Of a stretch of DNA of 64,000 nucleotides, positions 1 to 64,000 are shown piece after piece (within the stretch, counting starts at the first letter, position 1; every line of letters starts with the position of its first letter). The notes beneath the pieces were generated by a model. That model saw nothing but the letters and a program-made list of their open reading frames with translations, had not been told where the DNA came from and searched no databases. Position numbers and translations under genes: made by a program. Source of the stretch: Devosia naphthalenivorans (lineage in GTDB: Bacteria > Pseudomonadota > Alphaproteobacteria > Rhizobiales > Devosiaceae); contig NZ_PYVW01000005.1 of NCBI RefSeq assembly GCF_003056355.1, forward strand, positions 1 through 64,000, read 5' to 3'.

Positions 1-181
1 TGCGACCGGCACTTGACCAGGCCAAATCCGAAAACCCCATAGCGCAGCGTGTGCGGACCGCGGGTTCCTGCATGGGTGGCTTTGCGACGCCAAGCGGCAT
101 CCCAAACCCTTCACCTTTCCGGCCGTTGCCATAGGAATGGACGTAAACCGAAAGCAGACCTTTTTTGCGCAGCTTGCCCAT
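1..181 (-). CDS. possible partial ORF running off the left edge
   Basis: From an ATG at 179-181 a leftward frame stays open for 60 codons to the window edge, starting MGKLRKKGLLSVYVHSYG. It lies on the same strand as the dadA-like gene, about 195 bases beyond its stop. I do not recognise it. A competing rightward frame (3-133) is also open, so coding is uncertain. The rest of 182-375 shows nothing clear. Confidence 0.25.
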   Translation of the reverse strand, partial: MGKLRKKGLLSVYVHSYGNGRKGEGFGMPLGVAKPPMQEPAVRTRCAMGFSDLAWSSAGR

Positions 182-375
182 CGTAAGCCTGATCGGTAGA
201 CGGCGACCAGCTACCTCCAACCAAGGTTTCCGGCTGCATGTCGTCAAGCGTCCCGCGTGAGCGTATCCGCTCAACTCAAACACGGCCGCTGAAGGGAGAG
301 GGAAGCGAAAGAACGTTAACTGTGAAGCCATCTGGGCCGGCAAAGGAGAGGTGGGCAGTACGCGCGCTGCAATGA

Positions 376-1629
376 TTAGGAGTAGCGATCGATCGACAGG
401 TCGGACGCTTCTATGTCGGGCTGACGTTGCGAGATCAGGTCGGCCACAATACGGGCGCTGCCGCATGCCATGGTCCAGCCCAGCGTACCGTGGCCGCTGT
501 TGATCATCAGCTTTGCTATCCGCGTCGGGCCGATGATCGGCGTACCGTCAGGTGTCATGGGGCGCAGGCCGGTCCAGAAGTGGGCATCTCCGGTGTTGGC
601 AGCGCCTGGAAAGAGTTCATCGACACAATGGGTGAGCGCGGCGCGCCGGCGCGGGGGCAGGTCGGTGCTGTAGCCGGATAATTCCGCCATGCCGCCGACG
701 CGAATGCGGGATCCCAGGCGCGTGACGGCAATCTTGTAGGTTTCGTCGAGCACGGTGGAGACCGGTTCCGTTGCGGGGCCGACGAGGTCGGCCGTTATGG
801 AATAGCCCTTCACCGGGTAGATGGGTAAGCGAAGGCCGATGGTTCGAGCCAAGGTCGGCGAGAAGCTACCCGCCGCGAGCAGGTAGCTGTCTGCAGTCAG
901 CCGGCCGGCGCTGGTCCTGACGGCGGAAACCGCCCCTCCATCGATCTCGACAGCATCGATCGTGGTGCCGAAGCGGAAGGTGACGCCCCGAGCGCGGGCG
1001 AGGTCCGCCAAGGCCTGGGTGAAAAGCAGACAGTCACCGGTCTCGTCGCCGGGCAGCCGCAGGCCGCCCTCAATGCGGGCCGCGCTTTGCGCAAGGCCCG
1101 GCTCCGCCGCCTCGCAGCCGGCGCGGTCCAGCATCTGGTAGGGGACGCCATACGCGGCGAGGACCTCGGTATCCTTATGCGCATCCTCGAGCTGCTTGCG
1201 GGTGCGGAAAAGCTGTAGCGTGCCCTGCGTTCGACCCTCATAGCGGATGCCGGTATCGGCACGCAGTGCCATGAGGACGTCGCGGCTATATTCGGCGATG
1301 CGGACCATGCGCGCCTTGTTGATCGCATAGCGATTGGACGTGCAATTGGTCAGCATCTGCATCATCCAGCGATACATGGCTGGGTCTGCGGTGGGACGGA
1401 TGATGAGGGGTGGATGCTCCATGGTCATCCAGGTCAGCGCCTTGCGCAGAACGCCCGGAGCGGCCCAGGGCGAGGCATAGCCTGGAGAAATCTCTCCGGC
1501 ATTGGCAAAGCTGGTTTCCTGCGCGACGGAGGGACGACGCTCCACCACCTCGACCTCATGCCCCTGCAAGGCAAGATAATAGGCCGACGTGACGCCGATG
1601 ACCCCACCACCCAGAACCAATATCTTCAT
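376..1629 (-). CDS. dadA: D-amino acid dehydrogenase (DadA-like, FAD-dependent)
   Basis: Predicted membrane-associated flavoenzyme that oxidatively deaminates D-amino acids to 2-oxo acids. The 417-residue length matches DadA. The N-terminus has the dinucleotide-binding pattern GGGVIG at residues 7-12 followed by the acidic end of the second strand (VVERR). The C-terminus has the family's [15 protein letters not shown] stretch and a [14 protein letters not shown] segment that closes the FAD site. A longer open frame extends upstream, but it reads through the neighbouring transporter in the wrong frame. The ATG at 1629 follows AAGGTGACGAG and gives the canonical start MKILVLGGG. It is the last gene of a five-gene leftward operon (5893 to 376), 41 bases after the EamA gene. 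Substrate is not readable from sequence. Context with an AruI-like decarboxylase suggests it could deliver a basic or ureido 2-oxo acid. Confidence 0.88.
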
Positions 1630-1670
1630 CTCGTCACCTTGCAGTTCGCCGGTTGGCTGTGTCTTCGCCT

Positions 1671-2552
1671 TTAAGCCCGCTTCGCCGGCCGGAGCAGATT
1701 GCCGGAGATCAGTCCGCCAAGGACGATCAGTGCGGAGCCAAGCACTTCGTTGGCTGCCGGCACCTCCCGCCAAAAGAGGTATCCAAAGGCGATCGAAATC
1801 ACGACGGCTGAATACCGAAAGGGTGCAATGGTGCCGAGCGAAGCCATGCGCATGGCGCTGATCAGCAGGAGATTGCCGATGCACACGCAGATGCCGGTTC
1901 CCGCTATCAGCAGCCAGTCGCCGCCCCCAATGGCCACCCAGCCGCTGCCAAGAAGATCGGGAATGCTGATAAGCGGCAGCGCCAGGGTTGAGACGAGGGC
2001 GATCCAGGTGCTCGGAATGGTGTGGGCCGTACCCCGCGTGACGAGGTCGCGGAGCACCATCATGGCCGCAGCGCCTCCGGCCGAAAGCAGCGACGCATCT
2101 GCCGAGACAGCGGCGATATTGGTTATGGCAAGAACCCCGATCATGCAGATGGCAAGAGCCACCCATTGCCGAACCGGCAGGAGATCGCGGAAGACGAGCA
2201 CGCCGGCGAGCGTGGCAAGCACCGGTACGCTCTGGATAAGTGCGGTCACCGTGGCGATGGGCATGACCATCAGGGCATGGACGAAGAGCAGGCTCGCAGC
2301 TGCGTCGCAGAAGGCTCTTATCAGCACGAAAGGATGCAGAATGCCCCGCCAATGCCACGGCTCCCGGCTCCACCATCCGATGCCGAGGAGCATCAGTCCT
2401 CCCACAATGCCGCGCAGGACCATCAGCTGACCAATGGGCATGCCCGCGCCCGCGAACTTGAGCATGACGTCGTTGAGCGTGAACAACGTCATGGCAGAGC
2501 AGATCAGCAGCGCGCCACGAAGGGTTTGCGCGCCGGCGGCGGCGGTAGACAT
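1671..2552 (-). CDS. DMT-superfamily transporter (EamA family)
   Basis: A 293-residue, very hydrophobic protein with about ten predicted membrane helices arranged as two EamA repeats (roughly residues 10-140 and 155-288). The first repeat contains the [12 protein letters not shown] segment seen in RhaT/EamA exporters. Members move amino acids, nucleobases or other metabolites across the inner membrane, most often outward; the substrate here is unknown. It starts 17 bases after the aminotransferase stop and is followed by the DadA-like gene, so it is probably co-transcribed and may relieve accumulation of an intermediate or import the substrate. Confidence 0.85.
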
Positions 2553-2569
2553 GATCGATTTCCGCTGGA

Positions 2570-3772
2570 TTATGCCGACGTCATGGAGGCGACGAGATAC
2601 TCGGCGAGCCGGTCAGTTGCCGTTCGCAGGACGTCGTGATCGCCGGCGAAGCACAGGCGGAAGAAACCTTCTCCGCCGGGTCCGAAGGCCGAGCCGGGCG
2701 CCAGACCCACACCGGTATGCGCCAGAATGGTCTTGGCGGTTTCGGTGGAGTTGCTGACCCCGGCAATGCGGAAGAAAAGATAGAAGGCGCCTGGTGCCGC
2801 GAACTCGATGCCGGATATCTTGGCGAGGCGGGCGGTCACTATCTCCCGACCGATCCGCGCACGGTCGAGCAGCGCTCCGAGCGCGTCTTCCCCCTGGTCG
2901 AGCGCGGCGATAGCCGCGCGCTGCATGAATACCGCGGAGCCTGAGGTCGAGTACTGAATCAGGTTCTCGATCGGCCCAGCCAACCCGGACGGCGCTTCCA
3001 GCCAGCCGATGCGCCAGCCCGTCATCGCCCAGTTCTTGGAAAATGTGTTCACGAACAATACGCGGTCGTCCGGTTCGATAAGGCTATGGAGGGACGGCGT
3101 CGTCATCGCGTCGGTATAGCTGAACCGACCATAGACCTCGTCGGCAATGATCCAGAGCGCGTGCCGGCGGGCGAATGCGAGAAAAGCCGTCAGATCGTCA
3201 AGGCTCGCCGTCCAGCCGCTCGGGTTCGAGGGGGAGTTCAGGAACAACGCGCGCGAGCGGTCGGTAACCGCCGCTTCGAGATCGTCCAGTTCCAGCTGCC
3301 ACCCATTGGGCGAGAACCGCTGTTGCACCGGCACGGCCCTCGCGCCGGCGACACGGGTGGCTGCGGCAAAATTGGGCCAGGCAGGAGTGGGCACCAGGAT
3401 TTCCTCATCGGTGCCGGCGACGAGGCGGATGGCGATCTGGATTGCCTGCATGCCCGAGCCGGTGACGAAGAAACGATCAGCGCCGAAGGGAGAACCGAAC
3501 AACGAACCGAACAGGCGATCGTGGTATCGCGCCAGGGCCGCTCGCAGGTCGGGAATACCGGCCTGCGGCATGTAGAACGTTTCGCCCCTCTGCAAGGATT
3601 GCGTGGCAGCGGTGGCGATGAAATCAGGCGTCGGCTGGTCGCCTTCGCCCACCCATAGCCGGACGATGTCGTCGCGCCCGAAGCCATGCTTCATGACTTC
3701 GGCTATGCCGCTCGCCGGCGCGGCGGCGGCGGGGTTGCTGAGGCGGGAAAGCCAATCGACGCGGTCGGGCAT
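2570..3772 (-). CDS. PLP-dependent class I/II aminotransferase
   Basis: A 400-residue fold-type I aminotransferase. The Schiff-base lysine is K246 in [17 protein letters not shown]211 and Y214 (ADEVYG) contact the cofactor, and the NSPSNPSG segment near 179-186 carries the conserved Asn. The N-terminal region includes the substrate-side VGEGDQPTP motif typical of aspartate/aromatic-type subgroup I enzymes. It lies 56 bases downstream of the small unknown gene and 17 upstream of the EamA transporter. With the AruI-like decarboxylase in the divergent operon, an AruH-like role (transaminating arginine or a relative to its 2-oxo acid) is attractive but inferred only from neighbours. Confidence 0.9.
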
Positions 3773-3828
3773 TATCTATCCTCTGTTGCAGGCATGGGCG
3801 AAAAGCCCATGCCCAAGGCACACGGCCA

Positions 3829-4284
3829 TTACTGGTGATCGTAGGGATTGCCGCGGGTCACGAAAGGCACGATGGAGATTTCGCCTGTCGGGGACTGCCG
3901 GTAACCTCTTACGCCCGCGTAAGGAATGGCGTTGTCATCGAGCACTTTTTGCGCCTCGGTTTCCTTGCCCTCCGGAACATAGAGGAAGAAAATGCGCGTG
4001 CCGTAATCGGGCAGTTCGTCACCGGCCGCTGAAGCGGCGCGCCATTGCTCGATCTTGGCGAGGTCGATGGTTTCCTCGACATCGCCGATCTCTCGCGTCT
4101 TGCCGGCGGCGTCCACGACGACGATGTCGGGATAATAGTCGCCTTGAGGGGTGGGTACTGCGCGCTTCTTGTCCGAGACGTTAGTCAGGGTGACGTATTC
4201 GGCCGGCCAGGTCTTCTGACCCGGAAAGGGGAAGCGGTTGGCGGCAACGAAGCGAACAACATCGTCGTGATCGGGTAGGCTCAT
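3829..4284 (-). CDS. conserved hypothetical protein, 151 aa
   Basis: A soluble, acidic protein without signal peptide. Residues about 45-72 read TPQGDYYPDIVVVDAAGK and then EIGDVEETIDL. This resembles the spacing of a PD-(D/E)xK nuclease core (PD, then E-x-x-x-x-E), but the usual lysine is absent, so I do not call it a nuclease. The C-terminal half (TRIFFLYVPEGKETEAQKVLD) looks like an alpha/beta segment. It sits 22 bases after the M20 amidohydrolase and shares its operon. Function unknown; retention between two catabolic enzymes suggests an accessory role. Confidence 0.75.
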   Translation of the reverse strand: MSLPDHDDVVRFVAANRFPFPGQKTWPAEYVTLTNVSDKKRAVPTPQGDYYPDIVVVDAAGKTREIGDVEETIDLAKIEQWRAASAAGDELPDYGTRIFFLYVPEGKETEAQKVLDDNAIPYAGVRGYRQSPTGEISIVPFVTRGNPYDHQ

Positions 4285-4306
4285 GGCAGGCTCCTTGAAG
4301 ATAAGA

Positions 4307-5893
4307 TTAGAGGATTGACCATTCCGGGCCGCGTGGCGTCACCACCCATTCGGGCCAGTTATAATCGACGGGCGCCTGGAAATCGGCGGGAAGCAATGGT
4401 GCCACCCATTTCCTGCCGCCGACGCCACCGCCAGTGCGGTCGCGGAACTCTTCCTGGGCGCGGCTGAGGATGGCCGGGTCGGTCAGCAGGTCGATCAGCG
4501 TCGTGGAAATCACCTGGGCGGCCTTGGACCACATCGGATCGATGCAGGCCGGATCTCCATTCATGGCGTGGCGAAGCCATTCGGGATAGCGCTTGCCGGA
4601 GGCTGGGGGCTTGAGGGTCGGCCGGGCCACGTAAAGGCGCACGGTAGGCGCATGCCAGGTATAGTCGACATAATCGTCCGCAGCATAGTTGAGCTGCCAG
4701 GCCGGCAATTGCTGGCGGAAAGCGGCTTCAGCTTCCAGCGGTGGCGTCAGCCGCTCCATTTCGTCGATAAACGGCTCGTCCATCGGCTCATGGCCGAGGT
4801 GGCGCTGGCCTTCCCGCGCGAAAGCCTTGGCTTCTTCGGGCCAGACCGGAGCGCCGAGACGGACAAAGTTGCGATAGGTGGCTTCAGCCATGGCATGGTT
4901 GGGCAACCCGGCGCGCGTCTTGGTGATCCAGGCGGAACTGACCGTGCAATGGGTCATGGCCGCCACGTGTTCGGCATTGCGGTCGAGAACGGCAAAGGCG
5001 GTTTCGCACATTGCCAGCGTGGGCGCGCGCATCGAATACTGAATCTGCGAATAGGCCGGCGCCAGATTGTCGGCTGCGGCTTGTCCTGCCACGGGGATGA
5101 ATTCATTGAGGGTCCAGGTGCCGGTATGGGGCAGCATGGATTCCTTCATCATCTTGGAATTGGTGTACATGAGGCACACCGCGTCAATGGCGCCGGGGGC
5201 CCGCGCGGTAGCATGCGCGTGGGCGACGCTGCCCCCATGCACGGTCTCCTGCCAAGTCTCGGGGTTATCGCACTCGAATGTGTAAATCTTGCTCCAATAG
5301 GGGGCGCTGGTCGTATCCCAGAACACGCCATTGGTTAGTGCATTGAAGGAATGCGGGTGGAAGCTCATCGCGGCGTCGAGGCCATCGTAATAGCCGTGCG
5401 CGGCGTGTACCGGCTTGGATCCGCACATCTTCTCGGCCGGTTCGCCGAAAAAGACCAGGGTGCCCCCAATGCCATGGGTTTCCATCGCGCCCTTGGCTGC
5501 CATGAATCCGGCGAAGGAGCCGATGCCCAGCGCTGAATGTGGATCGGTATGGCCGGCGGCATGCTTGGTCGTACCGGGGCGCGGCGCCCGGAAGGGCTGG
5601 GCGACCTGAGACTGGCCGGGCACGGCGTCGTATTCTGCATAACCGGCCAGAGTAGGGCCGGAACCATTGCTCCAGCGGGCACAAAAGGCGGTGGGCATGC
5701 CCGCCGAGCCCTGTTCCACCTGGAAGCCTTCGGCGCGCAGACGATCGACATAGAATTGCGAAGACCGGTATTCCCGCCAGGACGGTTCGTGGAATGACCA
5801 AATCGTCTGGTGATCGCGCGACAGGCTGGCATGGTTGGTCTCGAGCCAGTCAATGGCGGACTGCTGGGCAGGGGAGAAAGGATCGTCGGACAT
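4307..5893 (-). CDS. M20-family amidohydrolase, AbgB-like
   Basis: A 528-residue metal-dependent amidohydrolase like the aminobenzoyl-glutamate utilization subunit B and indole-3-acetyl-amino-acid hydrolases (M20D). These cleave an amide between an acyl or aryl group and an amino acid. Visible family features are the TLAGYAEYDAVPG strand, the metal-site AAGHTDPHSALG segment (roughly residues 113-124), FFGEPAEKMCGSKP with the catalytic acid, and the SFHPHSFN region. No signal peptide is seen, so it is cytoplasmic. It is the first gene of the leftward operon. Its promoter region carries operator 1 of the TetR gene (6035-6058). Substrate is probably an N-acylated amino acid that feeds the aminotransferase or DadA-like enzyme; that part is inference. 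Confidence 0.88.
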   Translation of the reverse strand: MSDDPFSPAQQSAIDWLETNHASLSRDHQTIWSFHEPSWREYRSSQFYVDRLRAEGFQVEQGSAGMPTAFCARWSNGSGPTLAGYAEYDAVPGQSQVAQPFRAPRPGTTKHAAGHTDPHSALGIGSFAGFMAAKGAMETHGIGGTLVFFGEPAEKMCGSKPVHAAHGYYDGLDAAMSFHPHSFNALTNGVFWDTTSAPYWSKIYTFECDNPETWQETVHGGSVAHAHATARAPGAIDAVCLMYTNSKMMKESMLPHTGTWTLNEFIPVAGQAAADNLAPAYSQIQYSMRAPTLAMCETAFAVLDRNAEHVAAMTHCTVSSAWITKTRAGLPNHAMAEATYRNFVRLGAPVWPEEAKAFAREGQRHLGHEPMDEPFIDEMERLTPPLEAEAAFRQQLPAWQLNYAADDYVDYTWHAPTVRLYVARPTLKPPASGKRYPEWLRHAMNGDPACIDPMWSKAAQVISTTLIDLLTDPAILSRAQEEFRDRTGGGVGGRKWVAPLLPADFQAPVDYNWPEWVVTPRGPEWSIL

Positions 5894-6034
5894 GATCTGC
5901 CTTGTTCGCGGCCGTGCAGCACCGGTCGCCGCGCTTGCGTGCGGCGCAGATTTTGCGCGGAACTGAAATGCTTTGCCCGCCGCTAGAATGCGAGCAAGCA
6001 GAGCCTAAGACAGAAGCGGAGAGCGTGGCAAGCG

Positions 6035-6058
6035 AAATTTGGAGTCAACTACAAACTT
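6035..6058 (-). promoter_or_regulatory. TetR operator 1 / promoter of the leftward catabolic operon
   Basis: Read on the minus strand this is AAGTTTGT-AGTTGACT-CCAAATTT. It matches the site at 6764-6787 in 21 of 24 positions, including the spacer that holds a -35-like TTGAC(T/A). In each copy that hexamer reads toward the operon it precedes. The site overlaps the last codons of the tetR gene and lies about 140 bases upstream of the amidohydrolase start. Just beyond it, GGAGTCAA (6041-6048) and TTGACTCC (6063-6070) form a second 8-bp inverted repeat. Confidence 0.65.
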
Positions 6059-6687
6059 GAGTTTGACTCCGGCAAAACTACGCCGCGCAGCACCAGCCGC
6101 AGGTGGGGCAGGGCCGCCTCGCGCATGGCGTCGACGGTCATGCTGCTCGATGTGACAAGCCTGGCCAGTGCTGCATTGCCGATGCCGATCAGCACGTCGC
6201 AGAGCACGGACAGGTCAATATCGGGGGCAATGCGGCCACGTTCCTGATAGGTGCGCAGCATGACTATGTATTGGCGGCGGATCACCAGGTCGAGGCGGCG
6301 GGCGGTGCGATGGGCCAGTCCATCGGTATCGACGAACTGGGCAGACATGACGACGCGCCAGCTTTCCCGCGTCAGGTGCCGGACGGCCTGATCCGCCAGC
6401 AGCTTCTCGAAAGCGATGATGCCGTCGGTGGGGTCGCGAGGCAGCGATTCCAGAAACTGACGTCGTTCCGGAACCGCCGCACGAATATGGCGGAGCGTGA
6501 TCTCCATGAGCAGGTTGGGCTTGTTCTTGAAGTAGTTATACACCGTGGCCGAGGCGACCGACGCAAGTTCGGCAATGTCCTCGATCTTGGTTTCCTCATA
6601 GCCCTGATCACGGAATAGGGTATCGGCGGCGTCCAGAACCTCGGCTGCTCGCCTGGTCTTGTGGCGTTCTCGCAAGCCCTTGGCCAT
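6049..6687 (-). CDS. TetR/AcrR-family transcriptional regulator
   Basis: A 212-residue repressor. The N-terminal helix-turn-helix spans about residues 12-58 (AAEVLDAADTLFRDQGYEETKIEDIA, then SVASATVYNYFKNK). The C-terminal half is an all-helical ligand domain. I chose the ATG at 6687 (MAKGLRERHK) because GGAGA lies 9 bases upstream. A longer frame starts from a TTG at 6783, but that start lies inside the operator. The gene sits between two operons transcribed away from it or after it, and a matching palindrome is present on both sides (6035-6058 and 6764-6787). It is therefore likely an autoregulated local repressor of the whole catabolic island, with a pathway substrate or intermediate as inducer. 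Confidence 0.9.
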   Translation of the reverse strand: MAKGLRERHKTRRAAEVLDAADTLFRDQGYEETKIEDIAELASVASATVYNYFKNKPNLLMEITLRHIRAAVPERRQFLESLPRDPTDGIIAFEKLLADQAVRHLTRESWRVVMSAQFVDTDGLAHRTARRLDLVIRRQYIVMLRTYQERGRIAPDIDLSVLCDVLIGIGNAALARLVTSSSMTVDAMREAALPHLRLVLRGVVLPESNSSL

Positions 6688-6763
6688 GACAAATCTCCAG
6701 TTGCGGTGCTGCCGCAAGATCGCGCACACCCGGTCCGTGCTGCAAGAATGTGCAGCAAGCTCT

Positions 6764-6787
6764 AAATTTGGAGTTGACACCAAATTT
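6764..6787 (+). promoter_or_regulatory. TetR operator 2 / divergent promoter
   Basis: Perfect 8-bp inverted repeat AAATTTGG (6764-6771) and CCAAATTT (6780-6787) around AGTTGACA. The TTGACA at 6774-6779 is a consensus -35 reading rightward toward the deacetylase/ABC operon, while the other strand offers a TATAAA leftward toward tetR. Repressor binding here would block both directions. It has the same architecture as the site at 6035-6058. Confidence 0.75.
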
Positions 6788-6920
6788 ATAGTAACTCAAC
6801 ATGACAGCAACTCGGGTCCCATTCAAGGGCCGGGTCGTCGTTCACAGACTTAGGTTGCTCCTCACGCCCGAGACGGTCCCCGTGTCGGCGAGCGGCAGCG
6901 GCTACCCTTCGGAGGCGTGC

Positions 6921-7835
6921 GTGCTCAAGCTCATCGACAATCCCCCCGCTTGGCCGAATGGCGCCAGATGCGCCGTCTGCTTTGCGTTCGACATGGATGC
7001 CGAAAGCCTCCTGCATCTCTATTATCCCGACGATTCCAAGCGTCGCATCACGCTGTCGTCGGCCTTGCGCTATGGTCCGCGTATCGCCGCCCCCCGGCTA
7101 GTACGAATCTGGGAGCATTTCGGCATCAAGCAGACGGTCTATGTGCCAGGCTGGTGCGTCGAGACCTATCCCGATGCGGTTCGCATGCTGTCGGATGCCG
7201 GGCATGAGATCGGTCATCACGGCTGGCTGCACGAACGGGTCAACCAGCTGACGCCGCAGGACGAAGCCAAGGTTCTGCGCGCCGGCATCGAGGCGATCGA
7301 GCGGGTGACCGGAAAGCGCCCGACCGGCTATCGCTGTCCATCGGGCGCCTTCTCCGCGGCAACGCTGGACCTGCTGCTCAAGGAAGGGTTTACCTATGAC
7401 GCGTCTCTCTCGGGCGATGACGTGCCCTACCTCATCGAGTCCCATCGTGGCTCGCTGATCGAGTTGCCTTCGGACCATGCGCTAGACGACTGGCCGCAAT
7501 ATGTGAATATGCGAGACTTCAATCACATGCTGCCGATCCAGTCGCCGCAGCAGGCCATGCAGGTCTTTCGCTCGGAGTTCGATGCGGCCTGGACCGATGG
7601 AGGCCTGTGGTCAGCGGTCTGGCACCCCTTTGTATCGGGCCGCCCGGCGCGCGCGCATGCCATGGTCGAACTCATTGAATATATGAATTCCAAGGGTGGC
7701 GTGTGGTTTGCCACCATGGACGAGATCGCACGGCACATCGCCGGTCTGATAGCGAGGGGAGAGTGGACCCCACGCAAGGAGCGCCTGCCGTTCTGGGCAG
7801 AGCCGGTCCCCCAGATCGTTCGGCCCGTGGGATAA
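6921..7835 (+). CDS. polysaccharide-deacetylase-fold hydrolase (PuuE-like)
   Basis: A 304-residue NodB-fold protein without signal peptide. It has the metal-binding Asp motif FAFDMDAES, the His pair in GHEIGHHGWLHE, and RCPSGAFS (third motif). The cytoplasmic location and sequence style match the subgroup that includes the allantoinase PuuE, which opens ring amides, rather than secreted chitin deacetylases. The frame is open from an ATG at 6801, but I place the start at the GTG at 6921 because GGAGG (6911-6915) precedes it and the homologous region begins there (LKLIDNPPAWPNGARC). It is the first gene of the rightward operon, behind TetR operator 2. A role in opening a cyclic ureide or lactam before the carbamoyl hydrolase acts is inference. 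Confidence 0.82.
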   Translation: MLKLIDNPPAWPNGARCAVCFAFDMDAESLLHLYYPDDSKRRITLSSALRYGPRIAAPRLVRIWEHFGIKQTVYVPGWCVETYPDAVRMLSDAGHEIGHHGWLHERVNQLTPQDEAKVLRAGIEAIERVTGKRPTGYRCPSGAFSAATLDLLLKEGFTYDASLSGDDVPYLIESHRGSLIELPSDHALDDWPQYVNMRDFNHMLPIQSPQQAMQVFRSEFDAAWTDGGLWSAVWHPFVSGRPARAHAMVELIEYMNSKGGVWFATMDEIARHIAGLIARGEWTPRKERLPFWAEPVPQIVRPVG

Positions 7836-7903
7836 GCCGGCTCGGCGAGGAAACCCGGCAACCAAGCTCTAAATCAGTCATCTGGATTTCTCAGGAGGGA
7901 ATC

Positions 7904-8740
7904 GTGCTCAAGAGCCTTTTGAACATCACCATAGCGGCGAGCGTCCTGCTCGGCACCGCAGTCGCTTCTGCGCAGGACGTGCCGCAGCGCATCGTCGACA
8001 AGGGAGCGATCGATGTCGGCATCGAACGGGATCACCCGCCGATGGAATTCATCGATGCCGATAGCGGCGAACTGGTCGGCTTCGACGTCGACCTGATCAA
8101 TGCCGTCGCCGCCGAGCTTGGCGTAGACGTCAACCAGGTCCATTCCCGGTTCGAGGCGCTCACCCCGAACCTGCAGACCAACCGCATCGACCTGATCATC
8201 AGCGGCATGTACGATACGCCGGCGCGGCGCGAAAACTTTGACTTCATCAACTATCTGAGCGCCGGCGCTGTCTTTTATACACTCGACTCCAGCACCGACA
8301 TCCAGGAGCCGCTCGACCTTTGCGGCAAGGTGGTCACAGCGAACCGCGGGACTTCCTATCCGGACTCAGTCACCAAATGGAGCGACGAAAACTGCGTCGC
8401 CGCAGGCCTGGCGCCAATGGAAGTGATCACCGACACCGACATGGCCAGCGAATTCCTCTATCTCAACCAGAACCGCGCGCAGGGTTCGGTCCAGGGCACC
8501 GAGGCCATCCCCACAGTGCTTGCCAGTGAAGAAGGACCGTTCCGTACGCTGGGCGGCCCCTTCACGAATGTGTTGCTCGGCATCGGTTTCCGCAAAGACG
8601 ACACCGAATTGCGAGACGCTGTGTTTGCCGCGCTCGAAGAGGTGTTCGAGAGCGGGGAATATACCGAGATCGTGGCGAAGTGGGGCCTTGAGGCCAGCGC
8701 CATTGCCGCTCCTTCCATCAACGCCGGCGAAGCCCCTTAA
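7904..8740 (+). CDS. amino-acid ABC transporter, periplasmic binding protein
   Basis: A 278-residue family 3 solute-binding protein (GlnH/HisJ type). Residues 1-23 are a Sec signal peptide ending in AVASA before QDVPQ. The mature part has the family signature MEFIDADSGELVGFDVDLINAVA. There are two cysteines (in LDLCGK and DENCVAAG) that could form a disulfide. I chose the GTG at 7904 because AGGAGGG lies 5-11 bases upstream; the longer frame from 7703 overlaps the deacetylase gene. It works with the permease and ATPase that follow. A strong stem-loop at its stop codon (8726-8750) probably keeps its mRNA in excess over the permease. Confidence 0.93.
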   Translation: MLKSLLNITIAASVLLGTAVASAQDVPQRIVDKGAIDVGIERDHPPMEFIDADSGELVGFDVDLINAVAAELGVDVNQVHSRFEALTPNLQTNRIDLIISGMYDTPARRENFDFINYLSAGAVFYTLDSSTDIQEPLDLCGKVVTANRGTSYPDSVTKWSDENCVAAGLAPMEVITDTDMASEFLYLNQNRAQGSVQGTEAIPTVLASEEGPFRTLGGPFTNVLLGIGFRKDDTELRDAVFAALEEVFESGEYTEIVAKWGLEASAIAAPSINAGEAP

Positions 8741-8750
8741 GGGGCTCGCC
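8726..8750 (+). promoter_or_regulatory. stem-loop at the binding-protein stop codon
   Basis: GGCGAAGCCCC and GGGGCTCGCC pair around a TTAA loop with a one-base bulge; the loop contains the TAA stop of the binding-protein gene. There is no downstream T-run, so it is an intercistronic stabiliser or partial terminator rather than a full terminator. Confidence 0.55.
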
Positions 8751-8772
8751 ACCTCCGAGACTGGAGTAGTCG

Positions 8773-9618
8773 ATGTCCATCGTTGCCATAGACATAGCGC
8801 AGATGAAGCGCGCAAAGCCCCGCCATTATGGGCGTTGGCTCGGAGCCCTGGTCTTGCTGCTCTGCCTCGGATATCTCGTTTACGCGTTCGCCGTAGGCAA
8901 GATCGACTGGGGCACGGTCGGTAACTACCTCTTCCACCCGCGCATTCTGTGGGCCGTGGGAATGACGATCTTCCTGTCGGTGGTCTCGATGACCATCGGC
9001 GTGATCATCGGCACATTCACGGCCCTGGGCAGATCGTCGCGCAACCCGGTGATTTCCTCGATAGCGGCCTTCTATACATGGCTCTTCCGCGGAGCGCCGA
9101 TCCTGCTGCAACTGCTGATCTGGTATAACCTTGCCCTGATCTTTCCGGTTATCGGCATTCCGGGCATTTGGGAAGCCGATACCGTTCGCATTATGTCGCC
9201 ACTGGCGGCTGCGTTGATTGCCTTCAGCCTGCACGAGGGGGCCTATACATCGGAGGTCATCCGCTCGGGCCTGTTGTCGGTAGATGCCGGACAGCATGAA
9301 GCGGCCAAGTCGATCGGCATGAGCTATGGGCTGGCATTCCGGCGCATCATCGGGCCGCAGGCGCTGCGTATCGTCATTCCCCCGCTCAGCAACGAATTCA
9401 TCGGCTTGCTGAAGATGAGCGCACTGGCGAGCGTTATCGGCTTCCTCGAGCTTACCGGCACGGCGCAGGACATCTACTACGTCAATACCAAGATCATGGA
9501 GATGCTGTTCGTCGCCACCGCCTGGTATCTCGTCGTCGTCTCGATGTTTTCCCTGGGCCAGTTCTGGCTCGAACGGCGCCTGGCGCGCGGCTTCGTCTAC
9601 GGAGGCAAGCACGGATGA
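8773..9618 (+). CDS. amino-acid ABC transporter permease (HisM/GlnP type)
   Basis: A 281-residue inner-membrane permease. A long N-terminal helix around residues 22-43 precedes the standard five-helix BPD_transp_1 core. The EAA loop is recognisable in [29 protein letters not shown] (about residues 176-204), which docks on the ATPase. Only one permease gene is present, so it probably acts as a homodimer. It overlaps the ATPase gene by 4 bases. Together with the upstream binding protein it forms a polar or basic amino-acid importer whose specificity should match the catabolic enzymes of the operon. Confidence 0.93.
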
Positions 9619-10400
9619 ATTCTCCCATCGTATCGGCGCAGCGGGTCAGCAAGCGCTTCGACAAGTTCCAGGCCCTCACCGATGTCAGCATCGATGTGGA
9701 AAAGGGCGAGGTCGTCTGCATCGTGGGTCCCTCGGGCTCGGGAAAAACCACCTTCCTGCGGTGTATCAACCAGCTGGAAAGCATCGATGGCGGCAGCCTT
9801 TGGGTGGATGGCGAACTGGCTGGGTACCGCGTGGAAGCCGATGTCGTGCATCGGCTTCCCGACAAGGAAATTGCCCGCCAGCGCCATTTGACCGGTATGG
9901 TTTTCCAGCGCTTCAACCTGTTCCCGCACCGCACGGCGCTGGAGAACATCATCGAGGGGCCGATTCATGTCCTGCGTCAGCCGCGCAGGGAAGCTCTCGA
10001 TATGGCGCAAGGTCTGCTGGCGCGCGTGGGTCTTGCAGCCAAGGCAGGGTCTTACCCTTCGGAGCTTTCCGGCGGGCAGCAGCAACGCGTCGCGATCGCC
10101 AGGGCGCTTGCGATGAAGCCCAAGCTGATGCTGTTCGACGAGCCGACATCCGCGCTCGACGCGGAACTGGTTGGTGAAGTGCTCGCCGTGATGAAGGACG
10201 TAGCGGCCACCGGTATGACGATGGTCGTGGTGACGCATGAACTCAATTTCGCGCGCGAGGTCGCCGACAAGGTGGTCTTCATGTCGGAGGGAAGGGTAAT
10301 CGAAACGGGGTCGCCGGATCGCGTTCTCACCAACCCCGAGGAAGCCCGCACGCGCTCATTCCTCTCCGCCGTACTCTCCGGCAATTCAGAAGCTGCCTGA
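9615..10400 (+). CDS. amino-acid ABC transporter ATP-binding protein (HisP/GlnQ type)
   Basis: A 261-residue ATPase with Walker A GPSGSGKT (residues 38-45), signature [16 protein letters not shown], Walker [13 protein letters not shown] and the switch histidine in VVVTHEL. This is the complete motif set of PAAT-family ATPases. Its start overlaps the permease stop (ATGA), so the two are translationally coupled. The carbamoyl hydrolase gene starts only 5 bases after it, tying uptake to catabolism in one transcript. Confidence 0.95.
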
Positions 10401-10405
10401 CTATC

Positions 10406-11620
10406 ATGCCTGGATCCATAAATCCCGATCGTCTTCTTTCGGACATGCGTAGGCTCGCCAGCTTCGGTGCCTACAGTAGCGGTGTACATCGTCCCACGTT
10501 CTCCGCGCCAGACATGGCCGCCCGCCACTGGCTGGTGGAGCAGATGCGCGAGGCCGGCCTGGCCGCGGAGATGGATGGCATCGGCAACATCATTGCCCGG
10601 AATCCCCGCCAAGGACGTCGCCTTCTGATGGGGTCGCATTCGGATTCGCAGAACCATGCTGGTTGGCTCGATGGCGCGCTGGGTGTGATCTATGCGCTAG
10701 AGATCGCCCGCAGCCACATCGAACGCGGCCATGCAGGCGCCATCGATCCGGTGGTCTGGGCAGACGAGGAGGCTCACTATGCCAGCTTTCTGGGCAGCCG
10801 TTCGGCCATCGGTGCGCTGGAAGAGAACGAAATCGAGGCGGCCCGGGATGCAACGACTGGTTTGGCCCTGCGCCAGGCACTGGCCGATGCGGGCCTTGCC
10901 GGCATGCCCCGCATGCATATATCGGCAGGGGATTATGTGGGTTATATCGAGGCGCATATCGAGCAGGGCGATCATCTGGATTCGGCCGGGCTGCGCATTG
11001 GTGTGGTGACCAGCATCGTCGGCATCTACCAGTACCGCATCACCGTCAGCGGCGCGCGCAACCATGCCGGCACCACCAGCATGGAACGGCGGCGCGATGC
11101 GTCCCGCACGCTTATCCGCCTGGCGGCACAGATCGATGCACGTATTGCCGAGCTGGCAGCCGAGCGAACGGTATGGACCGTTGGCAATATCACTGTCGAG
11201 CCGGGGCAGGTCAGCATCATCCCCGATCGCAGCGACATGCTGCTCCAGGTGCGCGACGCCGATCCGCAGGTTCTGGTCCGTATCGACGCAGCCCTTCGGG
11301 AACTGGTGGATCGCTGCGATGGTGGGTGCCCTGTGACGCTCGGCATGACAGCACGAAGCGAGCCGCATCGCATGGACGAAGGCATGCGGGAGGCGTTGCG
11401 CACAAGCGCCGAGCAGCATGTGCCGGGAGATTGGGTGGATATGCCCAGTGGTGCCGGACATGATGCGCAGATTCTGGCCGGCGTGATGCCGGCTGCCATG
11501 CTGTTCGTGCCCAGTATCGGCGGCATCAGCCATCACTGGACGGAGAATACAAAGGACGAGGACATCGTCCTGGGCTGCCAGGTGATGGCCGATGCCGCTT
11601 ACCGACTGCTGGCGGGCTAA
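10406..11620 (+). CDS. M20 Zn-dependent hydrolase, HyuC/AllC-like (N-carbamoyl amidase)
   Basis: A 404-residue member of the hydantoinase/carbamoylase branch of M20, which includes beta-ureidopropionase, N-carbamoyl-amino-acid hydrolase and allantoate amidohydrolase. Metal-site motifs visible are GSHSDSQNHAGWLDGALG (about residues 75-92), ADEEAHYASFLGSR, and SGAGHDAQ near the C-terminus. The substrate-clamp region IEAHIEQGDHLD is typical. Family members release CO2 and ammonia from N-carbamoyl groups. It lies between transporter and decarboxylase in one operon. A substrate such as 4-ureidobutyrate (giving GABA) would connect it to gabT and gabD; this is inferred. Confidence 0.88.
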   Translation: MPGSINPDRLLSDMRRLASFGAYSSGVHRPTFSAPDMAARHWLVEQMREAGLAAEMDGIGNIIARNPRQGRRLLMGSHSDSQNHAGWLDGALGVIYALEIARSHIERGHAGAIDPVVWADEEAHYASFLGSRSAIGALEENEIEAARDATTGLALRQALADAGLAGMPRMHISAGDYVGYIEAHIEQGDHLDSAGLRIGVVTSIVGIYQYRITVSGARNHAGTTSMERRRDASRTLIRLAAQIDARIAELAAERTVWTVGNITVEPGQVSIIPDRSDMLLQVRDADPQVLVRIDAALRELVDRCDGGCPVTLGMTARSEPHRMDEGMREALRTSAEQHVPGDWVDMPSGAGHDAQILAGVMPAAMLFVPSIGGISHHWTENTKDEDIVLGCQVMADAAYRLLAG

Positions 11621-11624
11621 TCCA

Positions 11625-13229
11625 ATGCGTCCACTCGCGACTTTTCTCTGTGAATTGCTGGAAGCCAACGATGTCGAGTTCGTCTTTGGCATTCCGGGCG
11701 TGCATACCGTCGAGCTTTATCGCGGCCTCGGTGGTACCAGGTTGCGTCATGTGACGCCCCGGCACGAACAGGGTGCCGGCTTCATGGCCGATGGCTATGC
11801 CCGCGTCAGCGGCCGACCCGGGGTCTGTTTCGTCATCACGGGACCCGGGCTGGGCAATATCGCCACTGCGGTGGGGCAGGCATATGCCGACTCCGTCCCG
11901 ATGCTGGTGATTTCCACCGTCAATGCGGTGGGTGAAATAGGGTCCGGCCGCGGCCACCTGCACGAATTGCCGCATCAGAGACAATTGCTGGCCCAACTGA
12001 CCGCCTTCAGTCGCACCATCCTGGCGCCGACAGACCTGCGGCCCGCGCTTGCCGAAGCGTTTTCCGTATTCGCTGCGGGTCGCCCGAGGCCGGTGCATAT
12101 CGAGATCCCCATCGACCTGCTGACGGTCGACACTGAAGATCTCGGTCCCGCCAGACGCTTCGTTCTGCCCGGCCAGCCGGCGCCAAGCCCCGATGCAATC
12201 ATGCGGGCTGCCGCGCTGTGCCGCAGCGCCGTCAAGCCACTGATCATCACCGGCGGTGGCGCCACGCGCGCCGCCGCGTCGGTGCAGCGACTGGCCGAGG
12301 CGCTGGATGCGCCGGTGCTGATGACGGCGAATGGGCGGGGCATCATGCCCCCTCACCACCCGCTGGGCGTGTCCTTGGCAGCGGGCAGCGTCGGCGCCGT
12401 GTCGCTCATGACATCGTCGGACCTGATCCTGGCGCTGGGCACCGAGCTCGGACCGACCGATTTCGAAGCGGTGCTCGATGGGCCTGGCGCGCCGTCGGCG
12501 CCGGTGATCCGTGTCGATATCGATCCGCTGCAAATCCAGCGTGGCCTCGCGCCGGCTGTTGCTATCCTTGCAGATGCTGGGCTGGCCACGGATGCTCTTG
12601 CTGCGCAGATAGCTCGTGGCGCCAGGGACGGCGCGAAGCGGGCCGCCGAAACACGCGACAATGCTATGGCGGGAAACGATGCAAGGCAGGTGCGAACGCT
12701 GGGAATGATGGAGGCGGTACGCGATATCGTTCCGCATGCCCTGCTGGTGGGCGATTCGACGCAGCCGGTCTATGCAGGCCTGCAGGGATTCGCCGCTGCC
12801 TCGCCCAACAGCTTCTTCAGTTCGGCGACAGGCTTCGGCACGCTCGGCTACGGTCTTCCCGCCGCCATCGGTGCAGCCCTGGCCGCACCGGCGCGCCGTG
12901 TATTCGGCATTGTGGGCGATGGCGGATTACAGTTTTCACTGGGTGAGCTGGGCAGCGCCACTGAGCTTGGGATGCCGCTCACCCTTATCGTCTGGAACAA
13001 CAGAGGCTACGGCGAAATCAAGTCCTTCATGCAGCGGGCAAATATCGAGCCTCTGGGTGTCGATATTCTTACACCGCAATTTTCGGCTTTGGCCCATGCC
13101 TATGGCTGGTCGTATCGTCTCGTGCGCTCGCCACAGGCCTTCGCCGATGCGCTCGAGCAGCCTCCGGCAGTGCCGCTGATGATCGAGATCGAGCAGGACG
13201 CCTTCTTGAGCAGCGTGGATGGAGCATGA
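11625..13229 (+). CDS. aruI: ThDP-dependent 2-oxo acid decarboxylase, AruI-like
   Basis: A 534-residue thiamine-diphosphate enzyme with the three domains of the acetolactate-synthase fold. The N-terminal stretch FGIPGVHTVELYRGL, followed by RHEQGAGFMADGYARVSG, closely resembles Pseudomonas 5-guanidino-2-oxopentanoate decarboxylase as I recall it. The glutamate that activates ThDP is in RHEQGAG (about residue 49). The cofactor motif GDGGLQFSLGELGSATELGMPLTLIVWNN is at about residues 432-460. AruI converts 2-oxo-arginine to 4-guanidinobutyraldehyde. The ATG at 11625 lies 4 bases past the hydrolase stop; a longer frame from 11592 overlaps that gene. The next gene, an aldehyde dehydrogenase, would oxidise the product. 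Acetolactate synthase is the alternative, but no small subunit is nearby. Confidence 0.8.
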   Translation: MRPLATFLCELLEANDVEFVFGIPGVHTVELYRGLGGTRLRHVTPRHEQGAGFMADGYARVSGRPGVCFVITGPGLGNIATAVGQAYADSVPMLVISTVNAVGEIGSGRGHLHELPHQRQLLAQLTAFSRTILAPTDLRPALAEAFSVFAAGRPRPVHIEIPIDLLTVDTEDLGPARRFVLPGQPAPSPDAIMRAAALCRSAVKPLIITGGGATRAAASVQRLAEALDAPVLMTANGRGIMPPHHPLGVSLAAGSVGAVSLMTSSDLILALGTELGPTDFEAVLDGPGAPSAPVIRVDIDPLQIQRGLAPAVAILADAGLATDALAAQIARGARDGAKRAAETRDNAMAGNDARQVRTLGMMEAVRDIVPHALLVGDSTQPVYAGLQGFAAASPNSFFSSATGFGTLGYGLPAAIGAALAAPARRVFGIVGDGGLQFSLGELGSATELGMPLTLIVWNNRGYGEIKSFMQRANIEPLGVDILTPQFSALAHAYGWSYRLVRSPQAFADALEQPPAVPLMIEIEQDAFLSSVDGA

Positions 13230-14695
13230 CCAGTCTCGTAGCTGAACGGCAGCTCTTTATCGGCAATCATTGGCGCGACAGCAGCGATGGCGGGGTGATA
13301 AGCATCGTCCAACCTGCAAGCGGAACGACAATGGGAACCGTCGCCTCCGCCACTCGTGACGATGTAGACATGGCGGTTTCGGCAGCGCATCGCGCCTTTG
13401 CGGATTGGTCGCAAAGCGCGAGCGAAACGCGGGCGCATGCGCTGGACGCTATCGCCGACCACCTCGAAGGGCGGCGGGCGGAGCTCGTCGAGAGAACGGC
13501 CCGCAATAATGGCAAGCCAATTGCCGAGGCGGAGGCCGATCTGGACGACGCCGTGGCCTGCTACCGGTATTACGGCAGGCTCGCCGCGGATGGCTTGCCG
13601 ACTGTGCCGGTCGAGGCGCCCGCGGGTTGCAGCGTGCGCAAGGAAAGACTTCCCCTGGGCGTTGCTGCCCTGATCGTCCCGTGGAATTTTCCTCTGACCA
13701 CGGCCGCATGGAAGGTGGCGCCGGCCCTGGCGGCGGGATGCACGGTGGTGCTCAAGGCTTCAGAAGTGACACCCTTTGCCGAACTTGCCCTGGGCTCGGC
13801 GGCGCTGGCGGCCAAGCTTCCCGAGGGCGTGGTCAACATCGTGGTGGGGGGTCCCGAATGCGGCGCGCATCTCACCCAGCATGCTCTTGTCGGCAAGATA
13901 TCCTTTACCGGCAGCAACACGGTGGGCGAACGCGTGATGCGCGCGGCTGCCGAGCGCGCCGTTCCGGTGACGCTGGAGCTCGGTGGCAAATCGCCGATCA
14001 TTGTCTGCGCCGATGTCGATCTGGACTGGGCCGCCGACATTGTCGCGGGATCGATCTTCACCAATTGCGGGCAGGTCTGCTCGGCCACGTCCCGATTGGT
14101 GGTCGAAGCTGACATCGCCGAAGCGCTGCATTCGAGGCTGGTTGCACGTGCCGAGGCGCTGGTGATGGGTGATCCACTCGATCGATCCACCACACTGGGT
14201 CCGCTTACCTCGGCCGCCCAGCTCGCCAAGGTGGAGCAGTATTTTGCCATAGCGGCGGAAGAGGGCCTGCGAAGGCTGACAGGCGGCACTCGGGTGTCGG
14301 GGCCCGGACAGTTCGTGACGCCGACCATCTATGCCGATGTGCCACCGACCAGCCGGCTCTGGCGGGAGGAGATCTTCGGCCCGGTGCTGGTGACCGCCCG
14401 GTTCAGCTTTACGGCGGAAGCGCTGGCCCTCGCCCAGGACACGTCTTTTGGCCTGGGCGCGACCGTCCTCTGCGGCGATGGTGAACGCGCCGCGCGCATG
14501 GCCGCCGCATTGCGGGCGGGCAATGTGTGGGTGAATACGGGGCAGGTCGTTTTTCCCGGCGGAAGTTGGGGTGGATTCGGCGCGAGCGGCTTCGGGCGGG
14601 AGCTCGGCCTTGCAGGACTCGAAGCCTTTACCAGCGTCAGGCAGACTCTGGCACCGAGCCAGTGGACGGCGCCTCGTCCATCATCTCGGCCCTGA
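13226..14695 (+). CDS. NAD(P)-dependent aldehyde dehydrogenase
   Basis: A 489-residue ALDH with the nucleotide-site segment VPWNFPLTTAAWK, catalytic base E251 (LELGGKSP) and nucleophile C285 (NCGQVCSA). Length and motifs are complete. It overlaps the AruI-like gene by 4 bases, so it probably oxidises the decarboxylation product, for example 4-guanidino- or 4-ureido-butyraldehyde, to the acid. The closest functional analogues are KauB and betaine or gamma-aminobutyraldehyde dehydrogenases. Its last 59 bases overlap the convergent LysR gene on the other strand. Confidence 0.92.
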   Translation: MTSLVAERQLFIGNHWRDSSDGGVISIVQPASGTTMGTVASATRDDVDMAVSAAHRAFADWSQSASETRAHALDAIADHLEGRRAELVERTARNNGKPIAEAEADLDDAVACYRYYGRLAADGLPTVPVEAPAGCSVRKERLPLGVAALIVPWNFPLTTAAWKVAPALAAGCTVVLKASEVTPFAELALGSAALAAKLPEGVVNIVVGGPECGAHLTQHALVGKISFTGSNTVGERVMRAAAERAVPVTLELGGKSPIIVCADVDLDWAADIVAGSIFTNCGQVCSATSRLVVEADIAEALHSRLVARAEALVMGDPLDRSTTLGPLTSAAQLAKVEQYFAIAAEEGLRRLTGGTRVSGPGQFVTPTIYADVPPTSRLWREEIFGPVLVTARFSFTAEALALAQDTSFGLGATVLCGDGERAARMAAALRAGNVWVNTGQVVFPGGSWGGFGASGFGRELGLAGLEAFTSVRQTLAPSQWTAPRPSSRP

Positions 14696-15581
14696 GCCAG
14701 CCCGCGAACCGGCGTATGCGGTGGTCATTGCGCATCCGGGCTGCCACCAGCAGATAGTAGCCGCCCAGGTGAATATCGGTATCGAACAGTTCGACCAGCG
14801 CGCCATCGGCCAACTCGCGTGCCGTCATCAGGCTCGTGACCAGCGCAATGCCCTGACCGGCCATCGCCGCATCATATCCGAGATTGGCATCGGACAGGCG
14901 CGGGCCGCGCAGGCGCGCTGTGGGCGATCCAGCCGCCGCCAGCCAGGCACTCCATTGCTTGTGGCTTTCCTCATGGATCAGTGGGAATGCGGCGAGATGT
15001 TCAATAGCCTCGGGGCGGCCATTAAGGGCAAGCCAGCCGGGTGAGACAACGGGGAACATCCTGGGGCGCAGCAGGGGGATTGCGCCGGCCGGCAGGGCGT
15101 CAAAATCGCCAAAGCCGATCTGGATGTCGGCCTCGGCTGCGACAAAATCGGGAACCTCGTCCGTTGCGCGCATGACGATGTCGGTTTCGGGGAGAATATC
15201 GACAAGCATGGACAGGCGGGGCGTGAGCCATCGTGTGGCAAGTCCTGGAATACACCAGATCCGCAACACGCCGCCGGGATGGCGGGGGCGAAGCTCCGTC
15301 GTGGTTTCCCCGATAATGGCGAAGGCCTTGCCGACGCTGTCGAAAAGCGTCCGTCCCGCGTGTGTCGGCTTTACTCCGCGGGGTCCGGTCTCGACCAGCT
15401 TGGTGCGCATCCAATATTCTAGATTGGCGACATGGCGGCTGATGACCGTGTGAGAGACGCCGATCTCCTGCGCCGCAGCGCGCATGCTGCCGCATCGTAC
15501 GGCGGCCTCGAAGGCCTGGAGCATGATGAAGGGGGGCAGGGGGCGAAACGAGCTCGCCTCGGTGGAGCGATTGGTGGGCAT
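14637..15581 (-). CDS. LysR-family transcriptional regulator (GcvA-like)
   Basis: A regulator of 314 residues from the ATG at 15581. It has an N-terminal winged helix-turn-helix (LQAFEAAVRCGSMRAAAQEIGVSHTVISRHVANLE) and a periplasmic-binding-like effector domain. The frame is open to 15671, and an ATG at 15590 is also possible, but a T-N11-A palindrome (15581-15603) overlaps the upstream start. I prefer the start that leaves the operator outside the gene. It is divergent from gabT and convergent with the aldehyde dehydrogenase, so it most likely activates gabT, gabD and the following gene in response to GABA or a related compound. Confidence 0.88.
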   Translation of the reverse strand: MPTNRSTEASSFRPLPPFIMLQAFEAAVRCGSMRAAAQEIGVSHTVISRHVANLEYWMRTKLVETGPRGVKPTHAGRTLFDSVGKAFAIIGETTTELRPRHPGGVLRIWCIPGLATRWLTPRLSMLVDILPETDIVMRATDEVPDFVAAEADIQIGFGDFDALPAGAIPLLRPRMFPVVSPGWLALNGRPEAIEHLAAFPLIHEESHKQWSAWLAAAGSPTARLRGPRLSDANLGYDAAMAGQGIALVTSLMTARELADGALVELFDTDIHLGGYYLLVAARMRNDHRIRRFAGWLRAEMMDEAPSTGSVPESA

Positions 15582-15603
15582 GTGGTGCATTCTACGCACC
15601 ACA
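15581..15603. promoter_or_regulatory. LysR-type operator between lysR and gabT
   Basis: Perfect inverted repeat TGTGGTGC (15581-15588) and GCACCACA (15596-15603) around ATTCTAC. The core TGCATTCTACGCA fits the T-N11-A rule of LysR-type sites. It lies about 70 bases upstream of gabT and over the 5' end of the regulator gene, the usual place for autoregulation plus activation. Confidence 0.65.
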
Positions 15604-15674
15604 GTGGTCGAAGGCAAACGGCTGTTGAGCGGTTTGGCCCGACGATAGGTTTCCAGCAAACCGGAGACCATTCC

Positions 15675-16952
15675 ATGCTCAATTCATCGCTCCATACCCG
15701 TCGCCAGGCCGCACTGCCGCGCGGTCTAAGTTCTGCAGTCCCGTTCTATGCCGGCCGGGCCGAAAATGCCGAGCTTTGGGACGAGGAAGGTAACCGCTAC
15801 ATCGATTTTGCCGGCGGCATCGCCGTGCTCAACACCGGTCATCGGCATCCCAAGGTCGTCGCGGCCATTGCCGCGCAACTCGAGCGCTTCACCCATACTG
15901 CATTTCAGATCGTGCCCTATGCGCCCTATGTGGAGGTCTGTGAGCGGCTCAACGCCATGGCGCCAATCTCGGGACCGGTGAAATCGGTCCTCTTCTCTAC
16001 CGGGGCCGAAGCGGTGGAGAATGCCGTCAAGATTGCGCGCGCCCATACGCGGCGCCCCGGCATCATCGCCTTTGCCGGCGCATTTCATGGCCGGACCAAT
16101 TTCACGATGACGCTCACCGGCAAGGTTGCCCCCTATCGGCAGAAGTTCGGCATCGGTGCGCCGGGAGTCTTCCACCTGCCGTTTCCCGCGCCCAGCCACC
16201 GCGTCTCGGTCGAGGATAGTATGCGTGCGCTCATGCAGGTCTTCCGCGCCGATATCGCTCCCGAGGACGTCGCTGCCATCATCATCGAGCCGGTCCAGGG
16301 CGAAGGCGGCTTCCTGCCGGCGCCCATCGAACTGCTGCAGCAGCTGCGCTCCATCGCCGACCAGCATGGCATCCTGCTCATTGCCGACGAAATCCAGACT
16401 GGTTTCGCCCGCACCGGCAAGATGTTCGGCATCGAGCATGCCGGTGTGGAGCCCGACCTGATAACGGTGGCAAAGTCCCTTGCCGGCGGCATGCCGCTCT
16501 CAGGCGTTATCGGCAAGGCCGAGGTGATGGACGCCGCCGATCCGGGCGGGCTGGGGGGGACTTATGCGGGCAATCCCCTGGCCTGCGCAGCGGCGCTGGC
16601 GGTCTTGGACATTATAGCCGAGGAAGGACTGGTCGAGCGCGCCAACCATATCGGCGCCCGCATCAGGTCGACGGTTGAAAAGGTGGCGCAGCGGAACGAC
16701 GCGGTCGAAATATCCGGTCTGCGCGGTCCCGGGGCGATGGTCGCCTTCGATATTACCAGCGCGGGCCAGCCCGATGCCGGGCTGACGCGAAAGGTCATCG
16801 AAGCCGCTCGACGCGAGGGGCTCATACTTCTCTCCTGCGGCGTGTTCGGCAATACTATTCGCATTCTCAATCCCCTGACGATCAGCGACGCCATGCTGGA
16901 CGAGGGGCTGGGCAAGCTCGAATCTGCCCTGATCGCCGCCATGAACCCGTGA
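15675..16952 (+). CDS. gabT: 4-aminobutyrate aminotransferase
   Basis: A 425-residue class III PLP aminotransferase that transfers the amino group of GABA to 2-oxoglutarate, giving succinate semialdehyde. The Schiff-base lysine is K267 (TVAKSLAGGMPLSG). D238 sits in LLIADEIQTGFARTG, and IIIEPVQGEGGF and FAGAFHGRT are the expected cofactor segments. I use the ATG at 15675; the upstream open frame to 15432 crosses the operator and the lysR gene. It overlaps gabD by 3 bases. Other omega-amine substrates such as 5-aminovalerate are possible, but the gabT-gabD pairing supports GABA. Confidence 0.92.
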   Translation: MLNSSLHTRRQAALPRGLSSAVPFYAGRAENAELWDEEGNRYIDFAGGIAVLNTGHRHPKVVAAIAAQLERFTHTAFQIVPYAPYVEVCERLNAMAPISGPVKSVLFSTGAEAVENAVKIARAHTRRPGIIAFAGAFHGRTNFTMTLTGKVAPYRQKFGIGAPGVFHLPFPAPSHRVSVEDSMRALMQVFRADIAPEDVAAIIIEPVQGEGGFLPAPIELLQQLRSIADQHGILLIADEIQTGFARTGKMFGIEHAGVEPDLITVAKSLAGGMPLSGVIGKAEVMDAADPGGLGGTYAGNPLACAAALAVLDIIAEEGLVERANHIGARIRSTVEKVAQRNDAVEISGLRGPGAMVAFDITSAGQPDAGLTRKVIEAARREGLILLSCGVFGNTIRILNPLTISDAMLDEGLGKLESALIAAMNP

Positions 16953-18403
16953 GCACCGCCATGCACCAGCTAGCCAACCGCGCCTTGTTGCGCGACCAGT
17001 CCTTCATCAATGGCCGCTTCGTGGGCGAAGGCGCCGACCCGGTGACCAATCCTTCGACCGGAGAGGTCCTTGCTCTCGTGCCAAGCTTCGGCGCAGCGGA
17101 AGCGACCGAGGCGGTGGAAGCGGCATCGGCCGCCTTCCCGGCCTGGGCCGCCCTCACCGCCAAGCAGCGCAGCGCGGTGCTGCGCCACTGGTTCGACCTG
17201 ATCATGCTGCACAGGCAGGATCTGGCCGCCATCCTTACGGCCGAGCAGGGCAAGCCCGTGTCCGAGGCGCTGGGCGAGATCGACTATGCGGCCAGCTATG
17301 TCGAATTCTATGCCGAGGAAGCCAAGCGGGTCAGCGGCGAAATCCTGGCTTCGCACCGCGCCGACGCCCGGCTTCTGGTGCTCCGCCAGCCCGTGGGTGT
17401 CGTCGCCGCGATCACGCCCTGGAATTTCCCTGCTGCCATGATCACGCGCAAGATTGCTCCGGCCCTGGCAGCTGGTTGCACTGTGGTCGTCAAGCCGGCG
17501 CCCGAGACGCCGTTGACGGCTCTTGCCTTGGCCGACCTCGCCCAGCAGGCAGGCTTCCCCGACGGGGCGGTGAATGTCATCACTGGCGACGCCATCAGCA
17601 TCGGCAAGGTTCTCACAAGCCATCCGGCGGTGCGACTAGTGGGCTTTACCGGCTCTACCGAAGTCGGACGGATCCTGATGGCGCAGGCGGCGCCCACAAT
17701 CAAGAAGGTGGCGCTCGAACTGGGCGGCAATGCGCCATTCATCGTCTTCGACGATGCCGATCTCGATGCCGCAGTCGATGGCGCCATCCTTTCCAAGTTC
17801 CGCAATATGGGCCAGACCTGCGTCTGCACCAACCGCATCTATGCGCAGAGCGGAATCCACGACGCCTTTGTCAAGCGCCTCCAGGAGAAGATCGCCGCTC
17901 TCAAGGTGGGCGACGGCTTCGAAGACGGGGTGGTGCAGGGACCGCTCGTCAATGCGGACGCCCTGGCCAAGGTCGAGGCCCATGTCGCTGATGCCCTTGC
18001 CAAGGGAGCGCGTCTCGTCACCGGCGGGCAGCGCCACGCGCTGGGTGGCAGCTTCTTCGAACCCACCCTGATCGTAGGCGCGCGAGCCGATATGCTGGTG
18101 GCGCAGGAAGAAACGTTCGGGCCTCTGGCGGCCGTCTTCGCCTTCGACACGGAGGCCGATGTGCTCGCGGCTGCGAACGCCACCGAAACAGGGTTGGCCG
18201 CCTATCTCTACACGCGCGACAACAGCCGGGTGTTCCGCATGATCGAGGGGCTCGAATATGGCATGGTTGGCGTCAATACGGGACTTATCTCGACCGAACT
18301 CGCCCCGTTCGGCGGTATCAAGCAGAGCGGCAATTCTCGCGAGGGCTCCCATCATGGGATCGAGGAATTCACCGAGCTCAGATATGCCTGCATCGGCCTC
18401 TGA
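16949..18403 (+). CDS. gabD: succinate-semialdehyde dehydrogenase
   Basis: A 484-residue aldehyde dehydrogenase that oxidises succinate (or glutarate) semialdehyde to the diacid feeding the TCA cycle. Catalytic base E257 (ALELGGNAPF) and nucleophile C291 (NMGQTCVCTNR) are present; the Cys-Val-Cys pair is characteristic of GabD enzymes, where the second cysteine can form a redox-sensitive disulfide. The GTG at 16949 overlaps the gabT stop; an ATG at 16961 is an alternative. The operon continues after 27 bases into a D-threonine-aldolase-fold gene. Confidence 0.92.
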   Translation: MSTAMHQLANRALLRDQSFINGRFVGEGADPVTNPSTGEVLALVPSFGAAEATEAVEAASAAFPAWAALTAKQRSAVLRHWFDLIMLHRQDLAAILTAEQGKPVSEALGEIDYAASYVEFYAEEAKRVSGEILASHRADARLLVLRQPVGVVAAITPWNFPAAMITRKIAPALAAGCTVVVKPAPETPLTALALADLAQQAGFPDGAVNVITGDAISIGKVLTSHPAVRLVGFTGSTEVGRILMAQAAPTIKKVALELGGNAPFIVFDDADLDAAVDGAILSKFRNMGQTCVCTNRIYAQSGIHDAFVKRLQEKIAALKVGDGFEDGVVQGPLVNADALAKVEAHVADALAKGARLVTGGQRHALGGSFFEPTLIVGARADMLVAQEETFGPLAAVFAFDTEADVLAAANATETGLAAYLYTRDNSRVFRMIEGLEYGMVGVNTGLISTELAPFGGIKQSGNSREGSHHGIEEFTELRYACIGL

Positions 18404-18430
18404 CCGGCAGAAACTGAGAAGGGCTGGAAG

Positions 18431-19624
18431 ATGACAGCTGACGCGCCCCATGCCATTGCCCGTGGCGAGATCGAACTGCCGGTGATGACGCTGGATCGTC
18501 CGGTCTGGGAGAACAATCTCGCCGCCATGCTGGACTTCTGTCGGTCCGCTGGAGCGCTGTTCGCGCCCCATGCCAAGACGGCCATGATTCCTTCCCTTGC
18601 CATGGATGCTGTCCAGCAGGGCGCCTGGGGCGCGAGCGTCGCTGATGTCAGGCAGGCGGAGTCCATCCTCAAGTGCGGCATTAGCAATGTCATCATCGCC
18701 AATCAGGTCGTGGGCCGCACGGCGCTCGACCACCTTGCGGATCTGCAGCGGCAGATGCCGGAGGCAAGCATCGCTGTTTTCGTCGATTCCGATGAAGGCG
18801 TTGATCGTCTCGTCGCAGCGGCATTGCGGAACGGGACCCGGTTCCGTGTGCTGCTTGAGATCGGTGGTGGCCGCGCCGGGCTGCGAAGCAGCGACGAAGC
18901 CAAGGCGATTGCGGAACGGCTGCTCGGCCTGGACTGCATCACGTTGGTTGGGATTGCCTGCTACGAAGGCTCGGTCGCTTCGGCCGACCACGCCGAAACA
19001 GTGTCACGGATCGACGCGCTCCTGGCCATGACAAGCGAAGTCGCCTTCTGGCTCAGGGAACGCGATGCGCACCGCCCAATCATGCTTTCGGCCGGCGGAT
19101 CGCTTTATTTCGACCTTGTCATCGAGCGCCTCGCCACCACGGCGCAACGCCTCGGCAATGCGGAAATCGTTCTGCGCTCAGGAGCGGGGATATTCCACGA
19201 CCACGGAATCTATCAGATAGGGGTTGAGAAGATGCGTCAGCGCAATCTTTCCGGCTCGGAGGAATATGCCGGCCATCTCCGGCCAGCCTTGCGTGTCTGG
19301 ACGGAAATTCTATCCAGACCAGAGCCGAAACTGGCCATAGCCGGCGCCGGCATGCGACACCTGTCCTTCGACCAGGGGCTTCCCGTGGTCCTCAATTGCT
19401 ACCGCGACGGTAGGATGCTGACCATCCGTCCGGGCGAAGTCAGGATCGTGCGGCTGAATGATCAACACGCCTTTGTTAAACTACCCGAGGACTCGAACCT
19501 AGCCGTTGGTGACGTTCTGGAACTGGGTATTTCTCATCCCTGTACAGCAATGGATCGTTGGCGGCAGGTCACCGTGCTGGACCGGAGCGGTATCACCGGT
19601 AATCTGGACACGGAATTCGGCTGA
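18431..19624 (+). CDS. D-threonine aldolase / D-serine dehydratase-like PLP enzyme
   Basis: A 397-residue fold-type III PLP protein. The N-terminal alanine-racemase-like barrel has the Schiff-base lysine in APHAKTAM (about residue 56). The C-terminal Asp/Ser dehydratase-like domain has the metal-binding motif HPCTAMDRW (the His and Cys of the family's H-x-C site). Members cleave or deaminate D-beta-hydroxy amino acids, or act as broader amino-acid deaminases. It follows gabD by 27 bases and is the last gene of the LysR-linked operon, placing a second D-amino-acid enzyme in the island beside the DadA-like one. Exact substrate unknown. Confidence 0.82.
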   Translation: MTADAPHAIARGEIELPVMTLDRPVWENNLAAMLDFCRSAGALFAPHAKTAMIPSLAMDAVQQGAWGASVADVRQAESILKCGISNVIIANQVVGRTALDHLADLQRQMPEASIAVFVDSDEGVDRLVAAALRNGTRFRVLLEIGGGRAGLRSSDEAKAIAERLLGLDCITLVGIACYEGSVASADHAETVSRIDALLAMTSEVAFWLRERDAHRPIMLSAGGSLYFDLVIERLATTAQRLGNAEIVLRSGAGIFHDHGIYQIGVEKMRQRNLSGSEEYAGHLRPALRVWTEILSRPEPKLAIAGAGMRHLSFDQGLPVVLNCYRDGRMLTIRPGEVRIVRLNDQHAFVKLPEDSNLAVGDVLELGISHPCTAMDRWRQVTVLDRSGITGNLDTEFG

Positions 19625-20013
19625 AGGCTTTCTCCCGAGCGCGCTTCGAGTCCGATAAAGACGCCCGCAAACATGCTGGACTTTGCCGCTCGGAGCGAAG
19701 TTGGCAGCTCTTGATCCTCCCGGGAAAATGGCAGACTAAGGCTCATCTACGCCATAACCAGACAGTCTGCTTCCCACCCCATTTCTGCTGTTTGGTCACT
19801 AGGCCGATGTGACCAACATCTTGCTTGCAGGCCCACCCTTGAAATCGAAATGTGCCTGATACACATTGGTTTTCGAGCTTATGCCGCTGAAAGTCCCATG
19901 CTTCCGGAACTCCCGGAGAGTCCCTCTCTCTCCGCCAATCTTAAACCATTGATTTCATTAAACATTTGACATTTCGGGCGGGAATTGTACCCAGCAATGT
20001 ACCCGAGGCGTCC
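19625..20013. other. junction region between catabolic island and integrated element
   Basis: No convincing gene is visible. It contains the hairpin TTGGTCAC (19792-19799) / GTGACCAA (19809-19816), the tRNA-Ser 3'-end fragment at 19921-19937, and two close copies of GTACCC at 19987 and 20000 just before the integrase start. Confidence 0.5.
19921..19937 (+). other. candidate attachment site: tRNA-Ser 3' end
   Basis: The 17 bases TCCCTCTCTCTCCGCCA match the end of many bacterial tRNA-Ser genes (T-stem, acceptor stem and encoded CCA). The preceding 75 bases do not fold as a tRNA, so only the 3' end is present. It lies 77 bases upstream of a tyrosine recombinase gene, the usual relation of an att site to its integrase. 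No second copy was seen in the window. Confidence 0.6.
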
Positions 20014-21600
20014 ATGCACCTTACCGCTCGTCCCAGCGGCTGGCGTTTTCAGATCAGAATCCCCCGTTCCCTTGAGCCTTGTTTCGGCACCGTGCCGGTC
20101 AGGCTGAACCTTGGCCCCTTGCCGAAACGTCCGGCATTGCGAGTGGCGCGTTTACTGGCCGGTCACGCCGAGCGGTTATTCCGTGCCGTCGAAACGGGGA
20201 ACGCCATGACCGATATGAGCCGCGACGAACTGGTCGAAGAATTGCAGGAACTGCTGGTGCAGGTGCTGGCCGATGCCGAAGCCACCATCGACAGCCTTCG
20301 CCGGCAGCGTGAGATGGAGGTGAAGACCGTCACCTTGCGCTTGCAGACCGAGCGGTACCGCGACCAGTTGGAAATGCAGGACCGGTTGAAACTGCTGGGC
20401 GGCGCTATCGACGGCCTCACCAAGGCTGCGGAGAGCCTGCCGAAGAACCAGCGCGACGACATTGCCGCCCAGATCGCGGTATTGTCGGCACAGGTGCAGC
20501 AGGTCTTGGCCGGTGGCCCCGACAAGCCCATGCTGCTGGACCAGCTTGAGGTTTGGACCGAGCTTCGCAAGGACCACGCGCAGGACAAGAAGGTCAAGAC
20601 TGACGCGAACCGCATCCGCGACTTCGTGGAATATGCCGGCAACAAGCCGGTCAACCGCTATCGGTTCTCAGATTTCCAGAGCTTCACCAATGTGCTGGCG
20701 CGCTCGCCCGCCAACATGGTCAAGGAGCGGGTGTTCCAGGGCATGACGCGGGAGCAGGCTGCGAACCACAATGACACCCTGAAGGAGCGTCGTTTCCCCA
20801 CGCTCACGGGCAAGGCCATCGAGGCGAACTATCTCAGCCCGCTTCGCATGTTCTTCAAGACCATGGCCGCAGAACATGATTTCCGTTCACCTTTGGCCGA
20901 CATGAGCCCGAGCATTCCCAACACGGCCCGCGATTCCGTGGTCCGCGTGCCGTTCACGGTCGAGGAACTGAATATCTGGTTCAAGGCGGCGGCGCAGGAG
21001 AAGCGGCCAGACCTCAAGTGGTTGCCGCTATTGGCGACACTGACCGGCGCCCGCGTGGGCGAACTGATCTTTCTGCAAGGCAAGGACGTTCGCAAGATCA
21101 CCGATACGCTCTGGGTTGCGGACCTGACCACAGACCTCATCATCGAGGGAGAAGAGACGGAGCGGCAGATCAAGAACGAGACCAGCCGCCGCCTGTTCGC
21201 GCTGCATGAGATGCTGGAGCAGACGGGGTTTTATGAGCATTGCGCCAAGCGCAAATCCGACGAATGGCTGTTCCCCCATGCTTTCCGGCATGGCAAGGAA
21301 CTGGTGAAAGACCCCGCAGATGCCGCCAGCAAGCGCCTTAATGGACGGTTGGAGAAGCTGGGCATCCATCGGCCCTATGAAACCACGTTCCATTCCAGCC
21401 GGCACACCGCAAAGGACATTATGCGCGTGGCCAAGATCGACCCTCGCACGGCAGACCGCCAGACAGGCCACGCGATGAAGAGCGCCGGCGACAACTACGG
21501 CAAGAAAACCTTGCTGGTCGAAGAAGTCGAGGTGCTGGCTGCGGTGCGCTTGCCCGAGGCGCTGGACCTGTCGCCTTATATCACCAGGCCAAACGCATAG
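20014..21600 (+). CDS. tyrosine recombinase (site-specific integrase)
   Basis: A 528-residue phage-type integrase. The N-terminus (MHLTARPSGWRFQIRIP) matches the DUF6538 domain common in proteobacterial integrases. A long helical region follows, then a SAM-like core-binding domain and the catalytic domain. The catalytic set is visible: Arg in TGARVGELIFLQ, His-x-x-Arg in HSSRHTAKD, His in TGHAMKSAG, and the tyrosine nucleophile in DNYGKKT about ten residues later. The frame is open from 19966, but the domain begins at the ATG at 20014. It should catalyse excision and integration at the adjacent tRNA-Ser site. Confidence 0.92.
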   Translation: MHLTARPSGWRFQIRIPRSLEPCFGTVPVRLNLGPLPKRPALRVARLLAGHAERLFRAVETGNAMTDMSRDELVEELQELLVQVLADAEATIDSLRRQREMEVKTVTLRLQTERYRDQLEMQDRLKLLGGAIDGLTKAAESLPKNQRDDIAAQIAVLSAQVQQVLAGGPDKPMLLDQLEVWTELRKDHAQDKKVKTDANRIRDFVEYAGNKPVNRYRFSDFQSFTNVLARSPANMVKERVFQGMTREQAANHNDTLKERRFPTLTGKAIEANYLSPLRMFFKTMAAEHDFRSPLADMSPSIPNTARDSVVRVPFTVEELNIWFKAAAQEKRPDLKWLPLLATLTGARVGELIFLQGKDVRKITDTLWVADLTTDLIIEGEETERQIKNETSRRLFALHEMLEQTGFYEHCAKRKSDEWLFPHAFRHGKELVKDPADAASKRLNGRLEKLGIHRPYETTFHSSRHTAKDIMRVAKIDPRTADRQTGHAMKSAGDNYGKKTLLVEEVEVLAAVRLPEALDLSPYITRPNA

Positions 21601-21620
21601 GGGTCGTCCGAATCGACCCC
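21600..21620 (+). terminator. stem-loop after the integrase gene
   Basis: GGGGTCG (21600-21606) and CGACCCC (21614-21620) pair perfectly around a 7-base loop starting at the last base of the integrase stop codon. No T-run follows, so termination is plausible but not certain. Confidence 0.45.
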
Positions 21621-21735
21621 ACTACCGACACTCGCTGCGGATTTGGGCAATCCCGAAAGCCGCCGTTCACGCCCTCACGACAATATCGGCGGGCAGCTCT
21701 AAAAGTTCGAAATGGATGACAAAGGCCAAGCCAGA

Positions 21736-22227
21736 CTACAACCCAGCTCCAATTGCCTCCATCTGCTCAATTTCGCGTCGTTGCGCCTCGATGATTTCGC
21801 TGCAGAGCTGCACCAGTTCCTGATCCCGTAGGTCTGCCTCACGGCACATGAGGATTGCGCCGGAATGGTGAGGAATCATGGAGTCGATGAACTGGCCGTC
21901 ATCGATCAACGCCTGCGATCGTGTGGCCCAAAACGAGCCGACTGTTAGCACGGCGAACAGCACGTAGAGCATGATATTCAAGCCCTTCTTGGGGAACATG
22001 CCCGGCATGGTGGCGAGCATGAATATGCCCATGGGCGCCCACATGGTCACGGCCATGTAGAACATGTTTAGGTTGTTCCGGAAATCGCCTGTGCCATCGA
22101 TCATCGAGAACATCACCACGTACATAACGACAAGGCCCAGGATCATGTTGATCCAGAACATCAAGTAGGGGTGCCCGTGGCCGCGATGCTTGCCCTGCAA
22201 CTGGGCGTGTTGTTCATGTTTGCTCAT
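21736..22227 (-). CDS. membrane-anchored DUF305 protein
   Basis: A 163-residue protein with a His-rich N-terminus (KHEQHAQLQGKHRGHGHP) and three predicted membrane helices (about residues 22-42, 56-74 and 84-102). A periplasmic DUF305 helix bundle contains FIDSMIPHHSGAILMCREA. The HH pair, Met and Cys are the family's likely metal ligands. DUF305 proteins are common in copper islands. It is divergent from nirK, with 163 bases between the two start codons. Confidence 0.82.
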   Translation of the reverse strand: MSKHEQHAQLQGKHRGHGHPYLMFWINMILGLVVMYVVMFSMIDGTGDFRNNLNMFYMAVTMWAPMGIFMLATMPGMFPKKGLNIMLYVLFAVLTVGSFWATRSQALIDDGQFIDSMIPHHSGAILMCREADLRDQELVQLCSEIIEAQRREIEQMEAIGAGL

Positions 22228-22320
22228 GTTCGCTTTCCCTCTATGTCACGCAGTTCAGGCGAGTGAAGGCCCTCGGAGCTGTCTACCGCAAGCGCTTTCG
22301 TCAGTGCTCGCTACGCCTAG

Positions 22321-22334
22321 TTGCGCTGGCGCAA
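22321..22334 (+). promoter_or_regulatory. NnrR-type (CRP/FNR family) binding site upstream of nirK
   Basis: TTGCG-CTGG-CGCAA is a perfect palindrome matching the alphaproteobacterial NnrR-type consensus TTGCG-N4-CGCAA used for nitric-oxide-responsive denitrification promoters. Its centre is 63 bases from the nirK ATG, so a class II position at -41.5 would put the transcript start about 22 bases before the start codon. Confidence 0.6.
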
Positions 22335-22390
22335 CGAGCCGAAGCTTTAGCGAGGGTATCGTGAGTTCCATGATGTCGAGAGGAGACCAC

Positions 22391-23461
22391 ATGCGCGCGC
22401 GAAATCGCCTACTCCCGGCTCTGGCAGCAATCTTGATGTTGGTCACCTCCGCTGGAGCTGTTTCGGCAGCGGGGTCTCATGACCATCCTGAGGAGAACGG
22501 CACAGCCACTGCGCCGCTCGACATTGTTCGGAAGGCTACTGATCTGCCGGCATGGGAGAGCCGTGCGCCGCAGACCATCACGATAGACCTCGAAACGGTG
22601 GAGGTGACCGGAGCGCTCGCTGATGGCGCCAGCTACCATTACTGGACCTTCAACAGGAAAGTGCCAGGGCCCTTCGTGCGGGCTCGCGTGGGCGATACCA
22701 TCAAGGTCAGCCTCCACAATGCCTCTGACAGTTCGGAACCCCACAGTGTCGACTTCCATGCTGCCACTGGCCCGGGCGGCGGCGGGGTGGCAACCCATGC
22801 AGAAGCGGGCGAGACCCGGGAGTTCTCCTTCAGGACGCTGAAGCCCGGGCTCTACGTGTACCATTGCGCTGTGCCATCAGTGGCACAACACATCTCAAAT
22901 GGGATGTACGGTTTGATCTTGGTCGAGCCGGAAGAAGGGCTGCCGCCCGTGGACAGAGAATTCTATGTCATGCAGGGGGAGCTCTATACCGCTGAGGCAT
23001 TTGGTACCCAAGGTAACCTGCAAGGGAGTGTGGAGAAGCTCGGGGCTGAACAGCCTGAGTACTACGTCTTCAACGGCGCTGCCGAGGCGCTGACCGGCAA
23101 CAATGCATTGGTGGCTGAGACAGGCGAGACCATCCGGATTTATTTCGGCGTCGGTGGGCCGAACAAGGACTCTAGCTTCCATGTCATCGGAGAGATATTC
23201 GATCGCGTGTATCAGCTGGGCTCGTTCGTTACCCCGCCGATGCTGGATGTGGGCACTATCTCCGTGCCGCCCGGCAGTGCCGCCGTGGTTGATATGACGC
23301 TGGAGGTGCCCGGGGAGTTCATCCTGGTGGATCACGCTCTGTCGCGGGCCGAACGGGGACTTCTCGGCAAGTTGGTCGTCACGGGCAAAGAGCAACGGGA
23401 TATTTTCGATGTGCCTGACCTTGGTTTGAATGAAACCCACACGGACAAGGAGCCACATTGA
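22391..23461 (+). CDS. nirK: copper-containing nitrite reductase (AniA-type)
   Basis: A periplasmic two-cupredoxin enzyme that reduces nitrite to nitric oxide. The 356 residues start with a Sec signal peptide (about 1-27, ending AVSAAG). Copper ligands are all present: type 1 His118, Cys159, His167 and Met172 (HSVDFH, YHCAVPSVAQHISNGM); type 2 His123, His158 and His315 (VDHALSRA). Catalytic Asp121 and His264 (SSFHVIGEIFD) are intact. Sequence style matches AniA of Neisseria rather than the blue rhizobial NirK. The ATG at 22391 follows GAGGAGACCAC; the longer open frame from 22190 overlaps the DUF305 gene. Regulation by an NnrR-type factor is suggested by the box at 22321. Confidence 0.93.
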   Translation: MRARNRLLPALAAILMLVTSAGAVSAAGSHDHPEENGTATAPLDIVRKATDLPAWESRAPQTITIDLETVEVTGALADGASYHYWTFNRKVPGPFVRARVGDTIKVSLHNASDSSEPHSVDFHAATGPGGGGVATHAEAGETREFSFRTLKPGLYVYHCAVPSVAQHISNGMYGLILVEPEEGLPPVDREFYVMQGELYTAEAFGTQGNLQGSVEKLGAEQPEYYVFNGAAEALTGNNALVAETGETIRIYFGVGGPNKDSSFHVIGEIFDRVYQLGSFVTPPMLDVGTISVPPGSAAVVDMTLEVPGEFILVDHALSRAERGLLGKLVVTGKEQRDIFDVPDLGLNETHTDKEPH

Positions 23462-23514
23462 TGAATGGAAGCCACGTCCAAGACGCAACCGCTGGTCAGT
23501 GAAGGAATAAGGAC

Positions 23515-23997
23515 ATGAAGATTTTCACCCGCAGATCGACCCTGTGTCTGGGTGCAGCCGCCGTGGGGCTTACGATCGTCCCTGCTTTCAGCTTCGAGAG
23601 CGGCCCGGAGGTGATGGTCTGGAACGATCCTTATTGTGGCTGCTGCAGTGGGTGGATGGCCCACCTGCGGGCAAACGGATTTTCAGTTCAGTCTGCTGAT
23701 GTCGAAGACATGGAAACGCTGAAGAGCGAAAGAGGCATTCCTCCAGAACTCCGATCCTGCCACACCGCCCAAGTTCAAGGTTATGTTGTTGAAGGCCACG
23801 TGCCTGCTGCCGCCATAAACCGGCTGCTGGAAAAGAAGCCTGCGAACGTCTCGGGCCTTGCAGTCGCTGGCATGCCACTCGGTTCACCAGGAATGAGCGC
23901 ACCCGAAGGATATCCACCCGACCGTTACGACGTGATTGCCTTCAGGGGCAAGGAACAGTTCCTGTTCATGCGTTTTGAGGGTGACCAGCAACTCTAA
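23515..23997 (+). CDS. DUF411 metal-binding protein
   Basis: A 160-residue exported protein. The N-terminus has a Tat-like twin arginine (TRRSTLCLGAAAVG). The mature part carries the DUF411 cysteine cluster NDPYCGCCSGWMAHL, a further Cys-His in RSCHTAQVQGY, VEGHVPAAAINRLL and GMPLGSPGM. DUF411 proteins bind copper or mercury in the periplasm and are frequent in copper-resistance islands. It is 53 bases downstream of nirK, probably in the same transcript, and ends at a bidirectional terminator. Confidence 0.88.
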   Translation: MKIFTRRSTLCLGAAAVGLTIVPAFSFESGPEVMVWNDPYCGCCSGWMAHLRANGFSVQSADVEDMETLKSERGIPPELRSCHTAQVQGYVVEGHVPAAAINRLLEKKPANVSGLAVAGMPLGSPGMSAPEGYPPDRYDVIAFRGKEQFLFMRFEGDQQL

Positions 23998-24014
23998 GGT
24001 GCAATGGCTTGCTG

Positions 24015-24040
24015 AGAAGGGGCGCTACAGCGCCCCTTCT
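24015..24040. terminator. bidirectional terminator
   Basis: A perfect 12-bp stem, AGAAGGGGCGCT and AGCGCCCCTTCT, with a 2-base turn lies exactly between the convergent DUF411 (ends 23997) and DUF305 (ends 24052) genes. Rightward it is followed by the T-rich GCTTTCTATCTT. Confidence 0.75.
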
Positions 24041-24051
24041 GCTTTCTATCT

Positions 24052-24513
24052 TCAGTTCGCCGCTTCGGCTGCGGCGTGCTCCTCAAGCCAGGACATCATT
24101 TCGGCGATCTCCTGCTCCTGGGAGTCGATGATCTTCTGAGCCATTGCCCTGGCGTCTTCGTTGTCGCCATGGTCCAGCTCAGCCTTGGCCATGTTCACTG
24201 CGCTCTGGTGATGGGGGATCATGCCGCAGATGAACGCTACGTCGACGTCCTCGGCCATCATGCCCATCATCATTTGCCGGTTCATCTCATCCATGCCCTC
24301 CATGAGGGCCATGTGAGCTTCATCCATCTGTTCTGGTTTCATGGACATTTCTTCCATGGGATGGTCGCCGCCCGTCATGCAGATATCGGGAAGCTGCATC
24401 TGGCCGGGCGCCATGCCTGCCATGTCATGTCCTTGGTGTTCCTGAGCGAGAAGGTTTCCTGTCGAAGCTGCAAGCAGGAGACCGGCTACAGCAGTTGATT
24501 TGAAGAAGTTCAT
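24052..24513 (-). CDS. periplasmic DUF305 protein
   Basis: A 153-residue exported protein with signal peptide MNFFKSTAVAGLLLAASTG and then a Met/His-rich segment (EHQGHDMAGMAPGQM). The DUF305 bundle contains FICGMIPHHQSAVNMAKAEL and ends with helix IIDSQEQEIAEMMSWL. The methionine- and histidine-rich composition suggests copper or silver buffering in the periplasm. I prefer the ATG at 24513, because AGGA lies 9 bases upstream, over the in-frame ATG at 24522. It is the last gene of a leftward copper operon headed by the P-type ATPase. Confidence 0.85.
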   Translation of the reverse strand: MNFFKSTAVAGLLLAASTGNLLAQEHQGHDMAGMAPGQMQLPDICMTGGDHPMEEMSMKPEQMDEAHMALMEGMDEMNRQMMMGMMAEDVDVAFICGMIPHHQSAVNMAKAELDHGDNEDARAMAQKIIDSQEQEIAEMMSWLEEHAAAEAAN

Positions 24514-24556
24514 TTTGTTCATTCCTGAAAATGTTTTCCGAAAGGGATCGATCGGG

Positions 24557-24919
24557 TCAGGAATGCCTTGGAGGTCGATCAAGGCGCTCAATGGGCCAAT
24601 TCACATCGACATGCGTGGCCAGCGGGTGGTGCGGAGATCGGTTCCAGTCTGGAGGGGTGGTAGCAGCAGGACCAGGCAGCGCAGCCAGGCATAAACCCAT
24701 TCCGCAACATTCGGGCAAGGTGTGATGCTGTTGCTCGCAAGCCAAAGCTCCGCAGTCGTTATCGTGATGAACCTGGTCTTGGTGCTGATGGTGAGCAACA
24801 GAAAACTGGCTTGCCATTGCGCTGTGGTGCAGTGTCATGCTCGACACTACAGCCAGCATGACGGCGATAATCAGCCGCATGCGCCACCTGCCGCAATGGT
24901 CCAATCTGTATAACCTCAT
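24557..24919 (-). CDS. small exported His/Cys-rich hypothetical protein
   Basis: A protein of about 120 residues. An internal hydrophobic stretch (RLIIAVMLAVVSSMTLHH) serves as signal peptide. The mature part is rich in His and Cys (HHQHQDQVHHDNDCGALACEQQHH, CCGMGLC). This composition fits a metal-binding periplasmic protein of the copper operon. The start is uncertain: the ATG at 24919 has AGGA at good spacing, while 24880 would start directly at the signal peptide. I know no family name for it. Confidence 0.6.
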   Translation of the reverse strand: MRLYRLDHCGRWRMRLIIAVMLAVVSSMTLHHSAMASQFSVAHHQHQDQVHHDNDCGALACEQQHHTLPECCGMGLCLAALPGPAATTPPDWNRSPHHPLATHVDVNWPIERLDRPPRHS

Positions 24920-24994
24920 GGGCATCCTAATCTGCAAATCTCCGGTGGGTTCCCCGTGTAATTCACGCAAGGATCAGCGAGCACGTTCATCAAA

Positions 24995-27370
24995 CTAGCC
25001 AATGCTGGCGCTGCGGAGGCGTAACGAGTTGGCGATCACGCTGACCGAGGACAGCGCCATGGCCGCCGCAGCGATCGCTGGTGATAGGGTAATGCCGAAA
25101 AACGGATAGAGGAGGCCTGCTGCAACCGGCACCCCGGCTGCGTTGTAGATAAACGCGAAGAACAGGTTCTGGCGGATGTTGCCCATCGTTGCATGCGACA
25201 GGCGGCGGGCACGGACAATCCCCATCAGGTCCCCATTGAGCAAGGTCACCCCGGCACTTTCCATGGCAACATCGGTTCCGGTTCCCATGGCAATGCCGAC
25301 ATCGGCAGCAGCTAACGCGGGTGCGTCATTGACACCGTCACCAGCCATGGCCACCACCTTGCCTTGGGATCGGAGACGTTCGACCACTTCGCTCTTGCGT
25401 TCTGGCAACACGTCGGCCTCCACTTCAGTGATCCCGAGGCGCTGGGCAACGGCATTTGCGGTCACAGCATTGTCGCCGGTCATCATGACGACGCGGATGT
25501 TCTCCGACCTCAGCGCCGATAGTGCATCGGCTGTCGTTTGGCGGATCGGATCAGCGATACCGATGCCCCCGGCAACCTCTCCGTCGATTGCCACCAGCAC
25601 GACCGTGGCGCCCTCAGATCGGACATTGTCAGCCCTTCCCTTCCAGTCGTCTATCGAAACGCCCTCGGAAGCGAGGTACTTGGCGCTGCCGATCAGCACC
25701 CGCTTTCCGTCTACCATGCCCGTCAACCCTTTCCCCACAGGAGAGTCCACGTCTGACGGGTTAGACAGTTCAATGGCCCGTTCCTGGGCGGTAGCCACGA
25801 TGGCGACACCAAGCGGATGCTCGCTTGCGCGTTCAAGGCTGGCCGCCACACGAAGCAGGGTATGCTCATCGAAACTTTCGGCTGGAAGAAGGTGGGTCAC
25901 TTTGGGCTTACCTTCGGTCAGGGTGCCGGTCTTGTCCACGACCAGCGTGTCGACCTTTTCCAGACGTTCCAGAGCTTCCGCATTCTTGACCAACAGCCCG
26001 GATTGGGCACCCTTACCCACACCCACCATGATAGACATGGGTGTAGCCAGACCGAGGGCACAAGGGCAGGCGATGATCAGCACCGACACGGCGGCAACAA
26101 GCGCGTGGGCGAAGCGAGGTTCGGGCCCCCAGATCATCCATGCGCCGAATGCCACGAACGCGATGCCGATCACCAGGGGAACAAACCAACCGGAGACTTG
26201 ATCCGCCAGGCGCTGGATAGGCGCCCTTGATCGCTGTGCGGTGGCCACCATTTGCACGATACGAGCCAACATGGTGTCGCGGCCAACGCCAGTCGCCTCC
26301 ATGACCAGACCCCCAGACTGGTTGATTGTTCCGGCAACCAGCTTGGCTCCTTCCATCTTGGTAACCGGCATGGACTCGCCCGTCACCATGGACTCGTCCA
26401 CTGCACTACGACCTTCCAGGACCTTGCCATCGACCGGCACCTGTTCGCCCGGGCGCACCCGCAGCCAGTCACCTACACCCACCGCATCGACCTCCACCTC
26501 TTCGTCGGAGCCATCCGCTCTAATACGGCGGGCAGTTTTTGGCGCCAAGTTGAGCAGAGCCTTGATCGCACCCGAGGTCTTCTCCCTGGCCCGCAGTTCC
26601 AGCACCTGACCGAGGAGAGCCAACGCCGTAATCACAGCGGCGGCCTCGAAATAGACAGGAACGGCGCCGTCCATTTCACGCATGTTGCCCGGGAATATCC
26701 CGGGAAGGAATGTTGCCACGACCGAATAGATCCAGGCGACGCCGATCCCCATGGCGATCAGCGTGAACATGTTGAGGCTGCGGTTTCGGATCGATCCCCA
26801 GCCACGTTCGAAGAACGGCCACCCTGCCCAGAGGACAACCGGTGTTGCCAGCACCAGCTGTATCCAGTTGAGCGTTTGCCCAGACACCCAATGGTGCAGG
26901 TCGATCACATGCGCCGTCATCTCCAGGACGAACACCGGTAGCGCCAAGGCCGAGCCCACCCAGAACCGTCGCGTCATGTCCTGCAGCTCCGGGCTGGGCC
27001 CAGTCTCTGCTGTGGGTAGTTCCGGCTCAAGGGCCATTCCGCAGATTGGGCAAGAGCCGGGTTCGTTCCGCCTTATCTCTGGATGCATCGGGCAAGTCCA
27101 GATCGTGCCGGGCGGCGCCGTTTTGGTCGGGGCGTTCACTTCCCCCAGATACTTGGTCGGCTCGGCCGTGAACTTGCTTCGGCAATTTTCGGAGCAGAAA
27201 TAGTAGCTGGTTCCTTCGTAGGCCGCCTTGTGCTGTGCGGTCAGCGGATTGACCGTCATTCCACACACGGGATCTCTTGCCGCCGACGTGCTATCAAGCG
27301 CATCATCGCGTCTATGATGATGGTCATGGTGCTGGTGATCATGGTCGTTGTGCGTGTGGGGTGCAGACAT
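24995..27370 (-). CDS. copper-translocating P1B-type ATPase
   Basis: A 791-residue inner-membrane pump that exports Cu+ (or Ag+) to the periplasm. Order: His-rich N-tail (residues 5-20), YHS domain ([11 protein letters not shown] to [12 protein letters not shown], about 32-78), heavy-metal-binding zinc-ribbon-like domain ([11 protein letters not shown] to [10 protein letters not shown], about 92-118), then eight helices. The transport motif is [10 protein letters not shown], the phosphorylation site DKTGTLTEG, the SEHPLG histidine, and [10 protein letters not shown]. There is no classical HMA ferredoxin-like domain. The ATG at 27370 follows AAGGAGATCATCC; the frame upstream to 27508 crosses the CueR-like promoter. 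It heads a leftward operon with the His/Cys-rich and DUF305 proteins. Confidence 0.95.
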
Positions 27371-27389
27371 GGATGATCTCCTTTGTCCG

Positions 27390-27420
27390 ACCTTGCACCT
27401 TCCTGCAGTGGTAAGGTCAA
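27390..27420 (-). promoter_or_regulatory. CueR/MerR-type promoter of the copper ATPase operon
   Basis: On the minus strand a -35 TTGACC (27415-27420) and a -10-like CAAGGT (27390-27395) are separated by 19 bases containing the dyad ACCTT(A/T)CC...GGAAGGT. The over-long spacer with an ACCTT/AAGGT dyad is the hallmark of MerR-family copper activators (CueR). No MerR-family gene lies in the window, so the regulator is encoded elsewhere. Confidence 0.7.
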
Positions 27421-27559
27421 GGGGAAAGGAATCTTCCGACGCTATGTCTATGTGTTGATCTGCAAAGCCAAAAGCCGACTGACGGCTACCCACCCCCACT
27501 ATCGCCATCGAGGGGCTTGGTAGATTTCAATGCTGCTACTGGATACGGCGAGACAGTGA

Positions 27560-27682
27560 TCAGAGGGTAGCGAACCACGTTATGATCCTCACGGCCAATG
27601 CGCCGAGCAGGAAAAGGATGATGACGCCAAGAAATCGCTCAACGTTGTGCCACAGGCCAGCTTTCGGCCTTTGACCTGTCAT
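27560..27682 (-). CDS. small single-span membrane protein, 40 aa
   Basis: An ATG at 27682, preceded by GGAAAG, opens a 40-codon frame. Residues 1-16 are polar (MTGQRPKAGLWHNVER) and 17-40 are strongly hydrophobic (FLGVIILFLLGALAV, then RIITWFATL). The positive-inside pattern suggests one membrane helix. A 17-codon frame (MARIAEALDFIIEILER) ends exactly on this start (ATGA), which could couple translation. Unrecognised; it lies between the copper promoter and the mobilization module. Confidence 0.45.
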   Translation of the reverse strand: MTGQRPKAGLWHNVERFLGVIILFLLGALAVRIITWFATL

Positions 27683-28005
27683 CTTTCCAGAATTTCGATG
27701 ATGAAATCCAAGGCCTCCGCAATCCTCGCCATTTCGCCACTATCCAGTAATCAAACGATAGCGCCTACAGCATGGTTAGGGGAAGTTTCCGGTTTCCTAA
27801 CCACCCTCTCATTGCATTCTCAGCATCGTAAGCGGGCCGCCACCCTTCGCTATATGGCGGCTACGGGCAGCGTCCCGCCGACAGATGATCTGCCGAACTG
27901 CGTGCTGGCGCACATGTCCTTTGTCGATTTTTCCGTACATGCCTATTGCGGTATTCTAATACCACATCGATACTTATGCCGAACCTGAGGAAGGGGGCCA
28001 GCCAT
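27683..28005. other. non-coding stretch before the mobilization genes
   Basis: A rightward frame (27647-27988) is open but has no ribosome site and unconvincing composition; I do not call it. A perfect dyad GGTATT (27950-27955) / AATACC (27958-27963) is present. Confidence 0.4.
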
Positions 28006-28043
28006 GTCCGTTGCACGGACAGCTGGGCAGGGGGCAAGCCCCC
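28006..28043. other. candidate oriT: paired inverted repeats upstream of mobilization genes
   Basis: Two perfect dyads stand in tandem: GTCCGT-TGC-ACGGAC (28006-28020) and GGGGGC-AA-GCCCCC (28030-28043). They are followed by GTGCACCCC and sit 32 bases before the ribbon-helix-helix gene. Stem-loops next to a nick region directly upstream of the auxiliary protein and relaxase genes are the normal layout of an origin of transfer. The nick position is unknown. Confidence 0.5.
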
Positions 28044-28074
28044 GTGCACCCCAAAAGCAGAAAGGCGGTACGGT

Positions 28075-28347
28075 ATGCGCTCGAATGATGTGAGGATGGA
28101 GCTTCGGCTGCCAGCGGAAGACAAGGCTGCCGCGGAACGCGTCGCGAAGGAAAGGGGCATCTCGGTTTCGGCCTTGATCCGTAGCGCCCTGCGCTCGCAT
28201 CTGAAGCGGCCTCAGCCCCTGTCATCCGATGATGCCCATGCCGTCGCATCGCTGCGCCGCCGCATCAATGCCATCGAGGCTCGCCATGGCCGCACCGACG
28301 ATCTGGTGCAGACGCGGGCCGATGTCCAAATGCTGCTGGGTCGCTGA
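28075..28347 (+). CDS. ribbon-helix-helix mobilization accessory protein (MobC-like)
   Basis: A 90-residue protein that starts at the ATG at 28075. The N-terminal half (VRMELRLPAEDKAAAERVAKERGISVSALIRSALRSHL) is a classical ribbon-helix-helix: a beta strand, then two helices around GISVSALIR. The C-terminal half is a short helical region (IDAIEARHGR-like). Such proteins bind oriT and help load the relaxase. The relaxase gene begins 2 bases after it, and the paired dyads at 28006-28043 lie just upstream. Confidence 0.75.
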   Translation: MRSNDVRMELRLPAEDKAAAERVAKERGISVSALIRSALRSHLKRPQPLSSDDAHAVASLRRRINAIEARHGRTDDLVQTRADVQMLLGR

Positions 28348-28349
28348 CC

Positions 28350-29459
28350 ATGCTCATCAAGGCCACACGCCTCAGGGCTTCGGCTGGGGCCGGCGCTCTG
28401 GCCCGGCATCTGAGCAATGCGGACGACAACGAGGCGGTGGAGATCGTGCAGGGCGCGATTGCCGACCTCGATGACGCCGTGGCCGATGCACGCCGGTTCG
28501 GCCGCACCTATTCCGTCCGGCATTTCATTATCGCGCCGCAGGTGGAGATGGACCGCCAGCAGTTCCACGGGGTGGTCGGCATGCTGGGGACCGAGTTCGG
28601 TTTTGACCCCGCAACGCCCCTTATTGTGGCACACACCAAGGCCCGTGCCGTCGCCGATGTCGCCACCCAGCATTGGCATTTGGTTGTGCCGGAAACGGAT
28701 CCTGCGACAGGACGGGTTCTATCGTCGCGCTTCGATCATGCCCGGCATGAGAAGATCGCCCGCCAAGCTGAAATCTTGCTGGGCCATCCCATCATCGCCG
28801 GGGCGCATGATCTGGCCGTCCTCGCCGCCCTTCGAGCTGAGGGCAAGGCAGAGATAGCCGACCAGTTGGCCGTCCATCTGGGTAAAGGCGAGCGGCCTGC
28901 GGCCGCCTTTACCACGGTCCAGCATCAGGCAGCAAAACGGGCCGGGATAGACCTCGCCCTTGTCCGCGAGAATATCCGTGCCGCATGTGCCGACATGCCC
29001 ACCGGCGCGGAATTGCGTGGGCGGTTGGCTGCCCACGGCCTTACCCTCGCCCGAGGCGAGAAGCCGGCAACATGGGTGGTGATGGGGCCGGATGGTCAGT
29101 TCCTTGGTGCCGCTCATCGCCTATCCGGTCTGAGGAAGGCCGATTTCAACACCATCATGGAGAATGATCATGACCACGACCGCCAAGCTTGCCCAGCCCA
29201 ACGCCGGGCATTTGATCCATCAAGACACGCAGGCCCTGCGCCGGGACGTCGCGACGATCCTGGAACTGGCGCGAAACACCGCCCTGCCGATGCCGGGGGA
29301 GAGCATGTCCGTTCTGGACGCGATGCTGGGCCTGCTGCAAACCATCTGGCTGGTCGAGTCGAAGTCATTGAAGCTCTACCTGACCTCGTTCCGCAACCAC
29401 GGCGCATTCCACGAAGACTGTACCGTCTCGATTGGACGCCGGCTGGTGAGTCTGCTTGA
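28350..29459 (+). CDS. relaxase / mobilization nuclease, C-terminus questionable
   Basis: A predicted single-strand nickase that initiates conjugative transfer. The 369-residue reading contains the three-His metal site of Pfam relaxases: an upstream His in [14 protein letters not shown], then [18 protein letters not shown] (about residues 108-125). Residues up to about 268 ([16 protein letters not shown]) look genuine. After that the frame overlaps another ORF for 290 bases, and its composition ([14 protein letters not shown], Arg/Pro-rich) looks like an out-of-frame read. The original protein probably ended near 29170 or was cut by rearrangement. Many relatives are longer, so it may be inactive. 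Confidence 0.7.
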
Positions 29460-29598
29460 GCCCAGATGGCTGCGGATCGGCGGATATTGGTATCCTCGCG
29501 GCGGCATTCCGATTGACGTGTTCTGGCAGACCGGGGTTGTACCCCAGCACGTATGGCTGCCCGACACAGGTGTGCCGGCCTATCGGGGGCGGGGATAG
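29164..29598 (+). pseudogene. chimeric ORF: mobilization-protein start fused to QueF C-terminal half
   Basis: A 144-residue frame. Residues 1-61 ([18 protein letters not shown], then helical) are not QueF and look like a small mobilization accessory protein. From W62 (29347) the sequence is textbook 7-cyano-7-deazaguanine reductase: [61 protein letters not shown]. Only the last 83 residues of QueF remain. The N-terminal half with the nucleophilic cysteine (normally SLCPVTGQPDF) is absent, so preQ0 reduction is not expected from this copy. The fusion is in frame, so a hybrid protein may be made. Confidence 0.8.
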
Positions 29599-29747
29599 AA
29601 ACCGACGCCAGAGAACCTGTTTGTTTCAGCCGAACTGTCGGCTGAACGCCCGGCCAGCCAAAGCAGATGAGGTGGATGGCTCACGCTCCCCTCGTTGCTG
29701 GAAACAGAGGTGCTGGTGGCCGCTAACCGGCAGCCACCAGCCGAAGC

Positions 29748-29960
29748 TCAGTCGGTCAGCTCGATACTCGCGATTGCGCGCTCAAGCAACGAAATGGGCT
29801 TTAGCTCTTTCGAGTAGCCTGTGGTGGTGCGTTGAACCACAACAAAGCCGACCGAGCATAGGTCTGCGGAAAGCTGCAGAAGGTCGCGCTTGTCCGCTCC
29901 GTTGAAGGCCCGACCAGAGTGCAGGGTAAACTTGTAGTTTGGCGCCGTTGGCGGCGCCAT
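29748..29960 (-). CDS. hypothetical protein, 70 aa
   Basis: A short frame beginning MAPPTAPNYKFTLHSGRAF and ending ISLLERAIASIELTD; alternating hydrophobic and polar residues suggest a small alpha/beta protein. Its ATG (29958-29960) coincides with the break in the truncated GFA gene, so it may itself be a rearranged piece. I do not recognise it. Confidence 0.35.
   Translation of the reverse strand: MAPPTAPNYKFTLHSGRAFNGADKRDLLQLSADLCSVGFVVVQRTTTGYSKELKPISLLERAIASIELTD
29941..29958. repeat. inverted repeat at a rearrangement junction
   Basis: GGCGCC (29941-29946) and GGCGCC (29953-29958) flank GTTGGC. The dyad lies directly beside the point where the GFA gene is interrupted. Confidence 0.4.
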
Positions 29961-30034
29961 ATGTGAACCTTTTGGAGATCGATGGCCGCATCGAACGGTA
30001 TTGCCCCACAGTGACACGATCCGTCGACGTGCAT
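29960..30034 (-). pseudogene. N-terminal fragment of a GFA-family (CENP-V/GFA) gene
   Basis: From an ATG at 30034 the frame reads MHVDGSCHCGAIPFDAAID and then LQKVHI, the standard start of glutathione-dependent formaldehyde-activating (DUF636) proteins with zinc ligands in CHCGA. After 25 codons the similarity stops; the next zinc ligands (usually CHCTDC) are missing and unrelated sequence follows. It is a remnant left by recombination. Confidence 0.65.
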
Positions 30035-30060
30035 CTGACCCTCCCTTTGCCAAGAAACGA

Positions 30061-30255
30061 TCACCCTATGGTGATTGTGAGGTCAAGGAGGCCAGCTTAC
30101 CTTACGTGGCCTCTGGAAGCCGCCAGTCCGCAACCCTCCCCACAATCGCCGGTCAGCAAGCGAGCCCATTGCGGCCGTTGGATTGACAAAGCGTGGAGAT
30201 TGAAAGCTGTGGATGCCGTTCATCCGCTACCGGATGCGGCGGCTGATCAACCAAC
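30061..30255. other. no gene seen
   Basis: Short overlapping frames only. Nothing with a ribosome site, recognisable motif or structure could be supported between the GFA remnant and the small membrane protein. Confidence 0.4.
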
Positions 30256-30534
30256 TTAATGCCATAGCATTCTGCCAACGGTCCAACCAACACTTGCGCC
30301 GAGTAAAGCCAGGATCAAGGCGCCTATGAGATTGTAAGTGCTGCCGAAAATGAAGCCCCCAGCAGCCCCGGCAACTAGACCAAGAAGGCCGGTAGTAGCT
30401 TCTTTATTGCTCAATCCGCCAGCTCCCAGCTGATGCTCTAGAAGGCTCAAAGTACTGACCCATATACCCTGTCGCCTTCTAAGCGTGAATAGTTCCGATA
30501 GAAGCGGGACCGCCAGATTACGGATGTCTAACAA
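30256..30534 (-). CDS. small Gly/Ala-rich membrane protein (hypothetical)
   Basis: Up to 92 residues. The C-terminal half has two glycine-rich hydrophobic segments (TGLLGLVAGAAGGFIFG and LIGALILALLGASVGW), like small membrane proteins of the GlsB/YeaQ type, though I cannot confirm the family. The true start is unclear; an internal start would remove the polar N-terminus. It is close to the rearranged right end of the mobile element. Confidence 0.4.
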   Translation of the reverse strand: MLDIRNLAVPLLSELFTLRRRQGIWVSTLSLLEHQLGAGGLSNKEATTGLLGLVAGAAGGFIFGSTYNLIGALILALLGASVGWTVGRMLWH

Positions 30535-30694
30535 AAAGGCCGCCAGTCTTCATGCCACTCCACTGAAGTCATGTAAGCAGCCCTTGAATGGACGTTCGTC
30601 AAAATAGCAAGGAAGCAAGAAGCGCTGTGTTTCTGAATTCCATTTGACATAATAATTGGCTGGTGCCAGTCTCCAGATGCTGAGGGGCACAACA

Positions 30695-31858
30695 ATGGCG
30701 ATGAGGGGTACAAATCAGGAGAAGGCTCGGCCGCTCAATCGGCGCATCGTCCTTGAGTGTATTCGCAGCAACCACGCGATAACTCGTGGTGCCATTGCCG
30801 ATCAGGTGGGCCTGACTGTGCAGACGGTTTCCACCATAGTGCGGGAACTTGAAGAACTCGGGTATGTTCTGTCGGTGCGCGAAGCACCTAAGGGGCGCGG
30901 ACTTCCACCGACTACGCTGCGGCTCAATCCCGACGGCGGCTATGCTATCGGGGTATCTGTTACGCCGCTGGGCGTCGCTGCTGCTCTGATGAACCTTGCC
31001 GGCGACATGCTCGGCAGTACAACACGTCCATCTAACCATCCAGCACCAAACGAGGCTTTTGCCTTGATTGAGGACTTGGTCGCTGAAATGCGGGCCTTGC
31101 GTCCGGACGGGCGTATCCTTGGCGTGGGTTTCGCGATGCCCGGGCCGTTTGACGTGCAGGCCATGAGCTTTGTAGGTCCAACCACCCTCGATGGATGGTC
31201 AGGTGTACCCGTGCATGCCCGGCTTGAGGAGGTCACCAGGCTGCCTGGCTTCATTGCCGTCGACACGGTGGCGGCCGCAGTTGGGGTTCGCCTCTATGGT
31301 GAAGGCGGTTCATTTCCTCAGTTCTACTATCTTCATTTCGGCGCAGGATTGGGCGGCGTCATGATGCAGGATGGAATTCCGATCCGAGGTGCATGGGGCA
31401 ACGCCGGCGAAATCGGCCATATCTCCGCCGTGCCAGGCGGCTCGCCATGTCCCTGCGGCAATGAAGGTTGTCTTGAGCGCTATGTTTCGCTTGAAAGCTT
31501 CAACAATCGCCCTCATGGGCAAAGCTTGGCTGAGTGGGTCGACGAAGTCACCCCGATTTTCCATCGTGCCATCCAGACGATCGAAAACCTGTTCGATCCG
31601 CAAACCATTGTTCTCGGCGGTATGGCGCCAGCCGAGTTAATCGAGGCGCTTGTCGCGACGACCGAGCGCCTGCCTACATCTATTTCCAGCCGCTACGACC
31701 GGACCACGCAGCGCGTCATCGCCTCGGCTGGTCATCAGTCAATGCTGCGCGGGGCAGCAGCTCTAGCGGTAAGTGGAGTGTTGTCGCCACGGCAGGAACT
31801 CGCGACTTCCCCCACTCGCAAGAAGCGCGATCCCTTTTCGACCGGAATAGCGGCATGA
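30695..31858 (+). CDS. ROK-family transcriptional regulator
   Basis: A 387-residue NagC/XylR-type regulator. It has an N-terminal winged helix (IVLECIRSNHAITRGAIADQVGLTVQTVSTIVRELEELGYV) followed by a ROK sugar-kinase-like domain. The ROK zinc motif is complete: EIGHISAVPGGSPCPCGNEGCLERYVS, with three cysteines and a histidine. I use the ATG at 30695 (GAGGGG about 8 bases upstream); the frame opens at 30656. Its stop overlaps the ATPase start (ATGA), so the regulator is encoded in the transporter operon it probably represses. The inducer is likely the transported sugar. Confidence 0.9.
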   Translation: MAMRGTNQEKARPLNRRIVLECIRSNHAITRGAIADQVGLTVQTVSTIVRELEELGYVLSVREAPKGRGLPPTTLRLNPDGGYAIGVSVTPLGVAAALMNLAGDMLGSTTRPSNHPAPNEAFALIEDLVAEMRALRPDGRILGVGFAMPGPFDVQAMSFVGPTTLDGWSGVPVHARLEEVTRLPGFIAVDTVAAAVGVRLYGEGGSFPQFYYLHFGAGLGGVMMQDGIPIRGAWGNAGEIGHISAVPGGSPCPCGNEGCLERYVSLESFNNRPHGQSLAEWVDEVTPIFHRAIQTIENLFDPQTIVLGGMAPAELIEALVATTERLPTSISSRYDRTTQRVIASAGHQSMLRGAAALAVSGVLSPRQELATSPTRKKRDPFSTGIAA

Positions 31859-32631
31859 CCGATCAGTTGCTTGTTCTCGATAAGGTTACCAAGAACTACG
31901 GGGCGGTTCAGGCGCTACGGGGGGTGTCGTTCTCTATCGGCAAGGGCGAGGTGATTGCTCTGTTGGGAGACAACGGTGCCGGAAAGTCCACCCTGGTCAA
32001 GATCATCTCGGGAGGGCTTGAGGCAACCTCGGGCAGCATGCACTTCGAGGGGGGCGAATTTCGCCCGAAATCACCATCTGAAGCCAAGGCGGCTGGTATC
32101 GAGACCGTCTACCAGGACCTTTCCCTCTGCACCAACGTCGACGTGGTCGCCAATTTCTTTATGGGCCGGGAACTCACCCGATCGATGATGGGCATCAAGG
32201 TGCTCGACGAAAGGCGAATGGAAGAGCAGGTTGCGGCCGCTATGGAGAATGCCGGCACCCGCATCCCGTCGTTGCGCACTAAGGTGGAGCATCTTTCCGG
32301 CGGCCAACGGCAGGCCATCGAGCTCAATCGCTTTGTTCACTGGGGCGGCAAGCTTGTGCTGCTGGACGAGCCCTTTGCGGCACTAGGAGTGGAGCAGACG
32401 AAACGTGGTCTGCAAATGATCCGCAAGGTAGCGGCGCAGGGGATTGGCGTCGTCATTATCACTCATATCATGCAACAGGCCTTTCAAGTGGCAGATCGCA
32501 TGGTCGTCATAAGGCAGGGCGTCGTTGCTGGAGACGTGCCCACCAAGCAGACAAACGCGGACGCAGTGATCGGCATGATCACCGGCGAAACCCTGACCGG
32601 TGCCGGACCGGGCGAGGGCGTGGGGGAGTAG
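31855..32631 (+). CDS. sugar ABC transporter ATP-binding protein (FrcA-like)
   Basis: A 258-residue single-domain ATPase of the CUT2 class. Walker A is GDNGAGKST (about residues 38-46), the signature LSGGQRQAIELNR, Walker B VLLDEPFAALGVEQ, and the switch His ITHIM. Many CUT2 ATPases (RbsA, XylG) are double-length; the single-domain form is like FrcA of Sinorhizobium. The ATG at 31855 overlaps the ROK stop; the longer frame from 31534 is a shadow of the ROK gene. Works with the binding protein and permease that follow. Confidence 0.92.
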   Translation: MTDQLLVLDKVTKNYGAVQALRGVSFSIGKGEVIALLGDNGAGKSTLVKIISGGLEATSGSMHFEGGEFRPKSPSEAKAAGIETVYQDLSLCTNVDVVANFFMGRELTRSMMGIKVLDERRMEEQVAAAMENAGTRIPSLRTKVEHLSGGQRQAIELNRFVHWGGKLVLLDEPFAALGVEQTKRGLQMIRKVAAQGIGVVIITHIMQQAFQVADRMVVIRQGVVAGDVPTKQTNADAVIGMITGETLTGAGPGEGVGE

Positions 32632-32655
32632 CGATCCGGCTCAAGGAGCGACGAA

Positions 32656-33696
32656 TTGAAGCATTTGTTGAGATACGGCTTAGTTCTCCTGGCCGGCACT
32701 GCCGGTTTCCTGCACCCCGCCTATGCCCAAGAAAAAGGCGCGGTCTACTACATGGTTCCAACTCTTCTCGACGAGTTCCAGACCGGTTCGGTCAGTGCAC
32801 TCGAGATGTTTCTCGAACAGGTTGGCTACGATCTGACCACGCTGAATGCCGACAACAAGACTGACCTGCAGCAATCGCAGATGAACGACGTGATAGCTTT
32901 GGCGCCCAAGGCGATCATTCTCGCCGCTGTGGATTTCAACGCACTGGCACCTTCAGTTGATGCTGCTCGGCAAGCCGGTATTCCGGTGATCCAGTTCGAT
33001 CGACAGATATCATCGACCGTTTCGGACTTCACATCAGTCGCGGGTACGGTGGAGATCGGCTATGTCGCTGCCGATGAGGTGGAGCGACTCCTCACAGAAA
33101 AGAACGGATCGGTGAAGGGCAAGGTATTGCAGGTCCTGGGCGACCCAGGCGATCCTTATACACTTGATATCCAGAAAGGGTTCGAGGAACGAATGGCGGC
33201 GTTCCCCGAAGTGACTATCATCAGCCAGCCGGCAATGATGTGGGAGGCAAGCAACGCAGGCACGATCGTGTCCGACCAACTCCTCGCCAATCCGGATATC
33301 GATATCGTATTTAGCCATGCGGCTCACCTTTCGGTGGCGGCCGTCGCATCTCTGGAAGCTGCCGGCAAGCAGCCGGGCGACGTCTACGTGATGAGCTCCA
33401 ATGGCGCACCGGTGGCACTGCAATTGATCCGCGATGGTTGGATGCAAGTTGAAGTCGAACAGCCGCTTTATGCCCAGGCAGCGGCCGTAGCCATGTTCAT
33501 GGACAAGATCGTTGCCGGGGAAGAAATTGCACCCGGCGAATACGATGTGCTTGGCCTTCCTTCGGTGGTGAGCGTGGAAGAATGGGGACCGACCATCAAG
33601 ATCCCGGGTGCTGCCATCACGGCCGAAAACGTTGATAATCCAGCGTTCTGGGGCAATCTTAAGCCGCCAGCTGATCCGATTACGCCAGTCGAATAG
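32656..33696 (+). CDS. sugar ABC transporter periplasmic binding protein (RbsB-like)
   Basis: A 346-residue CUT2 solute-binding protein (Peripla_BP_4). The signal peptide is about residues 1-24, cleaved after AYA before QEKG. The two-lobe pattern is visible: [16 protein letters not shown] at the start, [31 protein letters not shown] in the hinge, and [19 protein letters not shown] in the second lobe. It starts with TTG at 32656, supported by AAGGAG at 32643-32648. It lies 24 bases after the ATPase. A 9-bp stem-loop follows the gene before the permease. The sugar is not predictable. Confidence 0.92.
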
Positions 33697-33707
33697 TTCT
33701 CGCCAAT

Positions 33708-33731
33708 GCTCCTCCCTAATTTGGGAGGAGC
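33708..33731 (+). promoter_or_regulatory. intercistronic stem-loop after the sugar-binding protein gene
   Basis: GCTCCTCCC (33708-33716) and GGGAGGAGC (33723-33731) form a perfect 9-bp stem with a TAATTT loop between the binding protein and permease genes. No T-run follows. It probably protects the upstream binding-protein mRNA or attenuates read-through. Confidence 0.6.
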
Positions 33732-33760
33732 TCCAACAGCCAACATTTCGAGAAACCGTG

Positions 33761-34756
33761 ATGCAGCAAAGTCAACGCCGCAGTCTTGAGTTCGTGCTCG
33801 ACAATCTTGTCTGGTTCATGCTGCTGGCTGTGCTTGCCATTTTTTCGGCAGCCGTGCCGAGCTATTTTCAGCCTGGCATCTTCGCCAACATCATAGAGCA
33901 GTCCAGCGTGCTCGGCGTCATGTCGATCGGATTAGCGCTGGTGATTATCGCGGGCCACATGGACCTATCGGTAGAATCGGTAGCGGCGCTCAGCGCCATG
34001 GCAACCGGGATCCTGTTCGCGTCTTCCGGCATCGGGATGGGTATCACCTTCACACCTGGCTGGTTGGTCGTTCCGGCTTCACTGTTGATCGGAATTGTGG
34101 TCGGCGGGTTGATCGGGGCGCTCAACGGCTACCTCGTCGTCAAAGTCAAAATGAACGCCTTCATCGTCACGCTGTCGAGTTTCATTTGGGTTCGCGGGCT
34201 CGTGGTCGCGACCTCAGGTGGCCGCTCGGCACAAAACCTAGCCGACGAGGTTCGTTTCCTTGCAATCCAACGTTTCCTTGGTATTCCGCTCACCGCCTAC
34301 ATAGCCATTCTTTGCTTCGTCGGCTTTTCCTTCATGATGGCCAAGACACGCTTGGGCCGTCACCTGTTGATGATCGGTGGTAATGAGGCGGCAGCGTTTC
34401 GCGCCGGCATCAAGGTCGACAAGGTGCTGATGATTGCGTTCATTCTTTCCGGCGCGATCGCTGCTCTGGCTGGGTGGCTGCTAGCGATCCGCACGTCGGG
34501 CGCCACGGCGAACCTCGGTGCGGGCATGTTGTTCAACGCCTTCGCGGCTGTGGTGATCGGCGGTGTCAGTCTCAAGGGTGGCCTGGGTGCACTTCCCGGA
34601 GTTTACGCTGGAGTGCTGCTGTTATCCTCGATCAACACGGCAATCAATCTGATGGGACTACCCGCTCACTATACCCAGGTAATCCACGGCTTGCTGGTGC
34701 TTGCTGCCGTGCTGCTGGATACCCTTAAGCAAACCATTCGAAAGCAACTGGCATGA
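33761..34756 (+). CDS. sugar ABC transporter permease (RbsC/FrcC-like)
   Basis: A 331-residue CUT2 permease with about ten membrane helices. Characteristic segments are LALVIIAGHMDLSVES, the GALNGYLVVKVKMNAFIVTLSS loop, and the GGNEAAAFRAGIKVDKV coupling region. The ATG at 33761 begins MQQSQRRSLEF; the frame from 33608 overlaps the binding-protein gene. Its stop overlaps the SDR gene by 4 bases, so uptake and oxidation of the sugar are likely coupled. Confidence 0.9.
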   Translation: MQQSQRRSLEFVLDNLVWFMLLAVLAIFSAAVPSYFQPGIFANIIEQSSVLGVMSIGLALVIIAGHMDLSVESVAALSAMATGILFASSGIGMGITFTPGWLVVPASLLIGIVVGGLIGALNGYLVVKVKMNAFIVTLSSFIWVRGLVVATSGGRSAQNLADEVRFLAIQRFLGIPLTAYIAILCFVGFSFMMAKTRLGRHLLMIGGNEAAAFRAGIKVDKVLMIAFILSGAIAALAGWLLAIRTSGATANLGAGMLFNAFAAVVIGGVSLKGGLGALPGVYAGVLLLSSINTAINLMGLPAHYTQVIHGLLVLAAVLLDTLKQTIRKQLA

Positions 34757-35532
34757 CCGGACGTCTGGAAGGAAAAACCGCACTGGTGATCGGTGCTGCG
34801 CGGGGTATTGGCAAGGGAATAGTCATCCGCTTCATCGAGGAGGGCGCTAATGTCATTCTTGCCGACTGGGAGGCAGAAGTGGGCAGTGCGACTGCAAAGG
34901 AGCTTGGCGTCACTTTCATCCACACAGATATAAGCAAATACGTCGATGCCGAAGCAGCGGTAAATCTCGCTATCTCGACCTTTGGCCGGCTCGACATCAT
35001 CGTGCAGAATGCCGGCATCTACCCGTGGCAGCTCATCGAAGACACCACGTCTGAGGACTGGGACCGTGTCATGGCCGTTAACTTGCGCGGCAGCTTCAAC
35101 GCTGCAAAAGCGGCGCTGCGGCCCATGAAGTCGCAAGGCTATGGCCGGATATTGTTTACGTCCTCAATCACCGGCCCCTACGTCACCAGCCCTGGGCACG
35201 GGCATTATGGGGCTACCAAGGCTGGCATAAACGGCCTCATCCGTTCTGCAGCGCTTGAATTCTCTGGTTTCGGGATAACGGTCAACGGGGTAGAGCCGGG
35301 CAATATCCTGACCGAGGGCATTCAGGAACAGCGCGGCGACGCTCATATAGCCTCGATGGTCGCAGCCATTCCACTGGGCCGGTTGGGCTCAGTGCGCGAC
35401 GTGGCCAACGCCTTCCTTTTCCTGGCGTCGGACGAAGCCAGCTACATAACCGGTACCACTATCGTTGTGGACGGTGGTCAACTGCTACCAGAAGGCAACG
35501 ACTTCCGGCTTGTGCCAACTGCAGCTCAATAG
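34753..35532 (+). CDS. SDR-family dehydrogenase
   Basis: A 259-residue classical short-chain dehydrogenase. It has the cofactor motif GAARGIGKG (about residues 14-22), NAG in IVQNAGIYP, and the catalytic Ser in TSSITG with Tyr-x-x-x-Lys in HYGATKAG. The acidic residue at the end of strand 2 (LADWEAE) favours NAD over NADP. It is translationally coupled to the sugar permease, so it probably oxidises the imported sugar or polyol as the first catabolic step. Confidence 0.9.
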   Translation: MTGRLEGKTALVIGAARGIGKGIVIRFIEEGANVILADWEAEVGSATAKELGVTFIHTDISKYVDAEAAVNLAISTFGRLDIIVQNAGIYPWQLIEDTTSEDWDRVMAVNLRGSFNAAKAALRPMKSQGYGRILFTSSITGPYVTSPGHGHYGATKAGINGLIRSAALEFSGFGITVNGVEPGNILTEGIQEQRGDAHIASMVAAIPLGRLGSVRDVANAFLFLASDEASYITGTTIVVDGGQLLPEGNDFRLVPTAAQ

Positions 35533-35625
35533 GCGGAGGCGGACTAGCATCCCATCAAGCCGGAGCCGCGAGGTTCCCGTCGCCTACAACAGGGACGTCA
35601 ACGAGTCCTGAGCCTAGCTGTCATG

Positions 35626-35772
35626 TCATGAAGCTTTTCGACCGGTGAACAGCTTCATGAGGACCACGATCAAGGCTATCACAAGAAGGAGGTGTATCAG
35701 CGCACCAGCCACTTTGAACGCTAGTCCTACGGCCCACAGGATGAGCAGAATAATTGCTATTGTCCAAAGCAC
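35626..35772 (-). CDS. lmo0937-family small membrane protein
   Basis: A 48-residue protein with two membrane helices: LWTIAIILLILWAVGLAF, then LIHLLLVIALIVVLMKLF, ending GRKAS. This is the pattern of the lmo0937/DUF5670 family. I place the start at a GTG at 35772 because GGAGG lies about 9 bases upstream and the family begins with LWTIA; a longer frame to 35844 lacks such support. Standalone gene; function in the family is unknown. The flanking stretches 35533-35625 and 35773-36030 show no gene. Confidence 0.75.
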   Translation of the reverse strand: MLWTIAIILLILWAVGLAFKVAGALIHLLLVIALIVVLMKLFTGRKAS

Positions 35773-36030
35773 TTGTGGCCTCCGTGCTTGCCAAGCGGAT
35801 GTATGGCAAATGTTGAACACGTAGGGATGTTCCGGAAGGTCCAAACATTAGTGCCCTGCTGAAAGCAAAGTAGGCGAGGGCGGATGGGCTACGGACCGGC
35901 CGACGCTATTCGCCTTTGGCACCGCATTCGAGAAAAAGGCGGACCTCCTCGCGGCGGGATGGCACGTTGCTCGCTCGCCCACCCCGCCAAACTCGGTGTT
36001 CCCGATCGGATCGCTGTTTAAATCATGCTC

Positions 36031-36909
36031 TTAAGCCTGGCGTGCCGCATAGGTGGCGCGCAGGAATTCGGCCGCCGTCGTCGGCTTGCGGCCGAGGAGG
36101 TGCTCCAGGTCGCCCGTCTTGCCGTCCCACGCACCTGCGTTGACGCCCTGCACCCACGCGAGCGCGAAGCCGGCGGCCGACTCGGGCAGACCCGCTGCGA
36201 CGAGGTGGGCGATGTAGTCCTGATCAGAGCTGGCAACGAACGGTACCGGTTTGCCGCTGATATCGGACAGGATCTGTGCAACATCCGCGAAGGACACGGC
36301 CGGATCGCCGTACAGCGAGTAAGTCTTGCCCTCGTGACCGGCTTGGCTCAGCACAACGGCATGTGCCTCTGCCAGTTCGTCACGGCTGGCATACCCCGCC
36401 TTACCCGCACCGGCCGGCGCGTGCACCCCGGTCTCCAGGGCATTGCCACCGATGTAGAATGCGACGCTCTCGAGAAATGGCGGGTGGCGCACGAGCGTGT
36501 AGGTCAAGCCTGAGGCCTTAAGTTGCTCCTCGACGAAGCGGTCCTGCTCGGTGATATCCGGCAAGGTGAAGGCAGATTCTGCTTCGCGGATGATCGGCAT
36601 GTAGACGATGTGTTTGACGCCGGCCTGCCGCGCCGCACTGATGACGTTCTGGTGCTGGGTGTTGCGATCGGTGAAGGCCGTGGCGGACACGAGCATGACC
36701 TTTGCGATTCCCTCGAACGCTCGCACCAGTCCATCATAGTCGAAATAGTCGCCCTGACGGATCTCGATCCCCGCGGCGGCAAGGTCGGTCGCCTTGGCGG
36801 GATCGCGGACCAGGCCGACGAGATCACTGGCGGGCACGCGCTTCAACAAATGTTGGAGGGTCAGTCGCCCGATATTGCCGCTGGCGCCGGTGACGAGAAT
36901 CCTGGGCAT
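36031..36909 (-). CDS. NmrA/QorB-like NAD(P)-binding oxidoreductase
   Basis: A 292-residue atypical SDR. The N-terminal nucleotide motif is TGASGNIGRLT (residues 7-17), followed by the second-strand VRDPAK that selects NADP. The middle contains GVKHIVYMP and the TLVRHPPFLES segment common in NmrA and NAD(P)H:quinone reductase QorB relatives; the classic YxxxK is not conserved, as in NmrA. It ends a leftward operon with the F420-reductase-like and alcohol-dehydrogenase-like genes. Likely redox stress or quinone related. Confidence 0.82.
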   Translation of the reverse strand: MPRILVTGASGNIGRLTLQHLLKRVPASDLVGLVRDPAKATDLAAAGIEIRQGDYFDYDGLVRAFEGIAKVMLVSATAFTDRNTQHQNVISAARQAGVKHIVYMPIIREAESAFTLPDITEQDRFVEEQLKASGLTYTLVRHPPFLESVAFYIGGNALETGVHAPAGAGKAGYASRDELAEAHAVVLSQAGHEGKTYSLYGDPAVSFADVAQILSDISGKPVPFVASSDQDYIAHLVAAGLPESAAGFALAWVQGVNAGAWDGKTGDLEHLLGRKPTTAAEFLRATYAARQA

Positions 36910-36994
36910 GGTGTTTCCTTTTGGTTGGTGAATGGTGTGGGTAAGGTGCCGTCGCGAAGCTATCCGCGCGGATTCCCGGCCAAGCGATGAATGG

Positions 36995-37705
36995 TCAGGC
37001 GACGATCACGATCTTGCCTATCGTTCGTTTGCTTTCGAGCAGCTCGTGCGCCGTCTTCATGTTCCGGGGGGTGAGACCGTCGAGCGGGGTCGTCACGATC
37101 GGGCGCAGCCGGCCGGCGACGACCAAATCGGCCCCCATCGCCTCGCACCATTCCCTCGATTCGGGGCGTGAGGCGGTGGCGATGACCAAGGCGCCTGTCC
37201 TGGCTTTGAGCAACTGGGTCGCCAGCGAGCCGACACCCCCCGCGCCGCCGACCACGAGCACACGCTCAACGCCGGTCGGCAGCGTATCGCGATCGCGGAA
37301 CACCGACTCCCATGCCGTCAGGCCACCGATGGGCAAGGAGGCGGCATCGACGAAGGAAAGCTGATCGGGAATCTGGGCGACGAGGCGATGGTCGACGGCA
37401 AGCCGCTCGGCCCAGCCGCCATCGCGGGTGACGTCGCCGGTGCCCATGACGCGGTCGCCGACCGCGAAACCGGAGGCGGCCGAACCTACTCCGATCACGA
37501 TCCCGGCGAATTCCCAGCCGAGCACGACGCGCCCGCCTGCTGCGGCGCTGCGCACGCTCCTGATATACGCCTCGCCTGGATTGACGCCCACCGCACGGAT
37601 GTCGACCAGCAGGTCAGCATCGCCCAGCTGCGGTTCGGCGATGTCCATGTCCTGGATCGCAAAAGCGTCAAGGACATGGGCCTTCTCGTAAGCCAGCGCC
37701 TTCAC
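36995..37705 (-). CDS. zinc-type alcohol dehydrogenase / quinone reductase with internal deletion
   Basis: A 236-residue MDR-family protein, where relatives have about 335. The N-terminal GroES-like domain is complete (VNPGEAYIRS, GWEFAGIVIGVG, GDRVMG). The Rossmann entry VVGGAGGVGSLATQLLKA is present. After EAMGADLVV (about residue 193) it jumps to AGRLRPIVTTPLDGL and the normal C-terminus (KTAHELLESKRTIGKIVI), so roughly 100 residues of the Rossmann domain and hinge are missing in frame. Probably inactive for NAD(P) binding. Its start overlaps the F420-reductase-like gene by 4 bases. Confidence 0.8.
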   Translation of the reverse strand: MKALAYEKAHVLDAFAIQDMDIAEPQLGDADLLVDIRAVGVNPGEAYIRSVRSAAAGGRVVLGWEFAGIVIGVGSAASGFAVGDRVMGTGDVTRDGGWAERLAVDHRLVAQIPDQLSFVDAASLPIGGLTAWESVFRDRDTLPTGVERVLVVGGAGGVGSLATQLLKARTGALVIATASRPESREWCEAMGADLVVAGRLRPIVTTPLDGLTPRNMKTAHELLESKRTIGKIVIVA

Positions 37706-38310
37706 AGCACGAACCGGTCTACGAGGGTCAAGTTGAGAGCCGCCAACGGGCCACCGACTTGCTGCAGCCGGCCACCGATCGCCAGTGAACCGAGATCGAC
37801 AGCGGCGAAGCCGACCTGTTCGAGCACTTCGCCCAGCGCCTGCTTCACGACGGCATCGTCGCCGGAGATGAAGAGAACGGTTTTCAGCCTGTTGGGCGAT
37901 GGATCATCGATCCACGCCATCGGTACTGTGTTGAACGCCTTGACTACCTTGGCGCCCGGCGCCTGGTCGGCAACGATCTCGCTCGAGGTGCGACCGGAGA
38001 TATCGCCGAGATCGCGGGGATTGTTACGCTCGATACGGTTGGTGGCGTCGATCAGGGTACGTCCCGACCAGTCGGGGACCGACGCAAGTGCCTCTGGGAC
38101 ATCGGCCCAGGCAACGCTCAGCACGACGACGTCCTGGTCCGCGGCCTGTTGCGGGGTGCCAGCGGCCGCACCTTGACCCAGTTTGTCCACGACAGCGGCG
38201 AGCGTCTGCGGCCCGCGGCTGTTGCTAAGCAAGACTTCATGGCCGAACAGCAGTACGTGGCGTGCAATCGTCTGCGCGACCACGCCGGCGCCGATAAATC
38301 CGAACTTCAT
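37702..38310 (-). CDS. NADPH-dependent F420-reductase-like NAD(P)-binding protein
   Basis: A 202-residue single-Rossmann protein. GFIGAGVVAQTIA (about residues 4-16) is the dinucleotide motif, and LSNSRGPQTL the NADP-selective second-strand end. FNTVPMAWIDDP and LFISGDDAVVKQ match the F420_oxidored family, whose members in this phylum usually do not use F420. The ATG at 38310 follows CAGGAG; the open frame to 38361 has no such site. It is the first gene of the operon divergent from the broken HxlR regulator. Confidence 0.82.
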   Translation of the reverse strand: MKFGFIGAGVVAQTIARHVLLFGHEVLLSNSRGPQTLAAVVDKLGQGAAAGTPQQAADQDVVVLSVAWADVPEALASVPDWSGRTLIDATNRIERNNPRDLGDISGRTSSEIVADQAPGAKVVKAFNTVPMAWIDDPSPNRLKTVLFISGDDAVVKQALGEVLEQVGFAAVDLGSLAIGGRLQQVGGPLAALNLTLVDRFVL

Positions 38311-38469
38311 GGCAGGCTCCTGTAAATCTGCATCCGCGACGTTGGCCCGGCGACCAGTCAATCGCCGGACCTATTGCACGTCGACATCGCCGTCCGATCC
38401 AGTTAGGACAGAACTGACCTGCACTCCAGTACCGACTATTTGGTAAGTGTCATGAATGGGGAGATCACG

Positions 38470-38829
38470 ATGACGGGGACGAATTTCCAATGCGGCCTCG
38501 AAGCGGTGCTGGCCATCCTTGGGGGCAAGTAGAAGCCGCTGATCCTCTATCACCTGACCAGCGGGGCCAAACGCACTGGTCAACTCCGCCGGCTGGTGAC
38601 CAATGTCAGCGTAAAGACGTTGATCCAGCATCTCAAGGAAATGGTCGACGACGGCGTCATTCGCCGCATCGATTTCCAGACCGTGCCGCCGCACGTCGAG
38701 TATGCGCTGACCGAATTTGGCCACAGCCTAGCCAAAGTCCTCGCCCCCTTATGTGAATGGGGAACACGCCACACGTCCGAGGTGGCAGAGATCGTGCAAA
38801 ACCGTAAACGCGCACCAGAAGCGGCATAG
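38470..38829 (+). pseudogene. HxlR-family regulator interrupted by an amber codon
   Basis: From the ATG at 38470 (or 38452 in the same frame) the product reads MTGTNFQCGLEAVLAILGGK, then TAG at 38530-38532. It resumes KPLILYHLTSGAKRTGQLRRL, NVSVKTLIQHLKEMVDDGVI and ends at 38829. HxlR proteins have Trp here (GGKWKPLIL), so a single TGG-to-TAG change explains the break. A shorter frame restarts at 38596 but loses the first HTH helices. The gene is divergent from the oxidoreductase operon it probably controlled. Confidence 0.85.
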
Positions 38830-38943
38830 CGGATTGGAATCCGGTTGACCGGTGTCTACGCGAAGAGTTGCTGTTGCTAAACCTAATGTGATCCGTGTTG
38901 CTGATTGCAAACGGACCGCGCTTTCATGCCCCGCCGCTGCACA

Positions 38944-39282
38944 CTACTCGCCGGTTTCGCCACGGGCCCGCTTGCCACGTGCGATTTCGGTGGCCAGGGC
39001 CTCGAGCTTGTGTGGCCAGAAGACGCGAAAGCGTTCGAGCCAGTCGTCGACGCCCTTCAGAGGCGTTGGGTCGAGCGTGTAGACGCGCCGCGTGCCGATA
39101 GGCTCGACGCGGGCGAAGCCATTCGTGCGTAGGACCTTGAGGTGCTGGCTGACTCCGGCCTGCGAAATGCCGAATTCCTTCGCGATGACCGCCACCACCT
39201 CACCGGAAGCATGCTCCCGCTCGGCGAGAAGCTCGAGGATGCGGCGGCGAACCGGGTCACCAAGAACGTCAAAGGCGTGCAT
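38944..39282 (-). CDS. ArsR-family HTH regulator
   Basis: A 112-residue winged-helix protein: DVLGDPVRRRILELLAE, then the recognition region FGISQAGVSQHLKVLRTNGFARVE and the wing TRRVYTLDP. There is no cysteine metal site, so it is of the non-metal ArsR type commonly paired with SRPBCC genes. Its start overlaps the stop of the SRPBCC gene by one base-shared ATGA. A perfect palindrome at 39954-39967 upstream of the pair is its likely operator. Confidence 0.88.
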   Translation of the reverse strand: MHAFDVLGDPVRRRILELLAEREHASGEVVAVIAKEFGISQAGVSQHLKVLRTNGFARVEPIGTRRVYTLDPTPLKGVDDWLERFRVFWPHKLEALATEIARGKRARGETGE

Positions 39283-39926
39283 CAGGCCTCCTGCGGCGGC
39301 TCGCCGGAATAGAAGCGCCGCGTCGCTTCGGCCGCCCTGCGAGCTTGCTCTGGCTGCTCACCGGCGGCGATCTCCGCTTCACCCCAGGCGGCGCTGGCCT
39401 GTCGAACCAAATCCTTCGCCTCGGGCGAAGTTTCCCAGCCGTTGACACCCTCGGCGCGCACGTCGTCGGCCGGGCGCCTCAGATGCTCGGAAAGTCCTAG
39501 CAGGCCCATTTCCCAGCCAACTCCGCCGGCACCAGCGCCATACTGTGTCCAGTGCGGGCTGACATGGGCGATATGCTCGAGCACCAGCATCGTGCCTCCC
39601 TCTGCGGAGACAATGCTGAAATTGACCCAGCTGGTATAGCCGCCGAACTCCCATGTTAGTTCTGCACGGTCCTGCGGCACGCACGCGGTGATGGTGCCGC
39701 TGGCATTGCCCTCCACATGATAGCGGCCCCCGAGCTTGAGATCGCCGGTTACTGGCGCGAACCAACGCTTCAGCCGTTCGGGTTGGGTCAAAGCATCCCA
39801 CAGGTCGGCTGGCGTGGTGTCATAGACACGGGAGGCGACGATCACCTTTGCCGGCTGCCCTTCGATCTCCAGATCGCGCACTTCGCGCGTGATGGCGCCA
39901 AGATGCGCCGCGATATCGAATGCCAT
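39282..39926 (-). CDS. SRPBCC-domain protein (AHSA1-like)
   Basis: A 214-residue START/AHSA1-type protein. The N-terminal beta strands (KVIVASRVYDTTPADLWDALTQPERLKRWFAPVTG) and LKLGGRYHVEGNASGTI are the Aha1_N/AHSA1 signature, and LEHIAHVSPHWTQYGAGAGGVGWEMGL the C-terminal helix. These bind hydrophobic ligands; the function is generally unknown. It is translated together with the downstream ArsR gene. Confidence 0.87.
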   Translation of the reverse strand: MAFDIAAHLGAITREVRDLEIEGQPAKVIVASRVYDTTPADLWDALTQPERLKRWFAPVTGDLKLGGRYHVEGNASGTITACVPQDRAELTWEFGGYTSWVNFSIVSAEGGTMLVLEHIAHVSPHWTQYGAGAGGVGWEMGLLGLSEHLRRPADDVRAEGVNGWETSPEAKDLVRQASAAWGEAEIAAGEQPEQARRAAEATRRFYSGEPPQEA

Positions 39927-39953
39927 GGACTTGTTCTCCTCAATTTAACCGTG

Positions 39954-39967
39954 CACTTATATAAGTG
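39954..39967. promoter_or_regulatory. perfect palindrome, likely ArsR operator
   Basis: CACTTATATAAGTG is a perfect 14-bp palindrome 28 bases upstream of the SRPBCC start codon, in the AT-rich promoter region of the SRPBCC-ArsR operon. Confidence 0.6.
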
Positions 39968-40136
39968 GAAACTGAGATAGAGTCGAGCCATCGGAAGATG
40001 GTGCGTGGTTGAGTCGGAGGCTGAGGGTGATGGTGATGGACACCACCAATTGCCAGGCCTGCTTGATTGCAGCGCGACACTTTGGTTCTGTTCAATTTCA
40101 TGGTCGGCATGTAGTAACGCTGGTGTGAGGGACACG

Positions 40137-40517
40137 ATGCCGTTTCGCCTGAGAAGCATGGCCAGAGAGATCGGCGCCGCGGTTGCGGTGCTGGGGCTCT
40201 ATATGCTTGTGCTTCTTGCGCCATTGCACCAAGCGGCGGGCCTGCAGCGCGATCTGGCCGATCTTGGCTATGCTGCCCTGGACACCTGGTCCATTTGTGA
40301 GCCGCTGGCGAACGAGCCGGGAGAGGGCGAAGCGGTTGCCCAATGTGCGGCTGTGGGCATCGGCAAGAACGAGATCGTTCCTGTTGATGTGCCCCGCATT
40401 GTGATCGGCAATATCCAGCTGGCCAGCGTCGTTGACTATCCCACGCGGCCTCTGCTCATTGCGCCCTCCGTCGAACAGCACCCCGGCAATCCCAGAGGAC
40501 CTCCAGCGATCGTCTGA
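40137..40517 (+). CDS. DUF2946-like exported protein of the copper locus
   Basis: A 126-residue protein with an N-terminal signal anchor (AREIGAAVAVLGLYMLVLLAPLHQAA). The soluble part has two cysteines (SICEPL, AQCAAVGIGKNEIVP) and ends PLLIAPSVEQHPGNPRGPP. This form is regularly found upstream of YcnI and CopC/CopD genes. The ATG at 40137 follows GAGGG; the frame from 40005 has no support. It begins the copper operon, 52 bases before ycnI. Function unknown. Confidence 0.65.
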   Translation: MPFRLRSMAREIGAAVAVLGLYMLVLLAPLHQAAGLQRDLADLGYAALDTWSICEPLANEPGEGEAVAQCAAVGIGKNEIVPVDVPRIVIGNIQLASVVDYPTRPLLIAPSVEQHPGNPRGPPAIV

Positions 40518-40569
40518 CTTTAGCTTGCAGTTTGGCCTGCATTCAGACCTATCTTCTCTGGAGATCACC

Positions 40570-41094
40570 ATGATCCGTTTCATCGCTTCTGCGGCTATCG
40601 CCGCCACTTCTCTTGTCGCCTTCGCCGCCCCCGCCTTTGCTCACGCCACTCTCGAAGTGCAGGAGGCTGCAATCGGCTCCGGCTACAAGGCCGTGCTGCG
40701 CGTGCCCCATGGTTGCGGTACAGAGGCGACGCACACCGTCCGCGTGCAGATCCCGGAGGGATTTTACAATGTGAAGCCGATGCCCAAGGCTGGCTGGGAC
40801 CTGGCGACTGTAACCGGCTCCTATGAGCGGGGCTATGAGAACCACGGCACGACCTTGACCGAAGGCGTCAAGGAGATCGTCTGGTCGAATGGCAATCTGC
40901 CCAATGAATGGTACGACGAATTCGTTTTCCGCGGCACCTTCGCCAGCACGCTTGAGCCAGGCACTTTCTATTTCCCGGCCGTGCAGGAATGCGCCAATGG
41001 CGAGGAGGCCTGGATAGACATCTCGGGCGATGAAGGCGCCGAAATGCCGGCGCCTAGCGTCGAGTTGGTTCCGGCCACTAGCGCTGGCCACTAG
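40570..41094 (+). CDS. YcnI-family (DUF1775) copper protein
   Basis: A 174-residue periplasmic protein. The signal peptide ends AAPAFAHA; the mature N-terminus begins HATLEVQEA, the His-led start characteristic of DUF1775, where it forms a copper brace. VPHGCGTEATHTVRVQIPEGFYNVKPMPKAGW and GTFYFPAVQECANGEEAWIDIS are family motifs with Cys and Trp conserved. The ATG at 40570 gives this signal peptide. It is 56 bases upstream of the CopC-CopD fusion; together they handle periplasmic copper. Confidence 0.9.
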   Translation: MIRFIASAAIAATSLVAFAAPAFAHATLEVQEAAIGSGYKAVLRVPHGCGTEATHTVRVQIPEGFYNVKPMPKAGWDLATVTGSYERGYENHGTTLTEGVKEIVWSNGNLPNEWYDEFVFRGTFASTLEPGTFYFPAVQECANGEEAWIDISGDEGAEMPAPSVELVPATSAGH

Positions 41095-41150
41095 GCTGCA
41101 CGAAGGGGTGCACCCTGGTGCATCCCACCACCCCATGAGAGGAGGACGGG

Positions 41151-42746
41151 ATGCGATTGCTCGCCCCGATGCAGCTGCTTGCCGCATTGCTGATGTTCGC
41201 TCTTGTGCCGGTCGAGGTCGCCTTGGCGCATGCGCAACTGCTGTCGACCAGCCCAGCGGAGAACGCCATTGTCGAGGTTGCGCCGGAGCAGGTCGAACTC
41301 CGATTCAACGAGCCGGTAAGCCCGCTCACGATTACCCTGATCGGTCCCGAGGGGGCGAGCCTTGATGCTACAGGCACGGCAACGGGCGGCGTAACGAGCG
41401 TGGTTCGCATGCCCGCCGATCTTGCGCGCGGCACGCATGTCCTGAGTTGGCGCGTGGTTTCGGCAGATGGTCACCCCATTGGCGGGTCGCTGGTGTTCTC
41501 CATCGGCGAGATCACCGGTTCTGCCGCAGTGGAGCCAACGAGCGACAGGGCAGTGGCCGCTTCGCTCTGGGCGGCCAAGACCCTGCTGTTCACCGCCTTG
41601 TTTGCGGGTGTTGGCGCAGCCGGCTTCTCGGCACTCGCACCACTTCCGCCGTTGGCTCGGACCGCCGCGCTATGGCTGTCGGTCGCTGGCGCAGTGTTGG
41701 GGCCCGTCTCGCTCGGTTTGCAAGGACTGGACGCATTGGGGCTGCCGCTCACGGCATTCGCAGATGTGCGCGCCTGGAGTACCGGCTTTTCGACCAGTTA
41801 TGGTGCAACCACGATCGCTGCTGTTCTGGCCTTCGCCGCTGCCCTGGCTAGCCTTTTGATGCCGCGGAGTGGCTGGAGCAACAGCCTGGGGATACTCGCC
41901 GCCGCAATAGCAGCGCTGTCGTTGGCGCTGAGTGGCCATGCCAGCGCCGCCGCTCCGCAATGGCTAACGCGGCCCGCGGTGTTCCTTCATATCGCCGGCG
42001 TACTGTTCTGGGTGGGCGCGCTGCTGCCGCTCTGGCTGCTCTTGCGGGGCAGAACGCATTCTGCCGACACTGCGCTGGCCTCCTTTTCTCGTTTCATTCC
42101 ATATGCCGTGGCGCCGCTGGTTCTGTCCGGTCTAACGCTCGCCGCCGTCCAGATGGGTTGGCCGGGTCCACATTGGGCGACGCCCTACGGCTTCATCCTG
42201 GGTGCCAAGCTCGGCCTGCTGGCGTTGCTTTTCGGCCTTGCCATCTGGAACCGGCGCTGGCTGACCGCCCCGGCGCTCGCCGGCGACACACTGGCCCGCT
42301 CTCGTCTCAGGCGCTCCATCGGCTGGGAAATGGCGATCATCGTCGTCATCCTTGCGCTCGTCGCCGGCTGGCGGTTCACGCCGCCGCCACGCGCGCTGGC
42401 CGACGCACCCTCGGAGCTGGTGGCCGAGCCGATCATGGCTCATCTGATGGATGGCGAAACCATGGCCATGGTGATGGTGACGCCGGGCAGGGTTGGACCA
42501 GTCGTGCTGGAAACCACGATTTCCGATTTCGAAGGCTTCCCCATGGACGCCCAAAGCGTTCGGCTGACACTCGCAAATCCGAATCTGGGCATAGAGCCGA
42601 TCACCCGCGAGGCAAGCTTGATCGACGAGGTCTGGCGCGTCGAGGACATGACCATCCCTGTCACCGGCAATTGGCAGGTTTCAATCGAGGTTCGCGTCAG
42701 CCGTTTCGAAATGGTTCGTCTTCGAGGCGAGCTCATCATCCCGTAG
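41151..42746 (+). CDS. CopC-CopD fusion (YcnJ-like) copper transport protein
   Basis: A 531-residue inner-membrane protein. After a signal peptide (to VALA) the CopC cupredoxin-like domain spans about 26-125, beginning HAQLLSTSPAENA (Cu(II)-binding N-terminal His) and ending SADGHPIGGSLVFSIG (Asp-x-His). A CopD domain with about eight helices follows (about 145-420), with His in LSGHASAAAPQWLTRPAVFLHIAG. The last 110 residues form a periplasmic FixH/YtkA-like domain (LMDGETMAMVMVTPGRVGP). Such fusions import or shuttle copper across the membrane. Clustered with YcnI and a cytochrome c. Confidence 0.92.
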   Translation: MRLLAPMQLLAALLMFALVPVEVALAHAQLLSTSPAENAIVEVAPEQVELRFNEPVSPLTITLIGPEGASLDATGTATGGVTSVVRMPADLARGTHVLSWRVVSADGHPIGGSLVFSIGEITGSAAVEPTSDRAVAASLWAAKTLLFTALFAGVGAAGFSALAPLPPLARTAALWLSVAGAVLGPVSLGLQGLDALGLPLTAFADVRAWSTGFSTSYGATTIAAVLAFAAALASLLMPRSGWSNSLGILAAAIAALSLALSGHASAAAPQWLTRPAVFLHIAGVLFWVGALLPLWLLLRGRTHSADTALASFSRFIPYAVAPLVLSGLTLAAVQMGWPGPHWATPYGFILGAKLGLLALLFGLAIWNRRWLTAPALAGDTLARSRLRRSIGWEMAIIVVILALVAGWRFTPPPRALADAPSELVAEPIMAHLMDGETMAMVMVTPGRVGPVVLETTISDFEGFPMDAQSVRLTLANPNLGIEPITREASLIDEVWRVEDMTIPVTGNWQVSIEVRVSRFEMVRLRGELIIP

Positions 42747-42858
42747 AAAATCGAAGGAAAACCAGGTGAACGAATGTACCCTGTGGCCCACCGTCGCGCA
42801 TGCCGAGTTGAGCTCCGACGTCCTCGTCGACTCGACCACCCGACGACAGGCATCGTAA

Positions 42859-43356
42859 ATGGCGAGAGCGCTTCAACTCGCCATAGGGCTGGCCATTGTA
42901 GTTGTCGGCGCAGGAGTTCTGGCGGGCTCGGCTGGGCTCTTTGGCCAGTCAATTCAGGCACCTCACAGCAAGCCAGACGAGGTCGCCACCACCACCTCAA
43001 GCGCGCCGGTCCGGCCGCCAGCTGAAACCTTCGCCGCTATCTTCAGGCCCTGCGCCCATTGCCACCAGATCGGGGAGGGCGCACGTGCGGTCACGGGGCC
43101 GGTGCTGAACGACGTCTTTGGACGCCCTGCAGCCTCAGGCGACTATCCCTATTCGAAGGCCATGAAGGAAAGTGGACTTGTCTGGGATGCCGCGACCCTG
43201 CGCGATTTCCTTGTCTCGCCACAAGATGTCGTTCCAGGTAGCCGGATGTACTTTCAAGGGGTTCCAGAGAGCGAGGTCGACGCCATCATCGAGTTTCTTG
43301 GGGACCCACAAGCTGATGCGCCGGCTGTCAAACCGACTGCAGCTGAATCAAGATAA
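42859..43356 (+). CDS. class I c-type cytochrome
   Basis: A 165-residue protein with an N-terminal membrane anchor or signal (LQLAIGLAIVVVGAGVLAGSAGLF). A single heme motif CAHCH is near residue 61 (FRPCAHCHQIGEG), with TGPVLNDVFGRPA and the axial methionine in PGSRMYFQGVPESEVDAIIEFL. This is the cytochrome c-552/iso-1 type. It is 112 bases downstream of the CopC-CopD gene and may supply electrons to a copper enzyme such as NirK; that link is inference. The gap 42747-42858 has no clear gene. Confidence 0.88.
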   Translation: MARALQLAIGLAIVVVGAGVLAGSAGLFGQSIQAPHSKPDEVATTTSSAPVRPPAETFAAIFRPCAHCHQIGEGARAVTGPVLNDVFGRPAASGDYPYSKAMKESGLVWDAATLRDFLVSPQDVVPGSRMYFQGVPESEVDAIIEFLGDPQADAPAVKPTAAESR

Positions 43357-43446
43357 GCCCCGAAGCAGACCGCATCATAGGCTAGAGCCGGAACAAGCTC
43401 TCCGGGATAAAAGTTGCCGATGAACAGCGGGACCTGAGGGACAACG

Positions 43447-45039
43447 ATGTTGAGCGAGCGATCCGCAATGGAGCAGGAATGGTGGCGAACCGCGCTATTC
43501 TACCAGGTGTTTCCACTTTCGTTTCAGGACAGCAACGGTGACGGGAGAGGCGACATCCGCGGGATCATCTCGCGTCTTCCATATCTCGAATGGCTGGGTG
43601 TCGACGCAATCTGGCTCGGTCCGGTTTACCGATCATCGATGGTGGACAGCGGTTATGACATCAGTGACTTCTGCGACATCGATCCGGTGTTTGGAACGCT
43701 TGCGGGTTTCGATGACCTTGTCAGCCAGGTCCATGCAAGAGGCATGAAGCTGATTATCGATTTCGTCCCGAACCACACTTCGGTGGAGCATCCCTGGTTC
43801 AAGGAAAGCCGAGCGTCACGGGACAACAGCAAGCGCGATTGGTACATCTGGCGGTCGCCCCGACCAGGAAATACCGCGCCCAGCAACTGGATTGACAATA
43901 CCTGGCAGCCGGCTTGGGAACTCGATCCGCGTACCGGCCAATATTATTACCATCGCTTTTTAAGACAGCAGCCTGATCTCAACTTTCGCAATCCCGATGT
44001 TCGACGAGCCATCCAGGACGTGCTCAGGTTCTGGCTGGACCGGGGCGTCGACGGCTTCAGATTGGATGCTGCAGCCGATCTCCTCGAAGACGAGCTGCTG
44101 CGCGATGAGCCGCGCGAGGATGACGCTGCTCAGCAAAAGCCACCCGCCTGGAAGGACCACATCTTTTCGACGGATAGGCCGGGCACGATCGAGTTGCTTT
44201 CCGAATTCCGCAGCGTCGTTGACAGTTATCCCGGCCGAGTTCTGCTCGGAGAGGTGAATGTCACCAAGGCCAATTTTGCCAAATATTATGGCCTGGAACG
44301 TCCGGCTCTAAACCTTCCATTCAATTTCGAGCTCCTGAATCTGAAGAACTGGAGCGCGCCACATGTGTCGGCAGTTATTGACCAGTATTTGACTCAGCTG
44401 CCGCCGGATGGATGCCCGAACTGGCTTTTGGGCAGTCATGACGTTCCTCGACTTCGGCAGAGGATCGGCTCGGAGCATTTGCAAGGAGCGGCGGTGCTCG
44501 CCTTCACCCTACCGGGCGCAGTTCTGATCTATTATGGGGATGAGCTTGGATTGGACAACGCCGAAATACCCCAAGAGGTAATGGTGGATCCCTATGCCGA
44601 GTTCGGCTTCGGCCGTGACCCGCAGCGTGTACCGATGCCGTGGGACAATTCTGCGAATTTCGGTTTCAGCACCGCCACTCCGTACCTTCCATGTGCGCCG
44701 GAAGCATCAAGCCGCAACATGGATTACCAGAAGCGCGACCACCGATCGCTGCTGAACCTTTACCGCAGGCTCGCAGAGTTGCGGGGCAATCAGAATGTCT
44801 TGCGCCATGGCACGTACATCCCCGGGCCATGCTACGGTCATCTCCTGCAATTCCGCCGCGAGCTGGGTTCGCACAGCTTAAACGTCGCCCTGAATTTTGG
44901 ACCGGACCCCATCTTGATCGAAGGGCATCAAGGAAAGGTGGTTCTGTCCACCTCACTGGAGAGGCAGGGCGAGACTATCACGGACGGGCTGCTGTTGCAG
45001 CCCTATGAGGGGCTCATCCTGGAGCAGACGTCAAACTAG
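43447..45039 (+). CDS. GH13 alpha-glucosidase
   Basis: A 530-residue cytoplasmic glycoside hydrolase of the oligo-1,6-glucosidase/alpha-glucosidase group. The barrel start is YQVFPLSFQDSNGDGRGDIRGI. Region I is DFVPNH (105-110), region II GFRLDAAAD with nucleophile D207, region III LLGEV with acid/base E269, region IV SHDVPRL with transition-state D332; the usual Asn before the His is Ser here. QPDLNFRNPDVR is typical of the subfamily. It stands alone between the copper operon and the methyltransferase; no sugar transporter is adjacent. Confidence 0.92.
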   Translation: MLSERSAMEQEWWRTALFYQVFPLSFQDSNGDGRGDIRGIISRLPYLEWLGVDAIWLGPVYRSSMVDSGYDISDFCDIDPVFGTLAGFDDLVSQVHARGMKLIIDFVPNHTSVEHPWFKESRASRDNSKRDWYIWRSPRPGNTAPSNWIDNTWQPAWELDPRTGQYYYHRFLRQQPDLNFRNPDVRRAIQDVLRFWLDRGVDGFRLDAAADLLEDELLRDEPREDDAAQQKPPAWKDHIFSTDRPGTIELLSEFRSVVDSYPGRVLLGEVNVTKANFAKYYGLERPALNLPFNFELLNLKNWSAPHVSAVIDQYLTQLPPDGCPNWLLGSHDVPRLRQRIGSEHLQGAAVLAFTLPGAVLIYYGDELGLDNAEIPQEVMVDPYAEFGFGRDPQRVPMPWDNSANFGFSTATPYLPCAPEASSRNMDYQKRDHRSLLNLYRRLAELRGNQNVLRHGTYIPGPCYGHLLQFRRELGSHSLNVALNFGPDPILIEGHQGKVVLSTSLERQGETITDGLLLQPYEGLILEQTSN

Positions 45040-45731
45040 GCAGAAGACCGCGCTGCGCGGGCCACCCATCCGCGGAACGAGAATGCAGCATAGAACATCT
45101 GCACATTGTCGAACCCCGCGGCCCGCAACGCATCCTCTTCGTCAGAAGGAGAGAGAAGTGACAGATGTGTGGACATGGTCTTTGCCGTAGCTTCGGCTTG
45201 CTCCCATCCAATGCCGGATCGATCGCCGAACAGGACCGAGCGGGTCATCCAGAGCAATGGATCAGGACCCGGCGCAGAATGTTCCAACATGACGAGGTGC
45301 GCGCCCGGTTTCAGACGTCGGTGCGTCTCTCGCAAGGTATGCAGCCGATCGCCCTTGTCGAGGTGGTGCATCATCAAGAGGCATGTGGCGCCGTCGAACG
45401 GGCCGGATGGCGCCTGATCCACGGTGCCTTCTATCAGATCAACACGACTGCCGAAGTCTTCGAGGGTCTTGCGGGCAGCGTCAAGCATCGCCGTTGAAGG
45501 ATCAACCCCGGTGAACCGCCAGCCAGCCTGCGCTTCGGCCATGGCTCTCGTTTCCATGCCGCCGCCGGCGCCGACCACCAATATGTGAGCCGACTCCGGC
45601 GCCTGTTCGGCGAGGAGCAGCATCACCATTCGGTGGAGGTCGTCCAGCCCTGGTACTTTGTTCCGTGTGTTGACCGCGTAGGACGCGGCAGTGGAAGGCC
45701 TGGCGAAATGTCCGTGCTTGTGCTGCATCAC
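45036..45731 (-). CDS. class I SAM-dependent methyltransferase
   Basis: A 231-residue methyltransferase. Motif I is LVVGAGGGMETRAMA (about residues 50-64), the acidic residue of motif II FTGVDPSTAML, and motif IV CLLMMHHLDKGDRLHTL followed by RRLKPGAHLVMLEHS. The substrate is unknown. Its 3' end meets the glucosidase gene tail to tail with a 4-base overlap. Its start overlaps the thioredoxin-reductase remnant. Confidence 0.88.
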   Translation of the reverse strand: MMQHKHGHFARPSTAASYAVNTRNKVPGLDDLHRMVMLLLAEQAPESAHILVVGAGGGMETRAMAEAQAGWRFTGVDPSTAMLDAARKTLEDFGSRVDLIEGTVDQAPSGPFDGATCLLMMHHLDKGDRLHTLRETHRRLKPGAHLVMLEHSAPGPDPLLWMTRSVLFGDRSGIGWEQAEATAKTMSTHLSLLSPSDEEDALRAAGFDNVQMFYAAFSFRGWVARAARSSA

Positions 45732-45958
45732 GACGCTCCGCCATAGGCTCGCGCCCGATTGAGGGCCAGCCCGGCCATCACGCCGACCGATTTTGCGAAG
45801 GTACCGGTATGACCGCGGTCCCCGGTAATATCGCTTGCGGCATACACATCTGACACGCTGGTCATCTTCATATCACCCACCTGAATTAAAGGGCCGAACG
45901 GGCCGTCGTTGACAGGCAGCCAATGTCGCGCCCAGACGCCAACTTGCGTGGGCATCAC
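45728..45958 (-). pseudogene. C-terminal remnant of a thioredoxin-reductase-like flavoprotein
   Basis: A 76-residue frame whose residues about 27-76 (DMKMTSVSDVYAASDITGD, then FAKSVGVMAGLALNRARAY) match the C-terminal FAD-binding end of TrxB-like reductases. The N-terminal FAD and NADPH domains are missing, and the invariant Gly of the A-x-GD motif is Ser (AASD). It overlaps the methyltransferase by 4 bases. Probably a decayed gene. Confidence 0.6.
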
Positions 45959-45971
45959 GGTTCCATGTCAT

Positions 45972-45988
45972 GTATCTAATAAAGATAC
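45972..45988. promoter_or_regulatory. AT-rich dyad upstream of the methyltransferase operon
   Basis: GTATCT (45972-45977) and AGATAC (45983-45988) flank AATAA, 14 bases before the leftward remnant/methyltransferase transcript begins coding. It is a possible operator; no regulator is adjacent on that side. Confidence 0.35.
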
Positions 45989-46064
45989 GAGATATTTGGT
46001 GATGCGTCAACCAGGTTCGCGGCACACCGTTTAGGAAGCTCGGCAGTACGTTCCTGGCAATAGC

Positions 46065-46883
46065 CTAGGAAAGGGCGATCACGCGCACGCCGTCGAGGAT
46101 TGCCGGATTGTCGAACCGCAGGGCCGGATCGCCATTGGTGATCAGCACGTCGATATCCCCCAGCTGGGTCACGACATGGGGCGCGCGGCGGCCGAATTTC
46201 TCGTCATGGGCAACCAGGATGACCTGGCGTGCATGGGGCAGGATGGAGCGAACCAGATCCACCTCCATCGGGTCGAACTCCTGCACGGTCCCGTCACGAT
46301 CGATGGCACTAGTGCCGATCAGCGCCACGTCGAACTTGAAGCGCTGCCGGCTATCATCGGCCAGGGTCAGCACGGACGAGTCCTTGTTGCGCACGTAGCC
46401 GCCATAGACATAGACGGTCGCGTCCGTCTTAAGCGCGCAGGAATGGGCGACTTCCAGATTGGGAGTGGCGATCAGCACGCCGGGATGCCTGGCCAGCACT
46501 TCGTGCAGGGAGTCAAATGTGGTGCCGAGCCCGACAAAGATCGTGGCGCCCGGCATGAGGAATTCTTCGAGCGCCGCGACCAGCTGCCGCTTGACCGCTA
46601 CCTGGGTGGCGTGGCGCTCGTCATGGGTGTGATGTGCAACCCCGGGCGATGCGAAGGCGCCGCCAAAACCCTTTTGCAACAATCCTTGAGTTTCCAGCGT
46701 CCGCAAGTCGCGGCGGATGGTCTGGTAGGTCACGTCGAACCGCGCCGCCAGTTCCGCCACCGATGCCGCACCATTGGCGCGCACGGCCTCGAGGATCGCC
46801 TGCCGGCGCTCGACGGCCCGGCCGCTCTCGGCGCGCGCCGTTTCAGGTCCCTTGCCCAGGCGGGGCGCGATTTCTCCGCTCAT
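46065..46883 (-). CDS. DeoR/GlpR-family regulator
   Basis: A 272-residue DeoR-type repressor. The N-terminal HTH is AAVAELAARFDVTYQTIRRDLRTLETQGLLQK-like (about residues 38-72). The sugar-phosphate-binding DeoRC domain has VGLGTTFDSLHEVL, VYGGYVRNKDSSV, DVALIGTSAIDRDGTV and VAHDEKFGRRAP. The effector is probably a phosphorylated metabolite. It overlaps the PP2C-fold gene by 4 bases and is third in the operon binding protein, phosphatase, regulator. Confidence 0.92.
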   Translation of the reverse strand: MSGEIAPRLGKGPETARAESGRAVERRQAILEAVRANGAASVAELAARFDVTYQTIRRDLRTLETQGLLQKGFGGAFASPGVAHHTHDERHATQVAVKRQLVAALEEFLMPGATIFVGLGTTFDSLHEVLARHPGVLIATPNLEVAHSCALKTDATVYVYGGYVRNKDSSVLTLADDSRQRFKFDVALIGTSAIDRDGTVQEFDPMEVDLVRSILPHARQVILVAHDEKFGRRAPHVVTQLGDIDVLITNGDPALRFDNPAILDGVRVIALS

Positions 46884-47896
46884 TTCATATGAACCCCCAG
46901 ATAGCTGCGGTCATCGGTCAACTGCGATGCGGTGGTGCCCTTGGTGCTCAGATAGCGCCCGATCTTGTGCAGGTCTTCGGCCTCAACCTCCTGGAAAGCG
47001 GCTTCCCATGCCGCCACGCCGAAACCTTCTCCCATTTTGAAGTAACCGTCGGAAAAGAGTTCAATGGTTTCGATATCGTCCAGCAGATAGCTGCGGGTTT
47101 CGATGAAGCGAGAGGGCACGGCAAAGCCATCGATGCCGCCATAGCCAAGCACCGGTTCGGTGACATTCTGAAAGCGCCCCTGACCGTGGGAGATGCCGTG
47201 CTGGATGAGCAGCAGAAGTTCCTGTTCCGGCACGCTGGGCAAATGCTGGCGGCACGCCCTGAGGGCGCGTCGTTCGATGGCAGCGACGATTTCGGCGGAT
47301 GCGGTGATGCTGTCGGCGGGCTGATTGCGCGTGCCCTGCCAGGTCATCGAGGCAGCATGCTGGTCACATTCTTCGGCAGAGTAACCCTGTGCCTCGAAAT
47401 AGCGCCAGGTTTCGCGACGCAGGATTGCCGTCACGTCGTCCAGCGGCTTAAGCACCTGGAGCGTATCCTTGCCGTTGATGCGGATGCCGCTATCGCCTAC
47501 GGCGACCACTTCCAGGCGGTCGCCCAACAAAAGCGCGGCCATGACCGTGCAGCCGCCCCGCAGTTTCCAGTCGGCCTCCACCGCCTTGAGCGCGCCATGG
47601 GCGACATACCCGTCGTAGATGGCCTGGCCCAGATAGGCAATAAAATGCTCCCCGCCCTGAAATTGCAGCTCCGGCTGGTCCGCCTGCCCCTGCGCCAGAA
47701 GGAAGGTCTCGATGGCCCGCTTCACCGTGCGGGAGGCGAATTGTCCTGACAACATGCCGCCATAACGCGTGCCGTTACGGTCGGTTACGCCGTCGATGAC
47801 GGCGTAACCGAGGTTGGGCATGACCACGAGGCTGTCTTCATTGGTCTCCGGCTGACCAAACTTCTTGCCCAGCGTAAAAGCTTCAAGCTGCCTCAT
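46880..47896 (-). CDS. PP2C-fold protein phosphatase in an ABC-transporter operon
   Basis: A 338-residue PPM/PP2C-type protein. Metal-binding acidic motifs are visible in order: TNEDSLVVMPNLGYAVIDGVTD (about 19-40), CTVMAALLLGDRLEVVAVGDSGIRI in the middle, and IELFSDGYFKMGE with DDRSYLGV near the C-terminus. It lacks a signal peptide and membrane helices, so it is cytoplasmic. I use the ATG at 47896 after AGGACGA; the frame from 47959 overlaps the binding-protein gene. It lies between a periplasmic binding protein and a DeoR regulator. It may dephosphorylate a transporter component or a small phosphorylated ligand. Confidence 0.85.
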   Translation of the reverse strand: MRQLEAFTLGKKFGQPETNEDSLVVMPNLGYAVIDGVTDRNGTRYGGMLSGQFASRTVKRAIETFLLAQGQADQPELQFQGGEHFIAYLGQAIYDGYVAHGALKAVEADWKLRGGCTVMAALLLGDRLEVVAVGDSGIRINGKDTLQVLKPLDDVTAILRRETWRYFEAQGYSAEECDQHAASMTWQGTRNQPADSITASAEIVAAIERRALRACRQHLPSVPEQELLLLIQHGISHGQGRFQNVTEPVLGYGGIDGFAVPSRFIETRSYLLDDIETIELFSDGYFKMGEGFGVAAWEAAFQEVEAEDLHKIGRYLSTKGTTASQLTDDRSYLGVHMK

Positions 47897-47934
47897 TCGT
47901 CCTGCTCTGATCGTGTGTTGGTGGACTGCCGGTT

Positions 47935-48927
47935 TTATTCGCCGATCGCGGTCCGCCATTTGGCGAGCACTTCTTCGGCGCCGCCGAATTCACTGAGCGG
48001 CTTGACGTCGATCAAGGTCAGATCGGCCAGGTCCGGCGTGCCCTCGGGGCCTGCCACATCCAGGCGCACCGAGCGGCGCCCGATGTCCATGGCCAGCTTT
48101 TCCTGGGTCGATTTGGACATGGCCCAATCGATGAAAGCCTTGCCGCCTTCGGGGTTGGGGCTGCCCTTGACCAGGGCCACGCCGTCCGGCGTTGCGGCCG
48201 TGCCGTCCGACAGATGCACGATCGACATGGGGGCGCCGCCCTGAACATATTCCAGCGCATTGTCTTCCAGCGTCAGGCCCATCGAAGTTTCACCGTCAGC
48301 CACGAAGCGCGGCACGGCGCCCGAGGAATCGGCAAAGACGAAGTTCTTGGCAATCTCGGCATATTTGTCCCAGCCTTCGTCGCCGAACACCGTCAGCACG
48401 GTCTGCAGCTGCTGCATGGCGGAGCCCGATCCGTCGGCACGCGCGCTGGCGATCTGGCCCGCCCATTGCGGATCGGCCAGTTCGGCCCAGGTCTTGGGTG
48501 CGGTGTCGAGCGGCTGCAGATCGGTATTGACCGCCAGCACATAGACAACTGCGGTATAGGGCGTCCAGGCCGGATCCTTGATGAATTGCGGATCGATCGC
48601 ATCGAACTCCGGCGGCGTATAAGGCTCGAGCAGATCCTTGAGCTCGGTCAGTTGGCTGCCGGAAATGGACCAGATCACATCGGCGGCTGGAGCGCCGGCT
48701 TCGGCCTGCACGCGCTTGGCGATATCGCCCGAGCCCAGCTTGACGACTTCGGCCTTGAGCCCGGTTTCCTCCTCGAAAATGGGCAGCAGGGTATCCACGA
48801 TGGATGATTTGTGCGCGGTGTAGATGACCACCGAGCCCTCCTGCGCCAGCGCCAGCGTGGTCATGCTGGTGGACGCGATGAGCGCCGCCGCGGACAGGGC
48901 CAAAAATGTGCGTTTGCGAATGTTCAT
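47935..48927 (-). CDS. iron/thiamine-class ABC binding protein (AfuA/FbpA-like)
   Basis: A 330-residue periplasmic binding protein. The signal peptide ends TTLALA before QEGSVV. VVIYTAHKSSIVDTLLPIFEEETGLKAEVVKLGSGDIAKR and ADVIWSISGSQLTELKDLLEPY are typical of the family that binds Fe3+, thiamine, or sugar phosphates and 2-aminoethylphosphonate. The iron-binding Tyr-Tyr pair is not evident, so a non-iron ligand is plausible. The matching ATPase and permease are on the divergent transcript (49053-51754). Confidence 0.88.
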   Translation of the reverse strand: MNIRKRTFLALSAAALIASTSMTTLALAQEGSVVIYTAHKSSIVDTLLPIFEEETGLKAEVVKLGSGDIAKRVQAEAGAPAADVIWSISGSQLTELKDLLEPYTPPEFDAIDPQFIKDPAWTPYTAVVYVLAVNTDLQPLDTAPKTWAELADPQWAGQIASARADGSGSAMQQLQTVLTVFGDEGWDKYAEIAKNFVFADSSGAVPRFVADGETSMGLTLEDNALEYVQGGAPMSIVHLSDGTAATPDGVALVKGSPNPEGGKAFIDWAMSKSTQEKLAMDIGRRSVRLDVAGPEGTPDLADLTLIDVKPLSEFGGAEEVLAKWRTAIGE

Positions 48928-49052
48928 TCGAATCCTCCGGTTCGTTTTCGATCATTCTCGATCCAGATGATCCTGAACCACGCTGAAACATGTTGCAATA
49001 CGAAACTATGTCGGTGTCATATGGGATGCACGCGCCTTGGGGAGGAGTACGC

Positions 49053-50108
49053 ATGGGTTATCTTGAGGTCCGCAATGCGACCAAGCAGTTCGGCGCCAGC
49101 TTCCTGGCCCTGAATGGCGTATCGGTTGCGGTGGAGCGCGGCGAATTCTTCACGCTGCTGGGCCCGAGCGGCTGTGGCAAGACCACGCTGCTGCGCTCGA
49201 TCGCGGGCTTCAATGACCTGACCTCGGGCGAGATCACGCTGGACGGTTCCAACCTGCGCATCGTGCCGCCGCACCAGCGCGACATCGGCATGGTGTTCCA
49301 GGATTATGCCGTGTTCCCGCATCTCAGCGTGTTCGATAATGTCGCGTTCGGGCTCAAGCCGCGCAAGGTGCCGGCGGCCGAGATCAAGACGCGGGTTACC
49401 CAGGCGCTCGATGCCGTCCGGCTCGGCGCCATGGCCGATCGCCTGCCGGCGGCCATGTCCGGTGGCCAGCAGCAGCGCATCGGGCTGGCTCGCGCCATGG
49501 TCATCAATCCGCGCCTGCTGCTCATGGATGAGCCGCTCTCCAATCTCGATGCGAAATTGCGCATCGAGCTGCGCGAGGAAATCCGCGATATCCAGAAGCA
49601 GGTCAATATCGCCACCATTTATGTGACGCATGACCAGGAAGAGGCGCTGGCGATCTCGGACCGCATCTGTGTGATGAATGCGGGTCGCATCGAGCAGGTT
49701 GGTACGCCGCAAGAGATCTACGGCAATCCGCAAACGCGGTTCGTTGCTGAATTCGTGGGGACGCTGAACGTCTTCCAGCCCGGCGCGGCACGCGATGGCA
49801 TGCTGAACCAGCTCGGTCTTGCTGCGCCAGACGATGCCAGCTGGGCGGTGCGTCCGGAGCGGCTGGATCTGGTGGCGCAAGGCAGCGCTCCCGCGGGCGC
49901 AGCGGTGCTGGAAGGAAGGGTCAGCAAGTTCACCTATCTGGGCCGCGAGGCCCATGTGCAGGTGGAGACGCCGGCGGGGCTGATCGTCGTCCAATTGGCC
50001 AATCCCGGCATGGCCGCTACGCGGGCGGTCGGAGAAGTCGTTTGTGTCCTCGTGCCGCGCGACGCTCCCATGGCATTCGGCGCCGACGGCGCCCGCATCG
50101 GAGGGTGA
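49053..50108 (+). CDS. ABC transporter ATP-binding protein (FbpC/PotA-like)
   Basis: A 351-residue ATPase. Walker A GPSGCGKTT (about residues 37-45), Q-loop VFQDYAVFPHLSV, signature MSGGQQQRIGLARAMV, Walker [16 protein letters not shown] and His in VTHDQEEA. The C-terminal 110 residues form a TOBE/OB regulatory domain (SWAVRPERLDLV). The ATG at 49053 follows GGAGGAG (49041-49047); the frame from 48990 is upstream leader. It pairs with the two-domain permease 5 bases downstream. Confidence 0.93.
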   Translation: MGYLEVRNATKQFGASFLALNGVSVAVERGEFFTLLGPSGCGKTTLLRSIAGFNDLTSGEITLDGSNLRIVPPHQRDIGMVFQDYAVFPHLSVFDNVAFGLKPRKVPAAEIKTRVTQALDAVRLGAMADRLPAAMSGGQQQRIGLARAMVINPRLLLMDEPLSNLDAKLRIELREEIRDIQKQVNIATIYVTHDQEEALAISDRICVMNAGRIEQVGTPQEIYGNPQTRFVAEFVGTLNVFQPGAARDGMLNQLGLAAPDDASWAVRPERLDLVAQGSAPAGAAVLEGRVSKFTYLGREAHVQVETPAGLIVVQLANPGMAATRAVGEVVCVLVPRDAPMAFGADGARIGG

Positions 50109-50113
50109 TCGCC

Positions 50114-51754
50114 ATGCCGCGCTTCAATTTCTGGACCGTGGTGATGATCCTCACCTGGTTGCTGCTGTTTGTCCTGCTGTTCATTCCGGTTGGATCAGTC
50201 CTGGTCTCGAGCCTTTACGACCAGAGCGGCAATCTCACCTTTGCCAACTACCTCAAGTTTCTCGGCGAACCGCGCTTCCACCGGGCATTTATCAACACGC
50301 TGGTCGTCGGCTTTGGCGGCCTGTTCGGGGCGTTGCTGCTGGGCTCGATCATGGCGTTTTGCGTGTCGCGTTTCGTGATCCGCGGCGGCAAGTTCGTGTC
50401 GCTGCTGGCGATCCTGGCGCTGGTGTCGCCACCGTTCATCGGGGCCTATTCCTGGATCGTGCTGTTCGGTGCTGGCGGGGTGGTGCGTGGTTTCCTGCGC
50501 GATCTGGGGATCAACATGCCACCCATCTACGGGGTCGGCGGCATCCTCATCGTCTTCTCGTTGAAGTTCTACCCCTACGTCTATCTGATGGTTTCGGGGG
50601 CGCTCAGCAATGTTAACCGCTCGCTCGAAGAAGCTGCCGAAGGGCTGGGCCTGACCCCCTGGCAGCGAACCTTCAAGATCTCGTTCCCCATGGTGTTCCC
50701 GGCGCTGACCGCGGGTGGCCTCTTGGCGCTCATCCATGCCATCGCCGATTTCGGCACGCCGCGCCTGTTGGGCCGTGGCTATAACGTGCTGGCAACCGAA
50801 GCCTTCACGCTCTATTCGGCCGAAGTGGGCTCCAACATGTCCATGGCCACCACCATCAGCGTCATCCTGATCCTCGTGTCGATGGTGTTCGTGATGCTGC
50901 AGCGCTACATGTCGCGCCGCAACGTCTATCATGGCAACATGATCAACAAGCCCAACCGCATCCAACTCAAGGGCTGGCGCAATGTGCTGGCGCATGTTGC
51001 GGTCTACCTGATCGGGCTGTGCGGGGCGATGCCGGTGATCATCTCGGTGATCTATTCCTTCCGCAAGACCAATGGCCCGGTGTTCCAGAATGGCTTTGCG
51101 CTGCAGAGCTACGAGCGCATCCTGTTCAATCTGGGTGACGTGATCCGCAATTCTGTGAGCTTTTCGGTCGCTGCCGTGGTGCTTATCGTCATCGTCGGCA
51201 CGGTGGTGGGCGTGCTGGTCGCACGGCGCACCAATTTCAATACGGCGCTGCTCGATGGCGCGTTCATGGTGCCCTATGTGATGCCGGGTATCGTCATCGG
51301 TATCGCCTTCATCGCCGCGTTCAACACCGGCCCGATCGTGTTGACCGGCACGGCAACGATCATCATCCTGTCGATCTTTATCCGCCGCCTGCCCTATACG
51401 GTGCGCACCACGGCCTCCTCGCTGCGCCAGATCTCGCCCAGCATGGAAGAAGCGGCCATCTCGCTCGGATACAGCCCCTTCCAGGCCTTCCTGCGCATTA
51501 CCGTACCGCTGATCGTGCCCGGTATCATCGCCGGCGGCATGCTCAGCTTTGTGACCGCGATCAACGAGCTGTCATCCTCGCTGGTGCTCTATGTCGGCAG
51601 CACCATGACCATGCCGGTGCGCATCTATCTGCTGATCCTCGACGGTGATTTTGGCACCGCGGCAGCACTATCGACCGTGCTGCTGCTGCTGAGCGGCTGC
51701 GCCGTCTACATCGCCTTCCGCTTCATGGGGCGCAACGAACAGGCGCTGCTTTAG
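50114..51754 (+). CDS. ABC permease, fused two-domain (FbpB-like)
   Basis: A 546-residue inner-membrane permease with about twelve helices in two repeated BPD_transp_1 halves. Each half has an EAA loop: EEAAEGLGLTPWQRTFKISFPMVFPAL (about 175-201) and EEAAISLGYSPFQAFLRITVPLIVPGI (about 450-476). Fusion of both permease halves is characteristic of the Fe3+/thiamine class. The ATG at 50114 comes 5 bases after the ATPase stop. Its 3' end is convergent with the barrel-like gene. Confidence 0.93.
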   Translation: MPRFNFWTVVMILTWLLLFVLLFIPVGSVLVSSLYDQSGNLTFANYLKFLGEPRFHRAFINTLVVGFGGLFGALLLGSIMAFCVSRFVIRGGKFVSLLAILALVSPPFIGAYSWIVLFGAGGVVRGFLRDLGINMPPIYGVGGILIVFSLKFYPYVYLMVSGALSNVNRSLEEAAEGLGLTPWQRTFKISFPMVFPALTAGGLLALIHAIADFGTPRLLGRGYNVLATEAFTLYSAEVGSNMSMATTISVILILVSMVFVMLQRYMSRRNVYHGNMINKPNRIQLKGWRNVLAHVAVYLIGLCGAMPVIISVIYSFRKTNGPVFQNGFALQSYERILFNLGDVIRNSVSFSVAAVVLIVIVGTVVGVLVARRTNFNTALLDGAFMVPYVMPGIVIGIAFIAAFNTGPIVLTGTATIIILSIFIRRLPYTVRTTASSLRQISPSMEEAAISLGYSPFQAFLRITVPLIVPGIIAGGMLSFVTAINELSSSLVLYVGSTMTMPVRIYLLILDGDFGTAAALSTVLLLLSGCAVYIAFRFMGRNEQALL

Positions 51755-51756
51755 CG

Positions 51757-52443
51757 CTATCTGGCTTCGACGATGGCCGCGACCGAGGCGCCGACGCTTT
51801 GCGGGGTGGAGCCGGTGACGACGACGCCCAGAAGCGGCGCGGCGATGCCGGCGGCGCGGAGGGCGGGGATATTCGCGGGGGTGAATTTTTTCTGGCTGGG
51901 TGCAATGACCGGAGCGCTGGAAAGTGCCGCGATATGCTTGTAGCGCGCGAGGTCTTCGGCCGTGAGGGCGGTGCCATAGCCGGAGAATTCCATGATGGAA
52001 GCCTCGATCATGGCGCCGGGGATGGCCGCGAGGCGCAGGATGTCTTCGTCGGTGCTGGTGGACGAGAGCGCCGGCATGGGCCGGAGGCGGGATTGCAGCA
52101 GATGGGGCTGCAAATGATCGACATAGACGTTGAAGCCCTCAAAGCCGAGGTCAGCCAGGCTATCCATCTCTTCGCTCGTGGGGACGGTTTCCTGGCCAGC
52201 CATGACCAGCATCGGCGCGCCGAGTTTTGCCAGTTCCTCAAGGAACGGCCGCTCCTCGGTGAAGCTGCCGAAGGTCGTCCCGCTGGCGCGGTGGAAGGCG
52301 TTCAGATGCACCTTGATGGCGCCGGCGCCGCCGTCCAGCGCGGCCTTGGCGAGATCGAGGTCGTGGCGGGCCAGCGAAACGATGACGGGGAACTGACCGG
52401 TCGTGATGGCGCGATAAAGGGACGTGTCGGGATAAATGGGCAT
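51757..52443 (-). CDS. predicted TIM-barrel protein of unknown function
   Basis: A 228-residue soluble protein. Alternating strands and helices are visible: PVIVSLARHDLDLAKAALDGGAGAIKVHLN, MLVMAGQETVPTSEEMDSLADLGFEGFNVYVD, SAPVIAPSQKKFTPANIPALRAAGIAAPLLGVVVTGS. The Lys in AIKVHLN and the glycine-rich last strand (VVVTGSTPQS) would suit a phosphate-binding barrel similar to NanE-type epimerases or aldolases, but I cannot assign a family. It starts 2 bases after the ATPase stop and ends the LacI-led sugar operon, so it probably acts on the imported sugar or its phosphate. Confidence 0.75.
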   Translation of the reverse strand: MPIYPDTSLYRAITTGQFPVIVSLARHDLDLAKAALDGGAGAIKVHLNAFHRASGTTFGSFTEERPFLEELAKLGAPMLVMAGQETVPTSEEMDSLADLGFEGFNVYVDHLQPHLLQSRLRPMPALSSTSTDEDILRLAAIPGAMIEASIMEFSGYGTALTAEDLARYKHIAALSSAPVIAPSQKKFTPANIPALRAAGIAAPLLGVVVTGSTPQSVGASVAAIVEAR

Positions 52444-52445
52444 GG

Positions 52446-53489
<1,044 letters not shown>

Positions 53490-53499
53490 CAAAAATCCT

Positions 53500-54342
53500 T
53501 TAACCCTTGAGACCGGTATGGGCGAGGCCCTCGACGAACTGCTTCTGGGCGATGATGAACACGGCCAGCACAGGCAGGGCCGTCATGGTTGCTGCCGCCA
53601 TCTGGATGTTCCACATGGCGCCACCATAGGCGTCGGTGAACTGGGTCAGCGCCTGGGGCAGGGTGAACATGTTGCGGGCCGAGATGAACACGATCGGCTC
53701 GAGATAGAGGTTCCAGCTATGAAGGAACGTGAAGATTGCGACGGCGCCAAGCGCGGGCTTTGCCAGGGGCAGGGCGATGATCCAGAAGATCTTGAACCGG
53801 CCCAGCCCATCGACGCGCGCGGCCTCCTCGAGTTCGCCCGGCAGCGCGATAAAGAACTGGCGCATGACGAAGGTCGCAAACACCGAGGGCGCGCCAAAGA
53901 TCGGCACCAGGATCAGCGGCCAGTGGGTGTTGATCATGCCCCATTTGAGGAACATCTGGAACAGCGGCACGATGGTGACTTCGGAGGGGATCAACAGGCC
54001 CAGCAGCACGATGGTGAACAGCAGGTTCGCGCCGGGGAACTTGATGCGGGCGAAGGCGTAGCCGGCCATGGAGGAGAACACCATGGTACCCAGTGTCACG
54101 ACCGCGGCGATATAGGCCGAGTTCCAGTATTGCTGGGCGAAAGGCTGCAGCTCAAACACCTTGCCATAGGTGGTCCAGTCAAAGCGGCGCGGCCACAGAT
54201 CAGGCGGGAAGGCGAAGATGTCGCTGATCGGCTTTACCGACGAGGTGACCATCCACCAGGTGGGAAAGACGAACGGGATCAACAGTACGCACATCAGTCC
54301 GTAAAGCGCGACTTTGACGCGGGGCGAAAGCTCAGTTTTCAT
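53500..54342 (-). CDS. sugar ABC permease (MalG/UgpE-like)
   Basis: A 280-residue CUT1 permease with six membrane helices. The EAA loop is [27 protein letters not shown] (about residues 171-197). The N-terminal helix is followed by the periplasmic [22 protein letters not shown] segment typical of MalG-like subunits. Its start overlaps the MalF-like gene by 11 bases. Confidence 0.93.
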
Positions 54343-55240
54343 AGAACACGATCCGCTTGCGCAACTGCCACTGGGCGAAGGTCAGCACGGCAACGATGAG
54401 GAACAACAGGATCGACAGGGTCGAGCCATAGCCGAAGAAGTGGAATTGGAAGGCCTGCTGGTAGAGGTAATAAACCAGCACAGTGGTGGAAACCCCGGGG
54501 CCGCCCTGGGTCAGCACGGCGATCTGCGCAAAGACCTGGAGCGAGCCAACAATGGTGATGATCGAGGTCAAAAGGATCGTGGGCGAGATCATCGGCACGG
54601 TGATGCGGCGGAACTGCTTGAAGGGTGAGGCGCCATCGACGCGTGCGGCCTCATAGAGTTCCTTGGGCACACCCTGAAGCGCGGCCAGGAACAGGATCAT
54701 GTTGAGCCCGACATTCTTGAACACCTGAACCACGATCACCGAGAGCATGGCGGTTTCGGGATTGCGCAGCCAGTTCGGACCAGTGACGCCAAACATCTGC
54801 AGGAATCCATTGATGCCGCCATTGTTCTGCAGCAGGAAGCTCCACACGATCGTCCAGGCGACCAGCGAAACGACGACGGGCGAGAAGAAGAGCGTGCGGA
54901 AGATCACCATGCCGCGCAGCTTCTGGTCGAGTAGTATGGCGAGCAGCAGGGCCAGGCTCATGTTGAGAACGACTAGCCCGGCCGAAAAAACCGCGGAGGC
55001 CGTCAGCACCTTGGGCAGCGAGGGATCGCGCAGCAATTGCTGGTAATTGGCGTCGCCAACGAAATTGAAGCTGTTGGCCAGCACGTTCCACTCATGGAGC
55101 GAATACCAGAACACCAGAGCAAGCGGGAACAGCACGAAGACGAGCGTGCCGATCAGTTGCGGGGCGATAAAGGCATAGCCGGCCACCGCATCGCGGCGCT
55201 CAATGGTCCAGAACGGACGTTTTCTCGATTGAGATGTCAT
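54332..55240 (-). CDS. sugar ABC permease (MalF/UgpA-like)
   Basis: A 302-residue CUT1 permease with six helices. AGYAFIAPQLIGTLVFVLFPLALVFWYSL is the typical N-terminus. The EAA loop is YEAARVDGASPFKQFRRITVPMISPTIL (about residues 200-227). It lies downstream of the binding protein, separated from it by a 130-base spacer that holds a palindromic repeat element. Confidence 0.93.
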   Translation of the reverse strand: MTSQSRKRPFWTIERRDAVAGYAFIAPQLIGTLVFVLFPLALVFWYSLHEWNVLANSFNFVGDANYQQLLRDPSLPKVLTASAVFSAGLVVLNMSLALLLAILLDQKLRGMVIFRTLFFSPVVVSLVAWTIVWSFLLQNNGGINGFLQMFGVTGPNWLRNPETAMLSVIVVQVFKNVGLNMILFLAALQGVPKELYEAARVDGASPFKQFRRITVPMISPTILLTSIITIVGSLQVFAQIAVLTQGGPGVSTTVLVYYLYQQAFQFHFFGYGSTLSILLFLIVAVLTFAQWQLRKRIVFYEN

Positions 55241-55251
55241 CGGACTTCCTT

Positions 55252-55351
55252 CTCCCTCCCCTCGCGGGGAGGGCCGGGGTGGGGGTGCAGGGCCCTCAAA
55301 TTCGGGCTAAGCATCCCCCACCCTTGATCCCTCCCCACAAGGGGGAGGGTG
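55252..55351. repeat. REP/BIME-like palindromic element between binding-protein and permease genes
   Basis: Two hairpins share the same arms: CCCTCCCC (55254-55261) / GGGGAGGG (55266-55273), and CCCTCCCC (55329-55336) / GGGGAGGG (55342-55349). A further pairing of GGGTGGGGG (55277-55285) with CCCCCACCC (55315-55323) lets the whole unit fold as one branched structure. The C- and G-run composition is like intergenic mosaic repeats of Hyphomicrobiales. Confidence 0.65.
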
Positions 55352-55370
55352 TCGACTTCAATGTCGGTGA

Positions 55371-56642
55371 TCAGCGGGCCAAAAGCGGCCCAACGCTGTC
55401 GCACACCGATTGCAGCGCGGCGGGCACATCGGCATCGGCAACCCAGAGGCTATCGAGGCCGGCGCGGACGGTCTGCTGGATCTGTGCGAAGTTGGTATGC
55501 CCCGGCAGCACGGTGCCGCTCGCGATACCTTCGATCACCACGGTCTCGATCTGCTCGGGCGAGAGCAGCGGATTGGTGGCGGCGAGGGCTTCGGTGTTGA
55601 GCAGGCTGGCACGGGCCGGCGGGAAGAACTGCGCCAGCTTGGCGCTGTTTTCCGCGTTGGTCATGTAGGCGAGGAATTCCACGGCTGTTTCAGCATTGGG
55701 GCCGGCAGCGAAAGCGCCGACGCCGGCCTGGCCGACCACCGCATATTCACCGGCAGGGCCCGCGGGCAGCGGCACAAGGTCCCAATCGAAGGGGTTTTCC
55801 TTGGGCAGCAGCGAGGCGCGCGAGATCTGGGTGATGGTCATGCCGGTTTCGCCAGCGAAGAAGTCGATGTCCTCGCCGGGGCCGGGCATGGCCTTGTCGG
55901 TGAAGATCGCCTTGTGGATGACGGTCATGGCATCGACCATCGGCTGCTCGGTGAAGGTGCAGCTCTTGCCATCGGCGGACCAGGGCGAAGCGCCCCAGCC
56001 ATTCCAGATCGAGGCCAGGTTCTGCCAGGTCTGGTACTTGAAATCGCGAACCACGAGGCCCGTCTTGCCGCTCTGACCGACAGCGGCAGCGCTGGCAAAG
56101 GCATTGTCCCAGTTCCATTCGCCGGCTTCGATCAACTCGGCCGGGGTCTTGGCGCCAGCGGCCTTGAGCACGTCGTTATTGGCAAAAATGGCGAAGGGCG
56201 AGGTCGAGAACGGATAGGCATAGAGCTGCCCGTCCTTGGTCCAGAGCGCGGTGGCCTGCTCGGTCACGTCGCTGAGGTCATAGCCTTCGGTGGCGGTGAA
56301 GGCTTCGGTCAGTGGCGCCAGCGCACCCGAATTGACGAAATCGGCGGCCGTGGTCTCGAGGATCCAGGCCAGGTCAGGCGGATTGCCGCCGGCGATCTGG
56401 GTGGTGAGGGTCGTGGTGTAGCTGTCGAATGGCAGCGGCTCGAAGGTCACCGATACATTGGGGTGAGTTTCCTTGAAGCCCGCGGCGATCTCATCGAACA
56501 TCGCGAGATGCGCTTCGTTGGCGCTCCAGATGGTCATCCGCAGATTGATCGCATCCTGGGCCCAGGCAGTGCCGCCCCAGGCCAGTGGAAGCGTCAGGCT
56601 TGCCAGCGCGACGCTGGATTTCAGAGTTGTGCATTTTGACAA
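55371..56642 (-). CDS. sugar ABC extracellular binding protein (family 1)
   Basis: A 423-residue CUT1 binding protein. The signal peptide ends WGGTAWA before QDAINL. ITIWSANEAHLAMFDEIAAGFKETHPNVSVTFEP-like opening, the NPPDLAWILETTAADFV segment and the GVGAFAAGPNAETAVEFLAYM region are typical of family 1. It begins with TTG at 56642, supported by AGGAGG 5 bases upstream; no in-frame ATG is near. It follows the FAD oxidoreductase by 18 bases. Confidence 0.92.
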   Translation of the reverse strand: MSKCTTLKSSVALASLTLPLAWGGTAWAQDAINLRMTIWSANEAHLAMFDEIAAGFKETHPNVSVTFEPLPFDSYTTTLTTQIAGGNPPDLAWILETTAADFVNSGALAPLTEAFTATEGYDLSDVTEQATALWTKDGQLYAYPFSTSPFAIFANNDVLKAAGAKTPAELIEAGEWNWDNAFASAAAVGQSGKTGLVVRDFKYQTWQNLASIWNGWGASPWSADGKSCTFTEQPMVDAMTVIHKAIFTDKAMPGPGEDIDFFAGETGMTITQISRASLLPKENPFDWDLVPLPAGPAGEYAVVGQAGVGAFAAGPNAETAVEFLAYMTNAENSAKLAQFFPPARASLLNTEALAATNPLLSPEQIETVVIEGIASGTVLPGHTNFAQIQQTVRAGLDSLWVADADVPAALQSVCDSVGPLLAR

Positions 56643-56660
56643 TATTTCCTCCTGTTGTTG

Positions 56661-58277
56661 TCAGTATCCGCGCACGTCCGGCCAGCGGATTTCGATCCCC
56701 TCGCCATAAAGCCGTGTCTGGAAGTCGGTGAGCTGGGCGTCGTTTTCCTGCACCTGGTGTGGTGTGAGCCCGTTGTTGAGGCAGTGTGCGGCGAGCAGTC
56801 CGGCGACTTCGCCGATATTCCACTCGACCGGATGCAGCCGGTAGCAGCCATTGGTGATGTGCGTGGTGCCGATATTCTTGCCGGCCGGCAGCAGGTTTTT
56901 CACGCGGCGCGGCAGCAGTGCGCCGAGCGGGATTTCGAAAGGCGCGGATTCCACGTCCACATAATTGTCGCCGCCCGTCGATGGGTGCAGGTCGATGCGG
57001 TACATGCCGACACCGATGCTGTCGCGATACTGCTTGGACAGCTGGTTGCCGTGGATGGTCATGGACACATCTTGTTCGACAATGGTCGTGACCGCCTTGA
57101 TGCGGCGGCTTTCGCGGATATAGGGCGCCATGGCCAGGCCATGGTCGGTTCCGGTGACATCGCCGCGCAGGCGAAGGCCGGGGAAACCGACCCCACCATC
57201 GACGCGCGGCGCTTCGGTCTGCAGCCAATAGAACACCGAATAGGAGAGGTCCGCGGCCGCCTTGAGGTGGCGCGCTTTTTCCTCTTCGGAAACGTCGATG
57301 ATCGAGCCTTCCATGTAGTCGATCATCGGCCAGTTCACGAGGCAGATGTCCGAGCCATAGGCGCCGGGCACGAAGTTGCGGCGCGCAGCGATGCGGCGGA
57401 AGGTCCACAGATTACCGTCGCCCGGATTGCGGCGCTGGTCGGCATCGACCAGCAGCGGATCGTCATCGGGATTGGGCGTGAAGGAGCGCTCGGTGATCTC
57501 AAGCGTGCGCGGATGCGGCGCCTTGAAGCCGAGCAGTGGCCCGCCCCAGAAGCTGGGCTGGTATTTCCGCCAGAAATCATAGTTCTCCGGCTTGTCGATA
57601 GTCTGGTCGCCATCGACATAGTCGATGGCAAAGCACACTGACACGGCCTGCACATTGTCTGGCTGCGCCGTTTCGGGCGCGCTGGGCTCGCCGGTTTCGC
57701 CGCGGCTTTCAAAGCCGGTGACATATTCCGTTGATGTCATGGGCAACAGGTCGCCCAGTTCGGTCGCGTCAATGATGTAGGGCGCTGAAGCGACGATTTC
57801 GGCGCCGCTGTCGCGATGGCGCAGGGTGACCGAACGCACGATATCGCCGTTCACATCGGCCGCGACCGGACGGTAAGGCTTGAGAAGGGTGAGCCTGCCG
57901 CCGCCTATATAGGGCATCAGCATGGCGTCGATGACGGCGACGCCAACGCGCGGTTCGGCGCAAAGGCGGCTGACGAAACCAGCGCCGGGGTTGAGATCGG
58001 GCCAGGCGCGGCTTTCGGCTGTGAGCGGATAGTGGTCGCGATAGAACTGGCGAATGCCGTTGCGCAGCTCGCGATAGGAGCGGGTGATGCCGAACTGCTC
58101 GACCCAGCTATGCTCGTCGGGCGGCACGGCCTGGCTGGTCAACTGGCCACCGAGCCAGTCGAATTCCTCGCTCATGATGACGCTGCGGCCATTGCGGAGC
58201 GCGCCCAGCGCCGCGGCGACGCCGCCAAGGCCGCCGCCAACCACCAGGATATCTGCGCTGAGTTCTTTTGCTGTCAT
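56661..58277 (-). CDS. FAD-dependent oxidoreductase (FAD_oxidored family)
   Basis: A 538-residue flavoprotein. The N-terminal Rossmann motif is VVGGGLGGVAAALGALRNG (about residues 12-30), followed by the EEFDWLGGQLTSQAVPPDEH segment characteristic of this family. DATELGDLLPM and the C-terminal NIGTTHITNGCYRLHPVEWNIGEVAGLLA complete the FAD domain. Related proteins are found in polysaccharide and sugar-utilisation loci, but their reactions are largely undefined. It lies between the LacI gene and the binding protein, so it likely oxidises the sugar taken up by this operon. Confidence 0.85.
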   Translation of the reverse strand: MTAKELSADILVVGGGLGGVAAALGALRNGRSVIMSEEFDWLGGQLTSQAVPPDEHSWVEQFGITRSYRELRNGIRQFYRDHYPLTAESRAWPDLNPGAGFVSRLCAEPRVGVAVIDAMLMPYIGGGRLTLLKPYRPVAADVNGDIVRSVTLRHRDSGAEIVASAPYIIDATELGDLLPMTSTEYVTGFESRGETGEPSAPETAQPDNVQAVSVCFAIDYVDGDQTIDKPENYDFWRKYQPSFWGGPLLGFKAPHPRTLEITERSFTPNPDDDPLLVDADQRRNPGDGNLWTFRRIAARRNFVPGAYGSDICLVNWPMIDYMEGSIIDVSEEEKARHLKAAADLSYSVFYWLQTEAPRVDGGVGFPGLRLRGDVTGTDHGLAMAPYIRESRRIKAVTTIVEQDVSMTIHGNQLSKQYRDSIGVGMYRIDLHPSTGGDNYVDVESAPFEIPLGALLPRRVKNLLPAGKNIGTTHITNGCYRLHPVEWNIGEVAGLLAAHCLNNGLTPHQVQENDAQLTDFQTRLYGEGIEIRWPDVRGY

Positions 58278-58286
58278 GGTCTCGTC

Positions 58287-59318
58287 TTAGAAAGTGTTCG
58301 AAGGGGCGGGGCCGAGGGTTTCCCCTTCGACCGGTTCGCAGGGCAGCAGGATCTGCTGGATGGGTTCGGCATTCTCGACCCGGCGCACCAGCATTTCCGT
58401 GGCGGCGCGGCCCATGGCCTCGCGAGGGATCAGGAATGAGGTAAAACGGCGCTCGGTCTGTGCGGCGCGGATGTGATTGCCGAGCACGACGATGGAGAAC
58501 TGTTCTGGAACGGCGATGTCGCGCCGGCGGGCGGCTTCATCGACCTGGATGGCGTCGGCCAGTTCGGTGAAGAAAACCGCCGTGGCGCCACTGGCAAGCA
58601 GCGTGTCGAAGTTCTTGGCGCCGTGCTGCCCGACTTCGGGAATGTGCTTCACCAGATCGAGGCCATCGATGGCGCCGGAAAAGCCGGCCCAGCGATCGAT
58701 GGTGGATTCTGCCCCTTTGGACGGTCCGACATAGGCGATGCGGGTGTGGCCCAATGCCCGCACCCGATCCACCAGTGCTGCCGTGCCGGAGGCATAGTCG
58801 CCACCCACATAAGGCACGGGTCCGCCGGCATCGTCGCGGCGGCCGACGGCCACAAAAGGATAATCGCCCGCCACCAGAAGCCTGAGCTCTTCGGGGTCGA
58901 ATTCGCGACCGAGTACCACGCAGCCATCGGCGAGGCGCAGGCGCGTATTGTTGCCGAAAATCTTGCGCTGGGCACCTTTGGCGGCGCCGGTCAGCAGCAA
59001 CAGGTCATAGCCCATCTCCTGGGCTGCTTCTTCGATGCCGAGCAGGAACGGGGTGAAGAAATCGGCTTGGGCGCTCGGGAAGGCTGGCTCATAGGTGAAA
59101 ACGCCAAGGATGCGGTTGAGCCCCTTGGCCATGCGGCGGGCCACCGGGTCGGCGACATAGCCCGTCTCACGGATAACCTTTTGAACCCGCTCCCGGGTTT
59201 CCTGCGGAATCCGGCCCTCGGCAGAGATCGCGCCGTTCAACACCAATGACACCGTAGCCTGGCTCACGCCGGCCATCTGGGCGATGTCTTTCTGGGTCAA
59301 GCGCTTGCTGGCAGCCAC
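58287..59318 (-). CDS. LacI-family transcriptional regulator
   Basis: A 343-residue repressor. The HTH is LTQKDIAQMAGVSQATVSLVLNG (residues 8-30) with hinge helix RVQKVIRETGY; the effector domain is periplasmic-binding-like (ILGVFTYEPAFPSAQADFF). It is the first gene of the sugar operon. Two near-identical 14-bp palindromes sit 13-43 bases upstream of its start, so autoregulation of the operon is expected. Confidence 0.93.
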   Translation of the reverse strand: MAASKRLTQKDIAQMAGVSQATVSLVLNGAISAEGRIPQETRERVQKVIRETGYVADPVARRMAKGLNRILGVFTYEPAFPSAQADFFTPFLLGIEEAAQEMGYDLLLLTGAAKGAQRKIFGNNTRLRLADGCVVLGREFDPEELRLLVAGDYPFVAVGRRDDAGGPVPYVGGDYASGTAALVDRVRALGHTRIAYVGPSKGAESTIDRWAGFSGAIDGLDLVKHIPEVGQHGAKNFDTLLASGATAVFFTELADAIQVDEAARRRDIAVPEQFSIVVLGNHIRAAQTERRFTSFLIPREAMGRAATEMLVRRVENAEPIQQILLPCEPVEGETLGPAPSNTF

Positions 59319-59330
59319 ACAAAACTCCCG

Positions 59331-59361
59331 CTAATGCGTATTAGCTGCTTATGCGTATTAG
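59331..59361. promoter_or_regulatory. tandem LacI operators
   Basis: CTAATGCGTATTAG (59331-59344) and CTTATGCGTATTAG (59348-59361) differ at one position, are near-palindromic with a central CG-containing core, and are spaced 17 bp centre to centre. They lie in the promoter region of the lacI-led operon. Confidence 0.75.
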
Positions 59362-59409
59362 CAGAATGAAGCGTTGTCAAGCCGTCGGGTTATGGGAACC
59401 AGTGGAGCG

Positions 59410-62400
59410 TCAGCCGCTGATGCTGTGGACCTGCACACCCGGCACCACCGCTTTGGCCATATCGCAGAGGTGGCGGTGGTGGGTGAGATAGATGACCTGG
59501 CCAATCTTGCTCATTTCGCCAAGCAGGCGGAACACCTCTTCAGAGCGCGGCTCATCAAAGGTTTCCATGATGTCGTCGGCGATAAATGGCACCGAGGGAC
59601 GGGCGAGGGCGAATTCTTGGTAGCCGGCGAGGCGCAGGGCCAGGTAAAGCTGGAACTGGGTGCCCTTGGACATGTCCGAGGCCAGCTTTGAGCCGCCCTG
59701 GCGGGGCAGGCCAACCAGCGTTTCGCGGTCTTTCTCCGGACGCGCCGTGAGGCCCGTGTAGTCGCCGCGGGTGATCAGGGCAAAGGCTTCGGAAGCGCGG
59801 TTCATCATGGAGCTGCGATGCTTTTCGCGATAGACGCGGAGGGCCTTTTCGGCCACCAGGGCGCCGGTGCGCAGGCGCAGATATGTCATCGCCTTGTCTT
59901 CGATTTCGAGCAACACGGTACGTCGGCGCGCTTCGATGCGAGCCACGGCGTCGTCGCCGCCGATGGCCTGGAGCCGGTCGGCCGCCCGTGAGCGCTCGGC
60001 GAAAAGCTGGAGCCGGCGCTCTTCGAGGTCGTTGAGCCGGGTGGATGTTTCGGCGGCATCCTGCTCGCTTTGAGCAAGATCGATCGCGGCGAGTTTTTCC
60101 GATGCGCTGGCCAGGTCTGGGCTGCGCATTTCTTCCACGATGCGCGTTTCCAGCGCTTGGAGACGCTCTTGCAGCCGGGCTCGTTCGGCCGCCTGCTCCA
60201 GGGCAGGCGCCACTTCATCGAGCCGCTCGACCGCAAAAAAGTTGGTCATCTCGCCGGTGCGGGCGGAGAGGGATTCGAGGTCACTGCCGATGCTGCGCAG
60301 GATTGCGGCAAGTCTAACGCGCTCGCGAGTTTTCTGCTCAAGCAGGCGCCGGGCGCGATCGGCCGCTTCGCGGCGCTCGGCCAGATTCTTCGCCGTTTCG
60401 ACGAGGCGGGACGGGTTCAGGGGCTCGCCGAGCTCGTTCGTAAGGGCGCCAAGGCTTGCGGCAAAGTTCTCCTGGTCACGCTGCATGGTGTCGATGCGAC
60501 GCAGCAGTTCGTCGCGCTGGTTGAGAGCCGCTGGGAGATCGGCAAGGGCGTCCAGCGTTTCGCGCACGGCGCCCGCGCCACCTGCGGCGAACCAGGTCTT
60601 TTCGAGCGCCGCTGCCCAGGCTGTTTGCCATTGCTGTACGCTGGCCTGCGCCTGCTTGAAATCGCGCTCGCGGGCCTGGAGGTCACGTTCGCGGTCGCGC
60701 AAGGTCTTTTCGGCTGCAGCGGCGCTGGCCTGGCGGGCGCTGCCTTGGGTAAGCGCCGCCTCGGCTGCCTGCATCAGCGCATTGGCGGACAGGTCTTCGA
60801 CATTCTCGTGGCCCGACAGGGTGAGGGCTTCGGCAAGCATGGCGATGTCGCGGTCGAGGTCGGCCTTGGCGTTGGCGAGATCGTCTTGGGTTTCTGCCAG
60901 CGCATCCCAAGCCACGATGGCCTCGTCGCGACGGCGGGTCCAACTCTCCAGGGCTTCGAGCAGGATCAGGATTTCGGCGCTTGACGGTGTCATGCCCGCT
61001 GGCAGCGCAGCCTCGACTTCGGCGCGGAGAGCTTTGAGGTCTGCGTCTGTGCGGGCAAGCTCCTCCTCCTGCGCGCCCAGCCGGGCCTTGGTGACGGCTA
61101 GCGCCTGCTCCAGCGCCCGCAGGTCTGCCAGGGCCTGAGCGTTGGCGAGGCGGGCGGTTCCGATGGCATCGTCGTCGCGCAGGGCTTGGACGAAGGCTGC
61201 GGCGCTGGCTTGCTCGAGTTGTTGCAGGTGGGCGGTCCAGGCGGCGTCTCGGGCTGCGCGGAGGCGGTTGGCTTCGGTGTCATCGATCCGGCCGGTCTGG
61301 GCGCGAATGGCCGAGATGCGAGCGGTTTCTTCCTGTTCGCGCGTCTTGAATTCGTGGAGCTTGCCGCTGTGTTCATTGCGACGAGCCTCGAGGCCGATCG
61401 TCCTGGTGCGCCACAGGTCGATCTGCCGCTGGGTCGGCAGCGTGAGCGAGCGCAGCGCGTTGCCCTCGCCGCGCCAAGGCAGCAAAGAATCCAGAGCTGC
61501 GTGGTAGCGGCGAGAAAACTGCGGCAAGGCGCGTTCGGCCAGATGCAGGCGGGCCTGGTGATTGCTGCGGCGCATGGTCGATAGCGCTGCTTCAATTCCG
61601 GCCAGGCCAGCGGAGGCAGATGGCGCCGCTCCAGTGCCGATCGCGTCCTTCTCGGCGCTGGCGATTTCAACGTTTTCACGGGCTAGTGCGAGTTCTCGCT
61701 CGGCCGTCGTTAGCTGTGCGTCAACGCCGGAGCGGGCTTCGATCAGGTCGCGCAATTCGCCGACCACGGGTGCGGTGAGCAGCAGTTGACGAGGGTCGGG
61801 GTGGTTTTCCTCGTCAAGCGCGCGAAGGATGGCGGCGATGACTGCTTCGTGTTCGATCAGGGTTTCGCGGCGGCGGGGCAGGTCGCTTTCGGCCGTGGTA
61901 AAGCGATCCATGCCGGTGGCGAGGGCGTCGATCTGGTTACTCAGGGCCAGCAATTTTTCATCGACAGTGATCTCGGCGATCTCGCCGTCGAGGCGTTTGA
62001 GGTCCTCCCCGGTGGTTGCGATTTGCGTGCGCAGCTCGGTTGAGCGGGTCAAAAGCTTGGGCAGTTCACTGGCCCAGTCGGCAGGGGGCGTCGGCAATTC
62101 GCCAATGGCGGCAAGGGCTTGAACCAAGCCGTGGTGTTCGCTGGCAAGAGGCGCCGCGCGGAGCAGGCGGGTTAAGCCATCAAGCTGTGCCTTGGTTTCG
62201 GCCTGCTCGCGGATGGCGCTTTCATAGGTGGCTTCGGCTTGGGCGAGGGCAGCAACCAGGGCGGAGTGCGCCGAGGCGAGGGTGTCGACGGCGTCGCGGT
62301 CGGCCTTGAGCAGGGCAAGCTGTTTCTTGAGCTCGGCTATGTCGGTTGTACGACCGCGCTGCTTGTAGATTTCTTCCGCTTTGCTGCGAATTGCTTCGAG

Positions 62401-62889
62401 CATGCTGCTGAGATCCGCGAGGCCTGCACTGGCGGAGAACAGCAATTCGCCCAGATCGCCCTTGGACTGAATGATGGCGTTGCCCCCTTCCTCGAGCGTG
62501 CGGTCATCCAGCGAGAACATAGTCTGGTAGGCGTCGCGGGTGAGACCGGCGAGGGGGACGCTGAGCAGGGCTTCGTTGAGCGGTTGCCCGGATTTGTCGA
62601 GCAGCGATCCGGTGCGTTGCTTGACGCGGACGAGTTCGTGCCTCTCGCCGCTGAATTCGAGCAGGCCGCCGATCTGCATGCTGGGATAGGGATGGAGGAA
62701 ATTGAACCGGCTGCGCTCCTCGATGCCGAAGATCAGATCGAGATAGGCGGCCAGAGCGGTGGATTTGCCCGCTTCGTTGAGGCCGTAGACGATGTGCAGA
62801 TCGGGCGCGCCGGGCTCGGCGGGGCCAAAGTCGATGCTGTGGTCGGTGAACTTGCCGTAGCGGGTGAGGTCGAGGCGGCGCAGGCGCAT
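59410..62889 (-). CDS. YhaN/SbcC-like AAA ATPase (DNA-repair exonuclease subunit)
   Basis: A 1159-residue SMC/Rad50-like ATPase. The N-terminal half-site has RRLDLTRYGKFTDHSIDFG and Walker A YGLNEAGKSTALAAYLD (about residues 34-50). Very long Ala/Glu/Leu/Arg-rich coiled coils extend from about 170 to 1000, with no clear CxxC zinc hook visible. The C-terminal half-site has DMSKGTQFQLYLALRLAGYQE (signature) and FIADDIMETFDEPRSEEVFRLL (Walker B and D-loop). It works with the metallophosphoesterase subunit, whose stop codon shares a base with this start, in processing DNA ends. Confidence 0.9.
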   Translation of the reverse strand: MRLRRLDLTRYGKFTDHSIDFGPAEPGAPDLHIVYGLNEAGKSTALAAYLDLIFGIEERSRFNFLHPYPSMQIGGLLEFSGERHELVRVKQRTGSLLDKSGQPLNEALLSVPLAGLTRDAYQTMFSLDDRTLEEGGNAIIQSKGDLGELLFSASAGLADLSSMLEAIRSKAEEIYKQRGRTTDIAELKKQLALLKADRDAVDTLASAHSALVAALAQAEATYESAIREQAETKAQLDGLTRLLRAAPLASEHHGLVQALAAIGELPTPPADWASELPKLLTRSTELRTQIATTGEDLKRLDGEIAEITVDEKLLALSNQIDALATGMDRFTTAESDLPRRRETLIEHEAVIAAILRALDEENHPDPRQLLLTAPVVGELRDLIEARSGVDAQLTTAERELALARENVEIASAEKDAIGTGAAPSASAGLAGIEAALSTMRRSNHQARLHLAERALPQFSRRYHAALDSLLPWRGEGNALRSLTLPTQRQIDLWRTRTIGLEARRNEHSGKLHEFKTREQEETARISAIRAQTGRIDDTEANRLRAARDAAWTAHLQQLEQASAAAFVQALRDDDAIGTARLANAQALADLRALEQALAVTKARLGAQEEELARTDADLKALRAEVEAALPAGMTPSSAEILILLEALESWTRRRDEAIVAWDALAETQDDLANAKADLDRDIAMLAEALTLSGHENVEDLSANALMQAAEAALTQGSARQASAAAAEKTLRDRERDLQARERDFKQAQASVQQWQTAWAAALEKTWFAAGGAGAVRETLDALADLPAALNQRDELLRRIDTMQRDQENFAASLGALTNELGEPLNPSRLVETAKNLAERREAADRARRLLEQKTRERVRLAAILRSIGSDLESLSARTGEMTNFFAVERLDEVAPALEQAAERARLQERLQALETRIVEEMRSPDLASASEKLAAIDLAQSEQDAAETSTRLNDLEERRLQLFAERSRAADRLQAIGGDDAVARIEARRRTVLLEIEDKAMTYLRLRTGALVAEKALRVYREKHRSSMMNRASEAFALITRGDYTGLTARPEKDRETLVGLPRQGGSKLASDMSKGTQFQLYLALRLAGYQEFALARPSVPFIADDIMETFDEPRSEEVFRLLGEMSKIGQVIYLTHHRHLCDMAKAVVPGVQVHSISG

Positions 62890-64000
62890 CAGTGGTTTCC
62901 AGCGCCATCGTGGCGGAGGCGAGCGACGATGTCCTGGCTGCCTTCGGAGAGGAGCCGTTCGACAAAGGCTTCGAGCTCGGCTTCGTCCTTGCCGGCAAAG
63001 CCGCGGATTTCGGCCGGGAGATCGTTGCGTAAGTCCTCGACGAGTTGCCGCACTTCGAGCCGGGCGGCTGAATTGGCGCCGATGTCGGCGAGCATCAGGG
63101 CGCCAAGTTCAAGCACGGGGTCGGCAGCGCTGCCGTTGCCCTGTTCGCTTGGCGCTTGCGCCGAAATTTCGAGCTTTTCGATCCAGGTCGCGCCGATCCC
63201 TTCGGCGCGCTGTTCGGCTTCGGTGAGGACCAGGTCGCGGTCCCTGCGCAATTGCCAGGCCAGCGGTGTGCGGCCGGTGAGGCTGAGGCGGGCGACCAGA
63301 TGGGGTGAGCGGGTGGTGGCACGCGCTGTGGCAAGCTGGCCTTCGATGGCGTCCATGGCTTCGCGCCAATCGGCAATGCCGCTGAGGTCAACGGCGACAC
63401 GCTCGAACTGGGCAATGCTGGTGAGCCGCTCCTCGACCAGAATCGAGCGGTCATCGTGGACGGTGACGAGGGTCACGGTCTTTTCGCCGGCCTCGTTGAT
63501 GTCGCGGCCCTGTGGCATGCCGGGCATGATGACGGGGCGCTTGTCGTCATGGGCAGCGCGCTTGTGGATGTGACCCAGCGCCCAATAGTCGAAGCCTGCG
63601 GCGAGCAGGTCGGCAACGTTGGTCGGAGCGTATTGGTCGTGTCCGGGGGCGCCACCAAGGCTTGTGTGCATGATGCCGATATTGACGGCGCCGGGTTCGG
63701 GCAGTTTGTATTTGGGCAGCAGGGTCTCGGGCGCCTGCGGCTTGGCAAAGCTCAGCCCATGAATGGCAATGTCGAGACCGCCCCAGCGCTGAACCATCGC
63801 TTCCGGGCGTCCGCCGAACACCTTGACCGTGGGGGGCAGCACCAGTTCCTGGGTGATACGCGAGAGCGCATCGTGATTGCCGCGGATCTTGTAGACTGCA
63901 ATCCCGGCCTCATGCAGGCGGCCCAATTGCGTGGCGAGGAACCGCGCCGTCTTCATGGAAGTCTGGTCGCCGTCGTAGAGGTCGCCGGCGATGATGAGGG
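62889..64000 (-). CDS. YhaO/SbcD-like metallophosphoesterase (5' end beyond the window)
   Basis: The C-terminal about 370 residues of a nuclease subunit of the SbcCD/Mre11 type. The frame continues off the right edge without a start: LIIAGDLYDGDQTSMKTARFLA lies at the border and contains the GD-x-x-D metal motif. KIRGNHDALSR (third motif), NIGIMHTSLGG and YWALGHIHKRA (GHxH) follow. The C-terminal part after about residue 220 is a capping region. The ATG at 63956 is internal, not the start. Operon with the YhaN-like gene. Confidence 0.9.
   Translation of the reverse strand, partial: LIIAGDLYDGDQTSMKTARFLATQLGRLHEAGIAVYKIRGNHDALSRITQELVLPPTVKVFGGRPEAMVQRWGGLDIAIHGLSFAKPQAPETLLPKYKLPEPGAVNIGIMHTSLGGAPGHDQYAPTNVADLLAAGFDYWALGHIHKRAAHDDKRPVIMPGMPQGRDINEAGEKTVTLVTVHDDRSILVEERLTSIAQFERVAVDLSGIADWREAMDAIEGQLATARATTRSPHLVARLSLTGRTPLAWQLRRDRDLVLTEAEQRAEGIGATWIEKLEISAQAPSEQGNGSAADPVLELGALMLADIGANSAARLEVRQLVEDLRNDLPAEIRGFAGKDEAELEAFVERLLSEGSQDIVARLRHDGAGNH

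Follow-up and report, generated by a model that had tools for sequence, protein, structure and literature searches.

A queF remnant joined in frame to a mobilization gene at a probable deletion scar in Devosia naphthalenivorans

The window analysed here, a stretch of 64,000 nucleotides of Devosia naphthalenivorans DNA (contig NZ_PYVW01000005.1, positions 1 to 64,000), contains on the plus strand a hybrid open reading frame of 144 codons (29164..29598), in which residues 1-61 come from the beginning of a small mobilization ORF and residues 62-144 are, in frame, the C-terminal half of a unimodular QueF. Comparison with relatives makes the ATG at 29170 a likelier native start than position 29164, and a GGAG ends 7 bases 5' of it. 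The mobilization part thus comprises the first 59 codons (29170..29346, plus strand) of an ORF that encodes 91-93 aa in intact relatives, to which it was assigned by identity, and is followed by the last 83 codons of queF with the stop codon (29347..29598, plus strand), assigned by Pfam family PF14489 and by relatives. Translation, PF14489 match and identities to relatives agree with one another and bear out the original prediction of an in-frame fusion between a mobilization ORF and the C-terminal half of QueF. That the frame was kept needs no special cause, because one join in three would keep it.

The joint between the two parts is blunt (29346|29347) and shares at most 1 bp of microhomology. 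DNA homology on the mobilization side ends at 29343 in one of the two closest relatives (L163) and at 29346 in the other (L164), and homology on the queF side begins at 29346 for the nearest genes (L165, L166, L126) and at 29347 for several others; some weaker blastn alignments begin slightly to either side, at 29341 in G027 and at 29350 in others. In the 74 other genomes of the genus, with four candidates scored per genome, no match extends across the joint beyond a few bases. A repeat scan found no convincing repeats at the joint that could account for a deletion.

The QueF part of the hybrid is readily recognized. In a Pfam scan PF14489 matches residues 62-124 with 83.4 bits against a cut-off of 27.3 (E 1.4e-23). 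Residues 62-144 are 91.6% identical to the 153-residue QueF encoded on a Pelagibacterium plasmid (H642), starting at residue 71 of the latter, and 95.2% identical to the proteins of two genomes of the same genus (L126 and L127; 79 of the 83 residues are the same in L126). The NCBIfam model QueF-II (TIGR03139) by contrast gives 73.6 bits, below its cut-off of 86.9, and covers only profile positions 51-111 of 115, whereas the intact H642 protein reaches 151.3 bits. Like unimodular QueF (QueF-II, TIGR03139; PDB 4f8b), the fragment has the C-terminal half, including the QueF motif E(S/L)K(S/A)hK(L/Y)(Y/F/W), here ESKSLKLY, and the equivalent of Glu97 in FHE. What it lacks are the 70 N-terminal residues with the segment SLCPVTGQPDF, which is present in the intact relative, was aligned there with PDB 4f8b, and carries the active-site Cys and Asp. 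Both Cys55 (B. subtilis numbering) and Asp62, which PMC5372742 uses as QueF-defining features, lie in this lost segment. Since the fragment starts after SLCPVTGQPDF, the catalytic N-terminal half is indeed gone, as had been claimed together with the inactivation of queF; the hybrid product would have no QueF nucleophile and most likely no function, a loss of activity that we deduce from the sequence.

The mobilization part belongs to a nested gene. The mob operon includes a ribbon-helix-helix/NikA-like accessory gene (27946..28347, plus strand), which scores barely over the cut-off of RHH_1 and under that of the NikA-like model, and a relaxase ORF (28350..29459, plus strand) that matches PF03432 with 27.3 bits (cut-off 24.6). 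This ORF is shortened to 369 aa as compared to 587-590 aa in five relatives (L163, L164, L123, L124, L125), and downstream of 29347 it is queF DNA read out of frame. In all five relatives an ORF of 91-93 aa begins in another frame near codon 275 of the relaxase gene, and it is the start of this nested ORF that the hybrid retains: identity of the mobilization part is 85% to L163, 81% to L164 and 51-59% to L123-L125, and in three further relatives residues 2/3-61 are 57% (L108) and 51% (L109) and residues 16-61 63% (L110) identical to the nested ORF. Across the overlap the relatives are 53-83% identical to each other in the nested frame, 24-67% in the relaxase frame and 28-66% in the unused third frame. 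By these identities it is the nested frame that is conserved in the overlap, the relaxase frame being about as variable as the third. The relaxase frame is nevertheless open through the overlap in all five relatives, for which random synonymous codons give a chance of 0.03-0.09 each, chances that are not independent as the relatives are kin. In the reverse control the nested frame would be open with a chance of 0.39-0.87 when the relaxase residues are kept fixed. That it is open is thus unremarkable alone, and the case for the nested gene therefore rests on its conservation. Among three members scanned the nested protein matched no Pfam family over cut-off, and among two no PHROG at E<=0.1. 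The layout resembles that of RSF1010, for which PMC2200642 describes mobB inside mobA/repB in a different frame, in that a small out-of-frame gene lies inside a relaxase gene whose frame runs on past it. The likeness is one of layout, and the copy in the window is cut by the joint. At hybrid residue 61 the joint removes about 34 of 93 residues from the mobilization protein and, at the same point, the C-terminal part of the relaxase. As to wider occurrence, the DNA of the mob region had no match in a search of plasmids, the L109 relaxase as a protein query matched 11 plasmids, all with less than 60% identity, and a viral-contig scan with the same relaxase found no relative. We regard the nested gene as the best by-product of this analysis; it merits a separate study.

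Upstream of the mob operon and on the same island lies a tyrosine integrase (19966..21600, plus strand), 93.7% identical over residues 17-542 to that of L123, where the integrase adjoins a tRNA-Ser gene and mob homology follows about 0.9 kb downstream. An att core, in relatives the 3' end of tRNA-Ser, was located by comparison with these at 19921..19937 (plus strand), within the integrase end of the island at 19900-19965. In the window it is preceded by element-side sequence (GGAGAG) and by no tRNA gene, an arrangement that would fit an attP or a tandem joint. An identical core is found in the tRNA-Ser (CGA) of this genome (C11), and the sequence of the integrase end is absent from the bases right after it. 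Scans of the window with Rfam (gathering threshold) and for tRNAs found nothing. Between integrase and mob operon the island carries metal-resistance cargo (22190..27508), namely a multicopper oxidase, DUF411, DUF305 and a heavy-metal P-type ATPase; the metal is probably copper. These metal genes fill a gap of about 5 kb between integrase and mob in the window, as compared to about 0.9-1.0 kb in L123 and L124.

Further truncated sequences follow downstream of the hybrid. At 29659..29690 (plus strand) there is a 32-bp terminus of the IS110 family, the rest of which is absent; it matches with 97% at unlike sites in five genomes of the genus, and in L170, the sole relative scanned, an IS110 transposase lies beside it. 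DNA matches place a portion of a small gene at 29748..29943 (minus strand), of which relatives occur at three further sites of the genome (C1, C8, C12). Of a GFA-family gene only the 5' part is left (29958..30064, minus strand; 75% DNA match to the intact L174 gene, which is PF04828 GFA), and it abuts the small gene. With several cut pieces in less than 1 kb, and the IS110 end and the GFA piece within 800 bp, we read this region as a scar zone and not as a fusion gene that has been tuned.

What became of the missing halves? The assembly comprises 4.49 Mb in 55 contigs with an estimated contamination of 3.64%, and the joint is read from this assembled sequence rather than from reads. With intact QueF as the query (E<=10) the N-terminal half has no match in the whole genome, the sole match being the fragment, and there is no second match to PF14489 in the genome at E<=0.001. 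Within the window the best match to the N-terminal half is at chance level (E 0.055). Likewise, the C-terminal stretch of the relaxase frame (223 aa of the L108 relative) was not found in the genome (best E 0.04, 27% identity). Two of the three ways out that had been offered for the cell, an intact queF elsewhere and a missing half beyond a larger rearrangement, thus find no counterpart in window or genome.

Among the 11 intact queF loci in the comparison, yhhQ lies immediately 5' of queF in eight (L101, L126, L127, L128, L131, L132, L165, L166) and not directly upstream in three (L129, L130, L137). The loci closest to the fragment (L166, L126, L127, L165, L101) are all of the yhhQ-queF type, and so yhhQ was probably lost too. 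A 1159-aa ORF in the window (59410-62889) resembles ORFs of 1159 aa near queF in L129 and L130 in length by coincidence, tblastn showing nothing with 40% identity or more at E<=1e-8, and the link was discarded. The genome has matches to PF02592 (the YhhQ family) at two other loci, one over and one under the cut-off; the better is 37% identical over 91 residues to H642 yhhQ, and the weaker reaches 19.8 bits against the TIGR00697 cut-off of 50.95.

The third way out, salvage, is the best fit of the three. The genes for TGT and QueA are present about 1 kb apart and intact QueF is absent, as in the salvage profile that lacks queF (PMC5372724). According to that paper, the lack of QueF as well leaves preQ1 as the sole precursor open to salvage. 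PMC11130926 counts QPTR/YhhQ as one of two transporter families that were known earlier. Our genome is like that profile in having TGT, QueA and a PF02592 gene and in having neither QueC over cut-off nor intact QueF, its sole QueC match reaching 20.2 bits with a cut-off of 22; it differs in that a remnant here records the loss. The comparison covered TGT, QueA, QueC, QueF and PF02592. TGT, QueA and the YhhQ-family gene are compatible with preQ1 salvage, and the organism can probably import its precursor, which from gene content would be preQ1.

The distribution of these genes in the genus speaks against the description of queF as an essential queuosine gene. PF14489 is found over cut-off in 29 of 61 genomes, the fragment of our genome included, and has no such match in 32, while QueA is found in 60 of 61, in some of them in pieces, the exception being a genome that is 62% complete. 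Counting weak matches at E<=0.001 would raise the PF14489 figure to 51 of 61; matches under the cut-off, at 20-26 bits in many genomes, presumably are GTP cyclohydrolase-type T-folds and were left out of the QueF count. In a search with the hybrid protein 18 of 37 genomes of the genus had no match. QueC matches of at least 80 bits are found in 12 of 61 genomes, and 59 have a match over the model cut-off of 22 bits; those of up to 30.8 bits, mostly to the first 60 or so of 210 positions, were discounted. One genome (G025, with loci L126 and L132) has three queF matches, and a strong QueC match lies about 8.5 kb away from one of them.

The pattern of substitution in the QueF fragment bears on the age of the break. 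By codon position 1/2/3, the changes on the branch of the window number 3/0/22 in comparison with H642 and L126 and 2/0/12 when L166 is added. Taking third positions as neutral, the neutral share of this branch is about 7-8%, with a 95% upper bound of 18-26%. The dN/dS of the fragment against L126 is 0.03. Because the changes fall mostly at third positions, the loss is probably recent and the gene would have been under selection before. A low dN/dS would be expected also if the hybrid were still constrained; a recent break is the simpler reading of the two.

Could the hybrid then be a functional fusion, translated and selected for instance as an accessory protein of mobilization that includes half a T-fold? 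The intact frame, the GGAG 7 bases before the ATG at 29170 and the near restriction of changes in the QueF part to third positions would be in keeping with this. However, the codon pattern is accounted for by a recent break, there is no second copy among the 74 other genomes of the genus, the mobilization protein and the relaxase have both lost their C-terminal parts at the same point, and the QueF part is devoid of the active-site Cys and Asp. We therefore consider it very unlikely that the hybrid is a translated and constrained chimera in which a mobile element has recruited the QueF half with its NADPH motif and substrate-anchoring Glu. A join by the assembler of two unrelated loci at 29347 is unlikely as well, if less so. 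The draft state of the assembly, its contamination and the lack of the joint in the 74 other genomes of the genus would speak for such an artefact, but an assembler joining two real loci should have left both other halves elsewhere, and neither was found. Moreover, searches of the genome with the hybrid protein or intact QueF match the hybrid ORF as the single place, a DNA search with 28860-30650 gives additional matches within the genome at 29744-29943 and none near the joint, and the repeats within 18400-31000 are short and imperfect among the families listed (20 of 32 direct). Finally, the queF fragment directly adjoins the island, as it would if the island had simply inserted into queF and the N-terminal half now lay at the other island end or, after a larger rearrangement, elsewhere. 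Yet the N-terminal half was found in neither window nor genome, for which reason we rejected this explanation, and the integrase end bears the tRNA-Ser att core and not queF sequence; insertion into queF has next to no probability in our judgement.

Since neither missing half was found in the assembly, a real deletion is favoured over insertion or a chimeric join, and we hold it to be very probable that the hybrid ORF is a non-functional pseudogene at a deletion scar, in an organism able to do without queF. In the sequence of events that we propose, an integrative mobilizable island composed of integrase, metal cargo and mob operon first came to lie on the 5' side of yhhQ and queF. An illegitimate deletion, for which there was at most 1 bp of microhomology, would then have taken the end of the mob operon on its 3' side, the right end of the island, yhhQ and queF codons 1-70, and would thereby have joined codon 61 of the mobilization ORF to codon 71 of queF, with the frame kept by chance. 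The cell would lose the reduction of preQ0 by queF and keep the machinery for imported preQ1. We infer, rather than reconstruct, that one deletion was the cause and that yhhQ and the right end of the island were lost with it; neither an empty nor an intact sister site came to light. Nothing was seen that would suggest targeting of queF by the element itself.

Judged by their listings, papers on queF pseudogenes and queuosine describe no such hybrid, and none was listed on queuosine in Devosia. As a further instance of gene loss next to a mobile element the case is ordinary and of little weight alone, because many relatives are also without queF and the precursor can probably be imported. It does however present an apparently recent loss of queF in a genus in which strong QueC is uncommon and QueA is nearly universal, and for this reason the genus would be well suited for testing a shift from preQ0 to preQ1 salvage.
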